From NCBI GenBank assembly GCA_947498125.1, contig CANMJH010000002.1, forward strand, positions 687,001 to 751,000: a stretch of DNA of 64,000 bases, in the 5' to 3' direction. The notes under the pieces were generated by a model. That model was not told the DNA's origin. It did not search any database and worked only from the letters and a program-made list of their open reading frames with translations. Positions 1 through 64,000 of this stretch are shown here, piece by piece. Origin of the DNA: an uncultured Nioella sp. Its GTDB lineage: Bacteria; Pseudomonadota; Alphaproteobacteria; Rhodobacterales; Rhodobacteraceae. A program made the position numbers and the translations under genes. Position 1 is the first letter of the stretch, and each line of letters begins with the position of its first letter.

Positions 1-2
1 AC

Positions 3-698
3 CGTGACGAAGCGCGGCTCGAAGACGCTGTCGATAAAGCCGCGCAAGAGCTTGGGCATGCTCAATATTTTGCAGGGGATCTCCGTGAAAAGCTGACTGT
101 TGCAAACCTGCTTTCCGCGACAATCGACGCGTTTGACCGCGTCGATATCCTAATCAATGCCTCACGGCAATTCGCGGTGAATGACCCGCTGAACAATGCA
201 GATGATGTTGTGGCTCAGCTGATGGAGCAGAACATGTATAGCTCGCTGCGGTTAAGCCAGACAGTGGCCAGACGTATGATCGCCCAAGCCGAAGAAGATG
301 GCGTGACCGAAGGGTCCATCGGGTCTATCGTCAACCTGTCCTCGATTGCGGCACGGCGTACCCGGCCCGAGATCCTTGCCTATTCCGTTAGTGCCGCTGC
401 GCAGGACCAAGTCACGCGCAGCCTTGCCGTGGCGCTGGCCGAGCATCGCATCCGCGTCAATGGCGTGGCTTTTGGTTCGCTCATGTCAAATAGCCTGAAA
501 GAGACGTTGAAAGACGACAAATCCCTTCGTGAGGATATCAAAGGCTGCACACCGCTAGGGCGCATTGCCTCTGCTCGAGAAGTGACAGGAGCTGTGCAAT
601 TCCTGTGCTCTGATGGCGCTGCCTTTATCACGGGCGAAGTTATCACCGTCGACGGCGGCCGGACGCTGAAAGACAACGTTACGGTTGCAGCGCACTAG
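3..698 (+). CDS. SDR-family oxidoreductase, 5' part outside window
   Basis: The reading frame is already open at base 3 and ends at TAG 696-698, giving about 231 residues of the C-terminal part of a classical short-chain dehydrogenase. The Rossmann core after strand 4 is seen as ILINASRQF (family NNAG region), then VNLSSIAA with the catalytic Ser, AYSVSA where YxxxK is expected, RVNGVAFG, and the C-terminal FITGEVITVDGG. The catalytic Lys is replaced: the motif reads Y-S-V-S-A. NNAG is also poorly kept (NASR). Classical SDRs use Tyr and Lys for hydride transfer, so this copy may be inactive or have another role; pteridine-reductase-like SDRs are the closest resemblance by eye. A GTG at 177 could be called as a start but lies inside the domain and is unlikely to be real. 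Confidence 0.8.
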   Translation, partial: RDEARLEDAVDKAAQELGHAQYFAGDLREKLTVANLLSATIDAFDRVDILINASRQFAVNDPLNNADDVVAQLMEQNMYSSLRLSQTVARRMIAQAEEDGVTEGSIGSIVNLSSIAARRTRPEILAYSVSAAAQDQVTRSLAVALAEHRIRVNGVAFGSLMSNSLKETLKDDKSLREDIKGCTPLGRIASAREVTGAVQFLCSDGAAFITGEVITVDGGRTLKDNVTVAAH

Positions 699-701
699 GC
701 G

Positions 702-1022
702 CTAGCCGGTGCTGTAATACTTACGGCGCGCTTCTTGCTCGATCGAGAGGCGCAGTTGCAGGTCAGCCAGTTTCGCCATTTCACGTTTGCGCGCGTCGGC
801 GTCCGTTGTCGCCTTTAGAACGGCACATTGGGCATCGACGGCTTTCTTTAGCTCGATCTCACGCGGGACAACGCCCGCTTCAGCCATAATCCGCATTCCG
901 GCGCCTTCAACGGTATCAGCGCCAGATTTGGCAAGTGGCTTGCCTGAGCCCTTTAGGTCATCAAGCACCCCTTCGCTTTGCGCTTTTTGGATTTGATGTT
1001 CGGCAATGTCGGTCCATTTCAT
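702..1022 (-). CDS. DUF1992 (DnaJC28-like conserved) protein
   Basis: This 106-residue protein starts MKWTDIAEHQIQKAQSEG and contains the GVLDDLKGSGKPL signature of the DUF1992 family, the conserved domain also found in DnaJ homologue subfamily C member 28. The rest is charged and helical (RKREMAKLADLQLRLSIEQ), with no signal peptide or membrane segment, so it should be cytoplasmic. An AAGGAG ribosome site lies eight bases before the ATG and supports the start. Function is not established for bacterial members; a chaperone-related role is only suggested by the eukaryotic name. It is convergent with the partial SDR gene, with only three bases between the stops. Confidence 0.8.
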   Translation of the reverse strand: MKWTDIAEHQIQKAQSEGVLDDLKGSGKPLAKSGADTVEGAGMRIMAEAGVVPREIELKKAVDAQCAVLKATTDADARKREMAKLADLQLRLSIEQEARRKYYSTG

Positions 1023-1089
1023 GCGTCAGCTCCTTCGTTGCAAAAAAGCGAATACCACGATCGAGTCAATATGACAACCGAGTTGACAA

Positions 1090-1566
1090 ATGGCTTTGAA
1101 AATGACAATGTTCCCTATGTTCAAAGACCCCATAACCCCCGCTGAACAACTCTATGCCGGTATCCAGATCACGAGGCCCTTGTTACGCGTCATCACGGAA
1201 AGGGTTGAACGCGATCTGACTGGAAGTGGCATCAGCGTCGGTCAACGCGCCATTCTCGAGGCGTTGTTGGCCGTCGGAAAAGCCACCGCGCCGCAACTAA
1301 CCGAGATGCTGGATGTGACCCGCCAGTTTGTTGGACGGGAAGTCAAAGACTTGCTTGCCGCAGGACATTTGGAAACCGAGGCAAACCCAAAACACCGCAC
1401 TTCCGTGTACTATCTTTTGACCGCTGAAAGTCGCCAAAAGATTGAATCCATCCGTGCTAGTGAGACCAAGACAATTCAGGCATTTTTGATGACTTTCACG
1501 GATGCAGAAGTCGATGCTTATTACCGTATTCAAAAGGCTCTGTTGACGGGCCTTGCACAGAATTAG
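1090..1566 (+). CDS. MarR-family transcriptional regulator
   Basis: A 158-residue winged-helix protein. The core runs from SVGQRAILEALLAVGKATAPQ (wing helix entry), through LTEMLDVTRQFVGREVKDL (recognition helix region), to the beta wing HLETEANPKHRTSVYYLLT, in the order usual for MarR. It would bind DNA as a dimer; the ligand and targets are unknown. The start is uncertain: ATGs at 1090, 1102, 1108 and 1117 all fit and none has a good ribosome site. A TTGACA hexamer lies directly before the first ATG. The gene is divergent from the DUF1992 gene and convergent with the secreted protein gene that follows. Confidence 0.8.
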   Translation: MALKMTMFPMFKDPITPAEQLYAGIQITRPLLRVITERVERDLTGSGISVGQRAILEALLAVGKATAPQLTEMLDVTRQFVGREVKDLLAAGHLETEANPKHRTSVYYLLTAESRQKIESIRASETKTIQAFLMTFTDAEVDAYYRIQKALLTGLAQN

Positions 1567-1572
1567 CCGACG

Positions 1573-2151
1573 CTAGCCTGCATATTGTTCACATTCAGGG
1601 AAATCTCGGTGAAAATTTACCCAACCATGACCGATAGCTCCGCCGTCCCAGTCTTCTGGGTAGATTGATACAAATTCCCAGCCGCTTTCAGCCAAGCTAC
1701 CGAAACCAATACTCATGCCTGGTTCCAACTCCTGCTCCAGAACGCGGGCGCTATTTGATGGACCAGTTCGCAAAGGTAAGATGGGTCCGAGATAGCCCAT
1801 GCAGCCGCTTTCATGCTCAACCGGGATCGGGATTACATCCATTTCGCGCAGATACTCGAATTGGACTAAATGCTCTAATGTCGTTGCAGAACTATCAATA
1901 TCGCAGAGTGAATATTCCTCAAGTTCAAGGATCATATCGATGCCTGCCCGGTCGCGTTCAGGCAGGGTAATATCGGTGCCTGTGCAATCGCTGTTGTCAA
2001 AAAGCGCCTGACCCAATGGCGACGAAAAACAAAATCCCGCGCGGTCGAAAATAAGGTTTCTTGTAAACCAAGGTTGCTCGCAGAAAATATCATCCGCGAG
2101 GGCAGGGGCGGCCGTACAAAGTGCCAGAAGAAGTGCAAGAAAGCGCGTCAT
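1573..2151 (-). CDS. Secreted YARHG/DUF4453-like protein with SH3-like tail
   Basis: About 192 residues. I start it at MTRFLALLLALCTAAPALA, a clean signal peptide ending in ALA-DD, rather than at an upstream in-frame start that would bury this signal. After cleavage comes a domain with CEQPWFTRNLIFDRAGFCF, resembling the YARHG pattern (WxxRNxIYARHGYCF), and conserved cysteines. The C-terminal part (LPLRTGPSNSARVLEQ ... GHGWVNF) has the look of a bacterial SH3-like domain. Members are known in Rhodobacteraceae as DUF4453 proteins; function is unknown. A periplasmic or cell-envelope location is inferred. It is convergent with the marR gene, with six bases between the genes. Confidence 0.65.
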   Translation of the reverse strand: MTRFLALLLALCTAAPALADDIFCEQPWFTRNLIFDRAGFCFSSPLGQALFDNSDCTGTDITLPERDRAGIDMILELEEYSLCDIDSSATTLEHLVQFEYLREMDVIPIPVEHESGCMGYLGPILPLRTGPSNSARVLEQELEPGMSIGFGSLAESGWEFVSIYPEDWDGGAIGHGWVNFHRDFPECEQYAG

Positions 2152-2208
2152 GGATAATCCAGTTTGGCTAATATTTGAGCAAATCTTACAAGACCTGCGG
2201 AAAGACGG

Positions 2209-2238
2209 CAAAGAAAAACCCCCGCCAAGGCAGGGGTT
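2209..2238 (-). terminator. Rho-independent terminator of trcR
   Basis: Read on the minus strand, a 10-bp stem AACCCCTGCC/GGCGGGGGTT with a minimal loop is followed by TTTTTCTTT. It lies about 25 bases after the trcR stop. Confidence 0.85.
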
Positions 2239-2262
2239 ATCAATTCTGGTCTGTGAGACGAT

Positions 2263-3015
2263 TTACTTGTCGTCATCCTCATCGGCGTCGCCGCCGGGCA
2301 AGTTAAAGAAGCTATCGGCGTCAGACACGTCTGCTTCTTCTTCTTTTTCGTCATCAAGCGATTCCGAAAGTGAAAAGGTTTCCAGCCCTGAAATAGCGGC
2401 TGGGATTTTCGGCTCTGCTTCCATCGACAATGAGGTTTCAGTCGACACCAGCTTGCGCCGTTCATCGTCTGTCATGCCGCCGCCTTCACGCGCGATCTTC
2501 GCTGCCGCTTTCTGAACCGCAGCGTCCAGCTCGGATTGCTTGCAAAGACCAAGTGCAACAGGGTCAATCGGCTGCATGTTCGAGATGTTCCAATGCGTCC
2601 GCTCGCGGATCGATTGGATGGTCGGCTTGGTCGTGCCAACCAATTTTGCGATCTGGCCATCTGTCAGCTCTGGGTGGAACTTCACCAGCCACAGAATTGA
2701 GTTCGGACGGTCCTGACGTTTCGACAGCGGCGTATACCGCGGGCCGCGGCGTTTTTCTTCACCAACAGCGGCCGGATTGAACTTCAACGACAGCTTATGC
2801 AGCGGATTCTTTTCCGCCGAGTCAATTTCGTCTTGGGTCAGCTGGTTATTGGTAACTGGGTCAAAGCCTTTAACGCCAGCAGCCACATCGCCATCCGCGA
2901 TGCCTTGCACTTCCAATTCGTGCAGCCCGCAGAAATCGCCGATCTGCTTGAAGCTAAGCGTCGTGTTATCGACCAACCAGACGGCGGTGGCTTTGGCCAT
3001 GATCGGTTTGTTCAT
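2263..3015 (-). CDS. trcR: Cell-cycle transcriptional regulator TrcR (DUF1013)
   Basis: A 250-residue cytoplasmic protein of the DUF1013 family, conserved across alphaproteobacteria and annotated as cell-cycle transcriptional regulator TrcR. It opens with MNKPIMAKATAVWLVDNTTL, followed by SFKQIGDFCGLHELEVQGIA. The middle holds a helix-turn-helix-like stretch, DGQIAKLVGTTKPTIQSIRE. The tail is strongly acidic (DEKEEEADVSDAD and GGDADEDDDK). An AAGGAG ribosome site eight bases before the ATG fixes the start, and a strong terminator follows the stop, so it is probably transcribed alone. It is divergent from the RNase T2 gene. Confidence 0.85.
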   Translation of the reverse strand: MNKPIMAKATAVWLVDNTTLSFKQIGDFCGLHELEVQGIADGDVAAGVKGFDPVTNNQLTQDEIDSAEKNPLHKLSLKFNPAAVGEEKRRGPRYTPLSKRQDRPNSILWLVKFHPELTDGQIAKLVGTTKPTIQSIRERTHWNISNMQPIDPVALGLCKQSELDAAVQKAAAKIAREGGGMTDDERRKLVSTETSLSMEAEPKIPAAISGLETFSLSESLDDEKEEEADVSDADSFFNLPGGDADEDDDK

Positions 3016-3149
3016 CTGTCGGGCTCCTTAGACAAAGCATATCTCCCTCGTTGCCTGAATTAGGCTGCCGGGCTGGGCGCCGCGACGATCCTCATTGTAA
3101 GGGAGGTTGGCGCGTATATAAGGGGTGAAAGGACAAAGGGGAAGGGTAA

Positions 3150-3782
3150 ATGATCCGGGCATTTTTTGTGGTTTTGGCCCTTTGCGGCCCTGCATGGGCT
3201 GAAGGCGAGCGCGCTGGCGATTTTGACTATTACGTTCTGTCACTTAGCTGGACGCCCACGTGGTGCGCCATCGAAGGCGATGCGCGCGGGTCCGAGCAAT
3301 GCGACCCGGGCCAAGGCTACGGGTTCACCTTGCACGGCCTCTGGCCGCAATATGACATTGGCTGGCCAAGTTATTGCCCAACGGTTGAACGAAACCCGTC
3401 GCGCGGTATGACCGGCGATATGGTTGATATCATGGGCTCCTCCGGGCTGGCCTGGCACCAATGGAACAAGCATGGGGTGTGCTCGGGCCTTAGCGCATCG
3501 GATTATTTCGCGCTCTCCCGGCTTGCCTATGACAGCGTCACCCGACCGCAGCTTCTTCGTGATTTGGATCGTGAGGTGCGCCTGCCTGCCGAAGTGATCG
3601 AGGAAGCCTTCCTGCAAGAAAACCCTGAACTTGCCGACGACATGATGGCCGTGACCTGCCGTGATGGTCGGGTGCAAGAAATCCGCATTTGCTTGAGCCG
3701 TGAGCTGGAGCCGATGGAATGCGGGCGCGATGTGGCGAGGGATTGCTCTCTCTCGGACGCGCTCTTTTCGCCGATGAGGTAG
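3150..3782 (+). CDS. Secreted ribonuclease T2 family protein
   Basis: 210 residues with an N-terminal signal peptide (MIRAFFVVLALCGPAWA, cleavage near AWA-EG). Both RNase T2 active-site segments are present: CAS I as FTLHGLWPQY and CAS II as WHQWNKHGVCSG, giving the two catalytic His with the Glu replaced by Gln in the WEHEWxKHG pattern (WHQWNKHG). About eight cysteines fit a disulfide-bonded periplasmic enzyme. RNase T2 enzymes cleave RNA through 2',3'-cyclic phosphates; a periplasmic scavenging role is inferred. The CpdB-like phosphoesterase later in the window could in principle act on such products, but that one has no signal peptide. A GGGGAAGGGTAA ribosome region precedes the ATG. Confidence 0.88.
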   Translation: MIRAFFVVLALCGPAWAEGERAGDFDYYVLSLSWTPTWCAIEGDARGSEQCDPGQGYGFTLHGLWPQYDIGWPSYCPTVERNPSRGMTGDMVDIMGSSGLAWHQWNKHGVCSGLSASDYFALSRLAYDSVTRPQLLRDLDREVRLPAEVIEEAFLQENPELADDMMAVTCRDGRVQEIRICLSRELEPMECGRDVARDCSLSDALFSPMR

Positions 3783-3828
3783 CGAAACGAACAATAAAGC
3801 CCAAAAACAATGGCGTGACGGGGAGAGG

Positions 3829-4098
3829 ATGGACGACAAAGAGATCGAATTCCTTCTTAGGTACAAGTACTTACACTATGCTTTGGGACTTCTACTAATC
3901 GAATTGCGTTCAGCAGAGTCGCTGGAGAAATCTCAAGGGCTCGCAGACGCCTTTCATAACGTTCCAGCGATGATTTCAAACGGCAAGGATGTCAGTGTAA
4001 TTGTCGAAGAAATAAGGCTAAAAGCCGAGCGCAATGGTGTTAAGAGCCTCGTCGAATCCATTTTCCGAACTTCGCTAAAATACGCCGGTGAATATTGA
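3829..4098 (+). CDS. Small hypothetical protein, AT-rich
   Basis: 89 residues, MDDKEIEFLLRYKYLHYALG at the start and a largely helical, charged sequence with a leucine-rich segment (HYALGLLLIELRSAESLE) too short for a confident membrane helix. A GGGAGAGG ribosome site lies just before the ATG. Codon use is more AT-rich than in the surrounding genes (for example CTTCTACTAATC, ATAAGG), which hints at recent acquisition. I do not recognise a family. It follows the RNase T2 gene by 46 bases on the same strand but no functional link is evident. Confidence 0.5.
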   Translation: MDDKEIEFLLRYKYLHYALGLLLIELRSAESLEKSQGLADAFHNVPAMISNGKDVSVIVEEIRLKAERNGVKSLVESIFRTSLKYAGEY

Positions 4099-4186
4099 CC
4101 TTCGTTGGTCTAGTTCTTGTGGTTCCAATTTTGTGGCGAATTAGATGGCGAAGATCCGCCCGGACGTCAGGCCAGGCAGCCCCCGA

Positions 4187-4217
4187 CCCTCCCCATGGGA
4201 GGGGGCTATTCGCCCCC
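4187..4217. repeat. Two mutually exclusive GC hairpins
   Basis: CCCTCCC-CAT-GGGAGGG (4187-4203) shares its right-hand G run with a second hairpin GGGGGC-TATTC-GCCCCC (4201-4217). There is no T tract, so this is not a standard terminator. It lies in the gap between the small orphan and recR (convergent). Confidence 0.5.
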
Positions 4218-4272
4218 ACCCAGGATCGGGCGCTGCCCTAATCAGGGATCACAATTGTTGCTTTAGGTTTTC

Positions 4273-4872
4273 TTAGAAAGATTTCCGCGCTCTTAGTGCT
4301 GCAGAAATGGTCCCGTCATCAAGGTAATCCAGCTCGCCGCCGACGGGCACGCCTTGAGCCAGTGATGTCACCGAGACATCCCGCCCCTCAAGCTCGCCCG
4401 CGATGTAATGGGCGGTGGTCTGCCCGTCGACGGTAGCATTCAGCGCCAGGATCACTTCTGAGACATTCTCGGTCGTGATCCGGTCCAAGAGCCGCGGAAT
4501 GCGCAAGTCATCCGGCCCCACGGCATCTAGCGCCGACAATGTCCCGCCCAGTACGTGATAACGTCCGGTGAAAACCTGTCCGCGTTCCATCGCCCAAAGG
4601 TCCGATACATCCTCGACCACGCAGATTTGCCCGTTGGCGCGTTTGTTGGATTCGCAGATGTTGCAGAGGTCCGACGTGCCGATATTGCCGCAATTCAGGC
4701 ATTCGCGGGCGGTCGCGGCCACCTGGGTCATCAGATCGGCCAAAGGCGTCATCAGCGGCCCGCGTTTCTTGATAAGATGCAGCACCGCGCGCCGGGCCGA
4801 GCGTGGCCCGAGCCCCGGCAATTTGGCCATGATCTCAATCAAAGCCTCAATATCGGCGGTGCTGTCGCTCAA
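4273..4872 (-). CDS. recR: Recombination mediator protein RecR
   Basis: 199 residues, the usual RecR length. It shows the N-terminal helix-hairpin-helix segment ([19 protein letters not shown]), the four-cysteine zinc finger ([16 protein letters not shown]), and a Toprim domain beginning [16 protein letters not shown] and continuing through [16 protein letters not shown]. RecR works with RecO/RecF in loading RecA at gaps. The start codon is TTG, three bases after the ybaB stop, so translation is likely coupled to ybaB; ybaB and recR sit together downstream of dnaX on the same strand, a common bacterial arrangement. Confidence 0.96.
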
Positions 4873-4875
4873 GTT

Positions 4876-5220
4876 TTAAAACGGTAGGTTCATGCCGGCG
4901 GGCAGGTTCAGCCCCTCGGTCAGGCGGGCCATTTCCTCTTGGCTGCGCTCAGCCGCTTTGGACTGCGCATCTTTGATTGCGGCAAGGATCAGGTCTTCGA
5001 CCACTTCTTTTTCATTGGGGTCAAAGATGGTCGGATCGATGTCCAGCCCGGTCAACTCGCCTTTGCAGGTCGCCGTTGCGCGCACAAGACCAGCACCGGA
5101 TGAGCCTTCAACGGTCATCGTGGCCAGCGATTCCTGCATCTCGGCCATCTTGCCCTGCATTTCCTGCGCTTGCTTCATGATCTTGGCCATGTCGCCAAGC
5201 TGTCCCAATCCTTTGAGCAT
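4876..5220 (-). CDS. YbaB/EbfC nucleoid-associated protein
   Basis: 114 residues with the family pattern: MLKGLGQLGDMAKIMKQAQE at the N terminus, a coiled-coil-prone segment (MQGKMAEMQESLATM), GLVRATATCKGELTGLDIDP, and a helical tail with AAERSQEEMARLT. YbaB/EbfC dimers bind DNA as nucleoid proteins. It lies between dnaX (80 bases upstream) and recR (immediately downstream) on the same strand. Confidence 0.93.
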   Translation of the reverse strand: MLKGLGQLGDMAKIMKQAQEMQGKMAEMQESLATMTVEGSSGAGLVRATATCKGELTGLDIDPTIFDPNEKEVVEDLILAAIKDAQSKAAERSQEEMARLTEGLNLPAGMNLPF

Positions 5221-5299
5221 GTCTCGTCTTTCTCTGTGATCACTCGGTTGAGCTGTAAATATGGAGCCATTGCCGCCGCTGCAAGCGGGCAGGGGCGGC

Positions 5300-7042
5300 C
5301 TAGTCTTCTTCGAAAGGATCCCATTCCTCGTCCACTTCGGGCAAAGCTTCCAGCTCTGCTTCGGCGGCCAATGCTTCGCGGCTTCGAATCTCGGTTATCT
5401 TTGCCTTGGGAAATGCGGCGATGACGGCCTGCATCAAAGGGTGTTGCAACGCGTCCTCTTCCAATGCCCGTATCTTGGCATTCTCCACTTCTTCGATGGT
5501 TTCAGCGCCGCCTTCATTGGCTAGGCTGACGGCCCACCGAACGCCGGTCCAATTTTTGAGGCTTTGCGCCAGACGCGGTGCCAGATCGGCAGGAGCGCGG
5601 CTTGTTGGCTGAAATTCGATCCGGCCGGGGCTGTATGAAACCAATCGGAACGTCGTTTTTATCTCAACCAACAACTTAATATCGCGGTTCGATTCAATCA
5701 GTGCGACGATGTGATCAAAGCTTGGATAATGCGCGAGTGCCGTTTCAGGCGCGCGCGCCAAAGCGGTTGCCGCCCCGCCCGAACTGCGCGTTTGGGTTGG
5801 ACTTGACGCACGGGGCGCTTGGCCGCCGCCGCCGCTCGGCGCATTTTGCGGTGCCGGGTTTGGCGCGGGCGGTGTCGCGTCTTTCAGTTTGCGAACGAGA
5901 TCGCCGGGCGGTGGCAGGTCCGCTACATGGGTCAACCGGATAATCGCCATTTCAGCCGCCATCATCGAGTTTGGAGCAAGCGCCACTTCCTCAAGCGCCT
6001 TCAGCAACATTTGCCAACTGCGCGCCAGAACCCGCATTGAAAGCTTTTCGGCAAGGGCTTGCCCGCGACTACGTTCATCGGGGCTGATTGTCGGGTCATT
6101 TGCCGCTTCGGGCGTGATCTTTACCACGCTTAACCAATGGGTGATCTCTGCTAGATCCCTCAAAACCGCCATTGGATCAGCGCCATCTGCATATTGTGCG
6201 CCAAGTTCGTCCAGCGCGCCAGCGGCATCGCCCGACATGACCTTGTCGAAAAGGTCCATCACGCGGCCCCGGTCAGCCAATCCCAGCATCGCGCGGACTT
6301 GATCAACTGTGGTCTCGCCTGCGCCGTGACTGATAGCCTGATCCATCAAGCTGAGCGCGTCGCGGGCCGAGCCTTCGGCTGCACGCGTGATCAGCGCCAG
6401 CGCATCTTCCTGAATTTGCGCGCCTTCTTTGCTGGCGAGTTCAGACAGGTAGGAAATCATCACTTCGGGTTCGATCCGGCGCAGATCAAAGCGCTGGCAC
6501 CGCGACAGAACCGTGACCGGAACTTTGCGAATTTCGGTGGTCGCAAAGATGAATTTCACATGTGCGGGGGGTTCTTCCAACGTTTTCAAAAGCGCATTGA
6601 AGGCCGAGTTCGACAGCATGTGAACTTCGTCAATGATATAGACTTTGAACCGGGCAGTGGCCGGGGCGTAATGCACCGATTCCAAGATGTTCGAACGGAT
6701 GTCGTCAATCTTGGTTTGCGATGCACCATCCATCTCGATCACATCGACATGCTGACTGGCCATGATGGCTTTGCAATTTACACAAACCCCACACGGTTCC
6801 GTTGTGGGACCGCCTGTGCCATCGGCACCGATGCAATTCAGGCCCTTCGCGACAATCCGTGCTGTGGTGGTTTTGCCGGTTCCCCGGATGCCCGTCAGCA
6901 TGAACGCCTGTGCAATTCGGTCTGCCTGAAACGCGTTTTTCAGAGTGCGAACCATCGCCTCTTGCCCCTTCAGATCGGCAAAGCTGGCCGGCCGGTATTT
7001 CCGCGCCAGAACCTGATAGCCGCTATCGGGAGAATCGGACAT
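5300..7042 (-). CDS. dnaX: DNA polymerase III subunit gamma/tau
   Basis: 580 residues. The clamp-loader AAA+ module has Walker A GIRGTGKTTT (about residues 51-60), a zinc module with Cys70, Cys84, Cys87 and Cys90, Walker B IIDEVHMLS, and the SRC motif in LSRCQRFDLRRI. Domain III follows, then a proline/alanine-rich linker (TPPAPNPAPQN) and a tau-type C-terminal domain ending EVDEEWDPFEED. No A-rich slippery heptamer is seen in the linker, so a shorter gamma product by frameshifting is not supported. It is followed by ybaB and recR on the same strand. Confidence 0.96.
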   Translation of the reverse strand: MSDSPDSGYQVLARKYRPASFADLKGQEAMVRTLKNAFQADRIAQAFMLTGIRGTGKTTTARIVAKGLNCIGADGTGGPTTEPCGVCVNCKAIMASQHVDVIEMDGASQTKIDDIRSNILESVHYAPATARFKVYIIDEVHMLSNSAFNALLKTLEEPPAHVKFIFATTEIRKVPVTVLSRCQRFDLRRIEPEVMISYLSELASKEGAQIQEDALALITRAAEGSARDALSLMDQAISHGAGETTVDQVRAMLGLADRGRVMDLFDKVMSGDAAGALDELGAQYADGADPMAVLRDLAEITHWLSVVKITPEAANDPTISPDERSRGQALAEKLSMRVLARSWQMLLKALEEVALAPNSMMAAEMAIIRLTHVADLPPPGDLVRKLKDATPPAPNPAPQNAPSGGGGQAPRASSPTQTRSSGGAATALARAPETALAHYPSFDHIVALIESNRDIKLLVEIKTTFRLVSYSPGRIEFQPTSRAPADLAPRLAQSLKNWTGVRWAVSLANEGGAETIEEVENAKIRALEEDALQHPLMQAVIAAFPKAKITEIRSREALAAEAELEALPEVDEEWDPFEED

Positions 7043-7117
7043 GTGCAGGACCTATCTTGAAAGGGTTTAAGGAGAAACTAGAGGGTTTTGGGGCCGGAGG
7101 AAACCGGCAGAACACGG

Positions 7118-7480
7118 CTAAAGCAACCAAAGGATAATTCCTGTTCCCAATGTCGCCGCCGTCATAATGGTTGCAAGTCTGGTGAAGTTTTTGACGGGCT
7201 GCGGATTGGCATCCGTATCTTGCAGCCGGTCAAGTGTTGCACGTGCACTCCGGCAGGCCGACCAGAATATGACGATGGCGGTGACCAAAAACAGCGATGC
7301 CACCAATTTGGCTACCCATGTTGGATCAAACGCGCCAAAGACGGCCTTCAGGCCAATGGCGACGCCAACGGCCCCAAGTCCGGTGCCCATCCAAGATGAA
7401 AAGGTGCGCTCATTGGCAAGGATTGTGCGATCCTCGGCCCAGTTGGTGCGCTGTTCGGCTTTTTGGTCTTCTTTTGTCAT
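7118..7480 (-). CDS. DUF202 (YidH-like) membrane protein
   Basis: 120 residues with the DUF202 signature NWAEDRTILANERTFSSWMG followed by three hydrophobic segments: GTGLGAVGVAIGLKAVFG, LVASLFLVTAIVIFWSA, and LATIMTAATLGTGIILWLL at the C terminus. This is a small inner-membrane protein of unknown function. It lies 75 bases upstream of dnaX on the same strand; a functional link is not evident. Confidence 0.85.
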   Translation of the reverse strand: MTKEDQKAEQRTNWAEDRTILANERTFSSWMGTGLGAVGVAIGLKAVFGAFDPTWVAKLVASLFLVTAIVIFWSACRSARATLDRLQDTDANPQPVKNFTRLATIMTAATLGTGIILWLL

Positions 7481-7675
7481 GGGGCTACGCTATCAAGCCC
7501 TTGCAGGCTGGCACAGGATTTTCTATTTTCGTTTCAGCGCCCATCAGGGAGGGCCGCCTGATCCGCGGAAAGCTGCAACCGGCATCCCCTTTGACTATAT
7601 GACCAGACCCGAATTTCGGTGTTTCTCTTGCCCAAGTAGCGGATCAGTGGGCCTGATTTCATGAGGAAACCGAAG

Positions 7676-9202
7676 ATGAAATCGCTAGACCAATTGCGCC
7701 GAGATGCCAAATCTCTGCGAACTGCAGCCCTTGCAGGGGGCGCGCGAGCCCTTCAGCGGATCAAACAACACCCCCCACGCACAGATGGCGCGGGGCTAAA
7801 ACACGCCGATTATCTGCATATCATTGCGCAAGAACAGAATTTTGCCAGCTGGCCTGTTTTAAAGACGGCTGCCGAAACCATTGGCTTGGACCGCGCCGGA
7901 AAACTACAAATGCTAAAGATTGCGTTGGCGCATGGGCAAAATCCCCGCGTCGATCAATTGCTGGCTGATACGCCAGACTTGGCCGAGGGGCATTTTGCGC
8001 TGCATGTTGCGTTGCTTGACCTGTCTCAGGTCGCGGCGATGCTTGATGCAGATCCGGGCCAAGCGACGCGCCTTGCCGGGCCGCGCAGCCCAATCTGCCA
8101 TTTGGCATTCTCGCGACGTATTCACGCGCAGCCGGACCGCGCCGACGACATGATCGAGATTGCAAAATTGCTCGTCGCGCATGGTGCGTCGGTCAATGAT
8201 GGCTATCGCTTTTCATCGGAGTCTGATCATCAGCTTTCAGCGCTTTATGGGGCGATTGGGCATGCCGATAACATGATCCTTGGGCGTTGGCTGTTGGAGC
8301 AGGGCGCCGACCCGAATGATGGCGAGTCGCTCTATCATGCGACAGAGCTTGGTCATCATGAAGGCCTGCGCATGCTGCTTGAATATGGGGCAAATCCCAA
8401 AGGCACCAATGCGCTGCTGCGGGCGATGGATTTTCACGATCATGACGCGGTTCAAATGCTTCTGGCGCATGGCGCTGAGGCTGATGAATATGATGATCGC
8501 GTTGTTGGTGGGGAAACGCCTTGGGTCATCCCCGCCTTGCACCAAGCGGCGCGGCGTGGATCGGATGCGAAAATGGCAAAGATCCTATTGGATGCCGGCG
8601 CTGACCCGGCTCGGGTTTTCGACGGCGCATCGGCCTATGGTTATGCACGCGTTTTTGGCAATGACGCTGTGGCCGAGGCAATTGCAGCGCAGGGCGACAC
8701 TCTGCCCTTGTCCCCAGAAGAGACGTTGTTGGTACAAGCCGCAAAATCGCCGCCAAAAAAGGGCGTGTTTGTTAACTCTGCAAAACTACCCAAGGCTTAT
8801 CAGAAAATCATCGCAAACCTGATCACGCGGCCAGAGCGCCTTGAACATGTTCGCAATCTGGTGGCGCTTGGGGTGCCCTATGATCAACCTGATAGCGAGG
8901 GCCTGACCCCAATTCAAATCGCCGGATGGCAAGGGCTGCCCGAGGCGGTGGCTTTTTTGCTGACGCAGCGGCCCGATCTTGAACATGTTAACGGCTATGG
9001 CGGCACGTTGTTGTCGACGATCATTCATGGATCAGAAAACTGCCCCGAGCGGGCCAGCCGTGATTATATCAGATGTCTTGAGATCGTACTGACCCACGGG
9101 CTGGCCTTGCCCCGGTCAATAATTGCAGGTGCCGGCGATGAAGAGGTGTCGACCTATCTGGCAGATTGGGCGGCGGCGCATCCTGGACAAGTCGTGGATT
9201 AA
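7676..9202 (+). CDS. Ankyrin-repeat protein
   Basis: 508 residues built largely of ankyrin-like repeats, for example GRWLLEQGADPNDGESLYHA, GLRMLLEYGANPKGTNALLR, AVQMLLAHGAEADEYDD, and ILLDAGADPARVFDGASAYG, with more toward the C terminus (LTPIQIAGWQGLPEAVAFLL). No signal peptide is seen. I start at MKSLDQLRRDAKSL because ATGAGGA serves as a ribosome site nine bases before it; an ATG 15 bases upstream lacks one. The N-terminal segment (LHIIAQEQNFASWPVLKTA) is typical of bacterial ankyrin proteins that follow this layout. The partner is unknown. It is convergent with rsgA. Confidence 0.85.
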   Translation: MKSLDQLRRDAKSLRTAALAGGARALQRIKQHPPRTDGAGLKHADYLHIIAQEQNFASWPVLKTAAETIGLDRAGKLQMLKIALAHGQNPRVDQLLADTPDLAEGHFALHVALLDLSQVAAMLDADPGQATRLAGPRSPICHLAFSRRIHAQPDRADDMIEIAKLLVAHGASVNDGYRFSSESDHQLSALYGAIGHADNMILGRWLLEQGADPNDGESLYHATELGHHEGLRMLLEYGANPKGTNALLRAMDFHDHDAVQMLLAHGAEADEYDDRVVGGETPWVIPALHQAARRGSDAKMAKILLDAGADPARVFDGASAYGYARVFGNDAVAEAIAAQGDTLPLSPEETLLVQAAKSPPKKGVFVNSAKLPKAYQKIIANLITRPERLEHVRNLVALGVPYDQPDSEGLTPIQIAGWQGLPEAVAFLLTQRPDLEHVNGYGGTLLSTIIHGSENCPERASRDYIRCLEIVLTHGLALPRSIIAGAGDEEVSTYLADWAAAHPGQVVD

Positions 9203-9223
9203 CACCGCCGCCGCATTGGGGCG

Positions 9224-10291
9224 CTACTTTCGGCGCCCCTGTTTCTCGGCCATCGCACGTTTAACGCGCTTTGCAAACGCACGATCCTGCGCGCGTGCTT
9301 CTGGGGCCGTGGCGGTGTTATGGGCGTCCTCACGCTTTAGTTTTCGCCATCTATTGACGCGGTCGGGGTCAACCTCGCCCGCGTCAACGGCGGCTTTCAC
9401 CGCGCAGCCCGGCTCACTCAAATGCTCGCAATCGCGAAATTTGCAGTTTGGGGTCAGCGCTTCGATGTCTTCGAAAACCGCTTCAATTCCGTCTGCCACA
9501 TCCGTCAGACCAAGCGACCGCATGCCGGGCGTGTCGATCAACCACCCGCCAAACCGCGTGGGGATCAGCCCGCGCGATGTCGTGGTGTGGCGGCCCTTTG
9601 CGTCATCCTCTCGAATGTCTTGAGTGGCGGCATCTTGCCCCGTGAGTGCATTGGACAAGGTCGTCTTACCAACACCCGAACTGCCCGCCAAAACCAATGT
9701 CTGACCATCTTGGCACCAAGGCGACAGCCGCCCGACGTCTTCTGCATCTTTCGCGTTGAGCGTGATTGCGGTCACCAATGGCGACAGGCGTTCGGCTCGG
9801 CGTTGATAGTCTCGCGCATCATCCGTTTGATCGGCTTTTGTGAGAATGATCAGCGGCATACATCCGGCACTGGCCGCTAAGGCCAGATAGCGTTCCAGCC
9901 GCGCCTCGTTGAAATCGTGATTGCAACTTGTGACGATTCCAAACGTATCGACATTGGCGGCAATCAGCTGCGTTTCCCCGCGAGAGCCAGCGGCCATACG
10001 TTTAAGGGTGGTTTGCCGCTCGTAAAGGCGCTCTGTATGAACGCCGTCCTCGCTGATAGATACCCAGTCGCCGACGGCAAAAGCGCCCGTCGTAACGCCA
10101 TGTTCGGGTTGCAGCAGCGCCGGGCCATCTGGGCCAAGGGCCATTAGTCGGTCGCGGGCGACCGATGTGATGCGCGCGGGACGATCTGTGTCCTCAGCTT
10201 GCGCGCGAAAATGGGCGGACCATCCAAGGTCGCTCAAAGAATATTGGGTCAATGTACGAAGTTCCCGTATCGAGTCAAAACACTCGCGCAA
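9224..10291 (-). CDS. rsgA: Ribosome small subunit-dependent GTPase A
   Basis: 355 residues with the circularly permuted GTPase order of RsgA: G4 ILTKAD, then G1 GSSGVGKTTLSNAL, then G3 DTPGMRSLGL. An N-terminal OB-like domain precedes it, and the zinc knuckle CKFRDCEHLSEPGC follows. RsgA assists late 30S maturation. The conserved part begins SLSDLGWSAHF; a TTG start around 10251 is possible and would shorten the protein by about 13 residues. The C terminus is basic (FAKRVKRAMAEKQGRRK). Confidence 0.93.
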   Translation of the reverse strand: MRECFDSIRELRTLTQYSLSDLGWSAHFRAQAEDTDRPARITSVARDRLMALGPDGPALLQPEHGVTTGAFAVGDWVSISEDGVHTERLYERQTTLKRMAAGSRGETQLIAANVDTFGIVTSCNHDFNEARLERYLALAASAGCMPLIILTKADQTDDARDYQRRAERLSPLVTAITLNAKDAEDVGRLSPWCQDGQTLVLAGSSGVGKTTLSNALTGQDAATQDIREDDAKGRHTTTSRGLIPTRFGGWLIDTPGMRSLGLTDVADGIEAVFEDIEALTPNCKFRDCEHLSEPGCAVKAAVDAGEVDPDRVNRWRKLKREDAHNTATAPEARAQDRAFAKRVKRAMAEKQGRRK

Positions 10292-10430
10292 CGCAAAATG
10301 CGGCGCGGTTTGATCGCTCGGGCGGAGGCGGTCTTGATCAGACTGCGACGGCCCGAAGGCTTACAACATTATCCATGTACCCTCCGAGGCTTTTTGGCCG
10401 GCGGACCATGTCCGTTTGGCCGTAGGAATT

Positions 10431-10530
10431 GGTGAGAGGTTGGACATCGACCCAAGTGGGGCTCGTTGTGGCTGCTACCTTCCGGTCCTGACCAGGTTGG
10501 CGAGGCACTTGCCCGCGCCAACCCCTCACC
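10431..10530 (-). ncRNA. ffs: Signal recognition particle RNA (4.5S type)
   Basis: On the minus strand the conserved SRP domain IV hairpin is read as GGTCAGGACCGGAAGG followed by TAGCAGCC. The ends pair over about 13 bp (GGTGAGGGGTTGG with CCAACCTCTCACC), which defines a molecule of about 100 nt, the usual bacterial short form. It binds Ffh for co-translational membrane targeting. Confidence 0.95.
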
Positions 10531-10608
10531 GGGTGATTTAGGGTAATTGCGGTCACTTCGCAAGGGGCGCGCGCATTGGATTGCTCAGGGCCCGGTGCAT
10601 GTGACGCG

Positions 10609-12453
10609 TTACAGCGTCATCCAGAAGCGCTGATAGCCGTTTTCGCAAATTCCGTCGGGAATCAGGTCAAGCGCCGCAGCATGTTGGGGATAATCCATGA
10701 TGCCGGGGCCAGTTCCGAAAAGCACCCTCGTGCCGCCAAGCGGTGCAAAACGCCATGCGTGGCTTGGTGTCACCTCGATCGGTGAGCGGTCTGACACATA
10801 TTTCGCGATTACATCGCGAATCGTCACTTTCGGTTCTAAAACCGATTGGCACGCTGCGGCGGCTGCAAAATGCCCACCACCAGCGGCGCGATATGTGTTC
10901 GTTACAACATGATATGTGTCATCCGGGTCCACAGGCCGCCCGTCATAACACAGGTTATTGATGCGTCCGGGCGTGTCATATGTGATCTCGCCATCAGCCG
11001 AATATTGGGGTGGCTTTGAGATATCGATCTCGTAGGTCAGGCCAATCATCACGTCAAAATTGTAGCAGCTAAATTCACGATCCAAGAGAGCCGGATCGGT
11101 TTCGCCCGGCGTGATCTGGTTAAAGGCGCAGGCTGACCGCTCTAGCCAGCCTTTCAGGTCCGCCCCCTTGGCCTTCACCACCTGCATCACGTTTGGATAG
11201 ACATAGAGGTCAGCGACGCTGCGCAGTGTCAGTGGGCCTGCCGCGACGTCGGTGTAGTTCTGTGGTCCGGCCCGTCCACCCGCCTTAAAAGGTGCAACCG
11301 CCGCGAGGATGGGCAAATCTTCGGCGCCGCTCTCCTTGAGCAACGCGGCCGCTGCACCGCGCTGTGCATCTGCGACCAATTGCATGGCAGAGCAGGGCGA
11401 GACCATCGAAAGATAGGTATGTAAAGGCCCGGTCGCATGACCAATAACGCGCCGGATATGCGCCAAGGTGGCGCGATGCGCATTCTGGCTCAGATCAACA
11501 ATAGCCGGGTCGGCGGGAGTGGTTTTGTCTAGCGGCACGGTGTCTACGCACTCCGCCGATACCTGCCACGCATCGCCTGTTTTTTGCAATCTCAGATCAA
11601 TAAGACCCAAGTGAGAGCCATAAAATCCGGGTTGCACGACGGGGACTGGTCCGAATTCCAAATGCTGTAGGTCATCCGGATCGGGCAGCACTTTATGGGT
11701 GTGCCCGCCAACAATTGCGTCAAGGCCAGCTTCATGGCTTAGCGGTATCAGAGCGTTTTCAAGGTCCGGCTTGTCGTCACGTGGCCCCGCGCCCGAATGG
11801 CACAGCGCGATGACGATATCCGCGCCGCTTTTCCGCAAAGCCGAAATATGCGCACGCGCCGTTTCTACAATCGGAAGCGTCGTGACACGGCCGCGCAAAC
11901 TGGCGCCATCCCATGTCGTGATCTGCGGCGGGGCAAGCCCGATCAGGCCAATCTTTATCTCATGATCCATGCCAGTTTCGTCTTTCAGGACGCGCGTCAG
12001 CAAAACTGATCCGGGTCGAAATTCCCGCCCGTCTACATAGTGCAAATTAGCCAATAAAACCGGGAAGTCCGCTGCCCTTGTGGCCTGATCGACATAATCC
12101 AACCCATAGTTGAAATCATGGTTCCCAAGACAGGCGGCATCGAATTTCAAGTGATTCATCGCCGCAATCATCGGATGGGTTTCGCGTGCCGGATCCATCT
12201 CTTCGGCGGCGAAATCTCCGAGGGGAGTGCCTTGTAGAGTATCGCCATTGTCGATCAGCAAGGTGTTGGGGTGTGCTGTACGGGTTTGCTCAATCAGGGT
12301 CGCTAGGGCCGCCAGCCCAACACGGCCATCCGGCTGATCCGTGTAGTAATTATAGGGCAGCAAATGCGCATGCAAATCGGTCGTGGCCATCAGCATAAGC
12401 CGAAGGTCAGGCGCATTTTTCGCGCTTGATTGCACCGCGTCCAGATTGGGCAT
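10609..12453 (-). CDS. CpdB-like 2',3'-cyclic-nucleotide phosphodiesterase/3'-nucleotidase
   Basis: 614 residues of the bifunctional calcineurin-type 5'-nucleotidase family. Metal-binding motifs appear in order: TTDLHAHLLPY, IDNGDTLQG, LGNHDFNYG, CHSG and GGHTHK in the N-terminal phosphoesterase domain; the C-terminal nucleotide-binding domain has SVADLYVYPN and YDGRPVDPDDTYHVVTNTYR. Classical CpdB is periplasmic, but this protein begins MPNLDAVQSSAKNAPDLRLM with no signal peptide and goes straight into the catalytic domain, so it may be cytoplasmic or start differently. The family converts cyclic nucleotides to nucleosides plus phosphate. Confidence 0.88.
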   Translation of the reverse strand: MPNLDAVQSSAKNAPDLRLMLMATTDLHAHLLPYNYYTDQPDGRVGLAALATLIEQTRTAHPNTLLIDNGDTLQGTPLGDFAAEEMDPARETHPMIAAMNHLKFDAACLGNHDFNYGLDYVDQATRAADFPVLLANLHYVDGREFRPGSVLLTRVLKDETGMDHEIKIGLIGLAPPQITTWDGASLRGRVTTLPIVETARAHISALRKSGADIVIALCHSGAGPRDDKPDLENALIPLSHEAGLDAIVGGHTHKVLPDPDDLQHLEFGPVPVVQPGFYGSHLGLIDLRLQKTGDAWQVSAECVDTVPLDKTTPADPAIVDLSQNAHRATLAHIRRVIGHATGPLHTYLSMVSPCSAMQLVADAQRGAAAALLKESGAEDLPILAAVAPFKAGGRAGPQNYTDVAAGPLTLRSVADLYVYPNVMQVVKAKGADLKGWLERSACAFNQITPGETDPALLDREFSCYNFDVMIGLTYEIDISKPPQYSADGEITYDTPGRINNLCYDGRPVDPDDTYHVVTNTYRAAGGGHFAAAAACQSVLEPKVTIRDVIAKYVSDRSPIEVTPSHAWRFAPLGGTRVLFGTGPGIMDYPQHAAALDLIPDGICENGYQRFWMTL

Positions 12454-12616
12454 TTAATATCCGCTCTTTGTTATGAAGGGGTTAGAGCAAGTTCCCCGTT
12501 AAAAAACCAGTCTGCTGACATAGAATGCACGGATTATTTTTATCAACTGTTACCTTTCCAGCAAAACTCCATATATTCGCAGCCGCAGCGCCCTTTTAGT
12601 TCCCCGGAGGACATGA

Positions 12617-13588
12617 ATGAAACTGGCAGAAACGGTCACCCTTGGCGGTGGCGGTCTTGAACGAGCGGCTTTGCGACGCTCGGACGCTGATTGGCTGGAA
12701 GATGAACTGAATTCGGGCGATGCCTTGGTTTATCCTTTGTGGCGCGGCAAATTGCTGGCGTCGGGATCTGGTGGGGCCAAAGCGCTTGTTGCTGTTCCTG
12801 CTAGCCACGAAATATTACAACATGGCACCGGAAATTTCCTCTTTTTGGGAGAGGTTAACGGCCGCGGTCGCTTTGCGACCGATATTTCCGCTTGGGAACC
12901 AGATGATCAGGATGCGGCTGAGGTTGGCGCTTTTCTGGACCAAAGCCAGCAAACCCATCCCAGCCTAGGTGACGGCGCCGCATTCCACGAACTTCGGTCG
13001 ATCTTTACAGAGCTTACGCCCCTCGATGGTGAAATGGCCGCGACGGCCAAGGCGATGCTAAGCTGGCATCTGTCACACCGGTTTTGCGCAAAATGCGGGT
13101 CGGAAAGCGAATTTCACGACGCAGGATGGCAGCGCAAATGCGCGTCTTGCGGGGCACCGCATTTCCCGCGCACCGATCCTGTTGTCATCATGTTGATTAC
13201 GCATGGAAACGATCTTTTGCTTGGCCGCTCGCCGCATTGGCCCGAAGGGATGTATTCGCTTTTGGCTGGATTTGTTGAGCCGGGCGAAACGCTGGAAGCT
13301 GCGGTCAGGCGCGAAGTAGCAGAAGAGACAGCCGTTAAAGTGGGGCAGGTCAGTTACCTTGCCTCGCAACCTTGGCCCTATCCGTCCTCACTTATGTTCG
13401 GCTGTGAAGGCGAAGCGTTAACCCGCGAAATAACCCTTGATCCAATCGAGCTTGAAGACGCGATCTGGATATCCCGAGAAGAGTTGGCGGAGGCATTGGA
13501 TGGCCGCCATCCAACCCTTTCTCCGGCACGACCAGGGGCAATTGCACGGTTTCTTATGGAACATTGGTTGGCTGACAGCTTGAAATAG
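12617..13588 (+). CDS. nudC: NAD(H) diphosphatase (NudC-type Nudix hydrolase)
   Basis: 323 residues. An N-terminal NUDIX-like domain is followed by a four-cysteine zinc ribbon (CAKCGSESEF ... CASCGAPHFPR), the Nudix box GFVEPGETLEAAVRREVAEE, and the NudC-specific SQPWPYPSSLMFG downstream. It would cleave NAD(H) to NMN(H) and AMP, and NudC enzymes also remove NAD caps from RNA. The Nudix glycine after the EE pair is replaced (EETAV instead of EExGU), a small departure. A GGAGGACATGA ribosome site sets the start. Confidence 0.92.
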   Translation: MKLAETVTLGGGGLERAALRRSDADWLEDELNSGDALVYPLWRGKLLASGSGGAKALVAVPASHEILQHGTGNFLFLGEVNGRGRFATDISAWEPDDQDAAEVGAFLDQSQQTHPSLGDGAAFHELRSIFTELTPLDGEMAATAKAMLSWHLSHRFCAKCGSESEFHDAGWQRKCASCGAPHFPRTDPVVIMLITHGNDLLLGRSPHWPEGMYSLLAGFVEPGETLEAAVRREVAEETAVKVGQVSYLASQPWPYPSSLMFGCEGEALTREITLDPIELEDAIWISREELAEALDGRHPTLSPARPGAIARFLMEHWLADSLK

Positions 13589-13637
13589 GCGTAAAAAACC
13601 GCCACTGGATAAGATCAACAAACAACAGGGGATTGGC

Positions 13638-14114
13638 ATGATTTTTGTAGCTCAGGACGAAGTGCATGTTCCGCAGGATTATGCCTTTTCCCACTTTTCC
13701 GACTTTATCAGCTATGAAGCCACGGCGTTGTCTTATGGCGCTGACATTCGGCGGGTCGACGGATTTCAGCAAGTCAGCCAAGGCGTGGCATGGCGCGGAA
13801 CTGTTCCTATTCGCGGCAAAACAGTTGGTGTTGAGGCCAAGGTGACCAATTTTGACCCATCGCGTCAGTCGCAGATGGTTACGCAAGCCGGCGGGATGAC
13901 GGTCACTGTCGATCTATCATTCGAAGAAATGGAGCCGGAAAAAACACGGGTTACCGCTCGGGCCGAGCTTAGGGCCAATACACTTGCAGCACGTCTGATT
14001 GTGCAATCCGTTCGTTTGGCGCGTGGGTCTTTGCAACGGCGTATTGATTCCAAGCTTGTCGCCCTTGGCAGCAAATTCGAAGCGGAATACCACCGCTCAA
14101 AGGCCAGTAGCTAA
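13638..14114 (+). CDS. SRPBCC-family (START-like) protein
   Basis: 158 residues with the helix-grip pattern: VPQDYAFSHFSDFISYEATA at the start, beta strands through GVAWRGTVPIRGKTVGVEAK and MTVTVDLSFEEMEPEKTRVT, and a long C-terminal helix (LIVQSVRLARGSLQRRIDSK). This fold binds hydrophobic ligands; ligand and role here are unknown. It follows nudC by about 50 bases on the same strand and ends nine bases from a convergent gene. Confidence 0.7.
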   Translation: MIFVAQDEVHVPQDYAFSHFSDFISYEATALSYGADIRRVDGFQQVSQGVAWRGTVPIRGKTVGVEAKVTNFDPSRQSQMVTQAGGMTVTVDLSFEEMEPEKTRVTARAELRANTLAARLIVQSVRLARGSLQRRIDSKLVALGSKFEAEYHRSKASS

Positions 14115-14123
14115 TAAAAACCA

Positions 14124-14567
14124 CTATTTCTTGCGTTGAGCATCAAGCCGGTCGAGCGTTGCTTCACGCTCTGCGCTAGAAAGCTCTTCAATCAGTTTTG
14201 GCAACGCAGCGGTCAAGAGATCGAAGCTTTCCTGACAAAATTCGCGCGTTTTGATGTCTGCATTGTCTGAAAGCAATACCTCAAGCGGATACCGCTTAGT
14301 GGCCCCACCTTTTTTGTCCGCAATAAAGATAAAAAAGGCCCGCCGGTTTTGAACACCGCCGATAAAACCCATGTCCTCATGCTCGAACTGGAATTGCGTC
14401 AGCATCGGGCCGCGAATTATGTCCTCGCGGCGGTTGTGCTGAAATCCAACCTGACCCGCCAGTTTATGAAGGTAAAACTCGATATCGGACAGGGTCCACG
14501 CCCCTGTTTTGTCTGAACTGGGCGCGGCGACTGGCCGGCGAAAAAGCGAACGCAAAAGCCGGCTCAA
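14124..14567 (-). CDS. Conserved hypothetical protein translated with pheA
   Basis: 147 residues, starting MSRLLRSLFRRPVAAPSSDK from a TTG codon that overlaps the pheA stop (TTGA), which implies translational coupling. The middle reads DIEFYLHKLAGQVGFQHNRR and GFIGGVQNRRAFFIFIADKK; the C terminus is helical and charged (LSSAEREATLDRLDAQRKK). No signal peptide or membrane segment. I do not recognise a family. Confidence 0.65.
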   Translation of the reverse strand: MSRLLRSLFRRPVAAPSSDKTGAWTLSDIEFYLHKLAGQVGFQHNRREDIIRGPMLTQFQFEHEDMGFIGGVQNRRAFFIFIADKKGGATKRYPLEVLLSDNADIKTREFCQESFDLLTAALPKLIEELSSAEREATLDRLDAQRKK

Positions 14568-15394
14568 TCGCGAACCCTATCGGCGGGGTAAGTGCCCAAA
14601 ATGTGAATCTCGGATGTGAAGTAATCCAGCTCTTCCAATGCCAGTTTCACGTTCGGATCCTCGGGATGACCTTCGATATCGGCGTAAAACTGGGTGGCCG
14701 AGAAGCTGCCACCCACCATGTAACTTTCCAGTTTGGTCATGTTGACGCTGTTCGTGGCAAAACCGCCCATAGCTTTGTAGAGCGCAGCGGGAATATTGCG
14801 CACGCGGAAGACGAAAGTTGTCATCATATGCTCGGCGCGGCGGGACAGGTCAGGGGCATTACCCATGATCAGAAACCGAGTCGTATTCGAATCATGATCT
14901 TCAATATGTCGCGCCAAAACGTCCAATCCATAGATCTCACCGGCAAGTTCCGATGCCAATGCGGCCGAGGTCGGATCAGCGGCTTCTGCGACTTCGCGGG
15001 CTGCGCGTGCATTATCGGGGCTGACACGGCCACGAATATTATTTTTTTGCAGGAAGTTTGAGCATTGCGGCAAAAGGACCAGATGCGAGTAGGCTTCTTT
15101 GATGTCTTCGAGCTTGGCACCGGGGGTCGCAAGCAGGTTGATATGGACCCGAACAAAAGCCTCATCAACGATAGAAAGCCCTGATTCCGGCAGCAATCTA
15201 TGGATGTCCGCGACACGCCCATATGTCGTGTTTTCAACAGGAAGCATGGCCAATTCGGCCTTTCCAGAGGCCACGGCCTCAATCACATCCTCGAAGCTGC
15301 GACATGGCAGCACGTCCATTCCGGGCCGTGCTTCATGGCAAGCTTGATGAGAATAGGCTCCCAGTTCTCCCTGAAAGGCGATACGAGATGTCAT
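14564..15394 (-). CDS. pheA: Prephenate dehydratase
   Basis: 276 residues. The catalytic domain shows GELGAYSHQAC at the N terminus, ENTTYGRVADIHRLL, and TRFLIMG containing the conserved Thr-Arg-Phe. A C-terminal ACT domain follows (TTFVFRVRNIPAALYKAMGG, then NMTKLESYMVGGSFSATQFY), the feedback site for phenylalanine. It converts prephenate to phenylpyruvate. No chorismate mutase domain is fused. It is the first gene of a two-gene unit with the overlapping hypothetical protein. Confidence 0.95.
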   Translation of the reverse strand: MTSRIAFQGELGAYSHQACHEARPGMDVLPCRSFEDVIEAVASGKAELAMLPVENTTYGRVADIHRLLPESGLSIVDEAFVRVHINLLATPGAKLEDIKEAYSHLVLLPQCSNFLQKNNIRGRVSPDNARAAREVAEAADPTSAALASELAGEIYGLDVLARHIEDHDSNTTRFLIMGNAPDLSRRAEHMMTTFVFRVRNIPAALYKAMGGFATNSVNMTKLESYMVGGSFSATQFYADIEGHPEDPNVKLALEELDYFTSEIHILGTYPADRVRD

Positions 15395-15503
15395 GTCGGC
15401 CTCTTTCTTTCAATAAGGGCGTTCTGTCGCGCTGACTACACCTTGAAAGCAGTGCAGGAAAGTCGGTAGATACGCCTTAACGCGAAATGTGGATAGGATT
15501 ACC

Positions 15504-16022
15504 ATGTTTGACACGATGAATATGACCAAAGCCGTTGCTGCCATCTGTGCGGCTATGCTGGTCCTCTTAGTGGGTGGTTGGGCTGCTCACGGTGTTTACA
15601 ACGTCAGCGGCGGGGGTGGTCATGGCGATCATCATGTCGCGGGCTACACGATTGAAACGGGCGACGATGGTACTGAACCAGTCGAAACCGTGCCGTTCTC
15701 GGAATATCTGGCTGCAGCTGACCCAGCTGATGGTGAGGGCGATTGGCGTCAGTGCCGCAGCTGCCACTCGGTTGAGCCCGGCAATAACGGCACCGGTCCT
15801 ACGCTTTATGGCATTGTCGGACGGGACATCGCTTCGGTTGATGGCTTTGGCTACTCGGGCGCGTTGACAGGCCTTGAAGGCGATTGGACGCCTGAGGCCT
15901 TGAACGAATTCCTTGCCAACCCTCGTGGTTATGCACAAGGCACAGCAATGTCTTTTGGCGGGATTCGCGATGTTGAAGATCGCGCGGCAATGGTTGCCTA
16001 CTTGGCGACATTTGCAGAATAA
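15504..16022 (+). CDS. Membrane-anchored cytochrome c (c552/cy type)
   Basis: 172 residues starting MFDTMNMTKAVAAICAAM; AGGAT serves as a ribosome site, which favours this ATG over one 15 bases upstream. An uncleaved-looking N-terminal hydrophobic segment (VAAICAAMLVLLVGGWAAHG) is followed by a Gly/His linker, and then a class I cytochrome c domain with CRSCH heme attachment, GPTLYGIVGRD, and the Met ligand in GTAMSFGG. In Rhodobacterales such anchored cytochromes carry electrons from bc1 to terminal oxidases, which fits the cbb3 oxidase encoded in this window. A strong terminator follows. Confidence 0.9.
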   Translation: MFDTMNMTKAVAAICAAMLVLLVGGWAAHGVYNVSGGGGHGDHHVAGYTIETGDDGTEPVETVPFSEYLAAADPADGEGDWRQCRSCHSVEPGNNGTGPTLYGIVGRDIASVDGFGYSGALTGLEGDWTPEALNEFLANPRGYAQGTAMSFGGIRDVEDRAAMVAYLATFAE

Positions 16023-16046
16023 TCCTGCGATCTGAATAGTTTCAGC

Positions 16047-16078
16047 AAAAGGCTGCCCGTTGGGGCGGCCTTTTTTGC
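16047..16078 (+). terminator. Rho-independent terminator of the cytochrome c gene
   Basis: AAAAGGCTGCCC-GTTG-GGGCGGCCTTTTTT: a stem of about 10 bp ending in a run of six T, 25 bases past the stop. Confidence 0.9.
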
Positions 16079-16188
16079 TTTTTGACATTTGATCACGAAA
16101 ACTCAACTTGAATGCTAGGTGCGCTGGTCCTTAGGGTAAAACAGCCCATAACAATAGATAGTCGGTAAACCGCAACTCGGAGGCCCAG

Positions 16189-18078
16189 ATGATCAGATCA
16201 CTCGCCCAGACCCGTTCAAAAGCGCCCGTAATAGCCGCGCTCAGTTTTGCTTTTGTAGGGTCGATCGCCAACCCATCCTTTGCGGATGCCCATGAAGAGC
16301 TGACGCATAGTCACGGGATTTCAACGTTTGGCGACCTTAGATATGGACCTGATTTCGAACATCTCGATTATGTGAATGTAGATGCCCCGCGTGGCGGCGA
16401 GCTGTCATTCTCGTGGTCTTCTGGCGGGTTCGATTCGATCCATCCCTATACACGGCAAGGCCGGGCGCCGGTGGCAGCAAATATCTTTTTTGAGGCGATG
16501 CTCGAGGGAACCTATGACGAAGTCGGGTCGGCCTATTGTTTGCTTTGCGAAGAAATGGCCTATCCCGAGGACCGCTCCTACGTGATCTTCACGATCAGAG
16601 AAGAGGCCCGATTCTCAGACGGCACGCCGGTCTTGGCCCAAGATGCCCTCTTCAGCTACGAAATTCTGCGCGACGAAGGATTGCCCTCTTTCCGTGCCGG
16701 GATCGGTTTGACCATTGAAAGCGCAGAAGTGCTGGATGACCGACGTATCCGATTCAACTTCAATCCCGAAAGCCCGCTTAGGGGCCGCATCCAATCGGCC
16801 GGCGGTCTGCCCGTTTTTTCCGAGGCGAGTCATATCGCTTCGGGTATCCCCTTCAGCGATTCGCGGCTGGAGCCATTGATCGGTTCGTCGGCTTATGTGC
16901 TGGGCTCGATCGACCCGAACCAGCAAGTGATCTATGAACGCAATCCTGATTGGTGGGGCAATGATCTGCCCATCAATATCGGGCGGTATAATTATGATAG
17001 CATCCGCATTGAATATTATGGCGATGCAAGTGCCGCATTCGAAGGGTTTGCCGCTGGCAATTACACATTCCGTCAGGAAAGCAGTTCGGCGCAATGGGCC
17101 ACTGCCTATGATTTTGACAAGGTCACGAATGGCATCATTATTCGCGATACCCTGCCGGACGGGAATATCTCGCCCGGCCAAAGCTTTGTGATCAACCTGC
17201 GCCGTCCGCAATTCCAGGACCCGCGTGTGCGTCAGGCTATTGGCCTGATGTTCAACTTCGAATGGACCAATGAGACGCTCTTTTACGGTCTCTACGCGCC
17301 CATCGAATCTTTCTGGCAAAACGTGGATCACCTTACGGCGTCAGGCCTGCCAGAGGGCGAAGAACTGGCGCTGCTTGAACCCTTGCGGGAGCATCTGATC
17401 CCAGAAGTATTCGAAGAAGAGCCCTTTGCCTTCCCCACGTCCGATCCTGACCGTGCCTTTGATCGTCGGCAAGCGCGCCGCGCGTTGGGGCTTTTGGAAG
17501 AGGCCGGCTGGGTTCCCGGCGATGATGGTCTGTTGCGCAATGCAGATGGCGAAGTGCTTGAGATCGAGTTCCTCAACTCCAGCCCGCTTTTTGATCGCAT
17601 CATCAATCCTTATGTCGAGAACTTGCGGAACATCGGTTTTGATGCGCGGCTGACGCGGGTCGACAATGCCCAGTTTACCGAGCGTGAGCGCAGTCAGGAC
17701 TTCGATATCATCACCGATCACTTCCCAATGGCAACGGAACCCGGATCGGGCCTCCGTCAATATTTCCATTCAGTACAGGGTGAAAACTCGCTCTTTAACC
17801 CTGCGGGAGTGTCCAGTCCGGCCATCGATGTATTGGTCGAAGCGGCCGTTGCAGCAGAGACCCAAGAGGAGTTGAATGTTGCCGTGCGCGCGCTGGACCG
17901 TGTTCTTCGTTGGGAACGGTTCCGCGTGCCGCAATGGGACAACCCGAACTATTGGTTCGCCTATTACGATTTCTACCGTCACCCGGAAGAATTGCCGCCT
18001 TATTCGTCTGGTTTCCTAGATGTTTGGTGGATCGATCAAGACGCCGAAGCCGCCTTGCGCGACGCAGGAGCGTTTTAA
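16189..18078 (+). CDS. yejA: Peptide ABC transporter substrate-binding protein YejA
   Basis: 629 residues, family 5 extracellular solute-binding protein. A signal peptide (cleavage near SFA-DAHEE, about residue 33) is followed by HGISTFGDLRYGPDFEHLDY, a YejA-type opening. Long stretches of the family follow, including RVRQAIGLMFNFEWTNETLF and RRALGLLEEAGW near the C-terminal lobe. It delivers oligopeptides in the periplasm to the YejBEF importer, and in enterobacteria Yej also takes up microcin C. An AACTCGGAGG ribosome site precedes the ATG. It is the first gene of a yejABEF operon, separated from yejB by six bases. Confidence 0.93.
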   Translation: MIRSLAQTRSKAPVIAALSFAFVGSIANPSFADAHEELTHSHGISTFGDLRYGPDFEHLDYVNVDAPRGGELSFSWSSGGFDSIHPYTRQGRAPVAANIFFEAMLEGTYDEVGSAYCLLCEEMAYPEDRSYVIFTIREEARFSDGTPVLAQDALFSYEILRDEGLPSFRAGIGLTIESAEVLDDRRIRFNFNPESPLRGRIQSAGGLPVFSEASHIASGIPFSDSRLEPLIGSSAYVLGSIDPNQQVIYERNPDWWGNDLPINIGRYNYDSIRIEYYGDASAAFEGFAAGNYTFRQESSSAQWATAYDFDKVTNGIIIRDTLPDGNISPGQSFVINLRRPQFQDPRVRQAIGLMFNFEWTNETLFYGLYAPIESFWQNVDHLTASGLPEGEELALLEPLREHLIPEVFEEEPFAFPTSDPDRAFDRRQARRALGLLEEAGWVPGDDGLLRNADGEVLEIEFLNSSPLFDRIINPYVENLRNIGFDARLTRVDNAQFTERERSQDFDIITDHFPMATEPGSGLRQYFHSVQGENSLFNPAGVSSPAIDVLVEAAVAAETQEELNVAVRALDRVLRWERFRVPQWDNPNYWFAYYDFYRHPEELPPYSSGFLDVWWIDQDAEAALRDAGAF

Positions 18079-18084
18079 GACATC

Positions 18085-19239
18085 ATGGGCGCTTATATCG
18101 TCAGACGAATTTTGCTGATGATCCCAACTTTGCTGGGGATCATGATTATCAACTTTGCGCTGGTTCAATTTGTGCCCGGCGGTCCAATTGACCAGATCTT
18201 GGCCCAACTTGAGGGGGAAGGTGATGCCTTCGCGACAATCTCTGGCTCTGGCTCAGAAGCCGGAGCGCTGGATCTCGGAGGGGAAGATGCCTATGTCGGC
18301 GGGCGCGGTTTGCCTGCGGATTTCATCGCTGAACTTGAAGTGGAATTTCACTTCGCCCGCATCGTTTGTGCCCCAGGATTTGAAGGCGAACCTAATATCG
18401 AGAACGACGCGTGCGAGACCCAGCCAATCCCCCTGATGGAACGTTTCGGCCTGATGATTTGGGATTACATAAATTTTGATTTCGGCGAGAGCTATTTCCG
18501 TTCGATCTCGGTTGTGGATCTGGTGATCGAGAAATTGCCGGTCTCAATCTCGCTTGGCCTTTGGTCGACCTTGGCAGCCTACTTTGTTTCAATCCCACTG
18601 GGCATTCGAAAAGCGGTGCGGGATGGTTCGTCTTTTGACACCTGGACGTCTGGCCTGATTATCGTCGGCTACGCGATTCCAGGGTTTCTGTTTGCGATCA
18701 TGTTGCTGGTTCTCTTCGCAGGCGGGCGCTATTGGCAAGTCTTCCCGCTCAGAGGGCTCACCTCAGACGGGTTCGACGACATGACGATGCTTCAGCAAAT
18801 TGGCGATTATTTTTGGCACATCGCATTGCCGGTCATTGCGTCCACCATTTCGGCCTTTGCCACATTGACGCTTTTGACCAAGAACAGTTTTCTGGATGAG
18901 ATCCGAAAACAATATGTGATGACGGCGCGTGCCAAAGGGCTGACCGAACGCCGTGTGCTCTATGGGCATGTCTTCCGCAATGGTATGTTGATTGTCGTCG
19001 CTGGTTTTCCGTCATTGTTCCTTTCCGTTTTCTTCACCGGTAGCTTGATAATCGAGACGATCTTTTCGCTCGATGGGATGGGCCGAATGGCCTATGAGGC
19101 TGCGATTACGCGGGACTACCCGGTCATCTTCGGCTCGCTTTTTGTTTTCGGGATTGTCGGGCTGATCGTCGGGCTCATGTCCGATCTGGTCTATGTGTTG
19201 GTCGATCCGCGTATCGACTTTGAAGCGCGGAGGGTTTGA
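18085..19239 (+). CDS. yejB: Peptide ABC transporter permease YejB
   Basis: 384 residues. N-terminal membrane helix (RILLMIPTLLGIMIINFALV) followed by FVPGGPIDQI, a soluble insert of about 90 residues typical of YejB but slightly longer here, then LPVSISLGLWSTLAAYFVSI and the permease core with the EAA-like loop MTARAKGLTERRVLYGHVFR and the conserved end YVLVDPRIDFEARR. Forms the inner-membrane channel with YejE. Confidence 0.95.
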   Translation: MGAYIVRRILLMIPTLLGIMIINFALVQFVPGGPIDQILAQLEGEGDAFATISGSGSEAGALDLGGEDAYVGGRGLPADFIAELEVEFHFARIVCAPGFEGEPNIENDACETQPIPLMERFGLMIWDYINFDFGESYFRSISVVDLVIEKLPVSISLGLWSTLAAYFVSIPLGIRKAVRDGSSFDTWTSGLIIVGYAIPGFLFAIMLLVLFAGGRYWQVFPLRGLTSDGFDDMTMLQQIGDYFWHIALPVIASTISAFATLTLLTKNSFLDEIRKQYVMTARAKGLTERRVLYGHVFRNGMLIVVAGFPSLFLSVFFTGSLIIETIFSLDGMGRMAYEAAITRDYPVIFGSLFVFGIVGLIVGLMSDLVYVLVDPRIDFEARRV

Positions 19240-19243
19240 CGAT

Positions 19244-20365
19244 ATGGCCCTTATCAAACTCAACCCACTGAACCAGCGCCGACTGCGCAATTTCAAGGCA
19301 AACCGCCGGGCGTTCTGGTCGCTTTGGATCTTCTGTTTTCTGTTCTTTTTATCACTCTTTGCAGAGTTTTTGGCAAATGACAGACCTTTACTGGTCAATT
19401 ACCGCGGCGAGATGCACGTCCCGGTTTTGAATTTCTATCCCGAAACGGCCTTCGGGGGTGATTTCAGGACTGAGGCCGTCTATCGGGATATCGAGGTTCA
19501 ATGCCTGATTATTTCAGGCGGGCTGGAGGATTGCTGGGACGATCCGGAAACAGTGATCGAAGCTGCGCAAAACGGAGCGTTGGCAGAAAGCGTTGAAGAT
19601 TTCCAACAAGGTTGGATTCTTTGGCCGCCGGTGCGCTACTCGTTTAACACCGTTGCAGATATCGGCCGTGCGGCGCCGTCGCCTCCTGATGATAACCACA
19701 TTCTGGGCACTGATGACACGGCGCGAGACGTCATGGCACGGGTGATCTATGGGTTCCGTGTCAGTGTTCTGTTCACATTGGTTGTGACCTTAGCGACATC
19801 GGTTATCGGCATCGCAGCCGGGGCTGTGCAAGGCTATTTTGGCGGTCTAATTGATCTTCTGTTTCAGCGCTTTATCGAGATCTGGTCCGGTATCCCTTCG
19901 CTTTATATCATCATTATCGTGGCATCGATTTTCACAATGAATTTTTGGCTATTGGCGGGGTTGATGACCGCCTTTGGTTGGATGGCACTTGTGGGTGTTG
20001 TAAGGGCAGAGTTTCTTCGGGCGCGGAATTTCGAATATGTCCGCGCTGCCCGCGCCTTGGGCGTGCGCGACCGGGTCATCATGTTCCGGCACGTTTTGCC
20101 GAACGCCATGGTCGCCTCGCTAACGCTTTTGCCGTTCATTGTGACTGGAAATATTGCAGCGCTGGCCAGTCTTGATTTTCTGGGCTTCGGTCTACCCTCA
20201 TCAGAACCTTCATTGGGTGAGCTGACGTTGCAGGCCAAACGCAACCTACAGGCCCCATGGTTGGGCTTTACTGCCTTCTTTACCTTCGCTGTGATGCTGT
20301 CCCTACTAGTCTTCATTTTTGAGGGTGTCAGGGACGCGTTTGATCCAAGGAAGACATTCCAATGA
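19244..20365 (+). CDS. yejE: Peptide ABC transporter permease YejE
   Basis: 373 residues, starting MALIKLNPLNQRRLRNFKAN; GGAGGG about ten bases upstream supports this ATG, five bases after the yejB stop, rather than in-frame starts inside yejB. N-terminal helix (FWSLWIFCFLFFLSLFAEFL), a periplasmic loop, the motif ILGTDDTARDVMARVIYGFR, and the EAA loop VRAARALGVRDRVIMFRHVL. C-terminal FEGVRDAFDPRKTFQ is typical of the family. It pairs with YejB, and its stop overlaps the start of yejF by four bases. Confidence 0.95.
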   Translation: MALIKLNPLNQRRLRNFKANRRAFWSLWIFCFLFFLSLFAEFLANDRPLLVNYRGEMHVPVLNFYPETAFGGDFRTEAVYRDIEVQCLIISGGLEDCWDDPETVIEAAQNGALAESVEDFQQGWILWPPVRYSFNTVADIGRAAPSPPDDNHILGTDDTARDVMARVIYGFRVSVLFTLVVTLATSVIGIAAGAVQGYFGGLIDLLFQRFIEIWSGIPSLYIIIIVASIFTMNFWLLAGLMTAFGWMALVGVVRAEFLRARNFEYVRAARALGVRDRVIMFRHVLPNAMVASLTLLPFIVTGNIAALASLDFLGFGLPSSEPSLGELTLQAKRNLQAPWLGFTAFFTFAVMLSLLVFIFEGVRDAFDPRKTFQ

Positions 20366-21960
20366 GCTTGCTTGAGGTCAAAAACCTGCGCGTTTCGTTC
20401 CGCCAGGACGGCAAGGTATTTGAGGCCGTGAAAGGCGTCAGTTTTTCCGTTGAGTCCAGCGAAACTGTTGCCTTGGTCGGCGAATCCGGGTCAGGAAAAT
20501 CTGTGACGGCCCTTTCGACGGTGTCACTTTTGGGCGAGAACGCGATGGTCGAAGGCTCGGTCACGTATGGTGGCACAGAGATGGTTGGCGCGCCTGAACG
20601 CGACCTGCGCCGGGTGCGGGGCAATGACATTAGCTTTATTTTCCAAGAGCCGATGACATCGTTGAATCCGCTCCACACCCTCGAAAAGCAATTGGGTGAA
20701 AGCCTGTCGTTGCATCAGGGCCTAAGCGGCGCGGCCGCGCGGGAACGGATCATCGAGCTTCTGACCAAGGTTGGAATTCGTGAGCCCGAATCCCGGCTGG
20801 GTTCGTACCCACATCAGTTATCCGGAGGGCAGCGTCAGCGTGTGATGATTGCGATGGCGCTTGCCAACGGCCCTGAATTGTTGGTCGCGGATGAACCAAC
20901 CACTGCGCTTGACGTGACAATTCAGGCGCAAATCCTCGAGCTTTTGGCAGACCTAAAGCGTAGTGAGGGGATGAGCCTTTTGTTCATTACCCATGACCTT
21001 GGCATCGTGCGCAAAATCGCCGACCGGGTCTGCGTCATGAAAGACGGCGAGATCGTAGAAACTGGCCCAACAGCCGAGATTTTCGATAACCCGCGCCACC
21101 CATACACACAAACCTTGCTGGCGGCTGAACCCACTGGCGCGCCTTACCCAGTGCCAGATTTCGCAAAAGAGATTTTGGCGACAGAAAACCTCAAAATCTG
21201 GTTCCCAATTCAAAAGGGCCTGCTGAAGCGCACGGTTGGGCATGTGAAGGCCGTCAACGATGCCACCCTTCGGCTGAAGGAAGGCGAAACCCTTGGCATT
21301 GTCGGCGAGTCAGGGTCTGGCAAAACGACGTTGGCACTGGCGATTATGCGGCTTCTCTCCTCAGAAGGGGACATCATGTTTATGCGGCAAGAGCTGCATA
21401 ATTGGACCGAGCGCCGTATCCGGTCGATCCGCAAAGATATGCAGATCGTCTTTCAGGATCCCTATGGATCGCTCAGCCCGCGGATGACGGTTGAACAGGT
21501 CATCGCAGAAGGCCTGAGCGTACATGACGTGCCGGGAAGCCATGATAAGCGCGGGCTGGTGGCTGAAACCATGCGTGAGGTGGGCCTCGAACCAGAAATG
21601 ATGGATCGTTACCCGCATGAATTTTCCGGCGGTCAGCGCCAACGTATCGCAATCGCTCGGGCGATGATCCTTAAACCGAAACTACTTGTTCTGGACGAGC
21701 CAACCTCGGCGCTTGATATGACGGTTCAGGTGCAGATCGTTGAGTTGCTGCGGGACCTTCAACGCAAACATGGGTTGGCGTATCTTTTCATCAGTCACGA
21801 CCTTCGGGTTGTCCGAGCCCTTAGCCATAAGGTGATCGTGATGAAGCAAGGGGATGTCGTAGAGGCGGGCGAAGCCGCACAAATTTTTGCGTCGCCCAAA
21901 ACGGCATATACTCGCGAATTGATGGCGGCGGCGTTGAATTTGGATAGTAAGGCGGGCTGA
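20362..21960 (+). CDS. yejF: Peptide ABC transporter ATPase YejF (two fused NBDs)
   Basis: 532 residues with two complete ABC ATPase domains in one chain. First: Walker A GESGSGKS, Q-loop FIFQEPMTSLNPL, signature LSGGQRQR, Walker B LLVADEPTTALD. Second: Walker A GESGSGKTT, Q-loop IVFQDPYGSLSPR, signature FSGGQRQR, Walker B LLVLDEPTSALD. One polypeptide can thus supply both nucleotide sites of the Yej importer. Translation is probably coupled to yejE through an ATGA overlap. Confidence 0.96.
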   Translation: MSLLEVKNLRVSFRQDGKVFEAVKGVSFSVESSETVALVGESGSGKSVTALSTVSLLGENAMVEGSVTYGGTEMVGAPERDLRRVRGNDISFIFQEPMTSLNPLHTLEKQLGESLSLHQGLSGAAARERIIELLTKVGIREPESRLGSYPHQLSGGQRQRVMIAMALANGPELLVADEPTTALDVTIQAQILELLADLKRSEGMSLLFITHDLGIVRKIADRVCVMKDGEIVETGPTAEIFDNPRHPYTQTLLAAEPTGAPYPVPDFAKEILATENLKIWFPIQKGLLKRTVGHVKAVNDATLRLKEGETLGIVGESGSGKTTLALAIMRLLSSEGDIMFMRQELHNWTERRIRSIRKDMQIVFQDPYGSLSPRMTVEQVIAEGLSVHDVPGSHDKRGLVAETMREVGLEPEMMDRYPHEFSGGQRQRIAIARAMILKPKLLVLDEPTSALDMTVQVQIVELLRDLQRKHGLAYLFISHDLRVVRALSHKVIVMKQGDVVEAGEAAQIFASPKTAYTRELMAAALNLDSKAG

Positions 21961-21971
21961 GCGTTGAGGCA

Positions 21972-22000
21972 GATCCGGGGCGATTATTTTGCCCGGGATC
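21972..22000. terminator. Hairpin between convergent yejF and hemN
   Basis: GATCCGGGGC-gattatttt-GCCCGGGATC forms a 10-bp stem with one G-G mismatch, eleven bases past the yejF stop. It lacks a T tract, so termination in either direction is likely but not certain. Confidence 0.55.
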
Positions 22001-22026
22001 CGCGAAGGCTTTCGTCTGTTGATGGC

Positions 22027-23382
22027 TTAGATCGCCGTGCTGTGACTTTCTTCATGGCGTTCATATTCATCGAACCGACTTGCGATCATTCGAGTCAGCG
22101 CATGGGCCTTGGGCAGGATCACCATTCGATCTGAAGTAAGGTCAATCAGCCCCGGGTAATCGCGTGCGACGGTAAAGAACTGAGGATACAGCGTGCCGGG
22201 GGCGATGCCGAATTCTTGCGACAGCTTGGTCAGATCAACCGCGAAGTCGCACATCAGCATCTCGATTATTCGGGCCTGAAGGCGGTCATTTCCCGAAAAA
22301 GCATGGCCGCGGGATGTCGCAAATTGCCCCGCGCGAACCGCCTTTTGGTAGGCCGCAGTGGCGGGCGCGTTTTGGGCATAACCTTGCGGGAACCGCGAAA
22401 TGGCCGATGCGCCTAGGCCAATAAGGACGTCACAAATGTCGTCCGTATAGCCTTGGAAATTCCGCCGTAACCGCCCCTCATTGGCGGCGCGCGCCAGACC
22501 ATCTTCCGGCTGCGCGAAGTGGTCGATGCCAATCGCCTGATATCCATCCCATTCAAAAATCTGACTGGCGGCATCGAAAAGTTCCAGCCGCTCAGTGGGG
22601 GTTGGCAGCGCATCGGTTGGGATCATTGCCTGACGTCGGGCCATCCACGGCACATGCGCATAGCCATAAAGCGCCACCCGGCTGGGAGAGAGCGACAGCA
22701 ACATTTGCACCGATTCCGAGATCCGCCCAACACTTTGATCGGGAAGGCCGTAAAGAATATCAGCATTCAGAGCCGTGACGCCGCGCGCCCTTAACCCTTC
22801 AACGGCAGCGCGCGTGACGTCATAGCTTTGAATCCGGCCGATGGTTTTTTGGATCTCTGGGTTAAAATCCTGAACCCCGATCGACGCGCGCGAAAGGCCC
22901 GCCGCCGTCAATGCATCAAGGCGGGCATCGTCAATTTCGTTGGGATCGATTTCAACAGAGAAATCCAAGGTCTCGGCAATCGGCAAGCAGGCTTTCACAT
23001 GTTCCGCCAAATCCGCAATGGCGCCGGCATTCAGCAATGTCGGAGTGCCGCCGCCCCAATGGACGCGGGCAACCTCAACCCCGTCTGGCAATCTCACTGC
23101 AAGCAGGTCGACCTCTTTTTTTAGCGTTTCAAGATAGGCCATCACAGGCTCATCTGATCGTACCCCTTGTGTCCGGCAGGCACAGAACCAACACAGTCTG
23201 CGGCAAAATGGGACATGCAAGTAGAGGGACACCCGCGAGCCTGCTGGAATCTGGTCTATCCATTTAGAAAATAAACTCGAATCGACCGCATCCGTAAATT
23301 TCGTCGCGGGCGGATAGCTTGTATAGCGCGGCACTTTGGCATCGAAGAGGCCAAGCCGCTTAAGTTGCGCAAGATGTTCCAT
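22027..23382 (-). CDS. hemN: Oxygen-independent coproporphyrinogen III oxidase
   Basis: 451 residues from the ATG at 23382 (a TTG 27 bases upstream is the alternative). Typical opening KRLGLFDAKVPRYTSYPPAT, then the radical SAM cluster motif CRRLCWFCAC (CxxxCxxC, followed by C), VHWGGGTPTLL, SVEIDPNEID and GLPDQSVGRI. It converts coproporphyrinogen III to protoporphyrinogen IX without oxygen, complementing the oxygen-dependent hemF in this window. It is divergent from fnrL, with an FNR box 35 bases upstream of the ATG, so anaerobic induction by FnrL is expected. Confidence 0.95.
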   Translation of the reverse strand: MEHLAQLKRLGLFDAKVPRYTSYPPATKFTDAVDSSLFSKWIDQIPAGSRVSLYLHVPFCRRLCWFCACRTQGVRSDEPVMAYLETLKKEVDLLAVRLPDGVEVARVHWGGGTPTLLNAGAIADLAEHVKACLPIAETLDFSVEIDPNEIDDARLDALTAAGLSRASIGVQDFNPEIQKTIGRIQSYDVTRAAVEGLRARGVTALNADILYGLPDQSVGRISESVQMLLSLSPSRVALYGYAHVPWMARRQAMIPTDALPTPTERLELFDAASQIFEWDGYQAIGIDHFAQPEDGLARAANEGRLRRNFQGYTDDICDVLIGLGASAISRFPQGYAQNAPATAAYQKAVRAGQFATSRGHAFSGNDRLQARIIEMLMCDFAVDLTKLSQEFGIAPGTLYPQFFTVARDYPGLIDLTSDRMVILPKAHALTRMIASRFDEYERHEESHSTAI

Positions 23383-23417
23383 TGCGATAGCGTACCGGGG
23401 TGCAGACAACCCCGTCC

Positions 23418-23431
23418 TTGATCAAGATCAA
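23418..23431. promoter_or_regulatory. FNR box between hemN and fnrL
   Basis: TTGATCAAGATCAA is an exact match to the TTGAT-N4-ATCAA consensus. If used for hemN at -41.5, transcription would begin almost at the hemN ATG. On the fnrL side, no -10 element fits that geometry, so autorepression is more likely there. Confidence 0.92.
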
Positions 23432-23464
23432 ACGGCACCAGTCTGATGAAGCCAGGAAAAGATA

Positions 23465-24211
23465 ATGAGCGTCAGCGCCACCGACATCCCAAATATCAAA
23501 TGCTCAAGCTGCCCGATCCGTCATCGCGCCGTCTGTTCGCGTTGCGAAGCAGAAGAGCTGGATGCCCTGGAAAAGATAAAATACTACAAAAGCTTTGAGG
23601 CTGGTCAGACGATTGTTTGGGCGGGCGATAAGATGGATTTCGTGGCTTCGGTTGTGTCTGGTGTGGCTGCTTTGACGCAAACGATGGAGGATGGTCGACG
23701 CCAAATGGTCGGCCTGTTGCTGCCAAGTGATTTTGTGGGTCGGCCCAATCGCGACGAAGCGGCATATGACGTGACCGCGACCAGCGATGTGACTTTGTGC
23801 TGTTTTCGACGCAAGCCTTTTCACAAGTTGCTGGAAGACACGCCCCATGTCAGTCAGCGTTTGCTGGAAATGACATTGGACGAGCTGGACGCGGCCCGCG
23901 AATGGATGCTGCTTTTGGGCCGGAAAACCGCCCGGGAAAAAATTGCGAGTTTTCTATCTATCTTGGCGCGCCGTGGCACGACCGAGAATAATCTGGCGGG
24001 GCTTGATTCGGTTGAATTTGATTTGCCGCTGACGCGTGAGGCGATGGCTGATTACCTTGGTTTGACCTTGGAAACGGTCAGCCGTCAAATGTCAGCGCTG
24101 AAACGGGATGGGGTTATCACCCTGTCTGGAAAACGGCATGTGATCGTGCCGGATATGCATATTTTGCTGAATGAAACCGGCGATGACGCCGATGGCGGAA
24201 TGCTGGTCTAA
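23465..24211 (+). CDS. fnrL: FNR-type oxygen-sensing regulator FnrL
   Basis: 248 residues of the CRP/FNR family. N-terminal cysteines 13, 16, 24 and 27 (IKCSSCPIRHRAVCSRC), plus Cys in TLCCFRRK, fit a 4Fe-4S cluster. A cyclic-nucleotide-like barrel follows, then a dimer helix (DELDAAREWMLLLGRKTARE) and the HTH with ETVSRQ, carrying the Glu-Ser-Arg contacts that read TTGAT half sites. An AGGAAAAGATA ribosome site precedes the ATG. The four matching boxes in this window (hemN/fnrL, usp, ccoN, ccoG) are its likely local targets. Confidence 0.95.
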   Translation: MSVSATDIPNIKCSSCPIRHRAVCSRCEAEELDALEKIKYYKSFEAGQTIVWAGDKMDFVASVVSGVAALTQTMEDGRRQMVGLLLPSDFVGRPNRDEAAYDVTATSDVTLCCFRRKPFHKLLEDTPHVSQRLLEMTLDELDAAREWMLLLGRKTAREKIASFLSILARRGTTENNLAGLDSVEFDLPLTREAMADYLGLTLETVSRQMSALKRDGVITLSGKRHVIVPDMHILLNETGDDADGGMLV

Positions 24212-24379
24212 ATAAAATTCAGATGCTGGCCCAGTCAGTGAAAATCTGGCCGCGTGGTGCGGGGCTGGTGGCTGTTACGCGGCGATCTGCGGCTTTGGGA
24301 AGGTCGGCGATGATGGCGGCGGGGCGGGGGGCGCGGTGGGCAGTGCAGAACATTGGGTTAGTCCTTAAATCTGTTGGGT

Positions 24380-24402
24380 CTAATCTCTGAGAATCAGATT
24401 AG
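24380..24402. repeat. Inverted repeat in the fnrL-usp gap
   Basis: CTAATCT-ctgagaatc-AGATTAG, a perfect 7-bp inverted repeat in an AT-rich stretch 170 bases past fnrL. There is no T tract. The rest of the gap (24212-24444) shows no coding sequence that I can support. Confidence 0.4.
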
Positions 24403-24444
24403 TGTAAAAATAACACTTATGCAAGCATTATGCGTTGAACCCAC

Positions 24445-24480
24445 AAAAAAGGGGCCAAATCACTTATGCGACCCGGCCCC
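24445..24480 (-). terminator. Rho-independent terminator of usp
   Basis: On the minus strand GGGGCC, an 18-base loop and GGCCCC are followed by TTTTTT, about 20 bases after the usp stop. Confidence 0.8.
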
Positions 24481-24500
24481 AATTACCCTATTTTATGTCC

Positions 24501-25340
24501 CTAATGCGCCATCAACACCGGCAGGCTGGCTTGCTCGAGCAAGTTGCGTGTTGCGCCGCCCAAGATGGCTTCTCGGAACCGCGAATGCCCGTAGGCGCCC
24601 ATCACCAACAGATCGGCATTTTGTTCAACGGCATGACGCTCGATAATGTCCGAGATGCGATGAGTGGTTTTCGGAATGACCGAGATTGTCACCTTTGCTC
24701 CGTGACGCGTCAGCAGTTTCGACAACTCTGAGCCAGGGTCAGCGCGATCCGCGCTATGAGGGGCAGGATCGACGATTAGAAGGTCCACCTCGTCTGCGGC
24801 AGCCAGCAAAGGCAGCGCTTGGCGTGCGGCAGTCATCGCTTCGATGCTTTCATTCCAAGCCAATGTAATGCGTTTGGGCATTTCCAATGGGGTATCATCT
24901 TCGGGTAAAACAATGACCGGGGCACGGCCCTGGAACAGCGCGGCCTCGATAACGGCAGGCGCGTCAAAGCTGCGCGTTTGGCCATAAGGGCGCGGAAGGA
25001 TCACGATGTCAGTAAACCGGGCCCGTTCGGCAACGACCGCAGACACAGCCGTGTTTTGGGCGACAATGTTTTCAACAGTCCAAGGCACTTCTGTACGGGC
25101 AAGACGCAGGCGCGCGGCCTCTTCAAGGCGGTCCGCCTCTTCGCGGGCCATTGCCATCGTATGCTCGGTAACAAGCGCAGCAGTACCAGCCGCGTAATAG
25201 CCTGTTTGAGTGCGATCAATGCCAAGACATAAGACATCAAGATGAGCGCCATTGGCCCGTGCAAAGGGCAGGGCGGCCTCCAGAACCGGGCCCACATCGA
25301 TGGGATCGGACAGGATGGTCAAAATGGATTTGTAAGCCAT
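24501..25340 (-). CDS. Universal stress protein (tandem Usp domains)
   Basis: 279 residues with two Usp domains: MAYKSILTILSDPIDVGPVL opens the first, and the second ends with the nucleotide-binding loop GAYGHSRFREAILGGATRN followed by LLEQASLPVLMAH. Tandem UspE-like proteins bind ATP and help survival in growth arrest or low oxygen. An AGGAGG ribosome site lies seven bases before the ATG. An FNR-like box about 62 bases upstream places it in the low-oxygen regulon, and it is divergent from ccoN. Confidence 0.92.
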   Translation of the reverse strand: MAYKSILTILSDPIDVGPVLEAALPFARANGAHLDVLCLGIDRTQTGYYAAGTAALVTEHTMAMAREEADRLEEAARLRLARTEVPWTVENIVAQNTAVSAVVAERARFTDIVILPRPYGQTRSFDAPAVIEAALFQGRAPVIVLPEDDTPLEMPKRITLAWNESIEAMTAARQALPLLAAADEVDLLIVDPAPHSADRADPGSELSKLLTRHGAKVTISVIPKTTHRISDIIERHAVEQNADLLVMGAYGHSRFREAILGGATRNLLEQASLPVLMAH

Positions 25341-25395
25341 TGGTAGTCCTCCTTTAGGTATGGCTAAACCCTATGCCGTGCCACCAAGGCGCGCC

Positions 25396-25409
25396 TTGAC
25401 CTGCGTCAA
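25396..25409 (-). promoter_or_regulatory. FNR-type box, usp promoter
   Basis: TTGACCTGCGTCAA, a symmetric TTGAC-N4-GTCAA site. At -41.5 it would give a start near 25361 and a leader of about 20 nt that still contains the usp ribosome site. Confidence 0.8.
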
Positions 25410-25452
25410 ACTGGCTTTGCCCCAGACAACAATTTCGGCTGTTTTCCAAAAC

Positions 25453-25466
25453 TTGACATGGATCAA
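25453..25466 (+). promoter_or_regulatory. FNR box, ccoNOQP promoter
   Basis: TTGACATGGATCAA fits TTGAC-N4-ATCAA, as known upstream of ccoN in Rhodobacter relatives. It lies about 100 bases before the ccoN ATG. Confidence 0.88.
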
Positions 25467-25559
25467 GGCTTTGCCCCGGCATCTGCGCGATCAGAGGCTC
25501 AGATGGAACCGTTTCGGGCGCTTGTTGAGTCGTTCCGAAGTAGAACAGAGGGACGATCA

Positions 25560-27173
25560 ATGCTTGATTACGTAAAGCTGCTGATCCTTGGCTTAATCGC
25601 GATATGCGCCGCGATTGCTGCCAATTTTGCCCGAGATTTGGCCTATCAGGTCCACGCCGTTTTGGTGTTGCTGATCGCGTCTGGCCTTTTCTTGTGGCAA
25701 TTGCGTCGGACGGATGAACCCGTTCCCGCCGCACAATTACAAACAGAATACATGGACGGCCCAGTGCGTGCCGGCGCAATTGCCACCGCCTTTTGGGGCG
25801 TTGTCGGCTTTCTTGCGGGCACATTCATTGCTTTCCAACTGGCTTTTCCAGTGCTCAATTTCGAATGGGCCGAAGGCTATGCGAATTTTGGACGTTTGCG
25901 TCCGCTTCATACATCGGCGGTGATCTTCGCCTTTGGTGGCTCGGCGCTTTTGACAGCGTCCTTTTATATAGTACAGCGCACCTGCGCGACGCGGCTCTGG
26001 GGTGGGAACCTGGCTTGGTTCGTGTTCTGGGGTTACCAGCTCTTTATTGTGTTGGCTGCGACGGGGTACCTCTTGGGCGCAACCCAAGGTCAGGAATATG
26101 CTGAACCAGAATGGTATGTTGATCTTTGGTTGACCGTTGTCTGGGTCGCCTTTCTTTTGGTCTTCCTTGGAACGCTTCTGAAACGGAAAGAGCCACATAT
26201 CTATGTGGCCAACTGGTTCCTGCTCAGCTTCATCGTGACCGTCGCGATGCTGCACCTTGTGAACAACATGTCGATCCCGGTTTCGATCTGGGGATCGCGC
26301 TCGGTTCAAGTGATGTCAGGCGTTCAGAACGCCATGACGCAGTGGTGGTATGGCCATAACGCCGTGGGCTTCTTCTTGACAGCGGGCTTCCTGGGCATGA
26401 TGTACTACTTCATCCCGAAGCAGGCCGAACGCCCGGTCTACAGCTACAAACTGTCGATCATTCACTTCTGGGCCCTGATCTTTCTGTATATCTGGGCCGG
26501 TCCTCACCACCTGCATTACACGGCTCTGCCAGATTGGGCCTCGACCCTTGGCATGGTGTTCTCGGTGATCCTGTGGATGCCCAGCTGGGGCGGCATGATC
26601 AACGGTTTGATGACGCTCTCGGGCGCGTGGGACAAACTGCGGACCGACCCTGTGTTGCGGATGATGGTAACCTCCGTGGCCTTCTACGGCATGTCGACCT
26701 TCGAAGGTCCGATGATGTCGATCCGCGCAGTGAACAGCCTCAGCCACTATACTGACTGGACCATTGGTCACGTGCATTCCGGTGCGCTTGGCTGGAACGG
26801 GCTCGTGACCTTCGGGATGCTCTACTATCTCTTCCCGAAACTCTGGAACCGCTCGGGTCTTTATTCCCTGCGTCTGGTTAGTTGGCATTACTGGCTCGCG
26901 ACGATCGGTATCGTGCTCTACGCGGCATCCATGTGGGTGACCGGTATCATGGAAGGCCTCATGTGGCGTGAAGTCGACGCGCAAGGCTTCCTTGTGAACA
27001 GCTTCGCCGACACCGTGGCAGCCAAGTTCCCGATGTATGTGGTGCGCGGTCTTGGGGGCGTCATGTTCCTCGGCGGCTCGCTGATCATGGCCTACAACCT
27101 CTGGATGACCGTCACACGCGGACCAGAAGTTGATCGGGCTGCCCCATCCACAGCCGCTGTTGCGGCAGAATAA
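25560..27173 (+). CDS. ccoN: cbb3-type cytochrome c oxidase subunit I
   Basis: 537 residues from [26 protein letters not shown] upstream supports this start over one 102 bases earlier that would overlap the FNR box. The protein is multi-spanning with heme and CuB ligands visible in [37 protein letters not shown] and [12 protein letters not shown]. It is the catalytic subunit that reduces oxygen at low concentrations while pumping protons. First gene of ccoNOQP. Confidence 0.97.
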
Positions 27174-27187
27174 GGAGGGTCTGAAAA

Positions 27188-27940
27188 ATGGGAATTCTTG
27201 ACAAACATAAGAAGATCGAGACCAACGCAACCCTTCTTCTGGCGCTTAGCTTTGTGGTGGTAACCGTTGGCGGCCTCGTAGAAATCGCACCGCTCTTCTA
27301 CCTCGACAATACGATCGAAGAGGTGGACGGCATGCGACCCTACAGCCCGCTGGAACTGACCGGGCGCGAAATCTACATCCGTGAAGGGTGCTACGTGTGT
27401 CACAGCCAGATGATCCGCCCCATGCGGGATGAGGTCGAACGCTATGGTCACTATTCGCTGGCGGCTGAATCGATGTATGACCACCCCTTCCAATGGGGCT
27501 CAAAACGAACCGGGCCGGATCTGGCCCGTGTCGGTGGGCGCTATTCGGATGAATGGCATCTCGACCATCTTGTTGACCCTCAATCGGTGGTGCCGGAATC
27601 GGTTATGCCCAGCTATGGCTTTCTGGCCGAGCGGGAAATCGAACCCGATTACATTGATGAGCTGATGTCGACACACCGCTTTGTTGGCGTGCCGTATTCG
27701 GATGAGATGATCGAAATGGCTGCGCATGACTTTAATGCACAGGCTGCCGATCCTTACGGCTTCCATGATTATGATCAGGATGCCGTGGTGGAACGCTATC
27801 CGGGCGCGCAGATGCGCGACTTTGATGGCAACCCCGAAGTCACCGAAATGGATGCAATCATCGCCTATCTGCAAATGCTGGGAACGTTGGTCGATTTCTC
27901 GACCTTCACGCCCGACGAAGCAATGCAGACAGGCCGATAA
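27188..27940 (+). CDS. ccoO: cbb3-type cytochrome c oxidase subunit II (mono-heme)
   Basis: 250 residues. Starts [20 protein letters not shown] with a single N-terminal membrane helix ([20 protein letters not shown]) and one c-type heme site [15 protein letters not shown]. The sequence [18 protein letters not shown] is characteristic of CcoO, and the Met ligand is in [10 protein letters not shown]. An AAGGAGG ribosome site precedes it, 14 bases after ccoN. Confidence 0.97.
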
Positions 27941-27953
27941 GGAGGTTAGACAG

Positions 27954-28145
27954 ATGGAAGAAACTTACACCATCATGCGGGTCTTTGCCGGCAGCTTTGG
28001 CCTTCTGTTTATGTTCGTGGCCTTTCTGGGAGTGATTTTCTTCACTTTCCGGCCCGGATCAAAACGCCTGCATGCTGAAAGTGCCGCAATCCCGTTTCGC
28101 CATGATGATCGTCCCGTTGCGGACGTGACGGAGGGCCAGAAATGA
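27954..28145 (+). CDS. ccoQ: cbb3-type cytochrome c oxidase subunit IV
   Basis: 63 residues, MEETYTIMRVFAGSFGLLFM at the start, with one membrane helix (GSFGLLFMFVAFLGVIFFTF) and a short basic and polar tail. AAGGAGG lies upstream. CcoQ stabilises the cbb3 complex. Its stop overlaps the ccoP start by four bases (ATGA). Longer in-frame starts inside ccoO are spurious. Confidence 0.93.
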   Translation: MEETYTIMRVFAGSFGLLFMFVAFLGVIFFTFRPGSKRLHAESAAIPFRHDDRPVADVTEGQK

Positions 28146-29020
28146 CCGACAAAAAACACCCAGAGGAACAGATCCTGCAAGAGGGCGACCCAAATACCAC
28201 GGGTCACGTTTGGGACGGGATTAAAGAGTTCGACAACCCAATGCCGCGCTGGTGGCTCTGGACCTTTTACGCCTGTATCGCATGGGGCGTGCTCTATGTG
28301 ATCCTTTATCCGGCTTGGCCGCTGGTGAATGGGGCGACGGCAGGTCTGTTAGGGTATTCAACCCGCGCCGAAGTGGCAGAAGATATTGCCACATTCGATG
28401 CGATGAATGACCCTTTGCGGGCCCGTATGGAAGCAGTCGAGCTTGCCGAAATATCGGAAGATGCTGAGCTGGCCAATTTTGCGGTCCAGGGTGGCGGTGC
28501 AATTTTCCGGACATGGTGTGCTCAATGCCATGGCTCGGGTGCAGCCGGCGCGCGTGGGTATCCCAACCTACTGGACGATGACTGGCTTTGGGGCGGTACG
28601 TTGGACGATATCTATCTGACGATCCGCCACGGTATCCGCAACGAAGAAGACCTCGATGCGCGTTATTCTGAGATGACGGCCTTTGACGAGATCCTCAGCG
28701 ATGATGAAATCGCGCAGGTCGTGGCATATGTCCGCAATATTTCGGGCCAAGAGGCAGACGCAGCCATGTCCACAGCGGGCGAGACTGTCTTTCTGGACAA
28801 CTGCGCGTCCTGTCACATGGATGACGGTACTGGCGACCGTTTCCTAGGGGCGCCAAATCTAACGGACGCCATTTGGCTCTATGGCGGCGATGAAGCTGCA
28901 TTGGAAGAGACTGTTCGCAATGCGCGCTTTGGCGTCATGCCAAGCTGGCAGAACCGTCTGACCGAAAGCGAAGTTCGCTCGGTTTCCGTCTACGTTCATT
29001 CATTGGGTGGCGGGGAATAA
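28142..29020 (+). CDS. ccoP: cbb3-type cytochrome c oxidase subunit III (di-heme)
   Basis: 292 residues. A soluble N terminus with TTGHVWDGIKEFDNPMPRWW, characteristic of CcoP, leads to a membrane hairpin (WWLWTFYACIAWGVLYVILY) and then two cytochrome c domains with CAQCHG and CASCHM heme sites. It passes electrons from soluble or anchored cytochromes to CcoO/CcoN. Confidence 0.97.
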   Translation: MTDKKHPEEQILQEGDPNTTGHVWDGIKEFDNPMPRWWLWTFYACIAWGVLYVILYPAWPLVNGATAGLLGYSTRAEVAEDIATFDAMNDPLRARMEAVELAEISEDAELANFAVQGGGAIFRTWCAQCHGSGAAGARGYPNLLDDDWLWGGTLDDIYLTIRHGIRNEEDLDARYSEMTAFDEILSDDEIAQVVAYVRNISGQEADAAMSTAGETVFLDNCASCHMDDGTGDRFLGAPNLTDAIWLYGGDEAALEETVRNARFGVMPSWQNRLTESEVRSVSVYVHSLGGGE

Positions 29021-29066
29021 CCTCGCCCTTCGAAATCCGGACTCCTCTTCCCGGGGGTCCGGGCAC

Positions 29067-29113
29067 GGTGTCGGTTCTGGTCCTGTTCGCGCGTTTCCTT
29101 CAGAACCGACACC
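29067..29113 (+). terminator. 13-bp inverted repeat after ccoP
   Basis: GGTGTCGGTTCTG, 21-base loop, CAGAACCGACACC, followed by TATTTTCAT. Perfect stem; likely the end of the ccoNOQP transcript, although the T tract is imperfect. Confidence 0.65.
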
Positions 29114-29147
29114 TATTTTCATAAAAACAATGATTTGAGATGCAATC

Positions 29148-29170
29148 GGGGCTTTTCGCGGCCCCTTTTT
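29148..29170 (+). terminator. Second terminator before pilin-like gene
   Basis: GGGGC-ttttcgcg-GCCCC followed by TTTTT, about 50 bases before the small pilin-like gene. It isolates that gene from the cco operon. Confidence 0.65.
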
Positions 29171-29222
29171 GGCCCTGATTGGGGCTGATGCTGCCAGCGT
29201 TCCTATTGAAAAGGACCGGCCT

Positions 29223-29420
29223 ATGGTCAGCATAATTGCGGCATTTAAACAGTTCCAAAAAGATCCCTCGGGCGCCGTTGCGGTTGATTGGGTTGTCTTG
29301 GTTGCAGCCCTCGTTGGCCTAACAATTGCAGTGTTTTCATTTCTCGCCGGTGGGATGGACGCGATCTCGAACGAGGTAGCCATCCAAATGTCGGATCAGG
29401 AAATCACGGACGAGTTTTAA
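29223..29420 (+). CDS. Small Flp/type IVb pilin-like protein
   Basis: 65 residues from MVSIIAAFKQFQKDPSGAVA; AAGGA seven bases upstream selects this ATG. It has a class III prepilin-like leader (short basic segment, then SG|AVAVDWVVL) directly followed by a single hydrophobic helix (LVAALVGLTIAVFSFLAGG) and a short acidic tail. Flp pilins have Glu at +5 and Tyr at +6; here they are Asp and Trp (VDWVV). It would be an inner-membrane protein, possibly assembled by Tad machinery, but no tad genes lie in the window. It sits between ccoP and ccoG with its own terminators around it. Confidence 0.65.
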   Translation: MVSIIAAFKQFQKDPSGAVAVDWVVLVAALVGLTIAVFSFLAGGMDAISNEVAIQMSDQEITDEF

Positions 29421-29575
29421 ATCCGGATTCTGCGCAGTTTGCCTTGCAAGGTTGCCGCTGTTCATCCGCAATCTCGTTAATAAAAATTTCCAATAATTGC
29501 CCAAATTCGGTCCGCAAGATGCCATGCCCAAGGGTGAACGTGACGCAAAGGAAACCAATATGTGAGAGTAGTAAA

Positions 29576-30001
29576 ATGAACATTTCAAAATTCAATTCTA
29601 GCAGCTTTTTAACCAACGAAAGCGGTGCGGTCACAGTTGACTGGGTTGTATTGACCGGTGCGCTTGTGGGCCTTGGCATTGCGGCCACAGCCGTAGTTTC
29701 GGCCGGGATTGAAGATGTGTCCGAAGACACGTCCGGAACAATGGAAGATTACGAGATTTCAACGTCATTCGGCATCGATTGGTCGCCGCTGCAATGGGAC
29801 CAACATAACCCGGGCATCTATGATTCCTATGCCACATGGATGACAGGTTTCAGCGATGAAAATCTGTTGGCGCATATGGCCAACATGCAACAATACGCGG
29901 ACTACCCCGCCAATTCGGGGCATCCTTATGACACCTATCATGATGAATATTACATCGCCTTGGATGAAGCGATCTCGCGCGGGTTGGTATCGCCGAGCTG
30001 A
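29576..30001 (+). CDS. Flp-pilin-like protein with C-terminal extension
   Basis: 141 residues. The N terminus MNISKFNSSSFLTNESGAVT repeats the architecture of the preceding gene: SG|AVTVDWVVL, then LTGALVGLGIAATAVVSAGI as a single helix. A further 90 residues follow the helix, rich in aromatic and acidic residues (WSPLQWDQHNPGIYDSYATW, YPANSGHPYDTYHDEYY), which ordinary Flp pilins lack. The extension would be exported and could act as a minor pseudopilin tip or envelope sensor; that is a guess. A strong terminator follows the stop. Confidence 0.6.
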   Translation: MNISKFNSSSFLTNESGAVTVDWVVLTGALVGLGIAATAVVSAGIEDVSEDTSGTMEDYEISTSFGIDWSPLQWDQHNPGIYDSYATWMTGFSDENLLAHMANMQQYADYPANSGHPYDTYHDEYYIALDEAISRGLVSPS

Positions 30002-30028
30002 TCGGCAGGATAATTCGGTTTAGAAATG

Positions 30029-30058
30029 CGCCCGGCAAGGCTTTTGCTGGGCGTTTTT
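30029..30058 (+). terminator. Rho-independent terminator after pilin-like pair
   Basis: CGCCCGGCAA-ggct-TTGCTGGGCG with a following run of five T. A 10-bp stem with one G-T pair. Confidence 0.85.
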
Positions 30059-30118
30059 GGTGGCGCACAGTCAAAGCTAAAGAAAAAACTCATGTTTTTT
30101 CACCGATCCCTGCGGGAA

Positions 30119-30132
30119 TTGACCTAAGTCAA
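30119..30132 (+). promoter_or_regulatory. FNR-type box, ccoGHIS promoter
   Basis: TTGACCTAAGTCAA, symmetric TTGAC-N4-GTCAA. A TATCAC hexamer at 30155-30160 sits where the -10 of a class II FNR promoter is expected, giving a start near 30167 and a leader of about 30 nt before ccoG. Confidence 0.88.
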
Positions 30133-30199
30133 AGTCCGCAGGGCTTTCCGTTTCTATCACAAGGGCTAGGCAGCCTGACCGATAGGAGCGACTCGGCCC

Positions 30200-31627
30200 A
30201 TGAGTGCGACCCAAGAACCCCCAAAACTCTACGCCGCGCAAGAGCCGGTTTTCCCGAAGCGCGTAAAGGGCAAATTCCGCAACCTTAAATGGGTCATCAT
30301 GATCGTGACCCTGGGCATCTATTATCTGACCCCATGGATCAGATGGGATCGCGGCCCCTCGCTGCCTGATCAAGCCGTCTTGATCGACATGGCCAACCGC
30401 CGCTTTTTCTTTTTCTGGATCGAGATCTGGCCACATGAGTTTTACTTCGTGGCGGGCCTGCTTATCATGGCAGGTCTTGGCCTGTTTCTTTTTACGTCTG
30501 CACTGGGCCGCGTCTGGTGTGGTTACACATGCCCGCAGACCGTTTGGACGGATCTCTTCTTCACCGTTGAACGTTGGATCGAAGGTGACCGCAACGCCCG
30601 TCTTCGCCTCTTCCGCGCCAAATGGGATGCCAAGAAAGTCCGGCTTAGGGTCACCAAATATATCGCTTGGCTGCTGATCGCGATCGCCACAGGCGGCGCT
30701 TGGGTGTTTTACTTCACCGATGCGCCAACTCTACTTGTTGATCTGTTCACGCTGAACGCCCATCCGATTGCCTACACCACAATCGCCATTCTGACCGCGA
30801 CCACCTTTGTCTTTGGCGGCTTCATGCGCGAACAGGTGTGCATCTACATGTGCCCCTGGCCCCGCATCCAAGCGGCGATGATGGATGAGGATACCATCAC
30901 CGTTGCCTATCGCGAATGGCGGGGTGAGCCGCGGGGCAAGCATCGTAAGGGCGCAGATACCGAAAACCTTGGCGATTGCATCGACTGTATGGCTTGCGTG
31001 AATGTGTGCCCAACAGGCATCGACATTCGCGACGGGCAGCAAATGGAATGCATCACCTGCGCGCTATGCATTGATGCCTGTGATGACATCATGGACAAGA
31101 TCGGCAAGCCTCGTGGTTTGATCGATTACATGGCCCTGACCGATGAGGCCAATGAACGCGCCGGTAACCCGAAAAAGCCGATCTGGCAGCACATCTTCCG
31201 CGTGCGTACGATGATCTATACCGGTCTTTGGGCCAGCATCGGGATTGGTCTGGTTGTGCTATTGTTCATTCGTGCGCCGATCGACATGACAATCTCGCCC
31301 ATTCGCAACCCGCAATTCGTCACGCTGAGCGATGGGTCGATCCGCAACACTTATGATCTGCGCATCCGCAATATGCAGCATGAGGTTGCTGATTTTCACA
31401 TCTCGCTGACTTCGGACGAAATCCTGCGGGTCGAACTTGAAGGCACCTCGACGCTGAGCGTCACCGTGCCCGCTGATACGACGCAATTGCAGCGCGTCTA
31501 TGTCACCTCACGCGCTGACGATCCTGCGGCACTTGGCGACACCACAGATTTCCGGTTCTGGATCGAAGATCCGGCCAGCAATGAACGCAGCTATGGCGAT
31601 ACCGTTTTTAACGGAAGGGGAAACTAA
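30200..31627 (+). CDS. ccoG: Cytochrome c oxidase accessory protein CcoG
   Basis: 475 residues. Membrane segments alternate with CGYTCPQTVWTDLFF and a double ferredoxin region, CIDCMACVNVCPTG followed by CITCALCIDACDD, for two 4Fe-4S clusters. The C-terminal Ig-like domain (NTYDLRIRNMQHEVADFHIS) is typical of CcoG/FixG. CcoG reduces copper for insertion into cbb3 oxidase. First gene of ccoGHIS, with AGGAG upstream and its own FNR box. Confidence 0.96.
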   Translation: MSATQEPPKLYAAQEPVFPKRVKGKFRNLKWVIMIVTLGIYYLTPWIRWDRGPSLPDQAVLIDMANRRFFFFWIEIWPHEFYFVAGLLIMAGLGLFLFTSALGRVWCGYTCPQTVWTDLFFTVERWIEGDRNARLRLFRAKWDAKKVRLRVTKYIAWLLIAIATGGAWVFYFTDAPTLLVDLFTLNAHPIAYTTIAILTATTFVFGGFMREQVCIYMCPWPRIQAAMMDEDTITVAYREWRGEPRGKHRKGADTENLGDCIDCMACVNVCPTGIDIRDGQQMECITCALCIDACDDIMDKIGKPRGLIDYMALTDEANERAGNPKKPIWQHIFRVRTMIYTGLWASIGIGLVVLLFIRAPIDMTISPIRNPQFVTLSDGSIRNTYDLRIRNMQHEVADFHISLTSDEILRVELEGTSTLSVTVPADTTQLQRVYVTSRADDPAALGDTTDFRFWIEDPASNERSYGDTVFNGRGN

Positions 31628-31628
31628 G

Positions 31629-32105
31629 ATGAGCACAGCACAAAACCCCAAGGAATTGACGGGTCGCAAGGTTCTGATGATTTTCATCGGCGCCTTCGCG
31701 GTCATCATTGGCGTGAATGTCTATATGGCGACGCAAGCCGTTTCGACCTTTCCGGGGCTCGAGGTCAGCTCGTCCTACGCTGACAGTCAGGACTTCGACA
31801 TACGCCGCGATGCGCAAGAGGCGTTGGGATGGACCGCAACAGCCGAGGTCGATGTCGAGGTAGGCGAGCTTACGCTGACCTTGCTGGACGGTGAGGGCTA
31901 TCCCGCGCAACCGGCAGAGCTACAGGCGCTTCTGACCCGCCCAACAAACCAAACTGATGATCAGATCCTGACGCTAACCCGCACGAATGGCGCCTACACA
32001 GCGCCGGTTGAGATCGAACCGGGCCGTTGGCGCTTGCGCCTGACCGGGGCGGCTGCCGATGGCACGCCCTATCGCCACAACATTACCTTTACCCTTCGCT
32101 ATTGA
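31629..32105 (+). CDS. ccoH: CcoH/FixH family protein
   Basis: 158 residues from MSTAQNPKELTGRKVLMIFI, one base after the ccoG stop; GGGGAA upstream supports it over an in-frame start inside ccoG. One membrane helix (VLMIFIGAFAVIIGVNVYMA) and a periplasmic beta domain ending EPGRWRLRLTGAAADG. FixH-family proteins are needed for cbb3 assembly. Confidence 0.92.
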   Translation: MSTAQNPKELTGRKVLMIFIGAFAVIIGVNVYMATQAVSTFPGLEVSSSYADSQDFDIRRDAQEALGWTATAEVDVEVGELTLTLLDGEGYPAQPAELQALLTRPTNQTDDQILTLTRTNGAYTAPVEIEPGRWRLRLTGAAADGTPYRHNITFTLRY

Positions 32106-32112
32106 GCCGCCA

Positions 32113-34296
32113 GTGACCGCAACGTTTGAACATAGTCGCCCTGCTGCCTGCCCGGCCTGCGTCGCCTTGCCGGATGCAGCGGCAATTGCGCCCGCGCCAA
32201 AAGACGCGCGGTTGATGTTGTCCTTGCCAACCATTCATTGCGGGGCCTGTATTTCGGCGGTTGAAAGCGGATTGAATGCGCATCCAGGCGTGCGCGAGGC
32301 GCGCGTCAATCTCACTCTTAAACGCGCTATGATCGACGCTGCGCCAGATGTGACAGCTGAGGAGTTGATCCATGTTCTGGAAAGCGCAGGCTTTGAAGCG
32401 CATGAGCTGGACGCGTCACAACTTGCGGCAACAGAAGCCGACCGCACGGCCCGTGATCTTTTGATGCGACTTGCGGTGGCCGGATTTGCCGCGATGAATG
32501 TCATGCTGCTATCGGTTGCGGTTTGGTCCGGAGCTGATGGCGTAACCCGCGACCTTATGCACTGGATTTCTGCGGCGATTGTGCTGCCTGCCATCGTTTT
32601 TACAGGCAAGCCATTTTACACCAATGCGTGGACGGCTCTTAGGGCAGGGCGCTTAAATATGGATGTACCTATCACGCTGGCGATCTTGCTGGCCGTTGGC
32701 ACATCTCTTTATGAGACGATGCATTCGGGCCATCACGCCTATTTTGATGCCGCCATCACACTGACCTTTTTCCTTTTGGCAGGCCGGTATCTTGATTACC
32801 GCACCCGTGCTGCTGCACGCTCGGCCGCGCAGGAACTGACGGCGATGGAAGTGCCCCGCGCCCTCAAGATTGTTGAGGGTGAGCCAGTGCAAACCAACGT
32901 CTCTGACCTTGCGGCCGGCGATCTGGTGCTCGTCAAACCCGGTGCGCGGCTGCCAGTGGATGGCATTGTCACAAAGGGCCATTCCGAGCTGGATCGCTCG
33001 CTGATGACCGGCGAAAGCCTGCCCGCCTTCGTGCAGCCCGGAACTCTGGTTTCGGCAGGTGAGATTAATCTAACCGGCCCTCTGACGGTCGAAGTTTTGG
33101 CCGCCGGACAAGACACGGCCCTGCACCGCATCGCAGATCTTGTTGCTGTGGCGGAATCCGGGCGCAATAACTACACGTCGCTGGCGGACCAAGCCGCCAA
33201 GCTTTACGCGCCGGGCGTTCATATCCTTTCGGCCCTCGCGGCGATTGGGTGGTGGCTTTACACGCAAGATCTGCGCATTTCGCTGAACATCGCCGCCGCG
33301 GTCCTGATCATCACGTGCCCCTGCGCCCTTGGCCTTGCTGTACCCGCTGTCACAACCGCCGCATCGGGGCGGCTTTTCCGCAAAGGTATGTTGATAAAAG
33401 ACGCCACCGCGATGGAGCGTTTGGCCGAGGTCGACACAGTTGTTTTCGACAAAACCGGGACGCTGACGCTCGGGTCGCCCGAGCCGCTCGGGCTGGACAC
33501 TCTGACAGGGGACGAGGCTCAGGTCGCGCTGGCTTTGGCCGATGCGTCTTCTCACCCATTGGCCGAGGCAATTGCAGACGCACTGACAGATCAAGACGTG
33601 ATCCCCGCCGAATTGGACGAGGTCGAAGAACGTCCCGGTTATGGCATTTCAGCGATTTGGAAGGGCCAGCGCGTGCGTCTTGGCCGCGCCGCTTGGGTTG
33701 GCACTGTTGCGCCAGATACGACAGCAACCTTTTTGCAGATTGGAAAAGGCACTCCTCGCGCCATTCGCTTCAGTGACCACCTGCGCCCCGGCGCTGCAGA
33801 AGCGGTAGCGGGGTTGAAAGCACGCGGATTGCGGGTGTTGCTGCTCTCGGGTGATACAAAAGCTGCTGTTGCTGAATTTGCGGCCCGGATTGGCATCGAC
33901 ACAGCTGAAGCCGAGGTTTTGCCAGATCAAAAAGCCGAGCGCGTGCTGGATCTGGCGCGGCAAGGTGCGCGTGTGTTGATGGTGGGTGATGGGCTGAACG
34001 ATACTGCCGCGCTGACGGCGGCTCATGTGTCGATCTCGCCCGCCTCGGCGCTTGATGCGGCTAGAGTGGCGTCTGACATGGTTCTGCTCGGCAAAGACCT
34101 GTCGCCCATTGCTGACGTCTTTTCCACTGCGCAACAGGCCCGCGCGCGCATCCGTGAGAACTTCACGCTAGCGACGGCCTATAACGTTATCGCTGTGCCT
34201 TTCGCTATTGCTGGCCTTGCGACGCCCCTAGTTGCGGCGCTTGCGATGTCTTTTAGCTCTATTACCGTCTCGCTTAATGCGATGCGGATCAGGTAG
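32113..34296 (+). CDS. ccoI: Cu(+)-exporting P-type ATPase for cbb3 assembly
   Basis: 727 residues from a GTG at 32113; an ATG at 32059 lies inside ccoH and is less likely. An N-terminal CPACV, then a metal-binding domain with HCGACISAVESGL, eight membrane helices, the TCPCALGLAVP metal-transport motif, the phosphorylation site FDKTGTLT, the HP motif SSHPLAEAI, and GDGLNDTAAL. CcoI exports copper to the periplasm for the CuB centre. Part of ccoGHIS. Confidence 0.95.
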   Translation: MTATFEHSRPAACPACVALPDAAAIAPAPKDARLMLSLPTIHCGACISAVESGLNAHPGVREARVNLTLKRAMIDAAPDVTAEELIHVLESAGFEAHELDASQLAATEADRTARDLLMRLAVAGFAAMNVMLLSVAVWSGADGVTRDLMHWISAAIVLPAIVFTGKPFYTNAWTALRAGRLNMDVPITLAILLAVGTSLYETMHSGHHAYFDAAITLTFFLLAGRYLDYRTRAAARSAAQELTAMEVPRALKIVEGEPVQTNVSDLAAGDLVLVKPGARLPVDGIVTKGHSELDRSLMTGESLPAFVQPGTLVSAGEINLTGPLTVEVLAAGQDTALHRIADLVAVAESGRNNYTSLADQAAKLYAPGVHILSALAAIGWWLYTQDLRISLNIAAAVLIITCPCALGLAVPAVTTAASGRLFRKGMLIKDATAMERLAEVDTVVFDKTGTLTLGSPEPLGLDTLTGDEAQVALALADASSHPLAEAIADALTDQDVIPAELDEVEERPGYGISAIWKGQRVRLGRAAWVGTVAPDTTATFLQIGKGTPRAIRFSDHLRPGAAEAVAGLKARGLRVLLLSGDTKAAVAEFAARIGIDTAEAEVLPDQKAERVLDLARQGARVLMVGDGLNDTAALTAAHVSISPASALDAARVASDMVLLGKDLSPIADVFSTAQQARARIRENFTLATAYNVIAVPFAIAGLATPLVAALAMSFSSITVSLNAMRIR

Positions 34297-34305
34297 GGTG
34301 AAGGT

Positions 34306-34464
34306 ATGAATGTTCTGGTGATCCTCATTCCCGTCTCGCTTTTTCTTGGTGCTGTTGGCCTGGCCGGGTTCTTTTGGCTTTTGAAACGCGGCCAATTTGA
34401 TGACCCAGAAGGCGACGCAAATCGCATTCTCAGTAGCGACTTTGACGACAAGCCAAAGGGCTAA
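34306..34464 (+). CDS. ccoS: cbb3 oxidase assembly protein CcoS
   Basis: 52 residues read directly from the sequence: MNVLVILIPVSLFLGAVGLA and then the family hallmark GFFWLLKRGQFDDPEGDANR, ending DFDDKPKG. It has one N-terminal membrane helix. CcoS is needed for cofactor insertion in cbb3 oxidase. It starts ten bases after ccoI, preceded by GGGTGAAGG. Confidence 0.95.
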   Translation: MNVLVILIPVSLFLGAVGLAGFFWLLKRGQFDDPEGDANRILSSDFDDKPKG

Positions 34465-34509
34465 GAATACTCTCGGTTCTTGTAAGAAATTTGCTTGACG
34501 GCAGCGGGA

Positions 34510-36195
34510 TCAGGGCCCGTAGGTCGTACAGGTTATGTTGCGCGCCATAAGCCGCGCGCAGGCGCGCTCGGCCTCTGTTTCGCTCATTCCAGCAAATTGC
34601 GCTTCGTAGCCGCCTGTACGGTTCACGACATTGCGCAAGGCAGTATCAAAGGTACCAAGCTCTGCCAAAACCATGCGCACAAGCTCTTGCTCGGCATGGA
34701 ATTGCGACGGGAACCGTCCAAGCGAGACGCCATAAAGGCGCGATCCGGTTGTTGAGGCGCGCGTGACAATCTCTTGTGCTGGCAACTCGGGTTCGGGGTT
34801 TATCACGGCCAATTCCATCTCTGCAGAATCGACAACGTCCAACTCAGGTCTTTGAGCGGGTGGAATCTGTGCAAGGGCGGCGAGCTCTGAGGGCACCACG
34901 GGCGGCACAATGTTTTGTACCTCTGCAACCTCAGTCCCTGAAGGTAAAACGGCCGCTTCTTCTTCGGTCAAAGCCGCCTCGGCTATCGCAATTGCATCGA
35001 TTGGGGCTGCCTCGGGGTCTTCGGTCACGTTTGTGATGTCAACAATCTCGACACTTTCACCCTCGGGATCACCCAATTCAGCCGTCTCAATCTCGGGTCT
35101 TGGAAGCGGCGCAGCGCTAGCAAGTTCGACCGGTGGGCCTTCTACGGGCAAAGGCTCCCCGCTGAGTTCTGAAAGTTCTTCAACCTCAGGTGCCTCAAGC
35201 GCATCTTCCACAGCCTCTTCGACCGCTGCCAAGAGCTCGGCCGAGATTTCGGCAACTGGTCTTGGCCGGGGCAGGGGCCTCAGGGAACTTGTTACTTGCC
35301 CTGTGGTTCTGGTCGTTCGCCCCGTTCCCGTTGTCGAGCCGTAGACTGGTAATTCAGGTTGCCTTACGCGCGCTTGATTGGGTGCGCGTTCAAATCCCAT
35401 ATCCAAAAGTTCAATGATGCGCGCATTTCGACTGGCCGTTGAGCTTCCCCCAAAGACGGTAGCGATAATCCTCACGCCGCCCCTCTCTGCCGACGAAACA
35501 AGGTTGAAACCAGCCGCCCGTGTATAGCCTGTCTTGATCCCATCCGCGCCGCGATATGCGTCCAGAAAGCGGCGGTTGGTGTTGCGTACAGTCGCAATAC
35601 CCGCATCCGTAGAGCGGCGCGAGAAGAGGTTATAATACTGCGGGTAATCATAGAAAATACGCCGGCCCATCGTCGTCATGTCCCGCGCCGTCGACAGGTG
35701 TTCGTTATGGGTTAACCCATGCGCGTTGCGGAATGTTGTGCGGGTCATTCCAAGCGCCTCGGCAGTGCGGTTCATTCGCCGGGCAAAGGCCGCTTCTGAC
35801 CCTTCAATCGCTTCGCCAATTGCGGTGGCCGCATCGTTCGCGGATCGAACAGCAGCGGCGCGCACCAAATACCGCAACCGAATGGTTGTTCCGGCTTGCA
35901 GGCCCAACCGCGAGGGAGGCTCTGCCGCCGCGTTGCGAGAAATACGCACCGGCGTGTCCATCGTGATCTCACCCAGTCGTACGGCCTCGAAAGCAATGTA
36001 GAGCGTCATCATTTTGGTCAGGGATGCCGGATGCAACCGCGTATCGGCGTTGCGTGAATGCAAAACCTCGCCTGACCGGGCGTCGATAACCATAGCTGCG
36101 TAAGGTGCCGCACGGACCTGTTCGGTCGTGCTGATCAGGATGCCAAACAGCATCACAAGCCCCATAAGGGGGTAAAGGAGCGGTCTTCGGTTCAC
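34510..36195 (-). CDS. D-alanyl-D-alanine carboxypeptidase with SPOR domain
   Basis: 561 residues, GTG start. A signal peptide (cleavage near VRA-AP, residue 30) precedes a class A low-molecular-weight PBP domain with SxxK (Ser58-Lys61, SLTK), SxN (Ser118-Asn120) and KTG (221-223). A long proline- and glutamate-rich linker (about residues 290-480) leads to a C-terminal SPOR domain (SLGRFPSQFHAEQELVRMVL) that binds denuded peptidoglycan at the septum. It trims peptidoglycan pentapeptides in the periplasm. It is convergent with ccoS. Confidence 0.93.
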   Translation of the reverse strand: MNRRPLLYPLMGLVMLFGILISTTEQVRAAPYAAMVIDARSGEVLHSRNADTRLHPASLTKMMTLYIAFEAVRLGEITMDTPVRISRNAAAEPPSRLGLQAGTTIRLRYLVRAAAVRSANDAATAIGEAIEGSEAAFARRMNRTAEALGMTRTTFRNAHGLTHNEHLSTARDMTTMGRRIFYDYPQYYNLFSRRSTDAGIATVRNTNRRFLDAYRGADGIKTGYTRAAGFNLVSSAERGGVRIIATVFGGSSTASRNARIIELLDMGFERAPNQARVRQPELPVYGSTTGTGRTTRTTGQVTSSLRPLPRPRPVAEISAELLAAVEEAVEDALEAPEVEELSELSGEPLPVEGPPVELASAAPLPRPEIETAELGDPEGESVEIVDITNVTEDPEAAPIDAIAIAEAALTEEEAAVLPSGTEVAEVQNIVPPVVPSELAALAQIPPAQRPELDVVDSAEMELAVINPEPELPAQEIVTRASTTGSRLYGVSLGRFPSQFHAEQELVRMVLAELGTFDTALRNVVNRTGGYEAQFAGMSETEAERACARLMARNITCTTYGP

Positions 36196-36434
36196 GAGAT
36201 TGCTCTATCTGCCTCTGCCTGCCGTCTATTGCGGCGTTTGGATGCAGGTTAGGGGAATTCCAGACGCAAATCCAACAAAAAAGCCCCGGCTAAATAAGGC
36301 AATAATAAGGCAGAATCCGTTTCAGGGCAGATATGGGCGTTGAACTGCCCGCCGCCGCTATATCTGTGACAGTGCTCTGGACCTTGTCGAAAAGCTTCGG
36401 CAGAAAGGCGCCAACCCGTTGCCGGAGAACCACC

Positions 36435-37313
36435 ATGACATCCGATTTTAACACCGAAAAAACCCGCGCCGCGACATGGTTCCGCACATTGCGGGATGAG
36501 ATTGTCGCTGCATTTGAGGCGGTGGAAGACAGCCAGCCCGCTGATGCCGCAGCAGGCCGTTTTGACGTCACCGAAACCAAACGCGCCTCGGATGATGGTG
36601 CGGATGCTGGCGGCGGATTGATGAGCGTCATGCGCGGTGGCCGCGTGTTCGAAAAAGTGGGCGTCAATGTCTCGACCGTCTATGGCCAACTGGGTGCGCA
36701 GGCGCAAAAGGCTATGGCTGCACGGGGCGTGCCCGGCATGGACACCGATCCGCGATTTTGGGCTTCGGGCATTTCGCTTGTCGCACATATGCAAAACCCA
36801 CATGTGCCTGCCGTTCATATGAACACGCGAATGTTCTGGACGCCCCATGCATGGTGGTTTGGCGGTGGCTCGGACCTCAACCCATGTATTGAATATGATG
36901 AGGATACGGCGCATTTCCACGCCCAGCAGGCTCAACACCTCGCCCCACATGGGACCGGTCTTTATGAGGAGCTGAAGGCTTGGGCGGATGAGTATTTCTA
37001 TATCCCCCACCGGAACCGTGCTCGCGGTGTGGGTGGCATCTTCATGGATGACCGAAACACCGGCGATTGGGAGGCAGATTTTGCCCTGACCCAAGATATC
37101 GGCCGCGCATTCCTGCCGGCCTATCTGCCCCTCGTTGAAAAGCGCCGTATGCAGCCATGGAATGACGCTGACAAAGACGCGCAGCTTGTTCATCGCGGCC
37201 TCTATGCTGAATATAATCTGGTCTATGATCGCGGTACGAAATTTGGGCTGGCCACGGGGCACGACGCCAATGCAGTGCTTATGAGCCTGCCGCCATTGGC
37301 CAAGTGGGTTTGA
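36435..37313 (+). CDS. hemF: Oxygen-dependent coproporphyrinogen III oxidase
   Basis: 292 residues from MTSDFNTEKTRAATWFRTLR; GGAG upstream supports this ATG over an earlier one. Core motifs are GGGLMSVMRGGRVFEKVGVN, NPHVPAVHMNTRMF, WWFGGGSDLNPCI, HRNRARGVGGIFMDD and LVYDRGTKFGLATGHDANAV. It ends at MSLPPLAKWV, lacking the extra C-terminal segment of E. coli HemF. It performs the same step as HemN but with O2. It overlaps nothing and is followed after two bases by an SDR gene. Confidence 0.95.
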   Translation: MTSDFNTEKTRAATWFRTLRDEIVAAFEAVEDSQPADAAAGRFDVTETKRASDDGADAGGGLMSVMRGGRVFEKVGVNVSTVYGQLGAQAQKAMAARGVPGMDTDPRFWASGISLVAHMQNPHVPAVHMNTRMFWTPHAWWFGGGSDLNPCIEYDEDTAHFHAQQAQHLAPHGTGLYEELKAWADEYFYIPHRNRARGVGGIFMDDRNTGDWEADFALTQDIGRAFLPAYLPLVEKRRMQPWNDADKDAQLVHRGLYAEYNLVYDRGTKFGLATGHDANAVLMSLPPLAKWV

Positions 37314-37315
37314 TC

Positions 37316-38068
37316 ATGGAAAAGGTTGCACTGGTAACAGGCGCCGCACGCGGAATTGGTTTGGCGACCACCCAAATTTTTCTATCTTCGGGCTGGAAGG
37401 TCGTCATGGTCGACCGGGATGAAGAGGCACTCTTGGCCGCTTCGCAGGATCTTGACGGTGCATATCCTATTCTTTGCGACGTATCGCAGCCCGACCAAGT
37501 TGATCGGATGGTAGCAGAGGTTGCGGAAAGTTTCGACGGGCTTTCTGCGCTCGTTAACAATGCCGGGGTTGCTGATTTCGGTCCGATGGATGGGACCAGC
37601 TTTGAGCGTTGGCGGCGGGTCATGGAGACCAACCTCGACGGAGTATTCCTTGTTTCACAAGCCTGCGCGTCGCTGTTGAAAGCCGCGAATGGCGCTGTGG
37701 TCAATATCGCCTCGATCTCTGGGCTAAGGGCCTCGACATTGCGGGTGGCTTACGGAACCTCGAAGGCGGCCGTGATCCATCTGACCGAGCAGCAGGCCGC
37801 AGAATGGGGCGAATTTGGAATTCGTGCGAACTGCGTGTGCCCCGGACCAGTTGCGACGAAACTGGCGATGGCCGTCCATTCGCAGGACATCATCGATGCC
37901 TATCACGACGCAATCCCGCTTAATCGCTATGGCAGCGAAGACGAGATTGCCAACCTGATAACCTTCTTGTGCTCGGACAAGGCCAGTTACATCACCGGTC
38001 AGACCATCGCGGCGGATGGTGGGTTTGAATCGACCGGGATTGGCTTGCCGTCGCTCAGGACACCCTAA
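37316..38068 (+). CDS. SDR-family oxidoreductase
   Basis: 250 residues, MEKVALVTGAARGIGLATTQ with the TGxxxGIG cofactor motif, DRDEEAL where an acidic residue after strand 2 suggests NAD preference, NNAG (ALVNNAGVADFG), the catalytic NIASISGL Ser, and YGTSK (Tyr and Lys intact). C-terminal ITGQTIAADGGF. Its substrate is unknown. It starts two bases after the hemF stop, so co-transcription is likely, but no heme-pathway role is known for it. All SDR catalytic residues are present, unlike the partial SDR at the left edge. Confidence 0.9.
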   Translation: MEKVALVTGAARGIGLATTQIFLSSGWKVVMVDRDEEALLAASQDLDGAYPILCDVSQPDQVDRMVAEVAESFDGLSALVNNAGVADFGPMDGTSFERWRRVMETNLDGVFLVSQACASLLKAANGAVVNIASISGLRASTLRVAYGTSKAAVIHLTEQQAAEWGEFGIRANCVCPGPVATKLAMAVHSQDIIDAYHDAIPLNRYGSEDEIANLITFLCSDKASYITGQTIAADGGFESTGIGLPSLRTP

Positions 38069-38102
38069 CTTAGGCTGCCTTGTCAGGCTGGCCTGATATG
38101 GA

Positions 38103-39131
38103 TCAGGCGCTGCGCACAGTTTCGATCATCAAAGCCACGTTTTCCGGATCCGCATCGGGCGTGATCCCATGGCCCAGATTGAAGATATGGGGCCCGCCCC
38201 GGAAGGCCTCGACAATGGCGCGCGTTTCGTCGATCAAATCTTGCCCACCCGTCACCATATGGCGCGATGCAAGATTGCCTTGAACACAGCTATCTGGCTG
38301 CAAATGCTCTGCCGCCCATGGCGCCGAAACCGAGTTATCCACGGCCAGACAATCCGCACCGGTCGCCTTGGCGAAACCAACATAGCCATCGCCTGCTTCC
38401 CTTGGGAACGCAATGACGGGAATGCCGGGGTGGCGCGCTTTCAATTCGGTAATGATCCGTTTTGCAGGCTCTAGCGCAAAGCGTTGGAACGCGTCGCCTT
38501 TTAGGGATCCTGCCCAGCTGTCAAACAGCTTCACAACCTCGGCGCCCGCCTCAATCTGCATCGAGAGGTATTCAATCGTGCTTGTGGTCAACAGATCGAT
38601 CAGCGCGCCGAACGTCTCTGGGTCGCCTTCGCGCAAGGCGTGGGCCGGGCCTTGATCTGGGGTGCCGCGCCCCGCGATCATATAGGTTGCCACGGTCCAA
38701 GGGGCACCGGCAAAGCCGATCAAAGTCGTCTCATCTGGTAGTTCCTGCGACAAGGTCCGCACGGTTTCATAAACAGGGGCCAGATGATCGTGAATATCAT
38801 CTTTGCCCTTCATGCCGCGCATCCCGTCGGGGCCTGTGATGGTCGACAGGCGCGGGCCTTCGCCCGTTACAAACCACAGATCTGCACCAAGTGCCTGAGG
38901 CAAAAGCAAAATATCAGCAAACAGAATCGCAGCGTCAAAGCCGTAGCGCCGAATAGGTTGCAACGTCACTTCGGTGGCCAGCTCGGGGTTGTAACACAAG
39001 GACAAGAAATCCCCGGCCTTGGCACGGGTCGCGCGATATTCCGGCAAATACCGCCCGGCTTGCCGCATCATCCAGATCGGCGGTGTGGGCAAAGTCTCGC
39101 CAGCAAGGGCGCGCAGCAGAAGTTTAGTCAT
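38103..39131 (-). CDS. hemE: Uroporphyrinogen decarboxylase
   Basis: 342 residues. The HemE signature [20 protein letters not shown] is at the N terminus. Further motifs are [40 protein letters not shown] and [15 protein letters not shown]. It converts uroporphyrinogen III to coproporphyrinogen III. GAGGGGGT precedes the ATG. It is divergent from hemC, 102 bases apart. Confidence 0.96.
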
Positions 39132-39233
39132 GAGACCCCCTCGAAAAACTCAGGCGCACCCTTTCGTGCTGCGGCCAGAAGTGTCAAGCCGCGCGCGTTG
39201 CCCTAAGGCCCAACCGGCGCTAGGAAGGCGGTT

Positions 39234-40187
39234 ATGACGCATGATTTGCCCACCCCCGACGCCCCCCTTCGTATTGGCACGCGCGGCTCGCCGCTGGCGC
39301 TGGCGCAGGCCTATGAAACCCGCGACCGGCTGATGGCCGCCTTTGATCTGGAGGAGGCCGCTTTCGAGATCGTGGTAATCACCACATCGGGCGACAACAG
39401 GCAGCTGATCGATGCCGATAAACCGCTGAAGGAGCTGGGCGGAAAGGGTCTTTTTACCAAAGAGATCGAAGAGGATCTTTTGGCAGGCCGCATTGATATC
39501 GCGGTTCATTCAACAAAGGACATGCCAGTTGAGCAGCCGGAAGGTCTGATCCTTGATTGCTTCTTGCCGCGCGAGGATGTGCGTGATGCGTTTGTGTCAA
39601 CTAAATATGCCTCACTGGCTGATTTGCCCGAAGGGGCCCGCGTTGGCACCTCGTCCCTTCGCCGCCGCGCGCAGCTCAAGGCGCGCCGTCCCGACCTTGA
39701 GATCGTCGAGTTCCGCGGCAATGTGCAAACCCGCATGAAAAAGCTTGAGGCAGGCGTGGCTGACGCCACGTTCCTTGCCATGGCAGGCCTCAGCCGTCTT
39801 GGCATGGCCAAAACTGCCAGTGCGCCCATCGCGCCCGAAGATATGTTGCCTGCCGTGGCGCAAGGCACCATCGGGATCGAACGGCGGATCGACGATGACC
39901 GCGCCGCAGCGATGCTTGGGGCGATCCACCACGATGAAACCGGCCACCGCTTGGCTGCCGAACGGGCCTTTCTGGCCGGGCTGGATGGCTCGTGCCAAAC
40001 ACCGATTGGTGCTTTGGCTGAGCTTAACGGAGACCAGTTGCGCCTTCGGGGGGAGATTTTACGCCCGGATGGTTCAGAAGTGATCGCGGATGATGTCACG
40101 ATCCCGGTGGCTGAGGCCGCAAATGCAGGCAGAGAGATGGCCCGCAAAATGCGCGCGCAAGCCGGGCCGGACTTCTTTGAAGAATAG
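39234..40187 (+). CDS. hemC: Hydroxymethylbilane synthase
   Basis: 317 residues. Motifs are RIGTRGSPLALAQAY, GGKGLFTKEIEEDLL, DIAVHSTKDMPVE, RRAQLKARRPDLEIVEFRGN and, for the cysteine that holds the dipyrromethane cofactor, LDGSCQTPIGALAE. It polymerises four porphobilinogens. AGGAAGG lies before the ATG. Together with hemE, hemF and hemN this window carries four heme-synthesis genes near the cbb3 locus. Confidence 0.96.
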   Translation: MTHDLPTPDAPLRIGTRGSPLALAQAYETRDRLMAAFDLEEAAFEIVVITTSGDNRQLIDADKPLKELGGKGLFTKEIEEDLLAGRIDIAVHSTKDMPVEQPEGLILDCFLPREDVRDAFVSTKYASLADLPEGARVGTSSLRRRAQLKARRPDLEIVEFRGNVQTRMKKLEAGVADATFLAMAGLSRLGMAKTASAPIAPEDMLPAVAQGTIGIERRIDDDRAAAMLGAIHHDETGHRLAAERAFLAGLDGSCQTPIGALAELNGDQLRLRGEILRPDGSEVIADDVTIPVAEAANAGREMARKMRAQAGPDFFEE

Positions 40188-40203
40188 GGGCGGTGCCCCT
40201 TCT
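40187..40203 (+). terminator. Possible short terminator after hemC
   Basis: AGGGGC-GGT-GCCCCT followed by TCT, overlapping the hemC stop region. The stem is only 6 bp and the T tract is poor. Confidence 0.3.
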
Positions 40204-40247
40204 GACGGGCCTCGCCTCATCCACTAAGACACGAAAACCATTCCGAT

Positions 40248-41663
40248 TTAGGGAATAACTTTTCCGGGATTCAGGATGTTATTTGGGTCCAGCGCTGTTT
40301 TGATCGCGCGCATGGTATCAAGCGCGACAGGATCTTTGAAATCCACCATCGCGGGCTTTTTCGACAAGCCAATTCCATGCTCGGCCGAAAACGTACCACC
40401 AAGGGCCAGCGCCTGCTCTTCGACCGCAAATAGGATTTTCCGGTGCAACTCGGCGTCGTTGCTGCTGGGCCAGGCTGCAAAATGTAGATTGCCGTCACCA
40501 AGATGCGCCACGTGAATGAAATCGATACCTGGGTCTAATTCCCGCGCGCGCGCATTTGCGTTTTCGACAAGTTCTTGCATGCGATCGAGCGGCACGGCGA
40601 TGTCATTGCCTATCTCAGGGCTTCGCAATGTCGAAAGCTCCGCGGCAGATTCCCGCAAATGCCAAAACGCGGCGCGTTCAGTTTCGGATTTTGCAATCAC
40701 GGCATCGATGACCTGACCGGCTTCGAACCCGTCCATCAGCGCCGTTTCTAGCCTTTCAACAATGGGGGAGCTTCCGTCCTGTCCCAATTCCGCATCGCGT
40801 TTGGACGTCGCTGCAAGCTCAACCAGAATGTTCACCTCGTGGCGCTCCTCCAAAGGAAGGCGCTTGTCGGGATGCATTTCGCGATAGGCGTCAATGAACT
40901 CGCCCGGCATGTATTCAAATGCTTCAACCGCACCGCTAGTTTCCGCCTGCAGGCGGTTGAGCAGCATCAGGGCGTCATTGATCGACGGCGCCGCCAGCAG
41001 CGCTGTGGCATGCGCCAGTGGCTTTGGGAACAGGCGCAAAACGGCCGCCGTGATGATGCCAAGCGTGCCTTCCGCGCCGATCATCAAGTGGCGCAGATCA
41101 TACCCTGTGTTGTTCTTTGGCAAAGCGGCCATCAAATCCATGATCTCGCCAGTGGGGGTGACAACTTCAAGGCCAAGGCACAACTCACGCACATTGCCAT
41201 AGCGCAGCACGTTTGATCCGCCAGCATTTGTCGACAGGCATCCGCCAATCATGGCCGACCCGCGCGCGCCAAAATAAAGCGGGAAGATCAGATCATGCTC
41301 ATCCACGGCGTCGTGGATTTTGGACAAAATTGCCCCGGCTTCAACGACGGCCACGCGCGAATTCTGGTGAATTTCTCGCACGTCTGACATCCGGTCCAGC
41401 GACACCATCAATGCGCCGCCGCCACGTGTTCCGCCTGTCAGTCCAGTATTCCCTGAAATAGGAACAATGGGGGTTTTATATGCATTGGCAAGCTTCACCG
41501 CAGTCGCGACTTCGGCCGTGTTGCGCGGACGCAGAACCGCAAGAGGCGTCCAGTGATCCTCGCCATTCCAGTTCTCGCTCCACCGGGCCATATCGGTGCC
41601 GGTAAAAACGCGATCCGCCCCAATAGAATTTGTGAGCTCGTTAAGAAGTGTTTCATTTGTCAT
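40248..41663 (-). CDS. FAD-binding 2-hydroxyacid oxidase/dehydrogenase (GlcD-like)
   Basis: 471 residues from MTNETLLNELTNSIGADRVF; an upstream in-frame start adds 15 residues without a ribosome site. N-terminal FAD_binding_4 (PCMH-type) domain with VPISGNTGLTGGTRGGGALM and GSAMIGGCLSTNAGGSNVLR. C-terminal FAD-oxidase domain with HVAHLGDGNLHFAAW and GTFSAEHGIGLSKK. The family includes glycolate, D-lactate and D-2-hydroxyglutarate dehydrogenases; the substrate cannot be told from the sequence. It is convergent with hemC. Confidence 0.88.
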   Translation of the reverse strand: MTNETLLNELTNSIGADRVFTGTDMARWSENWNGEDHWTPLAVLRPRNTAEVATAVKLANAYKTPIVPISGNTGLTGGTRGGGALMVSLDRMSDVREIHQNSRVAVVEAGAILSKIHDAVDEHDLIFPLYFGARGSAMIGGCLSTNAGGSNVLRYGNVRELCLGLEVVTPTGEIMDLMAALPKNNTGYDLRHLMIGAEGTLGIITAAVLRLFPKPLAHATALLAAPSINDALMLLNRLQAETSGAVEAFEYMPGEFIDAYREMHPDKRLPLEERHEVNILVELAATSKRDAELGQDGSSPIVERLETALMDGFEAGQVIDAVIAKSETERAAFWHLRESAAELSTLRSPEIGNDIAVPLDRMQELVENANARARELDPGIDFIHVAHLGDGNLHFAAWPSSNDAELHRKILFAVEEQALALGGTFSAEHGIGLSKKPAMVDFKDPVALDTMRAIKTALDPNNILNPGKVIP

Positions 41664-41778
41664 TGGCAGATGATTGAGACGAAATCCCGCGCATTGCAAG
41701 TACAACACCCGCAGCGAACATTTGGACGCGATTCACCCTTGACCTCCCGCATCCCCTATCTTAGGACACGCCTCGTTC

Positions 41779-41855
41779 GGCGGTGTAGCTCAGTTGGTTA
41801 GAGCAGCGGAATCATAATCCGCGTGTCCGGGGTTCAAGTCCCTGCACCGCCACCA
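41779..41855 (+). tRNA. tRNA-Met (CAT anticodon)
   Basis: A complete cloverleaf: acceptor GGCGGTG pairs with CACCGCC, D arm AGCTCAGTTGGTTAGAGC, anticodon stem GCGGA/TCCGC with loop ATCATAA (anticodon CAT), T arm with GTTCAAGTC, discriminator A and encoded CCA. It resembles alphaproteobacterial elongator Met tRNA. Its 3' end is eight bases from the recombinase remnant. Confidence 0.95.
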
Positions 41856-41863
41856 TCACCTCA

Positions 41864-42305
41864 TCACATCCGTAAATCACCTAAGGCTTTGAATAGCCAC
41901 GCGAACATGAGCGTTCTTCGTCTGCTTCACGCCCGTCGGTGAGAGGGTTAGCGAACGAAAGATTCTCAGACTTTCCAAGGCTTTGCTGAGAATTCTAGTG
42001 AGAAAAAGAGCATTGCGCCGAAGCTGACGCAAAGCGTGGGATTTTGGGCCTGTTTTTCCTGCGAGATCACCATCCCACGTTCCATTATCTCGATCTTGGT
42101 TTCATAGGCTTTGGTAGCAGTCACGCCTTCGGTTTCTACGATTCGACCCAGAAGAGTGCCGATTTGATTTTCGATCTCTTTTATCTGTTTTGGTCGAAGT
42201 TTACTCAGCAGATCGCTTTGCCGAAATTGGCGCAGGGCTTGGTCCGGGATTTGAAACGCCGGCTGGCATATCCCTTTTTGGCATTTGGATGATGCGGCCA
42301 CCAAT
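41864..42305 (-). pseudogene. Decayed serine recombinase (C-terminal remnant)
   Basis: Three pieces of a large serine recombinase C terminus are recognisable. KGYASRRFKSRTKPCANFGK (about 42276-42217) resembles the zinc ribbon of these enzymes (Y-C-x-T-K-G-C-x-x-x-G-K-S-I). After a frameshift comes the coiled-coil section EIENQIGTLLGRIVETEG and TKAYETKIEIMERGMVIS. Then FSLEFSAKPWKV stops in frame where the family continues, with two further stops before WLFKALGDLRM, the usual family ending. The catalytic N-terminal domain is gone. An intact ORF of 131 residues (41966-42361) is an accident of the decay. The end nearest the tRNA is eight bases from tRNA-Met, which suggests a lost integrated element. 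Confidence 0.65.
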
Positions 42306-42367
42306 TGTCGCTCAGTAAACGGCGGCGTTGGTCGACTTGTGCGTTCGACGTAGCTACGCAAGGATGG

Positions 42368-43621
42368 TCAATCCGAAAACGGGCATTTCCCAGCCAACTC
42401 CCCTGCTTTGCCACCATAAAGATGCGTGACTCGGACATTGCTGTGTGCCGCATGGACGTGTTTTCGCATCCGGAACAATTGCCCCAACGGCCGCATTGAT
42501 GGAAGTGTGTTCCAAGCGTTGTACTGGATATGCCCCCAAACCTCGGCCGAATTGATCGCAGGGTCGGTCGACAAGGTCAGCCTGCCGACCGAGATATAAG
42601 GCGATGCAGCTTCGTCCCAAGTAAGATCGCAATATTCGGCGGCCATCACTGACTTTGGAGGATCTTCGGGGCCAGGGTCAGGGATGCATTCCGGAGTGGC
42701 AAGTTGGACGGCCAATGTGAATTCGGCCTCTTCACCGGAGACGAGCCAGTCGTCCATGTTCTTTTTGCTAAAGGCAGCAAAGTCCATTTTCATCCGGTCA
42801 TGTTCGGCGACTTTGTGTGGTTTGACGGGCAGCAAGGCGAACTTCATCGCGCCGTCCCCAAGAGCAAATGGGCCAAGTGAAAAATAGGGCATTCCGGCCC
42901 AGCCGTCTTGGTTCACAGGGGCTTTGCGCAATGGTGCCGTCAACCCCGCGACACGTTTCCTGACATTTAGCAAAAGCGCGATGTTGCGCCAATTTGCCAG
43001 CGCTTTTAACGTCTCAAGCGAAGGTGGCTTCAGCCCGAATGCCATCGCGACCTGATGCCCATCACGCGCAAAGAAAGTATGATCCGCCCCATTGTTTCCG
43101 GGATTTCCCGCAGCCAAGAGCAGATCCAGTTCGTTTGCTTCGCCGGAAGGCGCATAGACGTTAGGTATCGCCTTGGGATAATCCAGTTTGAGAGCCAACC
43201 GCGAACTGGTGAGGCCTACGTCAGCGTCTTTCTGCGTGCCAGAACGAGCGACGACCGCATAAGCGCGGTCTTGCGCGAAAAGGCCGACGCGGAAAGCCTC
43301 AGGCAGGTTCTTGGTTTTGTCGACTGTTAGCGTTCCGCGTAGCATTGCGCTGGTGTGGCCCCAATGGGGTTCGTGAAAGGTCTCGTCATCACGCGCGGCA
43401 TGTTTCTTCAGCGCTCTTGTATGTGCTTCGACAGAGGTCGCTGCCTTTTGAAAAAGGCGTTCCTCATCCGGGTCGAACACCTCATGCGGTATGAGGTATC
43501 CGTTCTCAACGCGATCTGCAGGCAAGTCGCCTGCAAAAACGCGTTTGTTTGGATGAGGGGCGAGCAGACCGTAGATGAAATATATCACTATGGCGGCCAA
43601 TGCGATCCACAGGAAAGTCAT
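42368..43621 (-). CDS. Catalase-family (y4iL-like) protein
   Basis: 417 residues with an N-terminal membrane anchor (MTFLWIALAAIVIYFIYGLL) followed by a catalase-fold domain: HRALKKHAAR-type opening (HTRALKKHAARDDETFHEPH), GLFAQDRAYAVVARSG, FFARDGHQVAMAFG, and the C-terminal NTLPSMRPLGQLFRMRKHVH. The usual proximal heme Tyr motif of catalases (RxFxYxDTQ) is not seen, so peroxidatic or catalatic activity is uncertain. AGAGGAAG precedes the ATG. No partner gene is clear. Confidence 0.75.
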   Translation of the reverse strand: MTFLWIALAAIVIYFIYGLLAPHPNKRVFAGDLPADRVENGYLIPHEVFDPDEERLFQKAATSVEAHTRALKKHAARDDETFHEPHWGHTSAMLRGTLTVDKTKNLPEAFRVGLFAQDRAYAVVARSGTQKDADVGLTSSRLALKLDYPKAIPNVYAPSGEANELDLLLAAGNPGNNGADHTFFARDGHQVAMAFGLKPPSLETLKALANWRNIALLLNVRKRVAGLTAPLRKAPVNQDGWAGMPYFSLGPFALGDGAMKFALLPVKPHKVAEHDRMKMDFAAFSKKNMDDWLVSGEEAEFTLAVQLATPECIPDPGPEDPPKSVMAAEYCDLTWDEAASPYISVGRLTLSTDPAINSAEVWGHIQYNAWNTLPSMRPLGQLFRMRKHVHAAHSNVRVTHLYGGKAGELAGKCPFSD

Positions 43622-43811
43622 TTTGGTCTTCCTCTTGGTGCTTGATAGCTATCACATTGGCTGAGGCAGGCATTCTAGGCAACGGTCGTTTTGTTCAACC
43701 TATGACGCGTTACAGATATTCCAATGCGGACCATGTGTTGCCTTTGCGGTCCCTGAGCCATTGGATTTTTTTGTATCCGTCGCAGAGTGCAACGTTCTGA
43801 AGGCAAGCGTA

Positions 43812-45215
43812 TTAGTGGTCGGGCATTGGGACTGAAGTTGATCCGTGTTTCGGCAGATTTCTAACCGCGTTCTCGCCACCATGAGCGCGAAGCAACTCAA
43901 ATTGAGCTGATTTCGCCAATTGGTCGATCATCTGCGGGGATTGACCAAGAACCTGCATGAGCGTGCCCTGCATGTCGTCAATGATGCTTTGAAAATCAGG
44001 AGTGCTACTGAGGTCTTTTCGCTCTAATGGATCTTCTACAAGATCGAAAATTTGGTCATTGTGATTTACATAGTGGCAGAGTTTGTAGCGACCTTGTCGA
44101 AGCATGAAGGCTGCATCCATTGATCCGGCCGCATGATATTGCGACATGACGGGCCTGTCAGACCCAATTGGGCTTGTGGCAATGGTTGCCAGATGATCCG
44201 GATGTGGCGGCTGTTCGGTAAGGGTGGCGAAGAGGCTGGTTAAGGATACAGGGGCGTCACAGACGCCTGCGGCTCCTGCAGCTGGCGCATAAATCAGGGG
44301 CACACCGACGCTGTCCTCAAAGAAAGTCGACTTGCCCCACATCCCGCGTTCTCCCAGATTATCGCCATGATCCGACAGATAGATAATGTCGGTATTTTCG
44401 GCAGCGCCATTGCGGTTCAAACTGTCCAGTACCGCCCCGATATTCGCGTCCAGAAAACTGACCAGCCCATAGTAGTTGCGTAGCGCTTCTCGCCGTTTGT
44501 CCGGGTCGAAATTGTCGTAGACATAAGATCGTCGCAACGCCGATAGCCAACTATGGTGGGCAACTTCATCAGGTTCGGGGCATTTCGGGTAAAGGTCCGC
44601 GTCGCGGTAAAGATCGTAAAACTCCGGAGGCGAGATCAGCGGAAAATGCGGAGAGACGAAGGAGACCAGCAGCGTCCACCCCTCTTGACCTGCATTGTCG
44701 TCAATCCACGCGCACGCCGCATCGCAAATCGCACGGTCATATCGGGTGTAGCTGCTTTCGCCGGGGCCCAAATTCTTTGCCAAAGCGCGACTTTGGTGAC
44801 GTACAGGCAGGGGGGCGCGAATGGATCCGGCAATATCTCCGACACCATTTTCTAAATGCATCGGCAGAATTTGCTGAGAAAACCCGGTGTCACAAGACGC
44901 GTCGCGATAATGTAGTTTACCAATCGAGACCACGTTTTTCCCCCGCTCGCGCAGGATATGAGCCCAACTATTCGGGTGACCGTCGTAAGGATGGGCATTG
45001 TCCCAATGTCCGGTTTTGTGAATGGGCTGCCCAGTGGCGATCGCAGCACGCGCCGGGACGCAAATAGGCGAGGGCGTATAAGCGCTGGTGAACCGGATGC
45101 CGCGGGCGGCCAATGCATCCAAATGAGGCGTCTGCACCACAGGATCGCCATAGCAGCCTAGAACGCGGCGCGCATGTTCATCACTCATCAGGATTAGCTG
45201 GTTAGGCGCGCTCAT
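43812..45215 (-). CDS. Sulfatase (Cys-type formylglycine)
   Basis: 467 residues. It starts MSAPNQLILMSDEHARRVLG; metal-ligand Asp in MSDEHA, and the formylglycine signature CVPARAAIATG with Cys52 (CxPxR...TG). Further conserved parts are SIGKLHYRD, VSFVSPHFPLISPPEFYDLY, and LSDHGDNLGERGMWGKSTFF. No signal peptide is seen, so it probably acts in the cytoplasm on an imported sulfate ester. It overlaps the tctA stop by one base (TAATG) and closes the operon with the TctCBA transporter, suggesting the transporter brings in a sulfated acid. Confidence 0.9.
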   Translation of the reverse strand: MSAPNQLILMSDEHARRVLGCYGDPVVQTPHLDALAARGIRFTSAYTPSPICVPARAAIATGQPIHKTGHWDNAHPYDGHPNSWAHILRERGKNVVSIGKLHYRDASCDTGFSQQILPMHLENGVGDIAGSIRAPLPVRHQSRALAKNLGPGESSYTRYDRAICDAACAWIDDNAGQEGWTLLVSFVSPHFPLISPPEFYDLYRDADLYPKCPEPDEVAHHSWLSALRRSYVYDNFDPDKRREALRNYYGLVSFLDANIGAVLDSLNRNGAAENTDIIYLSDHGDNLGERGMWGKSTFFEDSVGVPLIYAPAAGAAGVCDAPVSLTSLFATLTEQPPHPDHLATIATSPIGSDRPVMSQYHAAGSMDAAFMLRQGRYKLCHYVNHNDQIFDLVEDPLERKDLSSTPDFQSIIDDMQGTLMQVLGQSPQMIDQLAKSAQFELLRAHGGENAVRNLPKHGSTSVPMPDH

Positions 45216-46738
45216 TACCGGGCCTCCGTGTCGCGCAATTGCGCAACCTTTTTCTTCCGGGCGATATAAACGATCGAGGCCAGCATCACGACCCAGATCG
45301 CGATGGCCACAGGGCGCGTAAAGAATATGGCCGGAGATCCAAAGCCTTGCCGCAGGCCAATGAAGAAGTTTGCCTCGACAACGGGCGCTAGGATAATGCC
45401 GATCAGCATGGCCTGCGGCGGATACCCTTCGCGCCGCATGATATAGCCTAAACAGCCAAAAGCGACGGCCAGATAGACATCGAACATAAGATAGCGAGCC
45501 GCGTAGGCTCCGGCCAATGCAAATACCGCAATGACCGCCGCGATGATGGGCTGGGGGATTTGCGTGAGGCTGGATGCGACGAATGAGGCGGCGAACCCGA
45601 GGAACAGCAACAAAATGGCGGCAATCGGAATAGCGCCCAGCATCGCATATGCGGTGACGGTATGTTCGGCAAATAGCCGCGGGCCGACATTTAACCCATG
45701 TGCGGTCATCACCAAAAGCAGCACCGCCGTCGAGGATGACCCCGGAATGCCCAGAGACATCATCGGAACCAGCGCCCCACTGGCGCAGGCATTATCGGCG
45801 CTTTCACTGGCCACAATGCCGCGCGGATTGCCCTTGCCGAACTTCGCCTGATCTTCGGCATCCGGCGAGAATGTCACGGCCTGTTGGTAACTCAGGAAAC
45901 TGGCAATATTCGCGCCTGCGCCGGGCAGTGCCCCTATCAATGAGCCTATGGCAGTTGAACGCAGCAGATCGGCAGGTCGTTTCAACGCAAATCTTGCGCC
46001 TTCAAGAATGCCGCGCGCGCGCTCAGATATTGCCAGTTTGGTGATCGCCACGACATGCCCAATGTCCCCGCGCTGCCTTTGCGCGATCTCCATCACTTCG
46101 GCCACGGCATAGAGGCCAACCAGCGCTGGGATGACAGGGATGCCGTCAAAGAGTTCGATAAATCCGAAAGTTCCGCGTTCGGTCCCCCACATAGGGTCAA
46201 CGCCGACGCTGCCGATCAACAGGCCCGCTGCGCCTGCAAACCATCCTTTGATCCGATCCTCTCCGGCAATCTGGCCGACCATAACAATCGAAAACAACGC
46301 GAGGGCAAAGATCTCGGGCGCGCCAAATTCAAGCGCGGCGCGGGCAATGGCGGGAGCCGCAGTTATGGCGATAAGGCCTGAGGCAAAGCTGCCAATGGCA
46401 GAGGCCGCCAATGCCACGCCTAGCGCCATCCCTCCTAGTCCCAGTTTCGACATTGGAAATCCTTCAAGCGCCGTCACCGCGCCCGATGCTGTGCCGGGAA
46501 CATTGATCAGGATGGCTGGCATGGCTCCGCCAAACCTGACGCCAACGAAAAGGGCCGTCATGAGAATCAGTGCCGCGTTGACGTCCATATGAAGTGTCAG
46601 AGGAAAAAGGATAATCAGCGTATTGGACGCGCCAAAGCCCGGCAGCGCCCCCGCGACAACCCCAATGGCCACACCAATCGCGATGAGCGGCAGATTGATG
46701 AGAAGGAGCGGTAGAATTTCGGAAAGATTTGCAAGCAT
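45215..46738 (-). CDS. tctA: Tripartite tricarboxylate transporter large permease TctA
   Basis: 507 residues from MLANLSEILPLLLINLPLIA; AAGGTGA upstream supports this start. About twelve membrane segments; family motifs GALPGFGASNTLIILFPLTL and IGALPGAGANIASFLSYQQA, the duplicated glycine-rich loops of TctA. It works with TctB and the periplasmic TctC to import carboxylates. Follows tctB by five bases. Confidence 0.93.
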   Translation of the reverse strand: MLANLSEILPLLLINLPLIAIGVAIGVVAGALPGFGASNTLIILFPLTLHMDVNAALILMTALFVGVRFGGAMPAILINVPGTASGAVTALEGFPMSKLGLGGMALGVALAASAIGSFASGLIAITAAPAIARAALEFGAPEIFALALFSIVMVGQIAGEDRIKGWFAGAAGLLIGSVGVDPMWGTERGTFGFIELFDGIPVIPALVGLYAVAEVMEIAQRQRGDIGHVVAITKLAISERARGILEGARFALKRPADLLRSTAIGSLIGALPGAGANIASFLSYQQAVTFSPDAEDQAKFGKGNPRGIVASESADNACASGALVPMMSLGIPGSSSTAVLLLVMTAHGLNVGPRLFAEHTVTAYAMLGAIPIAAILLLFLGFAASFVASSLTQIPQPIIAAVIAVFALAGAYAARYLMFDVYLAVAFGCLGYIMRREGYPPQAMLIGIILAPVVEANFFIGLRQGFGSPAIFFTRPVAIAIWVVMLASIVYIARKKKVAQLRDTEAR

Positions 46739-46743
46739 GGACG

Positions 46744-47223
46744 TCACCTTTCCCACGGGCTGCGAGGCAACGGCACGTTCAGCAATTCCAACAAAAACAA
46801 CCAAGCCAGTGCCGTCAGCAATAGTGACAGAAGAATGATCCTAGGGGGCGTGCCCGCGCGCAGAAAGATAAGGATCGCTGGGAAAACAACAGCCGTTGCC
46901 CAAAGGAACCCAATCTGGCTTTGCCCCCAGATATAAAACACAAGCGCGCCTGCAAAGATAATCGCTGAGGAATGCGACCAAAGTACTGTCGAGCGCGTCC
47001 GGAACCACGTGCGCAGATCCACGCCGGCATTGCCTTTCCTCAAGGCACGAAAAGCCAACGCCGCCGCCAAAACCCCAAGAATGGTGGCGCAAAGTGCGCC
47101 ATAGCCTTGGGTTTCAAATCGGCTGCCCAAGACATCCGAAAGGTAATAGAGACAATAGCCCAATACCAAGATCGGCGTGATCCCGAAGCGAGTTGGCTTT
47201 GTTTCTTTCACTGGCTGCATCAT
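46744..47223 (-). CDS. tctB: Tripartite tricarboxylate transporter small permease TctB
   Basis: 159 residues from MMQPVKETKPTRFGITPILV; GAGGCAGG precedes the tandem ATGs. Four hydrophobic segments including TPILVLGYCLYYLSDVLG, GYGALCATILGVLAAALAFR, and ILLSLLLTALAWLFLLELL. The weakly conserved small subunit of the TTT family; identity rests on its position between tctC and tctA. Confidence 0.85.
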   Translation of the reverse strand: MMQPVKETKPTRFGITPILVLGYCLYYLSDVLGSRFETQGYGALCATILGVLAAALAFRALRKGNAGVDLRTWFRTRSTVLWSHSSAIIFAGALVFYIWGQSQIGFLWATAVVFPAILIFLRAGTPPRIILLSLLLTALAWLFLLELLNVPLPRSPWER

Positions 47224-47275
47224 CCTGCCTCGCAGCGCCCTCCGGGCCCGGGTTTGGGTCGAAGGACGCCTTTGT

Positions 47276-48256
47276 TTAGCCGCCTTGATCAAAGAGTTCG
47301 CGATATTGCTCGAGCAAGTTCAGGATGTCAGAGGCGGCGGTGGCCGCTTCGGCCTCTCCCCAGGTGATCAACTGAGAAGGCTGTGCCCGGATCGCACTGA
47401 AATTTGCGGCAAATTCGATGTCAGACACCACTTGTTCATAGGCCGCCATCAAGGTGCTGTACCGTTCGGGCTGGTTGGCCTCTAGGCTTTGATGCACCGC
47501 AAGCGCACGATTTGAGGCGGCGGCGAAAATTGGGACGCCCAATTGTTCGGCCAGAGGTGTGTGGTTTTCATTCGGCGATTCCGGGGCAAATATGCCAAGG
47601 CTTCTTGCCTCTTCCCCAAGTTGCTCGACGGCTGCAAAATTACCAACAGCCGCCTCGATATCCTCCGCCAACATCGCGGTTGCGGCGTTGCGGAAACCAG
47701 AAAAGGGGATAATCTCGAACTGCGCACCAGTTTGCTCGGCTAGATGCAAAAGCGCCAGTGTTTGAACGGACGACCAGTTTGCCACGCCTACGCGAATAGG
47801 CCGGTTGGTGGCGTCAGCAATCAGGTCGCTGGCCGTCTGATAATCCGATGATGCTGCGGTTGCCAGAATGGCGGGGTCATTTAGGTAAGCGCCCAACCAT
47901 GTGATCTCCTCCTCAAGGACAATGTCCTGATCTTGCGCGCCATAGCCCAAGAGTAGCGTCGGGATATTGCCTGAAAAAATCGTATAGCCGTCATCCTCAC
48001 TGGCTATGAAGCTTTGTAACGCAATCTGACCAGAGGCCCCGGGGCGGTTTACATAGCGCATTGGCTGGCCAAGCACGTCTGCCAGCGCGTCGCCGACATA
48101 TCGCGAGGCACGATCCATGCCGCCGCCTTCAGAGCTCATGATGATCATCGTTATCGGTCGATCCGGATAGGATTGTGCGGCCAGAGGCCCGCTTAGAAAA
48201 AGGGCCGCGCCTGCAGCAATCGCAGCCAGACCCCGACGTGTGAAATTCTTTGACAT
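47276..48256 (-). CDS. tctC: Tripartite tricarboxylate transporter receptor TctC
   Basis: 326 residues from MSKNFTRRGLAAIAAGAALF with a signal peptide ending near PLAAQ; GGAGG lies before this ATG. The TctC/Bug fold shows as SYPDRPITMIIMSSEGGGMD, VNRPGASGQIALQSFIAS and the later GFRNAATAMLAEDIEAAVGN. It captures the substrate in the periplasm for TctAB. The pocket cannot be assigned to a compound by eye. Confidence 0.9.
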   Translation of the reverse strand: MSKNFTRRGLAAIAAGAALFLSGPLAAQSYPDRPITMIIMSSEGGGMDRASRYVGDALADVLGQPMRYVNRPGASGQIALQSFIASEDDGYTIFSGNIPTLLLGYGAQDQDIVLEEEITWLGAYLNDPAILATAASSDYQTASDLIADATNRPIRVGVANWSSVQTLALLHLAEQTGAQFEIIPFSGFRNAATAMLAEDIEAAVGNFAAVEQLGEEARSLGIFAPESPNENHTPLAEQLGVPIFAAASNRALAVHQSLEANQPERYSTLMAAYEQVVSDIEFAANFSAIRAQPSQLITWGEAEAATAASDILNLLEQYRELFDQGG

Positions 48257-48300
48257 TCTTTCCTCCCATTTTGTTTGCGGCGCCGTTTCCCGGCGCTTCA

Positions 48301-49128
48301 TTAGGTTTCAGAACTGCCCGGCAGGCGGCTGCGCACTCCGGCAGCGCCTGCGTGATTTTCGATGGTCCGGTGACCCATTTCCCGGCTGATCCCCAAACGG
48401 CTGGGCTCCAGCCATTTGATCAGCTCGAAGTCGATATTGGGCCCGAGGTTCACGTCTCGCCCAATCCCTTGCAAAAGCGAGAGAATCTGGGGCTGCGTTT
48501 CCGCTTCGAAAATGAGTGTGTCAGGACCAAGATTCCTTTGCAGTCCCGCCAAAACTCCTACGCCCTGTTCAACGATTTCCGGGCTAAGCAACAGGTCGAT
48601 TTCGGATCGTTCAAGTATGATGTGGCGCGCGCCCGCGTCGCGCCAGATAGCCATCTCAGTCGTGGCAACACCTGGATCCAAAGGTTCGTTGGGATATTTT
48701 GCACCCCACTCGGCAAAGACCAAAATGCCATGCTGAGAATAAGCGCTGATATGGCGGGCCAGATCCGCAGCGGTCAGGTTGATGATATTATTCGACAATT
48801 CTATTGCCGGCGCGTTGATCGCAGCTAAGTAGGCGGCAAGTTGATCGGCTTTTCCCTGAGCCACTGCATTTTCGAACAAGATGCCACCAAAGAAGGGCGT
48901 GACATCAAACTGTTGATACATATCGATCTTTTTAAGAAGAAAGGCCTCGGGATATATGCGTGGGGCGAAGTTCGAAATTTTGACAAAGTCAACGAATGCG
49001 CCATAGGTTTCCAAGAATTCTCGCTGTTCACCAAGGCCTCGCATTCGATCCCTTACGATGGTCAATCCGGCGCTGCGCGGCTTGGCAGGGCGCAGATCGA
49101 CATCGAGGAAATCGAATGCGTATTTCAC
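48301..49128 (-). CDS. Phosphosulfolactate synthase (ComA)-like protein
   Basis: 275 residues with the ComA TIM-barrel pattern: RPAKPRSAGLTIVRDRMRGL, VDFVKISNFAPRIYP, VTPFFGGILFENAVAQGK, NAPAIELSNNIINLTAADLA and LVFAEWGAKYPNEPLD (the family E-x-G-x-K region). ComA joins sulfite and phosphoenolpyruvate into phosphosulfolactate, the first step of coenzyme M synthesis. Bacterial homologues without other coenzyme M genes have no established role. It overlaps the gntR stop by four bases and leads the tctCBA-sulfatase genes, so a role in organosulfur handling is inferred, and it could run in the degradative direction. Confidence 0.72.
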   Translation of the reverse strand: MKYAFDFLDVDLRPAKPRSAGLTIVRDRMRGLGEQREFLETYGAFVDFVKISNFAPRIYPEAFLLKKIDMYQQFDVTPFFGGILFENAVAQGKADQLAAYLAAINAPAIELSNNIINLTAADLARHISAYSQHGILVFAEWGAKYPNEPLDPGVATTEMAIWRDAGARHIILERSEIDLLLSPEIVEQGVGVLAGLQRNLGPDTLIFEAETQPQILSLLQGIGRDVNLGPNIDFELIKWLEPSRLGISREMGHRTIENHAGAAGVRSRLPGSSET

Positions 49129-49877
49129 TGACCTGCCCCTTCCATCTGAGATGTTCCAGAAAGCGAGACTCGGTCAGCCAGAAAGATCGAGCGGGTCATG
49201 AGGATCGGACGGCCATTCTGATCTTTGGTCACATCCTCGCGCTGCAGAATTATCGTGTCTGGTGACGCGCCTATGACTTCGGCGTCAAATGCGGTGATCT
49301 GCCCGGCAGAAACCCAAAACGCGCCCTGACGCGCCAGCCATTGTGGCGCGCGGTGCAGAACCTGCCGCAGATCCAGTTGCGTCAAGGCATGGTGCGGGAT
49401 GGTCTGCATCACATCGAGTGGAAGGTTGCAGGTCTCGTAGCCAATAGTGCTTCCCTTGACCAAAAGTTTCCGGCGGCACCGAATAGTGTTTTCTCCCGGC
49501 TCAATATCCAGAAGTTTCGCCATTCTGTCGGGCGCGGCCAAAAGGTCCGAACTGATCATTTCATAGCTAAGAGTGCCGGAATTTGCGCCGAACTCCAGAC
49601 TGGTCTGGCTCAGCTCGACCGATATGCGCGGCTCAGCAACAAACACGCCTACGCCCTGATGGGCCGTCACAAGCCCTTGGTTGCTGAGGTTCAGGATCGC
49701 CTGGCGAACAGTCGCCTGGCTGACGCTGAATTCCTCCATAAGCGCATTTTGCGAAGGGAGGCGATCGCCTGGGCTTAATTCACCGCACTGGATGCGCTGC
49801 GCCATTTCTTCGGCAATTTGTGCGTAGAGCGGTTTGGGCCTGATGCCCTTTTCAGTGATCTCGGGTTTTGCATTCAT
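49125..49877 (-). CDS. GntR/HutC-type transcriptional regulator
   Basis: 250 residues from MNAKPEITEKGIRPKPLYAQ (an ATG two codons upstream is equally possible; a far-upstream in-frame start is spurious). Winged-helix domain QIAEEMAQRIQCGELSPGDR, LPSQNALMEEFSVSQATVRQ; UTRA domain after EPRISVELSQTSLEFGANSG with CRRKLLVKGSTIGYETCNLP. It probably represses its own operon (comA-like, tctCBA, sulfatase) and releases on binding the pathway's small acid. A palindromic operator lies 16 bases upstream. First gene of the minus-strand operon. Confidence 0.9.
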   Translation of the reverse strand: MNAKPEITEKGIRPKPLYAQIAEEMAQRIQCGELSPGDRLPSQNALMEEFSVSQATVRQAILNLSNQGLVTAHQGVGVFVAEPRISVELSQTSLEFGANSGTLSYEMISSDLLAAPDRMAKLLDIEPGENTIRCRRKLLVKGSTIGYETCNLPLDVMQTIPHHALTQLDLRQVLHRAPQWLARQGAFWVSAGQITAFDAEVIGASPDTIILQREDVTKDQNGRPILMTRSIFLADRVSLSGTSQMEGAGQ

Positions 49878-49892
49878 GCACATGATATACAG

Positions 49893-49906
49893 CTCATGCG
49901 CATGAG
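49893..49906 (-). promoter_or_regulatory. Palindromic operator before gntR-comA-tct operon
   Basis: CTCATGCGCATGAG is a perfect 14-bp palindrome. On the minus strand it sits between TTTACA (-35-like) and TATATC (-10-like) 18 bases apart, the classic place for a repressor site. The predicted transcript would begin at or just before the gntR ATG, so it may be leaderless. Confidence 0.65.
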
Positions 49907-50102
49907 TTGTAAAACAAATTCGACTAAGATTGTAGGCGAGGAGGGTGAATTGCTCTTGTTTGCTCGATTTGAAGGAGCGCGAGGTGGCAGAAAAATGCTT
50001 GTATTTCTTGCATTTATGACACTTGTTTTCGGAATTCGGACCCAGCACTCGGGTCAATTTTGTCAGCCGCTTTTTCTACTGGTTTCCAGACAAACCCGAC
50101 CG

Positions 50103-50129
50103 AAGGAGTGCAATCTCCGCTCCTTTTTT
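50103..50129 (+). other. AT-rich gap 49907-50392 with weak hairpin
   Basis: No gene is supported between the gntR promoter and the second gntR gene. AAGGAG-tgcaatctccg-CTCCTT followed by TTTT (50103-50129) is a weak terminator-like hairpin on the plus strand with no upstream gene. Base composition is more AT-rich than the flanks. Confidence 0.3.
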
Positions 50130-50392
50130 CGGATGAATTTCCCTTTTTGCACCTGATGGAATCGCGAAATTCGTGAAGCGATCTCACTTGGCAATTACGG
50201 CCCCTCGCAAAACTCAGTGGCGCAGCGTTGCGGCATGTCCAATGCGGGAAAACCCCGCGTTGGACAGAAATTTGTCAAAGAAACAATCTAACCGCAAAGG
50301 ACTCAATAGTTCGCGTTGAAACAGACCCTACTAAACGCGAGCGCCCCTTGAGAATTTGTAGTGTTGGACAGGCAGAAAAAAGCTGTGGTTTT

Positions 50393-51061
50393 TCATTCAG
50401 AAAGGTTCGCCATGGCTTCGAGAGTATGATCCAAACCAAGTCGGATATGGGTCTCAAGCACCGCTTTTGCCTTGGTGATGTCGCGCGCAAGGGCGGCATC
50501 GAACATGTCCTTATGTTCCTGAACGGCTTCTGCACCGCGATAGGTCAGGACCAGCATTTGATAGCGCAAGTATTTGTCAAAGATCGTGCCATGCAGCGAG
50601 AGAAGATTTTGCGAGTTACACGCTTGAATGAGGGCTTGATGGAACTCCCAGTCGTATCGTTTCCATTGCTCTTTATGAGACGTATCGCCGTTGAGCATCT
50701 TCTGTTCAATCAGGTGCAGTTTGTGATGGGCGGCGACAAGGTTGCCTTCCCAGTCTGCGTCTCCACAAGCTATCGAGGTTTCGAGGGCGGAGCATTCCAA
50801 CAGGATGCGCAACTCTGCTATTTCAGTGAGGTCTTCAGCGGAAACCGGGCGCACAAAGAAGCCGCGCTGCTCTGCGGCTGTCACGAATCCCTCGCTGGCC
50901 AGTCGGTTCAACGTTTCCCGTAAAGTCGACACACTGGCCGCATATCGGTCGCGTAGACCATCCAGTTTAAGCTTCGTCCCCGGAGAGAGTTCACCAAAGA
51001 TGATATCATGTTTGATGCGTTCATATGTGCTTGACCCAACGGTGGGTGCGGTTTGTGACAT
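50393..51061 (-). CDS. FadR/FCD-type GntR transcriptional regulator
   Basis: 222 residues. Winged helix STYERIKHDIIFGELSPGTK, LKLDGLRDRYAASVSTLRET, LNRLASEGFVTAAEQRGFFV, then an FCD ligand domain with metal-type residues in RYDWEFHQALIQ, VQEHKDMFDAALARD and LETHIRLGLDH. Such regulators sense small organic acids. It is divergent from the Gfo/Idh gene across a shared 156-base region holding one copy of a 7-3-7 inverted repeat that recurs at two more promoters of the cluster, so it is the likely regulator of the cluster and of itself. Confidence 0.92.
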   Translation of the reverse strand: MSQTAPTVGSSTYERIKHDIIFGELSPGTKLKLDGLRDRYAASVSTLRETLNRLASEGFVTAAEQRGFFVRPVSAEDLTEIAELRILLECSALETSIACGDADWEGNLVAAHHKLHLIEQKMLNGDTSHKEQWKRYDWEFHQALIQACNSQNLLSLHGTIFDKYLRYQMLVLTYRGAEAVQEHKDMFDAALARDITKAKAVLETHIRLGLDHTLEAMANLSE

Positions 51062-51146
51062 GCCAGACCTTACGGTTTTCGGTTTGCTCAGGGAATAACA
51101 CGATCATCCGATATTCCTCAATGGCAGATAAAATATGCGAAAATAA

Positions 51147-51163
51147 AAAATATCATATATTAT
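51147..51163. promoter_or_regulatory. Operator copy 1 (gntR/Gfo-Idh intergenic)
   Basis: AAAATAT-CAT-ATATTAT, matching the palindrome AAAATAT-N3-ATATTTT at 13 of 14 arm positions. It lies 86 bases from the gntR ATG and about 55 from the Gfo/Idh ATG. Confidence 0.72.
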
Positions 51164-51217
51164 TGCGAATCTTATTTACTCTGTTAGCTTGCCTCAAGAC
51201 ACAAAGAAGAGGGCCAA

Positions 51218-52273
51218 ATGGGGCAACCACTAAAATTGGCGGTCGTTGGGGCCGGACTTGTTGGGCAGCGGCATATTGCTGCCATTGGCCAGGTGCCCGG
51301 CGTAGAGCTGGCCGCCGTGGTTGAGCCGGGCCCGACAAATCAATCTGTTCCCGTTTTCTCGTCCATGGACGAGATGTTTGATGCGGCTGACGTCGATGGT
51401 GTCATCTTATCGACCCCCACTTTGCTGCATGTAGAGGGCGCATCGGCCTGTATCGAACGTGGTGTGCCGGTGCTTATCGAAAAGCCATTGGCGACGTCGG
51501 CCGATGACGCAAAAGAGGTGGTTGCGACGGCCCAAGCCATGGGCGTTCCAATCCTTGTGGGGCATCACCGCCGTCACAATCCAATTATTCAGAAAACCGC
51601 TGCCCTGATAAAAGAAGGTGCAATTGGGCAAGTGCGTGCGGCGCAAGTGACTTGTTGGTTCTATAAACCTGACGATTATTTCGACGTCGCTCCATGGCGC
51701 AAAAAGGCAGGTGCGGGACCTATTTCGGTCAATCTGGTGCATGACGTTGACCTAATGCGGCATTTCCTCGGGGAAGTCGTGACCGTACAGGCGCAAAGTG
51801 CGCCGTCCTTGCGCGGGTTCGAAAACGAAGACCTTGCCGCTGCAGTATTGCGGTTCGAAAGCGGGGCCGTGTGCACCATCACAGTCTCTGATAGCGTCGT
51901 GTCCCCATGGAGTTGGGAACTAACGTCGCGGGAATACCCCATTTACCCCGCGACAAGCGAATCCTGTTACTTGATCGGTGGTTCGCAAGGTGCGCTTAGC
52001 ATTCCTGACATGCGGCTTTGGCAACATGAGGGCGGTACAAGCTGGTGGAATCCAATCAAGGCGACGGCGATGCCCGTCAGTTCGTCCGACCCGCTCATCA
52101 ATCAGATCGCCCACTTTGAAGATGTGATCAGAGGGCGTTGCGAGCCTTTGGTGACTGGAGAAGAAGGCCTAAAGACCCTGCAGGTTGTGGAGGCAATTCA
52201 AACCTCAGCCCAATCAGAGACGCTGATTCATCTTGGTTTTGGATCGAAGGAAACGATTAACGCAGTGGGATAA
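51218..52273 (+). CDS. Gfo/Idh/MocA-family oxidoreductase
   Basis: 351 residues. N-terminal NAD(P) fold LKLAVVGAGLVGQRHIAAIG, then STPTLLHVEGASACIERGVP and the hallmark EKPLATSADDAKE. The C-terminal catalytic domain has GHHRRHNPIIQKTAALIKEG and VNLVHDVDLMRHFLGEV with the conserved Asp-His-type region. Members oxidise hydroxyl groups of sugars or cyclitols; the substrate is unknown. AGAGGG precedes the ATG. First gene of the plus-strand cluster, followed by its own gap with operator copy 2 before the TRAP genes. Confidence 0.9.
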   Translation: MGQPLKLAVVGAGLVGQRHIAAIGQVPGVELAAVVEPGPTNQSVPVFSSMDEMFDAADVDGVILSTPTLLHVEGASACIERGVPVLIEKPLATSADDAKEVVATAQAMGVPILVGHHRRHNPIIQKTAALIKEGAIGQVRAAQVTCWFYKPDDYFDVAPWRKKAGAGPISVNLVHDVDLMRHFLGEVVTVQAQSAPSLRGFENEDLAAAVLRFESGAVCTITVSDSVVSPWSWELTSREYPIYPATSESCYLIGGSQGALSIPDMRLWQHEGGTSWWNPIKATAMPVSSSDPLINQIAHFEDVIRGRCEPLVTGEEGLKTLQVVEAIQTSAQSETLIHLGFGSKETINAVG

Positions 52274-52288
52274 AATATCCTATATTTT
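52272..52288. promoter_or_regulatory. Operator copy 2 (TRAP operon)
   Basis: AAAATAT-CCT-ATATTTT, a perfect 7-3-7 inverted repeat, starting at the last bases of the Gfo/Idh gene and about 90 bases before dctP. Confidence 0.78.
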
Positions 52289-52376
52289 GTAAAATGTATT
52301 GCGAAGTGAGAAAAATGAGGCATTAATACGCCACACAATCTGCCCAGAGGGGCATGAAACGTCTGGGAGGACACAT

Positions 52377-53384
52377 ATGACACTGAATTTCACTCGCCGA
52401 GTCGCGATGGCGGCAATGGTCGCAGCAGGTACTATTGCTGCTGCCCCTGCCTTTGCTGATGGCCATGCAATCCAATTGCGCATGTCCACATCAGGTTCCG
52501 AAACCGACGCACGCTCTGTCGCGCTGGCAGAAGTCTTCGGCCCCGCTGTTTCGGGCTTTGCATCCTATGAGCCATCCTACAACGCTACGTTGTTCGACCA
52601 AGGTACCGAATTGGACGCGATCAGCCGTGGCAACCTTGAAATGTCCATCACCTCCGCTCAGGAACTGGCACAGTTCTTCCCTGAGTTTTCGATCTTTGCG
52701 ACAGGCTATGTGCATCAGGACGCCGCGCACCAAGTCCGCGTGTTTAATGATCCATTGATGGAACCATTCCTCGAAACTGTCGAAGAACAGTTGGGTGTGA
52801 GACTGCTGTCTGTGATGTATTTGGGCCGCCGCCATGTGAACCTGCGTCAGACCCGCGAAGAACTTGATGTTCAGACGCCTGCCGACCTTGCAGGGGTGAA
52901 CCTGCGGATGCCGGGCACGGATGCATGGCAGTTCTTGGGTGCCGCACTGGGTGCAGCGCCGACTCCAATGGCATTCACCGAAGTTTATACCGGCCTGTCG
53001 ACAGGTGCGATTGACGGTCAGGACAATCCGCTGCCCACAGTCGTGGACCGGAGATTTTACGAAGTGACCAACCAGATTGCTCTGACGTCCCACCTCGTTG
53101 ACTTGAACTACATTGCTATTTCTGCCGAAGTGTTCAATTCCATGGACGCGGCACAGCAGTTGGCCGTTCAGCGCGCGGCTGATGCAGCTGCATCCGTGGG
53201 TCGTCTGCGTCAGCTCGAGCTGGAGAACAACCTGGCGGCATTCCTCGAGGATAACGGCGTCGAGGTCTATACGCCTGATCTCGCGGCCTTCCGTGAGCAT
53301 GTGCAGGCCCAGTATGTAGGATCCGAGTTTGCAGATAGCTGGCCCGAGGGTGTGCTAGACGCAATCAACGCACTCGGTAACTAA
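52377..53384 (+). CDS. dctP: TRAP transporter substrate-binding protein DctP
   Basis: 335 residues from MTLNFTRRVAMAAMVAAGTI with a signal peptide ending PAFADGH; GGGAGGA lies before this ATG. DctP motifs include NLEMSITSAQELAQFFPEFS, LAGVNLRMPGTDAWQFLGAA with the Arg that usually binds the substrate carboxylate, and AIDGQDNPLPTVVDRRFYEV. It captures an organic acid in the periplasm. The nearby shikimate-type enzymes suggest a hydroaromatic acid as ligand. Confidence 0.93.
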   Translation: MTLNFTRRVAMAAMVAAGTIAAAPAFADGHAIQLRMSTSGSETDARSVALAEVFGPAVSGFASYEPSYNATLFDQGTELDAISRGNLEMSITSAQELAQFFPEFSIFATGYVHQDAAHQVRVFNDPLMEPFLETVEEQLGVRLLSVMYLGRRHVNLRQTREELDVQTPADLAGVNLRMPGTDAWQFLGAALGAAPTPMAFTEVYTGLSTGAIDGQDNPLPTVVDRRFYEVTNQIALTSHLVDLNYIAISAEVFNSMDAAQQLAVQRAADAAASVGRLRQLELENNLAAFLEDNGVEVYTPDLAAFREHVQAQYVGSEFADSWPEGVLDAINALGN

Positions 53385-53406
53385 GAAGAAAAAAGGGAGA
53401 TCTGCT

Positions 53407-54006
53407 ATGAAGACGCTATTCAAGTGGGTCTCCCGCATCACTGACGCAATCTCAGCCACTTTGTTGGCTGTGATTTTCTTTACGTTCTTATTGCAAATCG
53501 GGTCGCGCTATACGCCCCGGATCATCCGCAGTCTGGGTCTCGAAGAAACCTTTCCGACATTAGCTGCGGTCCAGCCCCTTGGATGGACGCTTGAGCTTAT
53601 CGCGATCCTGTGGGTTTGGGTGATCTTTTTCAGCTGCGCCTTTGTCGTGCGCGAATGGGATCATGTGAAATTCGACATCCTTTATCTTTCCGTATCGCGC
53701 CGCATGCGGACGATTTTCGCGATCATCTCTGCCATAGCGATTGTAGCAGGCATGCTTTACGCGCTTTTGCCAACGCTCGATTACATCGACTGGATGAAGA
53801 TCCGCAGAACATCGACGGTGCGCAATCCGTTCAGTGGGGACAAGATTCCGATGCGGACGATCTTCAGCGTCTATGGCGCATTCATGATCGTCGTCGCAGC
53901 CCGCTATGCCTGGCTGGCGATTGATACTTTCCGAAATGGCCCCCCCAAGACCGAACTTGAGATCGTGCTTGAAGCTGAAGCCGCCGCAGAGGAGGCCAAA
54001 TCATGA
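53407..54006 (+). CDS. dctQ: TRAP transporter small permease DctQ
   Basis: 199 residues with four membrane segments: ISATLLAVIFFTFLLQIGSR, LELIAILWVWVIFFSCAFVV, MRTIFAIISAIAIVAGMLYA and MRTIFSVYGAFMIVVAARYA. EWDHVKFDILY is a DctQ hallmark. GGGAG precedes the ATG. Its stop overlaps dctM by four bases. Confidence 0.92.
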   Translation: MKTLFKWVSRITDAISATLLAVIFFTFLLQIGSRYTPRIIRSLGLEETFPTLAAVQPLGWTLELIAILWVWVIFFSCAFVVREWDHVKFDILYLSVSRRMRTIFAIISAIAIVAGMLYALLPTLDYIDWMKIRRTSTVRNPFSGDKIPMRTIFSVYGAFMIVVAARYAWLAIDTFRNGPPKTELEIVLEAEAAAEEAKS

Positions 54007-55298
54007 GCTTCGAACTCTTATCCCTCCTCGTTACTCTGTTCTTTTTGGCAGGTATCGGAACGCCGATTGGCTATTCGATCTTGCTGGCCTCTGTAGTTTA
54101 TCTCGGCCTATCAGGTTTGGACGTGGCGCTTGCCGGCGAGAAGATCCTGCAAGGTTTCTACGGCAGCGCGATCCTGCTCGCCGTGCCTTTGTTCATCGTC
54201 GCCGCCAACATCATGAACGCGGGCAATATCACCGACCGTCTGCTGAATTTCTGTGTGGCAGTTGTTGGGCGTTTCAAAGGTGGCATGGGGCACGTTAACG
54301 TCGTTGCTTCGCTGATCTTCTCGGGTATGTCTGGCTCGGCTGTTGCCGACGCCGCAGGCATCGGAAAGGTCATCATTTCGATGATGACACGCAACGGCAA
54401 ATACAGTCGAGGATACGCAGCCGCGATTACCGCTGCCTCTGCCACCATTGGCCCAATCATCCCGCCGTCCATCCCAATGGTGCTCTACGCTTTAGTCTCC
54501 AACGCCTCTATCGGGGCATTGTTTCTGGCCGGTATCCTACCGGGCCTGATCATGGGTGTCGTGCTTATGGGGATGAACGGATACCTCGCCCATAAACGAG
54601 GGTTTGAAGTCGAAGACGCAGTTCCAATGCGCGAATTGCCCAAGGTAACCGCCAACGCGTTTCCAGCATTGCTGATGCCGGTCATCCTGCTTTATGGCAT
54701 CTATGGTGGCGTTACCACACCGACCGAAGCGGCAGCGGTTGCGGCCTTCTACGCCCTGTTGCTGGCCGCGCTGTTCTATCGGACGTTGTCCTTCAAGGCC
54801 CTCTACAACGTGTTCGTCGAATCCGCGCGGTCATCTGCCGCCGTTGGTATCGTGATCGGTGGTGCCTTCATCCTTAATTACATCGTAATCACCGAGCAGA
54901 TCCCACAAACCATTTCTGCGGCACTAGAAGGTGCCGAAATCAGCCCGCTGATGTTCCTGATCATGGTCAATGTTTTGATCTTGTTACTGGGCTGTGTGCT
55001 GGATGCCACGACCATCATTTTGGTGATTGTGCCGCTCTTCATCCCGACCTGTGAGGCTCTCGAGATTGATCTCGTTCATTTCGGAGTGCTCGTGGTCGTG
55101 AATTCAATGATCGGGTTGATAACCCCGCCTTATGGCATTCTTCTGTTTGTTATCAATGCGGTCACGGATATTCCGCTTCGCGAGATTATCGCGGAAATTT
55201 GGGGTTTCCTTGCCGTGTTAATCGTTGCCTTGATCGTGATGATGCTTTCGCCTGATCTGGTTCTCTGGCTGCCGCGCCTTCTTGGCTATCAGGGCTAA
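54003..55298 (+). CDS. dctM: TRAP transporter large permease DctM
   Basis: 431 residues, about twelve membrane segments. Motifs are GMSGSAVADAAGIGKVIISM, YAAAITAASATIGPIIPPSI and YGGVTTPTEAAAVAAFYALL, all typical of DctM. It imports the substrate with Na+ together with DctPQ. It overlaps the next gene by one base (TAATG), so the QuiC-like enzyme is translated with the transporter. Confidence 0.95.
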   Translation: MSFELLSLLVTLFFLAGIGTPIGYSILLASVVYLGLSGLDVALAGEKILQGFYGSAILLAVPLFIVAANIMNAGNITDRLLNFCVAVVGRFKGGMGHVNVVASLIFSGMSGSAVADAAGIGKVIISMMTRNGKYSRGYAAAITAASATIGPIIPPSIPMVLYALVSNASIGALFLAGILPGLIMGVVLMGMNGYLAHKRGFEVEDAVPMRELPKVTANAFPALLMPVILLYGIYGGVTTPTEAAAVAAFYALLLAALFYRTLSFKALYNVFVESARSSAAVGIVIGGAFILNYIVITEQIPQTISAALEGAEISPLMFLIMVNVLILLLGCVLDATTIILVIVPLFIPTCEALEIDLVHFGVLVVVNSMIGLITPPYGILLFVINAVTDIPLREIIAEIWGFLAVLIVALIVMMLSPDLVLWLPRLLGYQG

Positions 55299-57040
55299 TG
55301 CTTACGATCCCGACACATGTTGTCCTGGGGCCATTGGCAGACAAACTGCGCGCCATCGGGGCCGTCGGGTTTGAAGCGATCGACCTTAGTCTGGCCGATG
55401 TGGCCCAGTTTGATGGACCGCTCGACGACATCGCCCGCCTTTGTACTGAAGCGGGCCTTAAGATCGCGTCTTTGGGGCCAGTTTCATCAGGGGCTACGGC
55501 CGCTATGATCGCCGCTAAGATCAAAATGGCCCAAACGTTGGGTACGGATTTAGTCCTACTTGAGGTTGATGGGCTAGCGCCCGATGACCTGCCGGATTTG
55601 AAAGGCGTCAGGCTCGCGCTTCGCCCGTCGAGAGAGTCCGAAACGACAGTAAAGGCTTTCCTGGACGCAAAAGGCGATCCCGCCATTGGCTGGGCGCTGA
55701 ACGCCTATCATGCCCTTTGTGACGGTTCCCGTCCGGCGCGTTTACGCGATTTGGACGGTGCTAGTGTGTTTCACGCTGCCCTCTGGGACGGTCCAAATTC
55801 GCCACTTTTGCCGGGCCAAGGCACGCTGAACCTTGGTGGCTTTGCCCGCGTTTTAGCGCGAGCCGGTTATAGGGGGCCATGGTCCGTTGGGGCCGCCCCC
55901 GAGGGCCCCAACACATTGCGCAATGCATATAGATCTCTGGTCACGACGTTGTCTGACGCGGCGCAAACCGAGCCGTTGTTGCGAGGTGTTACGCCTGAGC
56001 TGCCCCCCAAAGTCGCCGCAAGAGGGTTCGAGTTTATCGAATTTGCCGTCGATCACGAAGGTGCAGAGGAGTTGGAGGCCGTTCTTTCGTCAATGGCGTT
56101 CCGCCGCGAACGAAGGCACCTATCCAAACAAGTCGCGCTTTGGCGACAGGGCGCGGTGAATATCGTCGTCAATCAAGACGGGGTGGGACACGCGGCGCAA
56201 GCCGTTCAGGACCACGGGCCTTGCGTTTGTGACATGGGGCTACGCGTAGAAAATGCTGCTGAAACGGTCGCCCGCGCCAAGGCATTGGGCACGCAGGATT
56301 TCTCGCAGTCCGTTGGGCTAGGAGAGCTGGATATCCCCGCCATCCGCGGCGTCGGGGGAAATGTCATTCATTTCATCGACGAACAATCCGACCTTCACCG
56401 CGTTTGGGATATCGAATTTGAACCTGTAACGCGCACAAAGGCCACGCCACCGGCAGGATTGCGACGGATCGACCATGTGGCGCAGAGCATGCGCTATAAT
56501 GAAATGCAGAGCTGGCTGCTGTATTATCTCACCACGTTTGAGATGACGAAATCCCCAATCGTTAATGTCGCCGACCCATCTGGCATCATACGTTCTCAGG
56601 CGATTGAAACGCCTGAAGGGGACTTGCGGTTAAATCTGAACGGGGCGACGGATGCCGAAACGCTTGCAGGATCATTCGTGTCCGGCCGGCCCGGTGCGGG
56701 CGTGCAGCACATTGCCTTTCAAACCGACGATATATTTGAAACCTCAGCGCAGTTGAAGGCGTCTGGTTTCGTTCGGCTACCTGTTCCGCAAAACTACTAT
56801 GCCGACACGCAGGCCACCTTTGAGTTGAGCGATGCCATGACCGCAGATCTGCAAGATCACGATATCCTTTACGACCAAGACGAACACGGTGCCTATTTCC
56901 AGCTGTACGGCCAAGCTTTGTTTGCCGGGTTTTTCTTTGAGATCGTTGAGCGCAAAGGCCGTTATGCAGGCTATGGCGCGCGCAACGCGTCTGTCCGGCT
57001 GGCATCACAAACACGCTCCCGTTTGAAGACTGCCTCATGA
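55298..57040 (+). CDS. QuiC-like TIM barrel/HPPD-domain fusion
   Basis: 580 residues. A xylose-isomerase-like TIM barrel (residues 1-235) is fused to a 4-hydroxyphenylpyruvate-dioxygenase-type domain (about 240-560), as in QuiC1 3-dehydroshikimate dehydratases that form protocatechuate. The C-terminal domain keeps a His/His/Glu metal triad: His393 (IDHVAQ), His471 (GVQHIAF) and Glu548 (FFFEIVER). The barrel looks degenerate: Asn135 stands where Asp is expected, Gly198 replaces the last Glu, and the first Glu region reads RLALRPSRES. So barrel catalysis may be lost and the role may lie in the dioxygenase-type half. Its stop overlaps the next gene (ATGA). Confidence 0.8.
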   Translation: MLTIPTHVVLGPLADKLRAIGAVGFEAIDLSLADVAQFDGPLDDIARLCTEAGLKIASLGPVSSGATAAMIAAKIKMAQTLGTDLVLLEVDGLAPDDLPDLKGVRLALRPSRESETTVKAFLDAKGDPAIGWALNAYHALCDGSRPARLRDLDGASVFHAALWDGPNSPLLPGQGTLNLGGFARVLARAGYRGPWSVGAAPEGPNTLRNAYRSLVTTLSDAAQTEPLLRGVTPELPPKVAARGFEFIEFAVDHEGAEELEAVLSSMAFRRERRHLSKQVALWRQGAVNIVVNQDGVGHAAQAVQDHGPCVCDMGLRVENAAETVARAKALGTQDFSQSVGLGELDIPAIRGVGGNVIHFIDEQSDLHRVWDIEFEPVTRTKATPPAGLRRIDHVAQSMRYNEMQSWLLYYLTTFEMTKSPIVNVADPSGIIRSQAIETPEGDLRLNLNGATDAETLAGSFVSGRPGAGVQHIAFQTDDIFETSAQLKASGFVRLPVPQNYYADTQATFELSDAMTADLQDHDILYDQDEHGAYFQLYGQALFAGFFFEIVERKGRYAGYGARNASVRLASQTRSRLKTAS

Positions 57041-57873
57041 GGGCCGCTCTGATCGGAAAAGGGATTGCCGCCTCCCTTACGCCTAGCATGCATAAGGCGG
57101 CAGGAGCTGCGTTGGGTATAGACTACGTCTATGATCGCTATGATTTGGCTACGGATGCTTGCGCCAACTGGTCTTTGGATCAGGCCATGGATACGGCGCA
57201 GGCTGCGGGGTGCCGCGGGGTTAATGTGACATATCCGTTCAAACAGGAAGTCATGGCGCTGCTTGATGAAATGTCGCCGCAGGCCCGCGATATCGGAGCG
57301 GTAAACACCGTGATCTTCGACGGTCAGAAACGCACTGGCCATAACACGGACTATCTTGGATTTCGCGACGGCTTCGCGCGGGACATGAAGGCTAAGCCAC
57401 GCGACGCGGTATTGCTTTTAGGGGCTGGAGGCGCAGGCTGCGCGGTCGGATTGGCGCTGATCGATCTTGGCACCTCGACAGTTTGGATTCATGACCAAAG
57501 CCAAAAGGCCGCATTGGCGTTGGCCGCTCGTTTGACGGCCCTACGCCCGCAGGTGCGATGCGCAGTCTGGCAATCACAGGGCGCGGTGGATGGCATTCTC
57601 AACGCAACACCCATGGGCATGGCCAATCACCCCGGCCAAGCAATCTCGCTGAATGACGTTGTGGTGCGCCGCTGGGTTGGCGACATCGTGTACTTCCCGC
57701 TGCAAACCGCCCTTTTGCGGGATGCCACCCGGCGTGGGTTGCATGTGATGACGGGCAAAGGCATGGCCGTCGGTCAGGCAGCGGAGACCTTCAAGTTGTT
57801 CACGGGCCGCGACCCAGATTACGCCCTCATGGCGCAGCATTTTCATAACATAACCCAAGGTGTACCTTCATGA
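57037..57873 (+). CDS. NAD-type shikimate/quinate dehydrogenase
   Basis: 278 residues. Substrate motifs SLTPSMHKAAG (SLTP as in QsuD/YdiB-type catabolic enzymes; AroE has SLSP), NVTYPFKQE with the catalytic Lys, NTDYLGF with the catalytic Asp, NATPMGM and VGQAAETFKLFTG. The Rossmann loop is GAGGAGCAVG and the strand after it ends IHDQSQK, with Asp153 in place of the NADPH-binding NRT, so NAD is preferred. This is a catabolic shikimate or quinate dehydrogenase rather than a biosynthetic AroE. It overlaps both neighbours by four bases. Confidence 0.85.
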   Translation: MRAALIGKGIAASLTPSMHKAAGAALGIDYVYDRYDLATDACANWSLDQAMDTAQAAGCRGVNVTYPFKQEVMALLDEMSPQARDIGAVNTVIFDGQKRTGHNTDYLGFRDGFARDMKAKPRDAVLLLGAGGAGCAVGLALIDLGTSTVWIHDQSQKAALALAARLTALRPQVRCAVWQSQGAVDGILNATPMGMANHPGQAISLNDVVVRRWVGDIVYFPLQTALLRDATRRGLHVMTGKGMAVGQAAETFKLFTGRDPDYALMAQHFHNITQGVPS

Positions 57874-58664
57874 GCGACGACGCAGACGCAATTCGCGCGT
57901 GGTGGCGCACGTCGATCATTGACATGGAGCCGGGCAAGATTGCCTTTCGGGGGCATCCAATCGAGGACCTGATCGGCAACGTATCGTTTCCACAGATGAT
58001 CTGGTTGATGACAGCGGGGCGGCTGCCATCGGATGCAGAATCTGCGTTGCTCGAAGCAGCGCTGGTTGCAGGCGTCGATCACGGCCCACAAGCGCCTTCC
58101 ATCGCTGCTGCGCGGATGACAGCAACCTGCGGGGTCGGCCTGAACAACGCGATTGCCAATGGCGTGAACATGCTTGGCGATGTGCATGGCGGTGCGGGCG
58201 AGCAATGTGCTGATCTGTATTATGACATCAATGCCCGAATGGAAGACGGCGCACCATTGGAGGATTCTGTGCAATCGGGCCTTGATGTCTGGCGCGCGGA
58301 AAACGGTAAGATCGTTAGCGGCTTTGGGCATCGCTTTCACAAGCCTGTTGACCCTCGCGCACCGCGCCTAATGGCAATGGTACGTGAGGCCGCGAAAGCC
58401 GGAACGGTGTCTGGTCGTTATGCGGATATAGGCGAAGCGGTTCAGGCCAACCTTAGCGCGCGCAAGCCGCTTGCGATGAATATCGACGGGGCAACCGCTG
58501 TGATCTTCTGCGAGTTGGGCTTTCCCGCCCCCCTGTCCCGAGGACTGTTTTGCCTGTCTCGTTCTGTTGGCATCTTGTCCCATGCATGGGAGCAAATACA
58601 ACAAGGCGGGCGCAATAAGGGTCCAATGCCACCGGCCTATCTCCCTAAATATGATCAAATATAA
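57870..58664 (+). CDS. Citryl-CoA lyase / citrate synthase-like protein
   Basis: 264 residues, shorter than citrate synthase (about 430) and of the size of stand-alone citryl-CoA-lyase-like proteins. The three catalytic positions of the citrate synthase fold are visible: His in GDVHGGAGEQ, His in GFGHRFHKPVDPRAPRL, and Asp in MNIDGATAVIFCELGFP. It would cleave or form a citryl-CoA-like thioester. The true substrate is unknown; placed with an acylating aldehyde dehydrogenase, a CoA thioester step fits. Overlaps the dehydrogenase gene by four bases; a promoter gap follows. Confidence 0.72.
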   Translation: MSDDADAIRAWWRTSIIDMEPGKIAFRGHPIEDLIGNVSFPQMIWLMTAGRLPSDAESALLEAALVAGVDHGPQAPSIAAARMTATCGVGLNNAIANGVNMLGDVHGGAGEQCADLYYDINARMEDGAPLEDSVQSGLDVWRAENGKIVSGFGHRFHKPVDPRAPRLMAMVREAAKAGTVSGRYADIGEAVQANLSARKPLAMNIDGATAVIFCELGFPAPLSRGLFCLSRSVGILSHAWEQIQQGGRNKGPMPPAYLPKYDQI

Positions 58665-58679
58665 AATATCATAGATTTT
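58663..58679. promoter_or_regulatory. Operator copy 3 (isomerase-hpaI operon)
   Basis: AAAATAT-CAT-AGATTTT, 13 of 14 arm positions of the same palindrome, at the end of the citryl-CoA-lyase-like gene and 52 bases before the next ATG. Confidence 0.75.
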
Positions 58680-58731
58680 GGAATACGTATTATGATACTG
58701 CTAAGCGCAGACATCATGAGGTGATTCCGAA

Positions 58732-59628
58732 ATGCCAGACGAGACCGGTACGCCGCTTTATTCCCTGGCGCATCTTACCCTCATCAATGCGACTGCGCCC
58801 GAACTGATCTACATCGCCGCCCGCGCCGGGTATGACGCTGTTTCGCCACGCTTTATCAAGATGAATGTGCCCGGTGAATTTCGCGAGAGCCCGATCGACA
58901 AGGCGATGGTGTCTGCCACCAAGACGGCCCTGCAAACCACTGGCCTCAAGGTGCTTGATGTCGAATTGGCCCGCATCACCGAGGATTGTGATCCGCGCAG
59001 TTTCGAACCGGCCTGCGAGTTAGGCGGAGAGTTGGGCGCGACCCGTATGATTATGTCCGCGTGGACGCCCACACGCGATGACCGAAATTTCATTGTCGAT
59101 TGCTATGCGGAAACCTGTGAAATCGCGGCCCCTTTTGGCCTGTCCGTCGACCTTGAATTCCCAAGCTTCAGCCGCCTGCGTACGCTTGATGAGACGCTGG
59201 ATATTGTCCGTGCGGCTGATCAGCCAAACGGTGGCATCCTTGTCGACACGCTATATCTACACCTCAGCCGTGTGGACCTTGCCGAGCTGTTACACGTCCC
59301 CGGAGATCTACTGAATTTCCTTCACATATCAGATGCCTTACCCGGTATCGCGGACACACGCGAAGGCATGATCCAACTGGCGCGCGACGCGCGGCTGTAC
59401 CCCGGCGAGGGGTGTATTGATTTTGCTGGCATCATCGAACGAATGCCGCCCGTAGATTACTCCATTGAGCTACCCAACCAATCCCGGATCACTGAACTGG
59501 GTTTTGAAGAACATGCGCGGCGGTGTCTGCAAAATGCCAAACGCACGTTTGGCCATGTGTGCAGCCAGCGCCGTACTCCCACTATACTTCCAAATGAAAG
59601 CACGACAGATGGCCAAAGAGCTTACTGA
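58732..59628 (+). CDS. Stand-alone xylose-isomerase-like TIM-barrel enzyme
   Basis: 298 residues. Four metal-ligand positions are in place and spaced as in AsbF/QuiC/IolE-type barrels: Glu142 (VDLEFPS), Asp172 (VDTLYLHL), His198 (LHISDAL) and Glu246 (SIELPN), with PGEGCIDF between. It may be the active 3-dehydroshikimate-type dehydratase or a cyclitol dehydratase of the cluster, replacing the decayed barrel of the QuiC-like fusion. GAGGTGA precedes the ATG. First gene of a four-gene unit; its end overlaps the aldehyde dehydrogenase gene by 20 bases. Confidence 0.8.
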   Translation: MPDETGTPLYSLAHLTLINATAPELIYIAARAGYDAVSPRFIKMNVPGEFRESPIDKAMVSATKTALQTTGLKVLDVELARITEDCDPRSFEPACELGGELGATRMIMSAWTPTRDDRNFIVDCYAETCEIAAPFGLSVDLEFPSFSRLRTLDETLDIVRAADQPNGGILVDTLYLHLSRVDLAELLHVPGDLLNFLHISDALPGIADTREGMIQLARDARLYPGEGCIDFAGIIERMPPVDYSIELPNQSRITELGFEEHARRCLQNAKRTFGHVCSQRRTPTILPNESTTDGQRAY

Positions 59629-61018
59629 ACAAGACCGCCAATTGGCAGCGGACATGATCGCCCGCGCGCGCGCTGCGATGGCCGCGATTGAAGATTGGTC
59701 ACAGGCCGATTTAGACCGGTTGAGCCAAGCCATTGCGTGGTTCGCTGGCAATGAAAAGACATTCACCCGACTGGCCGAACAGGGTGTCGACGAAAGCGGA
59801 ATTGGCGACCGCGCCGGACGTCCTGCGAAGCGGTTCAAAATCCAGATGGTCTTGCGTGATGTGCTGAGGACGCCTTCTACAGGTGTGGTCGAGGTGGATG
59901 AGGCCAAGGGATTGGTCAAATACGCCAAGCCCGCAGGCGTGATCGCCTCGCTTATCCCGATGACAAACCCTGCGATGACACCTCCGGTGACTGGCGTGTC
60001 CTCGGCCAACGCGCGAAACGCTGTGATCTTTTCGCCGCATCCGCGCACGGCCGGAACAACCTATGAAATGACCGAAGTGATGCGACAGGCCTGCGTTGCC
60101 GTCGGTGCGCCAGCAGATCTGTTCCAAGCTGTGCGACACCCTTCGATCCCTTTAACACAACATTTGATGGAGGAATGCGATCTGACGCTGGCCACGGGCG
60201 GAAAGCCGATGGTCAAAGCTGCCTATTCTTCGGGTCGTCCAGCCTATGGTGTCGGGGCGGGGAACTCCTCAATTGTGATTGATGAAACCGCTGATCTGGA
60301 CATAGCCGCACAAAATACGCGAATTTCAAAAACTTCTGATTTTGGGTCCGGGTGTTCGGCGGATGGCAATATCATCATCCAGAAATCGATCTACGCCGAC
60401 ATGGTCGCCGCACTTGAAGCTGAGGGCGGCTATCTGTGCAACGCTGACGAAAAGGCGTTGCTGGAGGCCGCAATGTGGGACGAAAAGGGCAACCGCACAT
60501 TTCCAACAATCGCCTGCAAGCCCCAGCAAACCGCAGATGTGGCTGGGTTTTCAATCCCTGAGGACCGCAAATTCCTGATGGTCGAAAACCAAGGACAGAT
60601 CGGGCCAGAGCACAAGTTTTCAAAAGAAAAGTTGACGACCGTTATGGCGCTTTATCATTTTGAGACATTTGACGACGCGCTTGACACTGTTCGCTCGATT
60701 TACGCAACCGGCGGCATTGGGCATTCATGCGGCATCTACAGCCATAATGACGATCATATCGACGCCTTGGCGCGGGTTGCCCCCGTCAGCCGCATGATGG
60801 TTCGTCAGCCGCAATCCAAGGCCAACGCGGGGTCATGGACCAACGGGATGCCGATGACGTCCAGTCTTGGCTGCGGGATTTGGGGCGGCAACATAACCAA
60901 TGAAAACGTCACAATGAAACACATGATGAATTATACTTGGGTTGCCCGCCCAATAGCTGAGGATCGCCCTTCGGAAGAAGAGCTTTTCGGTGAATTTTTT
61001 GGACAGGAGATCGCATGA
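59609..61018 (+). CDS. CoA-acylating aldehyde dehydrogenase (SauS-like)
   Basis: 469 residues from MAKELTEQDRQLAADMIARA; other in-frame ATGs lie at 59594 and further upstream inside the preceding gene. The acylating-type ALDH fold shows LIPMTNPAMTPPVTGVSSAN, VIFSPHPRTAGTTYEMTEVM, and the nucleophile Cys region KTSDFGSGCSADGNIII. It resembles SauS sulfoacetaldehyde dehydrogenase and other CoA-dependent ALDHs that make acyl-CoA from a short aldehyde. The aldehyde probably comes from the ThDP enzyme encoded next, with which it overlaps (ATGATG). Confidence 0.82.
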   Translation: MAKELTEQDRQLAADMIARARAAMAAIEDWSQADLDRLSQAIAWFAGNEKTFTRLAEQGVDESGIGDRAGRPAKRFKIQMVLRDVLRTPSTGVVEVDEAKGLVKYAKPAGVIASLIPMTNPAMTPPVTGVSSANARNAVIFSPHPRTAGTTYEMTEVMRQACVAVGAPADLFQAVRHPSIPLTQHLMEECDLTLATGGKPMVKAAYSSGRPAYGVGAGNSSIVIDETADLDIAAQNTRISKTSDFGSGCSADGNIIIQKSIYADMVAALEAEGGYLCNADEKALLEAAMWDEKGNRTFPTIACKPQQTADVAGFSIPEDRKFLMVENQGQIGPEHKFSKEKLTTVMALYHFETFDDALDTVRSIYATGGIGHSCGIYSHNDDHIDALARVAPVSRMMVRQPQSKANAGSWTNGMPMTSSLGCGIWGGNITNENVTMKHMMNYTWVARPIAEDRPSEEELFGEFFGQEIA

Positions 61019-62811
61019 TGGACGGGACAAATGTAGACAACAAAACCGTCGCTGAGCACATTGTTGATTTTCTAGGGCGGCGTGAGGTTGAGCATGTTTT
61101 CGGCCTTTGCGGGCACACAAATATCGCCGTATTGGCCGCTTTGGCTGACAGCCCGATTGATTTTATCACCGTGCGGCATGAGCAAATCGCCAGCCATGCG
61201 GCAGATGCCTATGCCCGCGTAACGGGCCGCGCATCCGTGGTGTTGTCGCACCTCTCTCCGGGCTTGACGAATTGCGCGACGGGGGTGGCGAATGCTGCAC
61301 TAGATTGTATTCCGATGGTCGTGATCGCAGGCGACATTCCTACCCATTACTACGGAAAGCACCCCCACCAAGAGGTGAACCTGCACGCAGATGCGGCCCA
61401 GTGGGAGATTTACCGCCCCTTCGTGAAACGCGCCTGGCGTGTGGATCGCGCTGACCTCATGGCAGAAATCCTGGAAAAGGCGTTCCATTTGGCCGAAAGT
61501 GGCCAGCCGGGCCCCGTCTTGGTCAACGTTCCGATGGATATATTCAGTGAGGTGATCCCGTCCGACAGCTTTGACCGGATCGCCTCCAACACCAAACATT
61601 TGGTCAAACCGTCCATAGATGATGAAACAGCCCGCCGGATTGTAAATGGTTTGGCTACGGCAGAGGCGCCTGTTGCCTATGTAGGCGGCGGGATTTTGTT
61701 GGCAAAGGCGAGCGCTGAGCTGGAAGAATTTGCAACTCATATGGGTCTGCCAATAGCCCACTCTCTCATGGGCAAGGGCGCGGTGCGTGATGATCACCCG
61801 CTGGTCATGGGCATGACAGGGTTTTGGGGCACGGAACTGGTAAACCAAACCTGCCTGAACGCGGACTTGGTATTTGCTGTCGGGACACGCTTTAAAGAGG
61901 CCGATTGTTCCAGCTGGTATCCCGGCTACACATTCAACATCGGGGCGAAGGGCAACGACACCAAGGTCATTCACATCGACATCGAACCCCAAGAGATTGG
62001 GCGTAACTATCCGACCGAGATCGGTGTTGTGGCGGATGCGAAAGCCGCGCTTCGCGTGCTGACCCGTGTGGCGAAAGAGATGTATCCAGATGGGTTTGAC
62101 CGCACTGAAAAGAAAGCCGAGATCGCGGCGTTTCGTACGTCGTTTAAGGCGTCCAACGTCGAGATGCAGACTTCAACCGCCTTCCCGATGATGCCGGAAC
62201 GCATCTTGGCGGACACCCGCGCAGCACTGCCCGATGATGCCATCATCACAACGGATGTGGGGTGGAACAAAAACGGCGTCGGTCAGCAATTTGATATCCT
62301 GACGCCGGGCTCGATCCTGACGCCGGGCGGCTTTGCAACGATGGGTTTCGGCCCGCCTGCGGCCATTGGCGCGAAACTAGCGGCGCCGGATCGCGTGGTG
62401 CTATCGCTTGTGGGTGACGGCGGCTTTGGTCAAAATCCATCAATGCTGGCAACAGCCGTTGAGCTTAATCTCGGGATTATCTGGCTTGTCATGAACAACA
62501 ACGCCTTCGGTACTATCGCGGGCCTACAAAAGGCGCATTACGGGCTGACCTATGGCACAACTTTTCCGGGCAGCGCCCAAGCGCCGACCAACGGGCCGGG
62601 CTACGCCGAGATCGCGCGCGCATATGGCGCCGAGGGTTTGCGCATCTCGTCTGCGGATGAGCTGTTGCCTGCATTGCAGGCGGCCATTGCCAGCGGCAAA
62701 CCAACCGTGTTGGATGTTCCTATGATCAACAACCCAACGCCAACGACAGGGCATTGGAATATCCTCGACATCTATTCACCCGACAAAGACGTCAGCCACG
62801 TATCGACCTAA
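61015..62811 (+). CDS. ThDP-dependent enzyme, acetolactate-synthase fold, GHxN motif
   Basis: 598 residues. PYR domain with catalytic Glu in RHEQIASHAADAYARVTGR, middle domain, and a PP domain with the Mg-diphosphate motif GDGGFGQNPSMLATA ... MNNNAFGTI. The N-terminal VFGLCGHTNIAVLAAL resembles the FGxxGHGNVA segment of IolD (trihydroxycyclohexanedione hydrolase) more than ordinary ALS, whose loop differs. It does not look like Xsc sulfoacetaldehyde acetyltransferase. It could decarboxylate or hydrolytically cleave a 2-oxo or 1,2-dione compound to give the aldehyde used by the preceding enzyme. GGAGATCGC precedes ATGATG. Confidence 0.8.
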   Translation: MMDGTNVDNKTVAEHIVDFLGRREVEHVFGLCGHTNIAVLAALADSPIDFITVRHEQIASHAADAYARVTGRASVVLSHLSPGLTNCATGVANAALDCIPMVVIAGDIPTHYYGKHPHQEVNLHADAAQWEIYRPFVKRAWRVDRADLMAEILEKAFHLAESGQPGPVLVNVPMDIFSEVIPSDSFDRIASNTKHLVKPSIDDETARRIVNGLATAEAPVAYVGGGILLAKASAELEEFATHMGLPIAHSLMGKGAVRDDHPLVMGMTGFWGTELVNQTCLNADLVFAVGTRFKEADCSSWYPGYTFNIGAKGNDTKVIHIDIEPQEIGRNYPTEIGVVADAKAALRVLTRVAKEMYPDGFDRTEKKAEIAAFRTSFKASNVEMQTSTAFPMMPERILADTRAALPDDAIITTDVGWNKNGVGQQFDILTPGSILTPGGFATMGFGPPAAIGAKLAAPDRVVLSLVGDGGFGQNPSMLATAVELNLGIIWLVMNNNAFGTIAGLQKAHYGLTYGTTFPGSAQAPTNGPGYAEIARAYGAEGLRISSADELLPALQAAIASGKPTVLDVPMINNPTPTTGHWNILDIYSPDKDVSHVST

Positions 62812-62823
62812 AGAAAGCCGCAG

Positions 62824-63588
62824 ATGGACAATCCCAAAAACAAATTCAAAGCCGCCATGGCGGCCGGCCAGCGGCAAATTGGCGTGTGGAATACAATCGG
62901 CGGAAACACGGTGCCGGAAATGTTGGGCGGTGCCGGGTATGATTGGGTTTTGATAGATTGCGAACACTCGGCAATTGAAACAGTCGAGGTATTGCCCGCG
63001 TTGCAAGCAATCGGCCAATACCCCGACACTTCGGCCGCTGTGCGGCTAGCGGCAAACGATCCGACCTTATTCAAACGAGTGCTCGACATGGGCGCGCAAA
63101 CCTTAATGGTTCCTTATGTGCAAACCTCGGAAGAGGCCGCAGCGGCGGTTCACGCAACGCGCTATGGCCCAAGCGGGATGCGTGGAATGGCGGGCATGAC
63201 CCGCGCCGCGCGCTATGGAAAAATTGACGATTATTACAATAGAGCCGAGGACGAACTGTGTCTCATCTTGCAAGTGGAAACCCTCGAAGGGTTAAGCAAT
63301 CTGGACGCAATTGCAAAAATCGAAGGTGTCGATGCTGTGTTCATAGGACCCACCGACCTTAGCGCAAGTATGGGGCTGCGGGGACAGGTGACTCATCCGG
63401 ATGTGGACAAAGCGGTCAGTGATGCCATTACACGGTTGGTCGAAATCGGTGTTCCTGTCGGTGTCATGGCGCTCGATCCGGATGTTGCTGACCGCTATCT
63501 GACTTTAGGGGCATCATTCGTTGCGGTCGCGGTGGATCTGGTGCTGCTAGAGCAAGCCGTTTCCGCTATCCGTGTCAGGTTCGCCTAA
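62824..63588 (+). CDS. HpcH/HpaI-family aldolase
   Basis: 254 residues. Catalytic residues of the family are visible: His in DCEHSAIETV, Arg in AVRLAANDP, metal Glu in LQVETLEG and metal Asp in FIGPTDLSASMG. These class II aldolases reversibly split 4-hydroxy-2-oxo acids to pyruvate plus an aldehyde. It would give the last C-C cleavage of the pathway. Last gene of the unit, 12 bases after the ThDP enzyme. No terminator is evident after it. Confidence 0.92.
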   Translation: MDNPKNKFKAAMAAGQRQIGVWNTIGGNTVPEMLGGAGYDWVLIDCEHSAIETVEVLPALQAIGQYPDTSAAVRLAANDPTLFKRVLDMGAQTLMVPYVQTSEEAAAAVHATRYGPSGMRGMAGMTRAARYGKIDDYYNRAEDELCLILQVETLEGLSNLDAIAKIEGVDAVFIGPTDLSASMGLRGQVTHPDVDKAVSDAITRLVEIGVPVGVMALDPDVADRYLTLGASFVAVAVDLVLLEQAVSAIRVRFA

Positions 63589-64000
63589 CGGTGTTGACGA
63601 GCTTTGGCGCTTAGCCTCTTTTCTGCCGATATTCTCTAGATTTTTAGGGCTTGGGCACGTTGTAGAGCGGTCGCATTCATACCTTCGAGGTTACCCGGTA
63701 TTTCATCTCTTGATGCAAACTGTGGGCGAGATAGGCGTCGATCTAATCTGCGACAGGGTCGCCTGACGGTATGGTCCGGCAGAGAAAACAGAAAGCTGGG
63801 TAGCTAGCTGACATGTTCATCACAGCCGATGAGCGGACTGATGGCGTTACGGCTGGAATCAGTTCTCGCTTGCCTGATCGGAACGGCGCACCCGGATCCC
63901 AACACTCGGAAAACCGAATTTCCACAAACTCGTACCGCCGGGATCGCAAACAGGGACTGCTGCCCGCAATTGGCCCCGGTTATGTTCAGAATCGCGTCGC
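63589..64000. other. Gap at the right edge without a recognisable gene
   Basis: About 410 bases with only short frames (up to about 70 codons) that resemble nothing I know. No terminator or repeat stands out. It may hold the promoter of a gene beyond the window. Confidence 0.3.

Follow-up and report, generated by a model that had tools for sequence, protein, structure and literature searches.

A conserved predicted regulon in Rhodobacterales with a candidate role in the non-aromatic breakdown of quinate-type acids

Introduction

Plants contain quinate and related acids in abundance, which bacteria use, according to the textbooks, by an aromatic and oxygen-demanding route leading through protocatechuate. 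Fermenting bacteria using quinate without oxygen have been described as well, and we know of no genes for this process. A stretch of 64,000 nt (the window) from contig CANMJH010000002.1 of an uncultured Nioella sp. (Rhodobacteraceae) contains at positions 50393–63588 a cluster of quinate-, inositol- and citryl-CoA-lyase-like genes, and we asked which compound such a cluster might break down and how.

Results and Discussion

The twelve genes of the cluster (Table 1) were all confirmed as real open reading frames, and the ten searched against Pfam and NCBIfam fall without exception into the superfamilies named in the first-pass annotation, with DctQ and DctM being judged from position and conservation only. 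A gene for an FCD-type GntR regulator is located on the minus strand and the eleven others follow on the plus strand, several of them overlapping.

Table 1: Genes and predicted operators of the cluster (positions in the window).
Feature	Position	Strand	Evidence
FCD-domain GntR regulator, divergent from operon	50393..51061	-	PF07729 + PF00392; in 64/80 loci (best 80 of 241)
Operator 1 (predicted), regulator/Gfo gap, TAAAAAATATCATATATTATTGCG	51144..51167	+	motif score 40.2
Gfo/Idh/MocA oxidoreductase, probable first dehydrogenase	51218..52273	+	PF01408, PF22725; 65/80 loci (best 80 of 241)
Operator 3 (predicted, weaker), Gfo/DctP gap	52272..52290	+	3 mismatches
DctP, TRAP solute-binding protein	52377..53384	+	PF03480; 74–75% identity to 4pf6
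DctQ, TRAP small membrane subunit	53407..54006	+	position and conservation, 65/80 loci (best 80 of 241)
DctM, TRAP large membrane subunit	54003..55298	+	position and conservation, 65/80 loci (best 80 of 241)
QuiC-like fusion: degenerate TIM half + HPPD-like half	55298..57040	+	H393, H471, E548 intact in HPPD-like half
Shikimate/quinate dehydrogenase (AroE), optional	57037..57873	+	PRK12549 subfamily cut-off passed
Citryl-CoA-lyase-like retro-Claisen enzyme (lyase)	57870..58664	+	433 bits, cut-off 261
Operator 2 (predicted), upstream of TIM298	58660..58683	+	second-best motif site of the window, 16.3
TIM298, IolI/QuiC-like metal-dependent isomerase or dehydratase	58732..59628	+	PF01261
CoA-acylating-type aldehyde dehydrogenase (ALDH)	59609..61018	+	best solved relatives acylating
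ThDP enzyme, GHTN at 33–36, H79, catalytic E56	61015..62811	+	GHTN in 60/60 sequences
HpaI/GarL-type aldolase, optional	62824..63588	+	PF03328

Rare co-occurrence of the genes in other genomes had been named as a finding that would speak against the cluster, but they occur together widely. Using the lyase alone as seed and analysing the best 80 of 241 loci, a core of seven genes (Gfo, DctP, DctM, lyase, TIM298, ALDH and ThDP) is complete in 57 of the 80. Eight loci show part of TIM298, ALDH and ThDP with an incomplete core, seven of them on stretches of 8.6–15.6 kb; the eighth (L075) is a full stretch lacking the TRAP genes. In 15 loci all three are absent nearby. With the ThDP enzyme as seed, TIM298 and ALDH lie alongside it in all 17 other genomes of the family that have it at E 1e-150, with at least 11 of the 17 contigs being common to both samples. 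The arrangement is far beyond chance, and its steady module consists of the TIM isomerase (TIM298), the CoA-acylating ALDH and the ThDP enzyme together with the citryl-CoA-lyase-like protein. Of the ten-gene set proposed originally this core recurs, but AroE (present in 25 and absent from 32 of the 57 full loci among the best 80 of 241) and HpaI (present in 9, absent from 48) are optional, and splitting of the remainder to pyruvate by HpaI is thus not general. HpaI itself belongs to the PF03328 superfamily and stays below the cut-off of TIGR02311 (4-hydroxy-2-oxoheptanedioate aldolase; 288.4 vs 368.8 bits). An extra module with further Gfo/Idh enzymes is found in 34 of the same 57 loci.

The assumption of a single regulon gained support from a predicted operator. 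Its motif was trained solely on regulator/Gfo gaps (n = 63, including that of the window, where operator 1 matched the short pattern exactly in a genome scan). Upstream of TIM298 a motif site scoring above 13 is present in 47 of 64 loci and absent in 17, with a background of 3 hits per 1,376,553 positions or 0.0004 expected per 200 bp, and 8 of 10 genomes have a site with up to three mismatches, corresponding to operator 3, at a distance of 1124–1203 bp from operator 1. Three related genomes have a split cluster, and in all three the unlinked TIM298-ALDH-ThDP-HpaI half has the operator upstream with the same site letters. As the motif from the regulator/Gfo gap recurs both upstream of TIM298 and of this unlinked half, the cluster is predicted to be one regulon with a common operator.

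The TRAP transporter is complete, with DctP being recognised by Pfam and fold. Its solved relative 4pf6 from Roseobacter denitrificans was reportedly crystallised with KDO, and the next structural neighbours are sialic-acid binders. The Gfo/Idh protein reaches no NCBIfam cut-off, scoring best as inositol 2-dehydrogenase (126 vs 355 bits). AroE exceeds the PRK12549 subfamily cut-off (302.6 vs 235 bits) and is nearest to the quinate/shikimate dehydrogenase 3jyo among solved chains, and falls below the NAD quinate/shikimate dehydrogenase equivalog NF010631 (203.6 vs 515 bits). Two genomes without AroE in the cluster (G516 and G679) have only one AroE-like gene each, far away from it; because of this and the many full loci without AroE, 3-dehydroquinate need not be an intermediate.

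TIM298 resembles the isomerase IolI as well as QuiC and has a full metal site (E142, D172, H198 and E246 in 62/62 sequences). The ALDH has its catalytic C249 in 61/61 sequences and acetylating acetaldehyde and succinate-semialdehyde dehydrogenases as top solved chains. For the ThDP enzyme an IolD-like GHxN had been described, a motif near the cofactor that we take to mark IolD. The motif did hold, as GHTN is found in 60/60 sequences, aligns with the GHGN of the separate IolD encoded in this genome and is absent from the three other ThDP enzymes found there by the IolD profile, but the enzyme misses the IolD family cut-off TIGR04377 (236.8 vs 715 bits, with the own IolD scoring 907). Among solved chains it comes closest to acetolactate synthases, and in the tree it groups beside these and not with IolD, with very long end branches of the references and support of 80–88 there. 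By alignment offset from a 161-bit hit its H34 probably falls on His28 of cyclohexane-1,2-dione hydrolase (CDH), a residue named in PMC12247030; Asn484 is a further active-site residue of CDH.

The lyase passes the citryl-CoA lyase subfamily PRK06224.1-1, and its H106, H154 and D206 are present in 81/81 sequences, including the paralog L002 of the same genome. We take them to be the catalytic His/His/Asp of the citrate synthase fold, with roles assigned from citrate synthase, and the nearest solved chain is the citryl-CoA lyase 6hxp from Hydrogenobacter. In the genomes G508 and G411 no match to this protein was found at E 1e-30, and an HMG-CoA-lyase-like gene above its cut-off is located immediately before TIM298. 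We infer that cleavage of a citryl-CoA-type ester would be the logical end of the route, with the HMG-CoA-lyase-like gene as substitute in these two genomes. This terminal link, which we regard as key, had been missed in the first-pass annotation.

The QuiC-like fusion stays far below the QuiC equivalog of NCBIfam (309 vs 1200 bits). In the N-terminal half of QuiC, Glu134, Asp165, Gln191 and Glu239 presumably bind the metal. Compared to these residues, taken from PMC7442255, the fusion of the window shows a gap or Arg (two alignments) for Glu134, Asn135 for Asp, Ala161 for Gln and Gly198 for Glu, with His168 being retained. Among the 65 sequences of the fusion family, window included, Asp is changed to Asn in 63 and Glu239 to Ala or Gly in 59, and Gln is kept in 51; the iron ligands of the HPPD-like half (H393, H471 and E548) are present in 65/65. 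The protein has the two-domain QuiC-like architecture with an intact HPPD-like half, but the dehydratase residues are lost, and because of this loss it probably does not act as a normal 3-dehydroshikimate dehydratase. The L119 relative and the fusion from Nonomuraea have kept these residues, which fits a protocatechuate branch in those organisms.

More distant clusters were found on an Azoarcus plasmid, where the genes for ThDP (66%), lyase (65%), shikimate dehydrogenase and 3-dehydroquinate dehydratase form a single run, and in Nonomuraea and Streptomyces, where stretches of 18 and 12 kb, respectively, contain ThDP (51%), lyase and AroE. They tie what appear to be the same kinds of ThDP enzyme and lyase to a shikimate/quinate dehydrogenase. 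As they contain a CoA-transferase and no acylating ALDH in the 25–30 kb read, the CoA ester step probably differs there.

The predicted regulon, the TRAP importer, the steady TIM298-ALDH-ThDP module and the terminal citryl-CoA/HMG-CoA-type lyase form the in silico basis from which we derive a possible chemistry. We give slightly less than even confidence to the reading that the regulon is dedicated to breaking down a quinate-type hydroaromatic acid, the candidate substrate, and works without an aromatic intermediate. Quinate has the CH2-C(OH)(COOH)-CH2 unit of citrate. The TRAP transporter would import quinate or a close relative, and Gfo/Idh, plus AroE where present, would oxidise a ring hydroxyl to the ketone, e.g. 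to 3-dehydroquinate. TIM298 might then remove the hydroxyl at C5 together with the hydrogen at C4 as 3-dehydroshikimate dehydratase does, and because C1 of the ring is saturated this would yield a 1,2-dione (1-hydroxy-3,4-dioxocyclohexane-1-carboxylate) instead of a benzene ring. Cleavage between C3 and C4 by the ThDP enzyme, like in IolD and CDH, would leave an aldehyde next to the citrate-like carbon, from which the ALDH could form the CoA ester homocitryl-CoA, to be split by the lyase into acetyl-CoA and 2-oxoglutarate. In this balance C7 would give C2 and C5 with no carbon lost and no oxygen required. The order suggested originally, from import by TRAP over oxidation, dehydration or isomerisation and ring opening to the acyl-CoA, appears plausible, and the complete oxygen-independent conversion of quinate-type ring acids to central metabolites, with an inositol-like opening followed by the citryl-CoA-lyase-like or HMG-CoA-lyase-like cut, is put forward a little more tentatively still. 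Synteny, regulon, lyase family, acylating ALDH relatives, GHTN, the TIM298 metal site and the hydroaromatic link in Azoarcus and actinomycetes count for this route. Counting against it are the optional AroE, the reported KDO in 4pf6, the proximity of the ThDP enzyme to acetolactate synthase, the 17 of 64 loci without operator 2, the dehydratase residues in the L119 and Nonomuraea fusions, the CoA-transferase of the remote clusters, the HPPD half, which keeps its iron ligands and has no role in the route, and the end products, which leave no role for HpaI.

Other substrates and sequences of steps have to be weighed against this route. It is unlikely, though worth keeping in mind, that the substrate is an acid resembling a sugar or a cyclitol (KDO or another ulosonic acid, or an acid of the inositol type), in which case AroE and the QuiC-like fusion would have been recruited to other substrates. 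The DctP neighbours and the optional AroE would suit such a substrate, as would the Gfo/Idh enzymes, which are typical of cyclitol and sugar metabolism. However, KDO pyranose resembles quinate, so that the ligand of 4pf6 does not separate the two, the Azoarcus and actinomycete clusters retain shikimate dehydrogenase (Azoarcus also 3-dehydroquinate dehydratase), and a 3-hydroxy-3-carboxyacyl-CoA lyase suits the quinate skeleton, whereas open-chain KDO would not simply yield such a carbon. Slightly less probable is a ring opening without dehydration, in which two ring oxidations lead to a dione keeping the C5 hydroxyl and TIM298 acts as isomerase, in agreement with its similarity to IolI. ThDP, CoA ester formation and lyase would then give acetyl-CoA and 4-hydroxy-2-oxoglutarate, which HpaI or a cell aldolase would split into pyruvate and glyoxylate. 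This would employ several Gfo/Idh enzymes, as on offer in the extra module, and give HpaI a role, but most full loci lack HpaI and the minimal SAR324 cluster (L070) has a single Gfo/Idh in the stretch read.

We consider an aromatic route improbable, by which a dioxygenase would convert protocatechuate to 4-carboxy-4-hydroxy-2-oxoadipate, the ThDP enzyme would form citrate semialdehyde from this by decarboxylation, and the ALDH and lyase steps would lead via citryl-CoA to acetyl-CoA and oxaloacetate. It would put ThDP, ALDH and lyase to good use, LigC of the protocatechuate 4,5-pathway is itself a Gfo/Idh protein, the HPPD half retains its iron site, and the L119 and Nonomuraea fusions have intact dehydratase residues. 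The fusion of the window, however, has lost them, and the cluster contains no protocatechuate dioxygenase gene, as noted from the start. Intradiol dioxygenases are encoded elsewhere in the genome, and a search covering the LigB-type and intradiol families found no LigB-type enzyme in it and neither family in G516 and G411. Moreover, a search at E 1e-5 found no HPPD-like gene in the SAR324 genome with the cluster, a genome of unstated completeness, and according to PMC7442255 the HPPD half of the related two-domain enzyme QsuB lacked activity on protocatechuate.

The proposed non-aromatic route resembles several known systems. Myo-inositol catabolism (IolG, IolE, IolD, IolB) has the same order of events, namely Gfo/Idh oxidation, TIM-barrel dehydration/isomerisation and cleavage of a ring 1,2-dione by a ThDP enzyme, and the GHxN motif in common. 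In contrast, none of the ten scanned cluster proteins passes an inositol-pathway cut-off, the genome has its IolD separately, and the proposed route ends with CoA ester formation and a citryl-CoA-type lyase where the inositol pathway uses a kinase and an aldolase. The CDH route of Azoarcus likewise opens a saturated ring dione by a ThDP enzyme, but similarity is limited to 161 bits and substrate and oxidation step differ. With qui/qsu catabolism of quinate and shikimate via protocatechuate the cluster shares the dehydrogenase and the two-domain protein, but not the dehydratase residues, the protocatechuate genes or the proposed kind of ring opening. With 6hxp the lyase shares fold family and catalytic residues, but a citryl-CoA synthetase is missing from the cluster; the ester would come from the acylating ALDH and the substrate would probably be homocitryl-CoA. 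The closest NCBIfam equivalog of the ALDH is the acylating sulfoacetaldehyde dehydrogenase SauS (426 bits, under the 600-bit cut-off), but there are no sulfonate genes within the cluster.

Conclusion

If the proposed route is true, Rhodobacterales and a SAR324 genome would possess a new means of using hydroaromatic acids, of which Azoarcus and actinomycetes would have variants. It would also give a function to a marine transporter with a solved close relative, to some citryl-CoA-lyase-like proteins and to a group of ThDP enzymes that may open rings. A chemically balanced route free of aromatic intermediates, together with the predicted operator and assays of single enzymes, would make the use of quinate without oxygen directly testable.

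Results and Discussion

Scanning a genome collection with the citryl-CoA-lyase-like protein (CCL) alone, we analysed the best 80 of 241 loci and found a core of seven genes, namely those for Gfo, DctP, DctM, CCL, the IolI/QuiC-like TIM barrel (TIM298), the aldehyde dehydrogenase (ALDH) and the ThDP enzyme, complete in 57 of them. The first-pass annotation had named conserved synteny of the cluster genes as a check, and such synteny is borne out for this core; AroE and HpaI proved to be optional (25/57 and 9/57 of the full loci). The QuiC-like fusion is missing from two full loci, in a Rhodospirillaceae (L042) and a SAR324 (L070) assembly. In 34 of the 57 there is in addition a module, counted by its 225-residue protein, in which two more Gfo/Idh genes accompany this protein. 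Between two extra Gfo/Idh genes this protein of about 225 residues was seen in 42 of all 80 loci; it had no match in a Pfam and NCBIfam search, and by reading the spacing of its His and Glu residues looks cupin-like.

Eight of the 80 loci carry part of TIM298, ALDH and ThDP but an incomplete core, seven of them sitting on stretches of 8.6–15.6 kb, and one of the eight (L075) has no TRAP genes on a full stretch. An 8.6-kb contig (L083) holds pieces of the ThDP gene without TIM298 or ALDH. All three genes are absent nearby in 15 of the 80, comprising three halves of split clusters (L012, L013, L015), four loci with short or cut contigs (L028, L031, L074, L076) and eight with CCL in different surroundings (L014, L017, L019, L022, L057, L067, L078, L079), and thus the CCL family overall is not tied to this pathway. 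In L014 a stray CCL is preceded by a fusion fragment and followed by an operator-like site, and this resembles the broken remains of a second copy; a complete cluster is present in the same genome. Next to a CoA-transferase and a regulator reading as IclR-like, the own genome encodes a further CCL (62% identity); this is probably another unit for CoA-ester cleavage.

Using the ThDP enzyme as query at E 1e-150, 18 of 295 genomes of the same family, including the own genome, were found to be carriers. TIM298 and ALDH adjoin it in all 17 others and CCL lies in the region of 14 of them, at least 11 of the 17 being also part of the CCL-seeded sample. With the threshold unchanged, 5 carriers were found among 398 genomes drawn across the phylum, again including the own genome and all from this family. 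Because of these counts the cluster is a patchy trait of its own family with rarer relatives outside of it.

Features of the cluster, its surroundings and related loci
Feature	Location	Remarks
FCD-type GntR regulator	within 50393-63588	divergent from eleven co-directional genes
Co-directional genes		Gfo/Idh, DctP, DctQ, DctM, QuiC-like fusion, AroE, CCL, TIM298, aldehyde dehydrogenase, ThDP enzyme, HpaI (in this order)
Predicted operator 1	51144	best motif score in the window
Predicted operator 2	58660	second best of all 64 kb; between CCL and TIM298
Predicted operator 3	52272	weaker; Gfo/DctP gap
Neighbour set	45215-50057	divergent; transporter, TIM barrel, regulator
Protein of about 225 residues	L023:11965-12660; L042:12029-12703	examples, between two extra Gfo/Idh genes
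Stray CCL	L014:9819-10846	genome with a further, full cluster
Second CCL	L086:8154-11108	own genome
DUF1302/DUF1329 gene pairs	L097:569-7222; L128:1-5581	Azoarcus plasmid; with MMPL or RND transporters, flanking the cluster on both sides

All cluster genes were assigned by family searches except DctQ and DctM, which were assigned from their position and conservation. Among frames of at least 150 residues no obvious continuation of the operon past the window edge was read, the longer frames there being on the opposite strand, and an Rfam search of 46000-64000 gave no RNA family at threshold. The neighbour set consists of a TctA/TctB/TctC-like transporter (by reading, TctA without NCBIfam match), a phosphosulfolactate-synthase-like TIM barrel (TIGR03849, 108 of 280 bits) and a PhnF/HutC-type GntR regulator, and it contains no operator site scoring above 9.

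The genes had also been claimed to form a single regulon, and here the predicted operator speaks for it. With only the regulator/Gfo gaps of 63 loci (window included) as training set, we derived a 24-base motif, and in 47 of 64 loci it recurs with a score above 13 no more than 200 bp upstream of TIM298. The background of the same loci holds 3 such sites in 1,376,553 positions, which makes 0.0004 per 200 bp by expectation, and of 3200 shuffled windows a single one had such a site. The remaining 17 loci have no site above 13 at this place (lowest score −1.9), and since the loci are related, the recurrences cannot be counted as independent. A shared regulon is tested most sharply by the split genomes G679 (same as G099), G680 and G681, in which the CCL half and the TIM298-ALDH-ThDP-HpaI half are located on separate contigs. 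In all three, a single strong site precedes TIM298 by about 70 bp on the latter contig, and no other in the 16–20 kb scanned scores above 11; the letters of the three sites are identical and therefore possibly go back to a single event. Ten genomes were also scanned with a 19-base form allowing up to 3 mismatches. Its 13 sites with no or one mismatch all fell at the cluster, as checked against gene positions and contig ranges, and in 8 of the 10 genomes the weaker third site was found at a distance of 1124–1203 bp to the first. The motif gave 5–14 matches per genome versus 0–3 for the reversed pattern, and outside the cluster no place with fewer than 3 mismatches was found in the own genome. 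No operator site was detected in L119, L120 and the Azoarcus stretch (best scores below zero), as expected if other regulators serve there. In silico, there is very good support for the cluster as a real and conserved catabolic unit controlled by one regulator.

Regarding the enzymes, CCL passes the cut-off for citryl-CoA lyase (433 bits vs 261), has the citryl-CoA lyase 6hxp as nearest solved relative and keeps the three catalytic residues of citrate synthase in 81/81 sequences. In this count and those for ALDH, TIM298, the ThDP enzyme and the iron ligands of the HPPD half, sequences with at most 40% identity or outside 85–125% of the length of the window protein were dropped. The nearest solved relatives of ALDH are CoA-acylating enzymes (cysteine in 61/61), and those of TIM298 are IolI and QuiC, with a Glu-Asp-His-Glu metal site in 62/62. 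The ThDP enzyme has kept the cofactor glutamate and a GHTN motif (60/60), which aligns with GHGN of the own-genome IolD and has no counterpart in three other ThDP enzymes found there with the IolD profile. Filing the enzyme as IolD was rejected, its score being 237 of 715 bits; in a tree with long reference branches it falls with CCL-linked enzymes from Azoarcus and actinomycetes beside acetolactate synthase. Cyclohexane-1,2-dione hydrolase was not among the 60 matches listed for a 113-residue ThDP fragment. A cluster on plasmid pUSP3 of Aminobacter sp. MSH1 (L100) with two GHGN-type ThDP enzymes, a Gfo/Idh, a TIM barrel, an aldehyde dehydrogenase, a cupin and an IclR regulator possibly represents another ring-opening pathway.

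The QuiC-like fusion is unlikely to act as an ordinary dehydratase, as alignment of its TIM half to 5hmq shows the loss of Glu134, Asp165, Gln191 and Glu239, which we take to be the metal-binding residues. PMC7442255 lists these four for active dehydratases, and likewise reports no activity on protocatechuate for the HPPD half of QsuB. Among 65 relatives of the fusion Asp165 is replaced by Asn in 63 and Glu239 by Ala or Gly in 59, and Gln191 is kept in 51; the dehydratase residues are intact in the fusions of L119 and Nonomuraea, and the iron ligands of the HPPD half in 65/65. An aromatic route via protocatechuate is rejected as the main reading, because of the lost residues and also because two families of ring-cleaving dioxygenases are absent from some genomes bearing the TIM298-ALDH-ThDP module. 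Searching ten genomes for LigB (PF02900) and intradiol (PF00775) families gave no match to either in G516 and G411, both with the module, and one LigB (90 bits) and no intradiol match in G508. The own genome has no LigB-type match and three intradiol matches outside the cluster, which make it probable that it can use protocatechuate by a separate route. The HPPD half as ring cleaver is weakened by the SAR324 genome, in whose assembly, perhaps an incomplete one, no HPPD-like gene was found at E 1e-5. L042, without a local fusion, has a long fusion-like frame elsewhere in its genome.

Quinate contains the heart of citrate, CH2-C(OH)(COOH)-CH2, and 3-dehydroshikimate dehydratase forms protocatechuate by taking the C5 hydroxyl and the C4 hydrogen. 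The same removal from 3-dehydroquinate, with its saturated C1, would give a 1,2-dione, the type of substrate opened by IolD and cyclohexane-1,2-dione hydrolase. Opening between C3 and C4 by the ThDP enzyme would then lead to homocitrate semialdehyde, which ALDH might convert to homocitryl-CoA and the lyase cut into acetyl-CoA and 2-oxoglutarate. The atoms would balance, with C7H12O6 losing 2H, water being lost and regained, and C2 plus C5 as the end. We consider it rather probable that the route ends in such a ThDP-dependent C–C cleavage, CoA ester formation and retro-Claisen cut. The minimal SAR324 cluster L070 holds the five enzymes needed; fusion, AroE and HpaI were not found in its 20.8-kb stretch, and an opposite-strand frame reading like a sugar kinase lies in the gap before CCL.

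There are two kinds of natural variant. G508 and G411 have the module together with a QuiC-like fusion and no CCL match in the genome at E 1e-30, and an HMG-CoA-lyase-like gene lies directly before TIM298 (291 and 311 bits, cut-off 246). The substrate of both lyase types is a CoA ester whose tertiary alcohol stands two carbons off, and acetyl-CoA is set free from it. Azoarcus KH32C carries in a single run an HPPD-like protein (second His changed to Asp), a QuiC-scoring TIM barrel (Glu, Asp and Gln kept, Asp as fourth residue, His168 changed to Gln), a CoA-transferase, CCL (65% identity), the ThDP enzyme (66%), shikimate dehydrogenase and 3-dehydroquinate dehydratase. ThDP (51%), CCL, CoA-transferase and AroE are also neighbours in Nonomuraea, with an intact-residue QuiC, an ABC transporter and a PQQ-type protein, and in Streptomyces (ThDP 51%), with a branched-chain-type ABC transporter. 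The ThDP enzymes of all three share GHTN, and the CoA ester would be supplied here by the CoA-transferase.

As substrate we tentatively favour a quinate-type hydroaromatic acid. Since AroE is optional and G516 and G679 each have a single AroE-like gene far from the cluster, the first oxidation there would fall to the Gfo/Idh enzyme, perhaps at a different ring carbon, which might separate the route from aromatic amino acid synthesis. DctP is 74–75% identical to the solved 4pf6, presumably bound to KDO, and its structure was predicted well from 33 sequences (mean pLDDT 85.5; a poor single-sequence prediction with 36 was not used). As ring-form KDO resembles quinate, this ligand does not decide the substrate, and no paper on it was found among the open-access matches listed. 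Nor did any title listed there concern this cluster or a non-aromatic pathway for quinate, and no open-access paper joining quinate, a TRAP transporter and Rhodobacterales was found. If the proposed route is true, it would join an inositol-type plan to a citrate-type ending.
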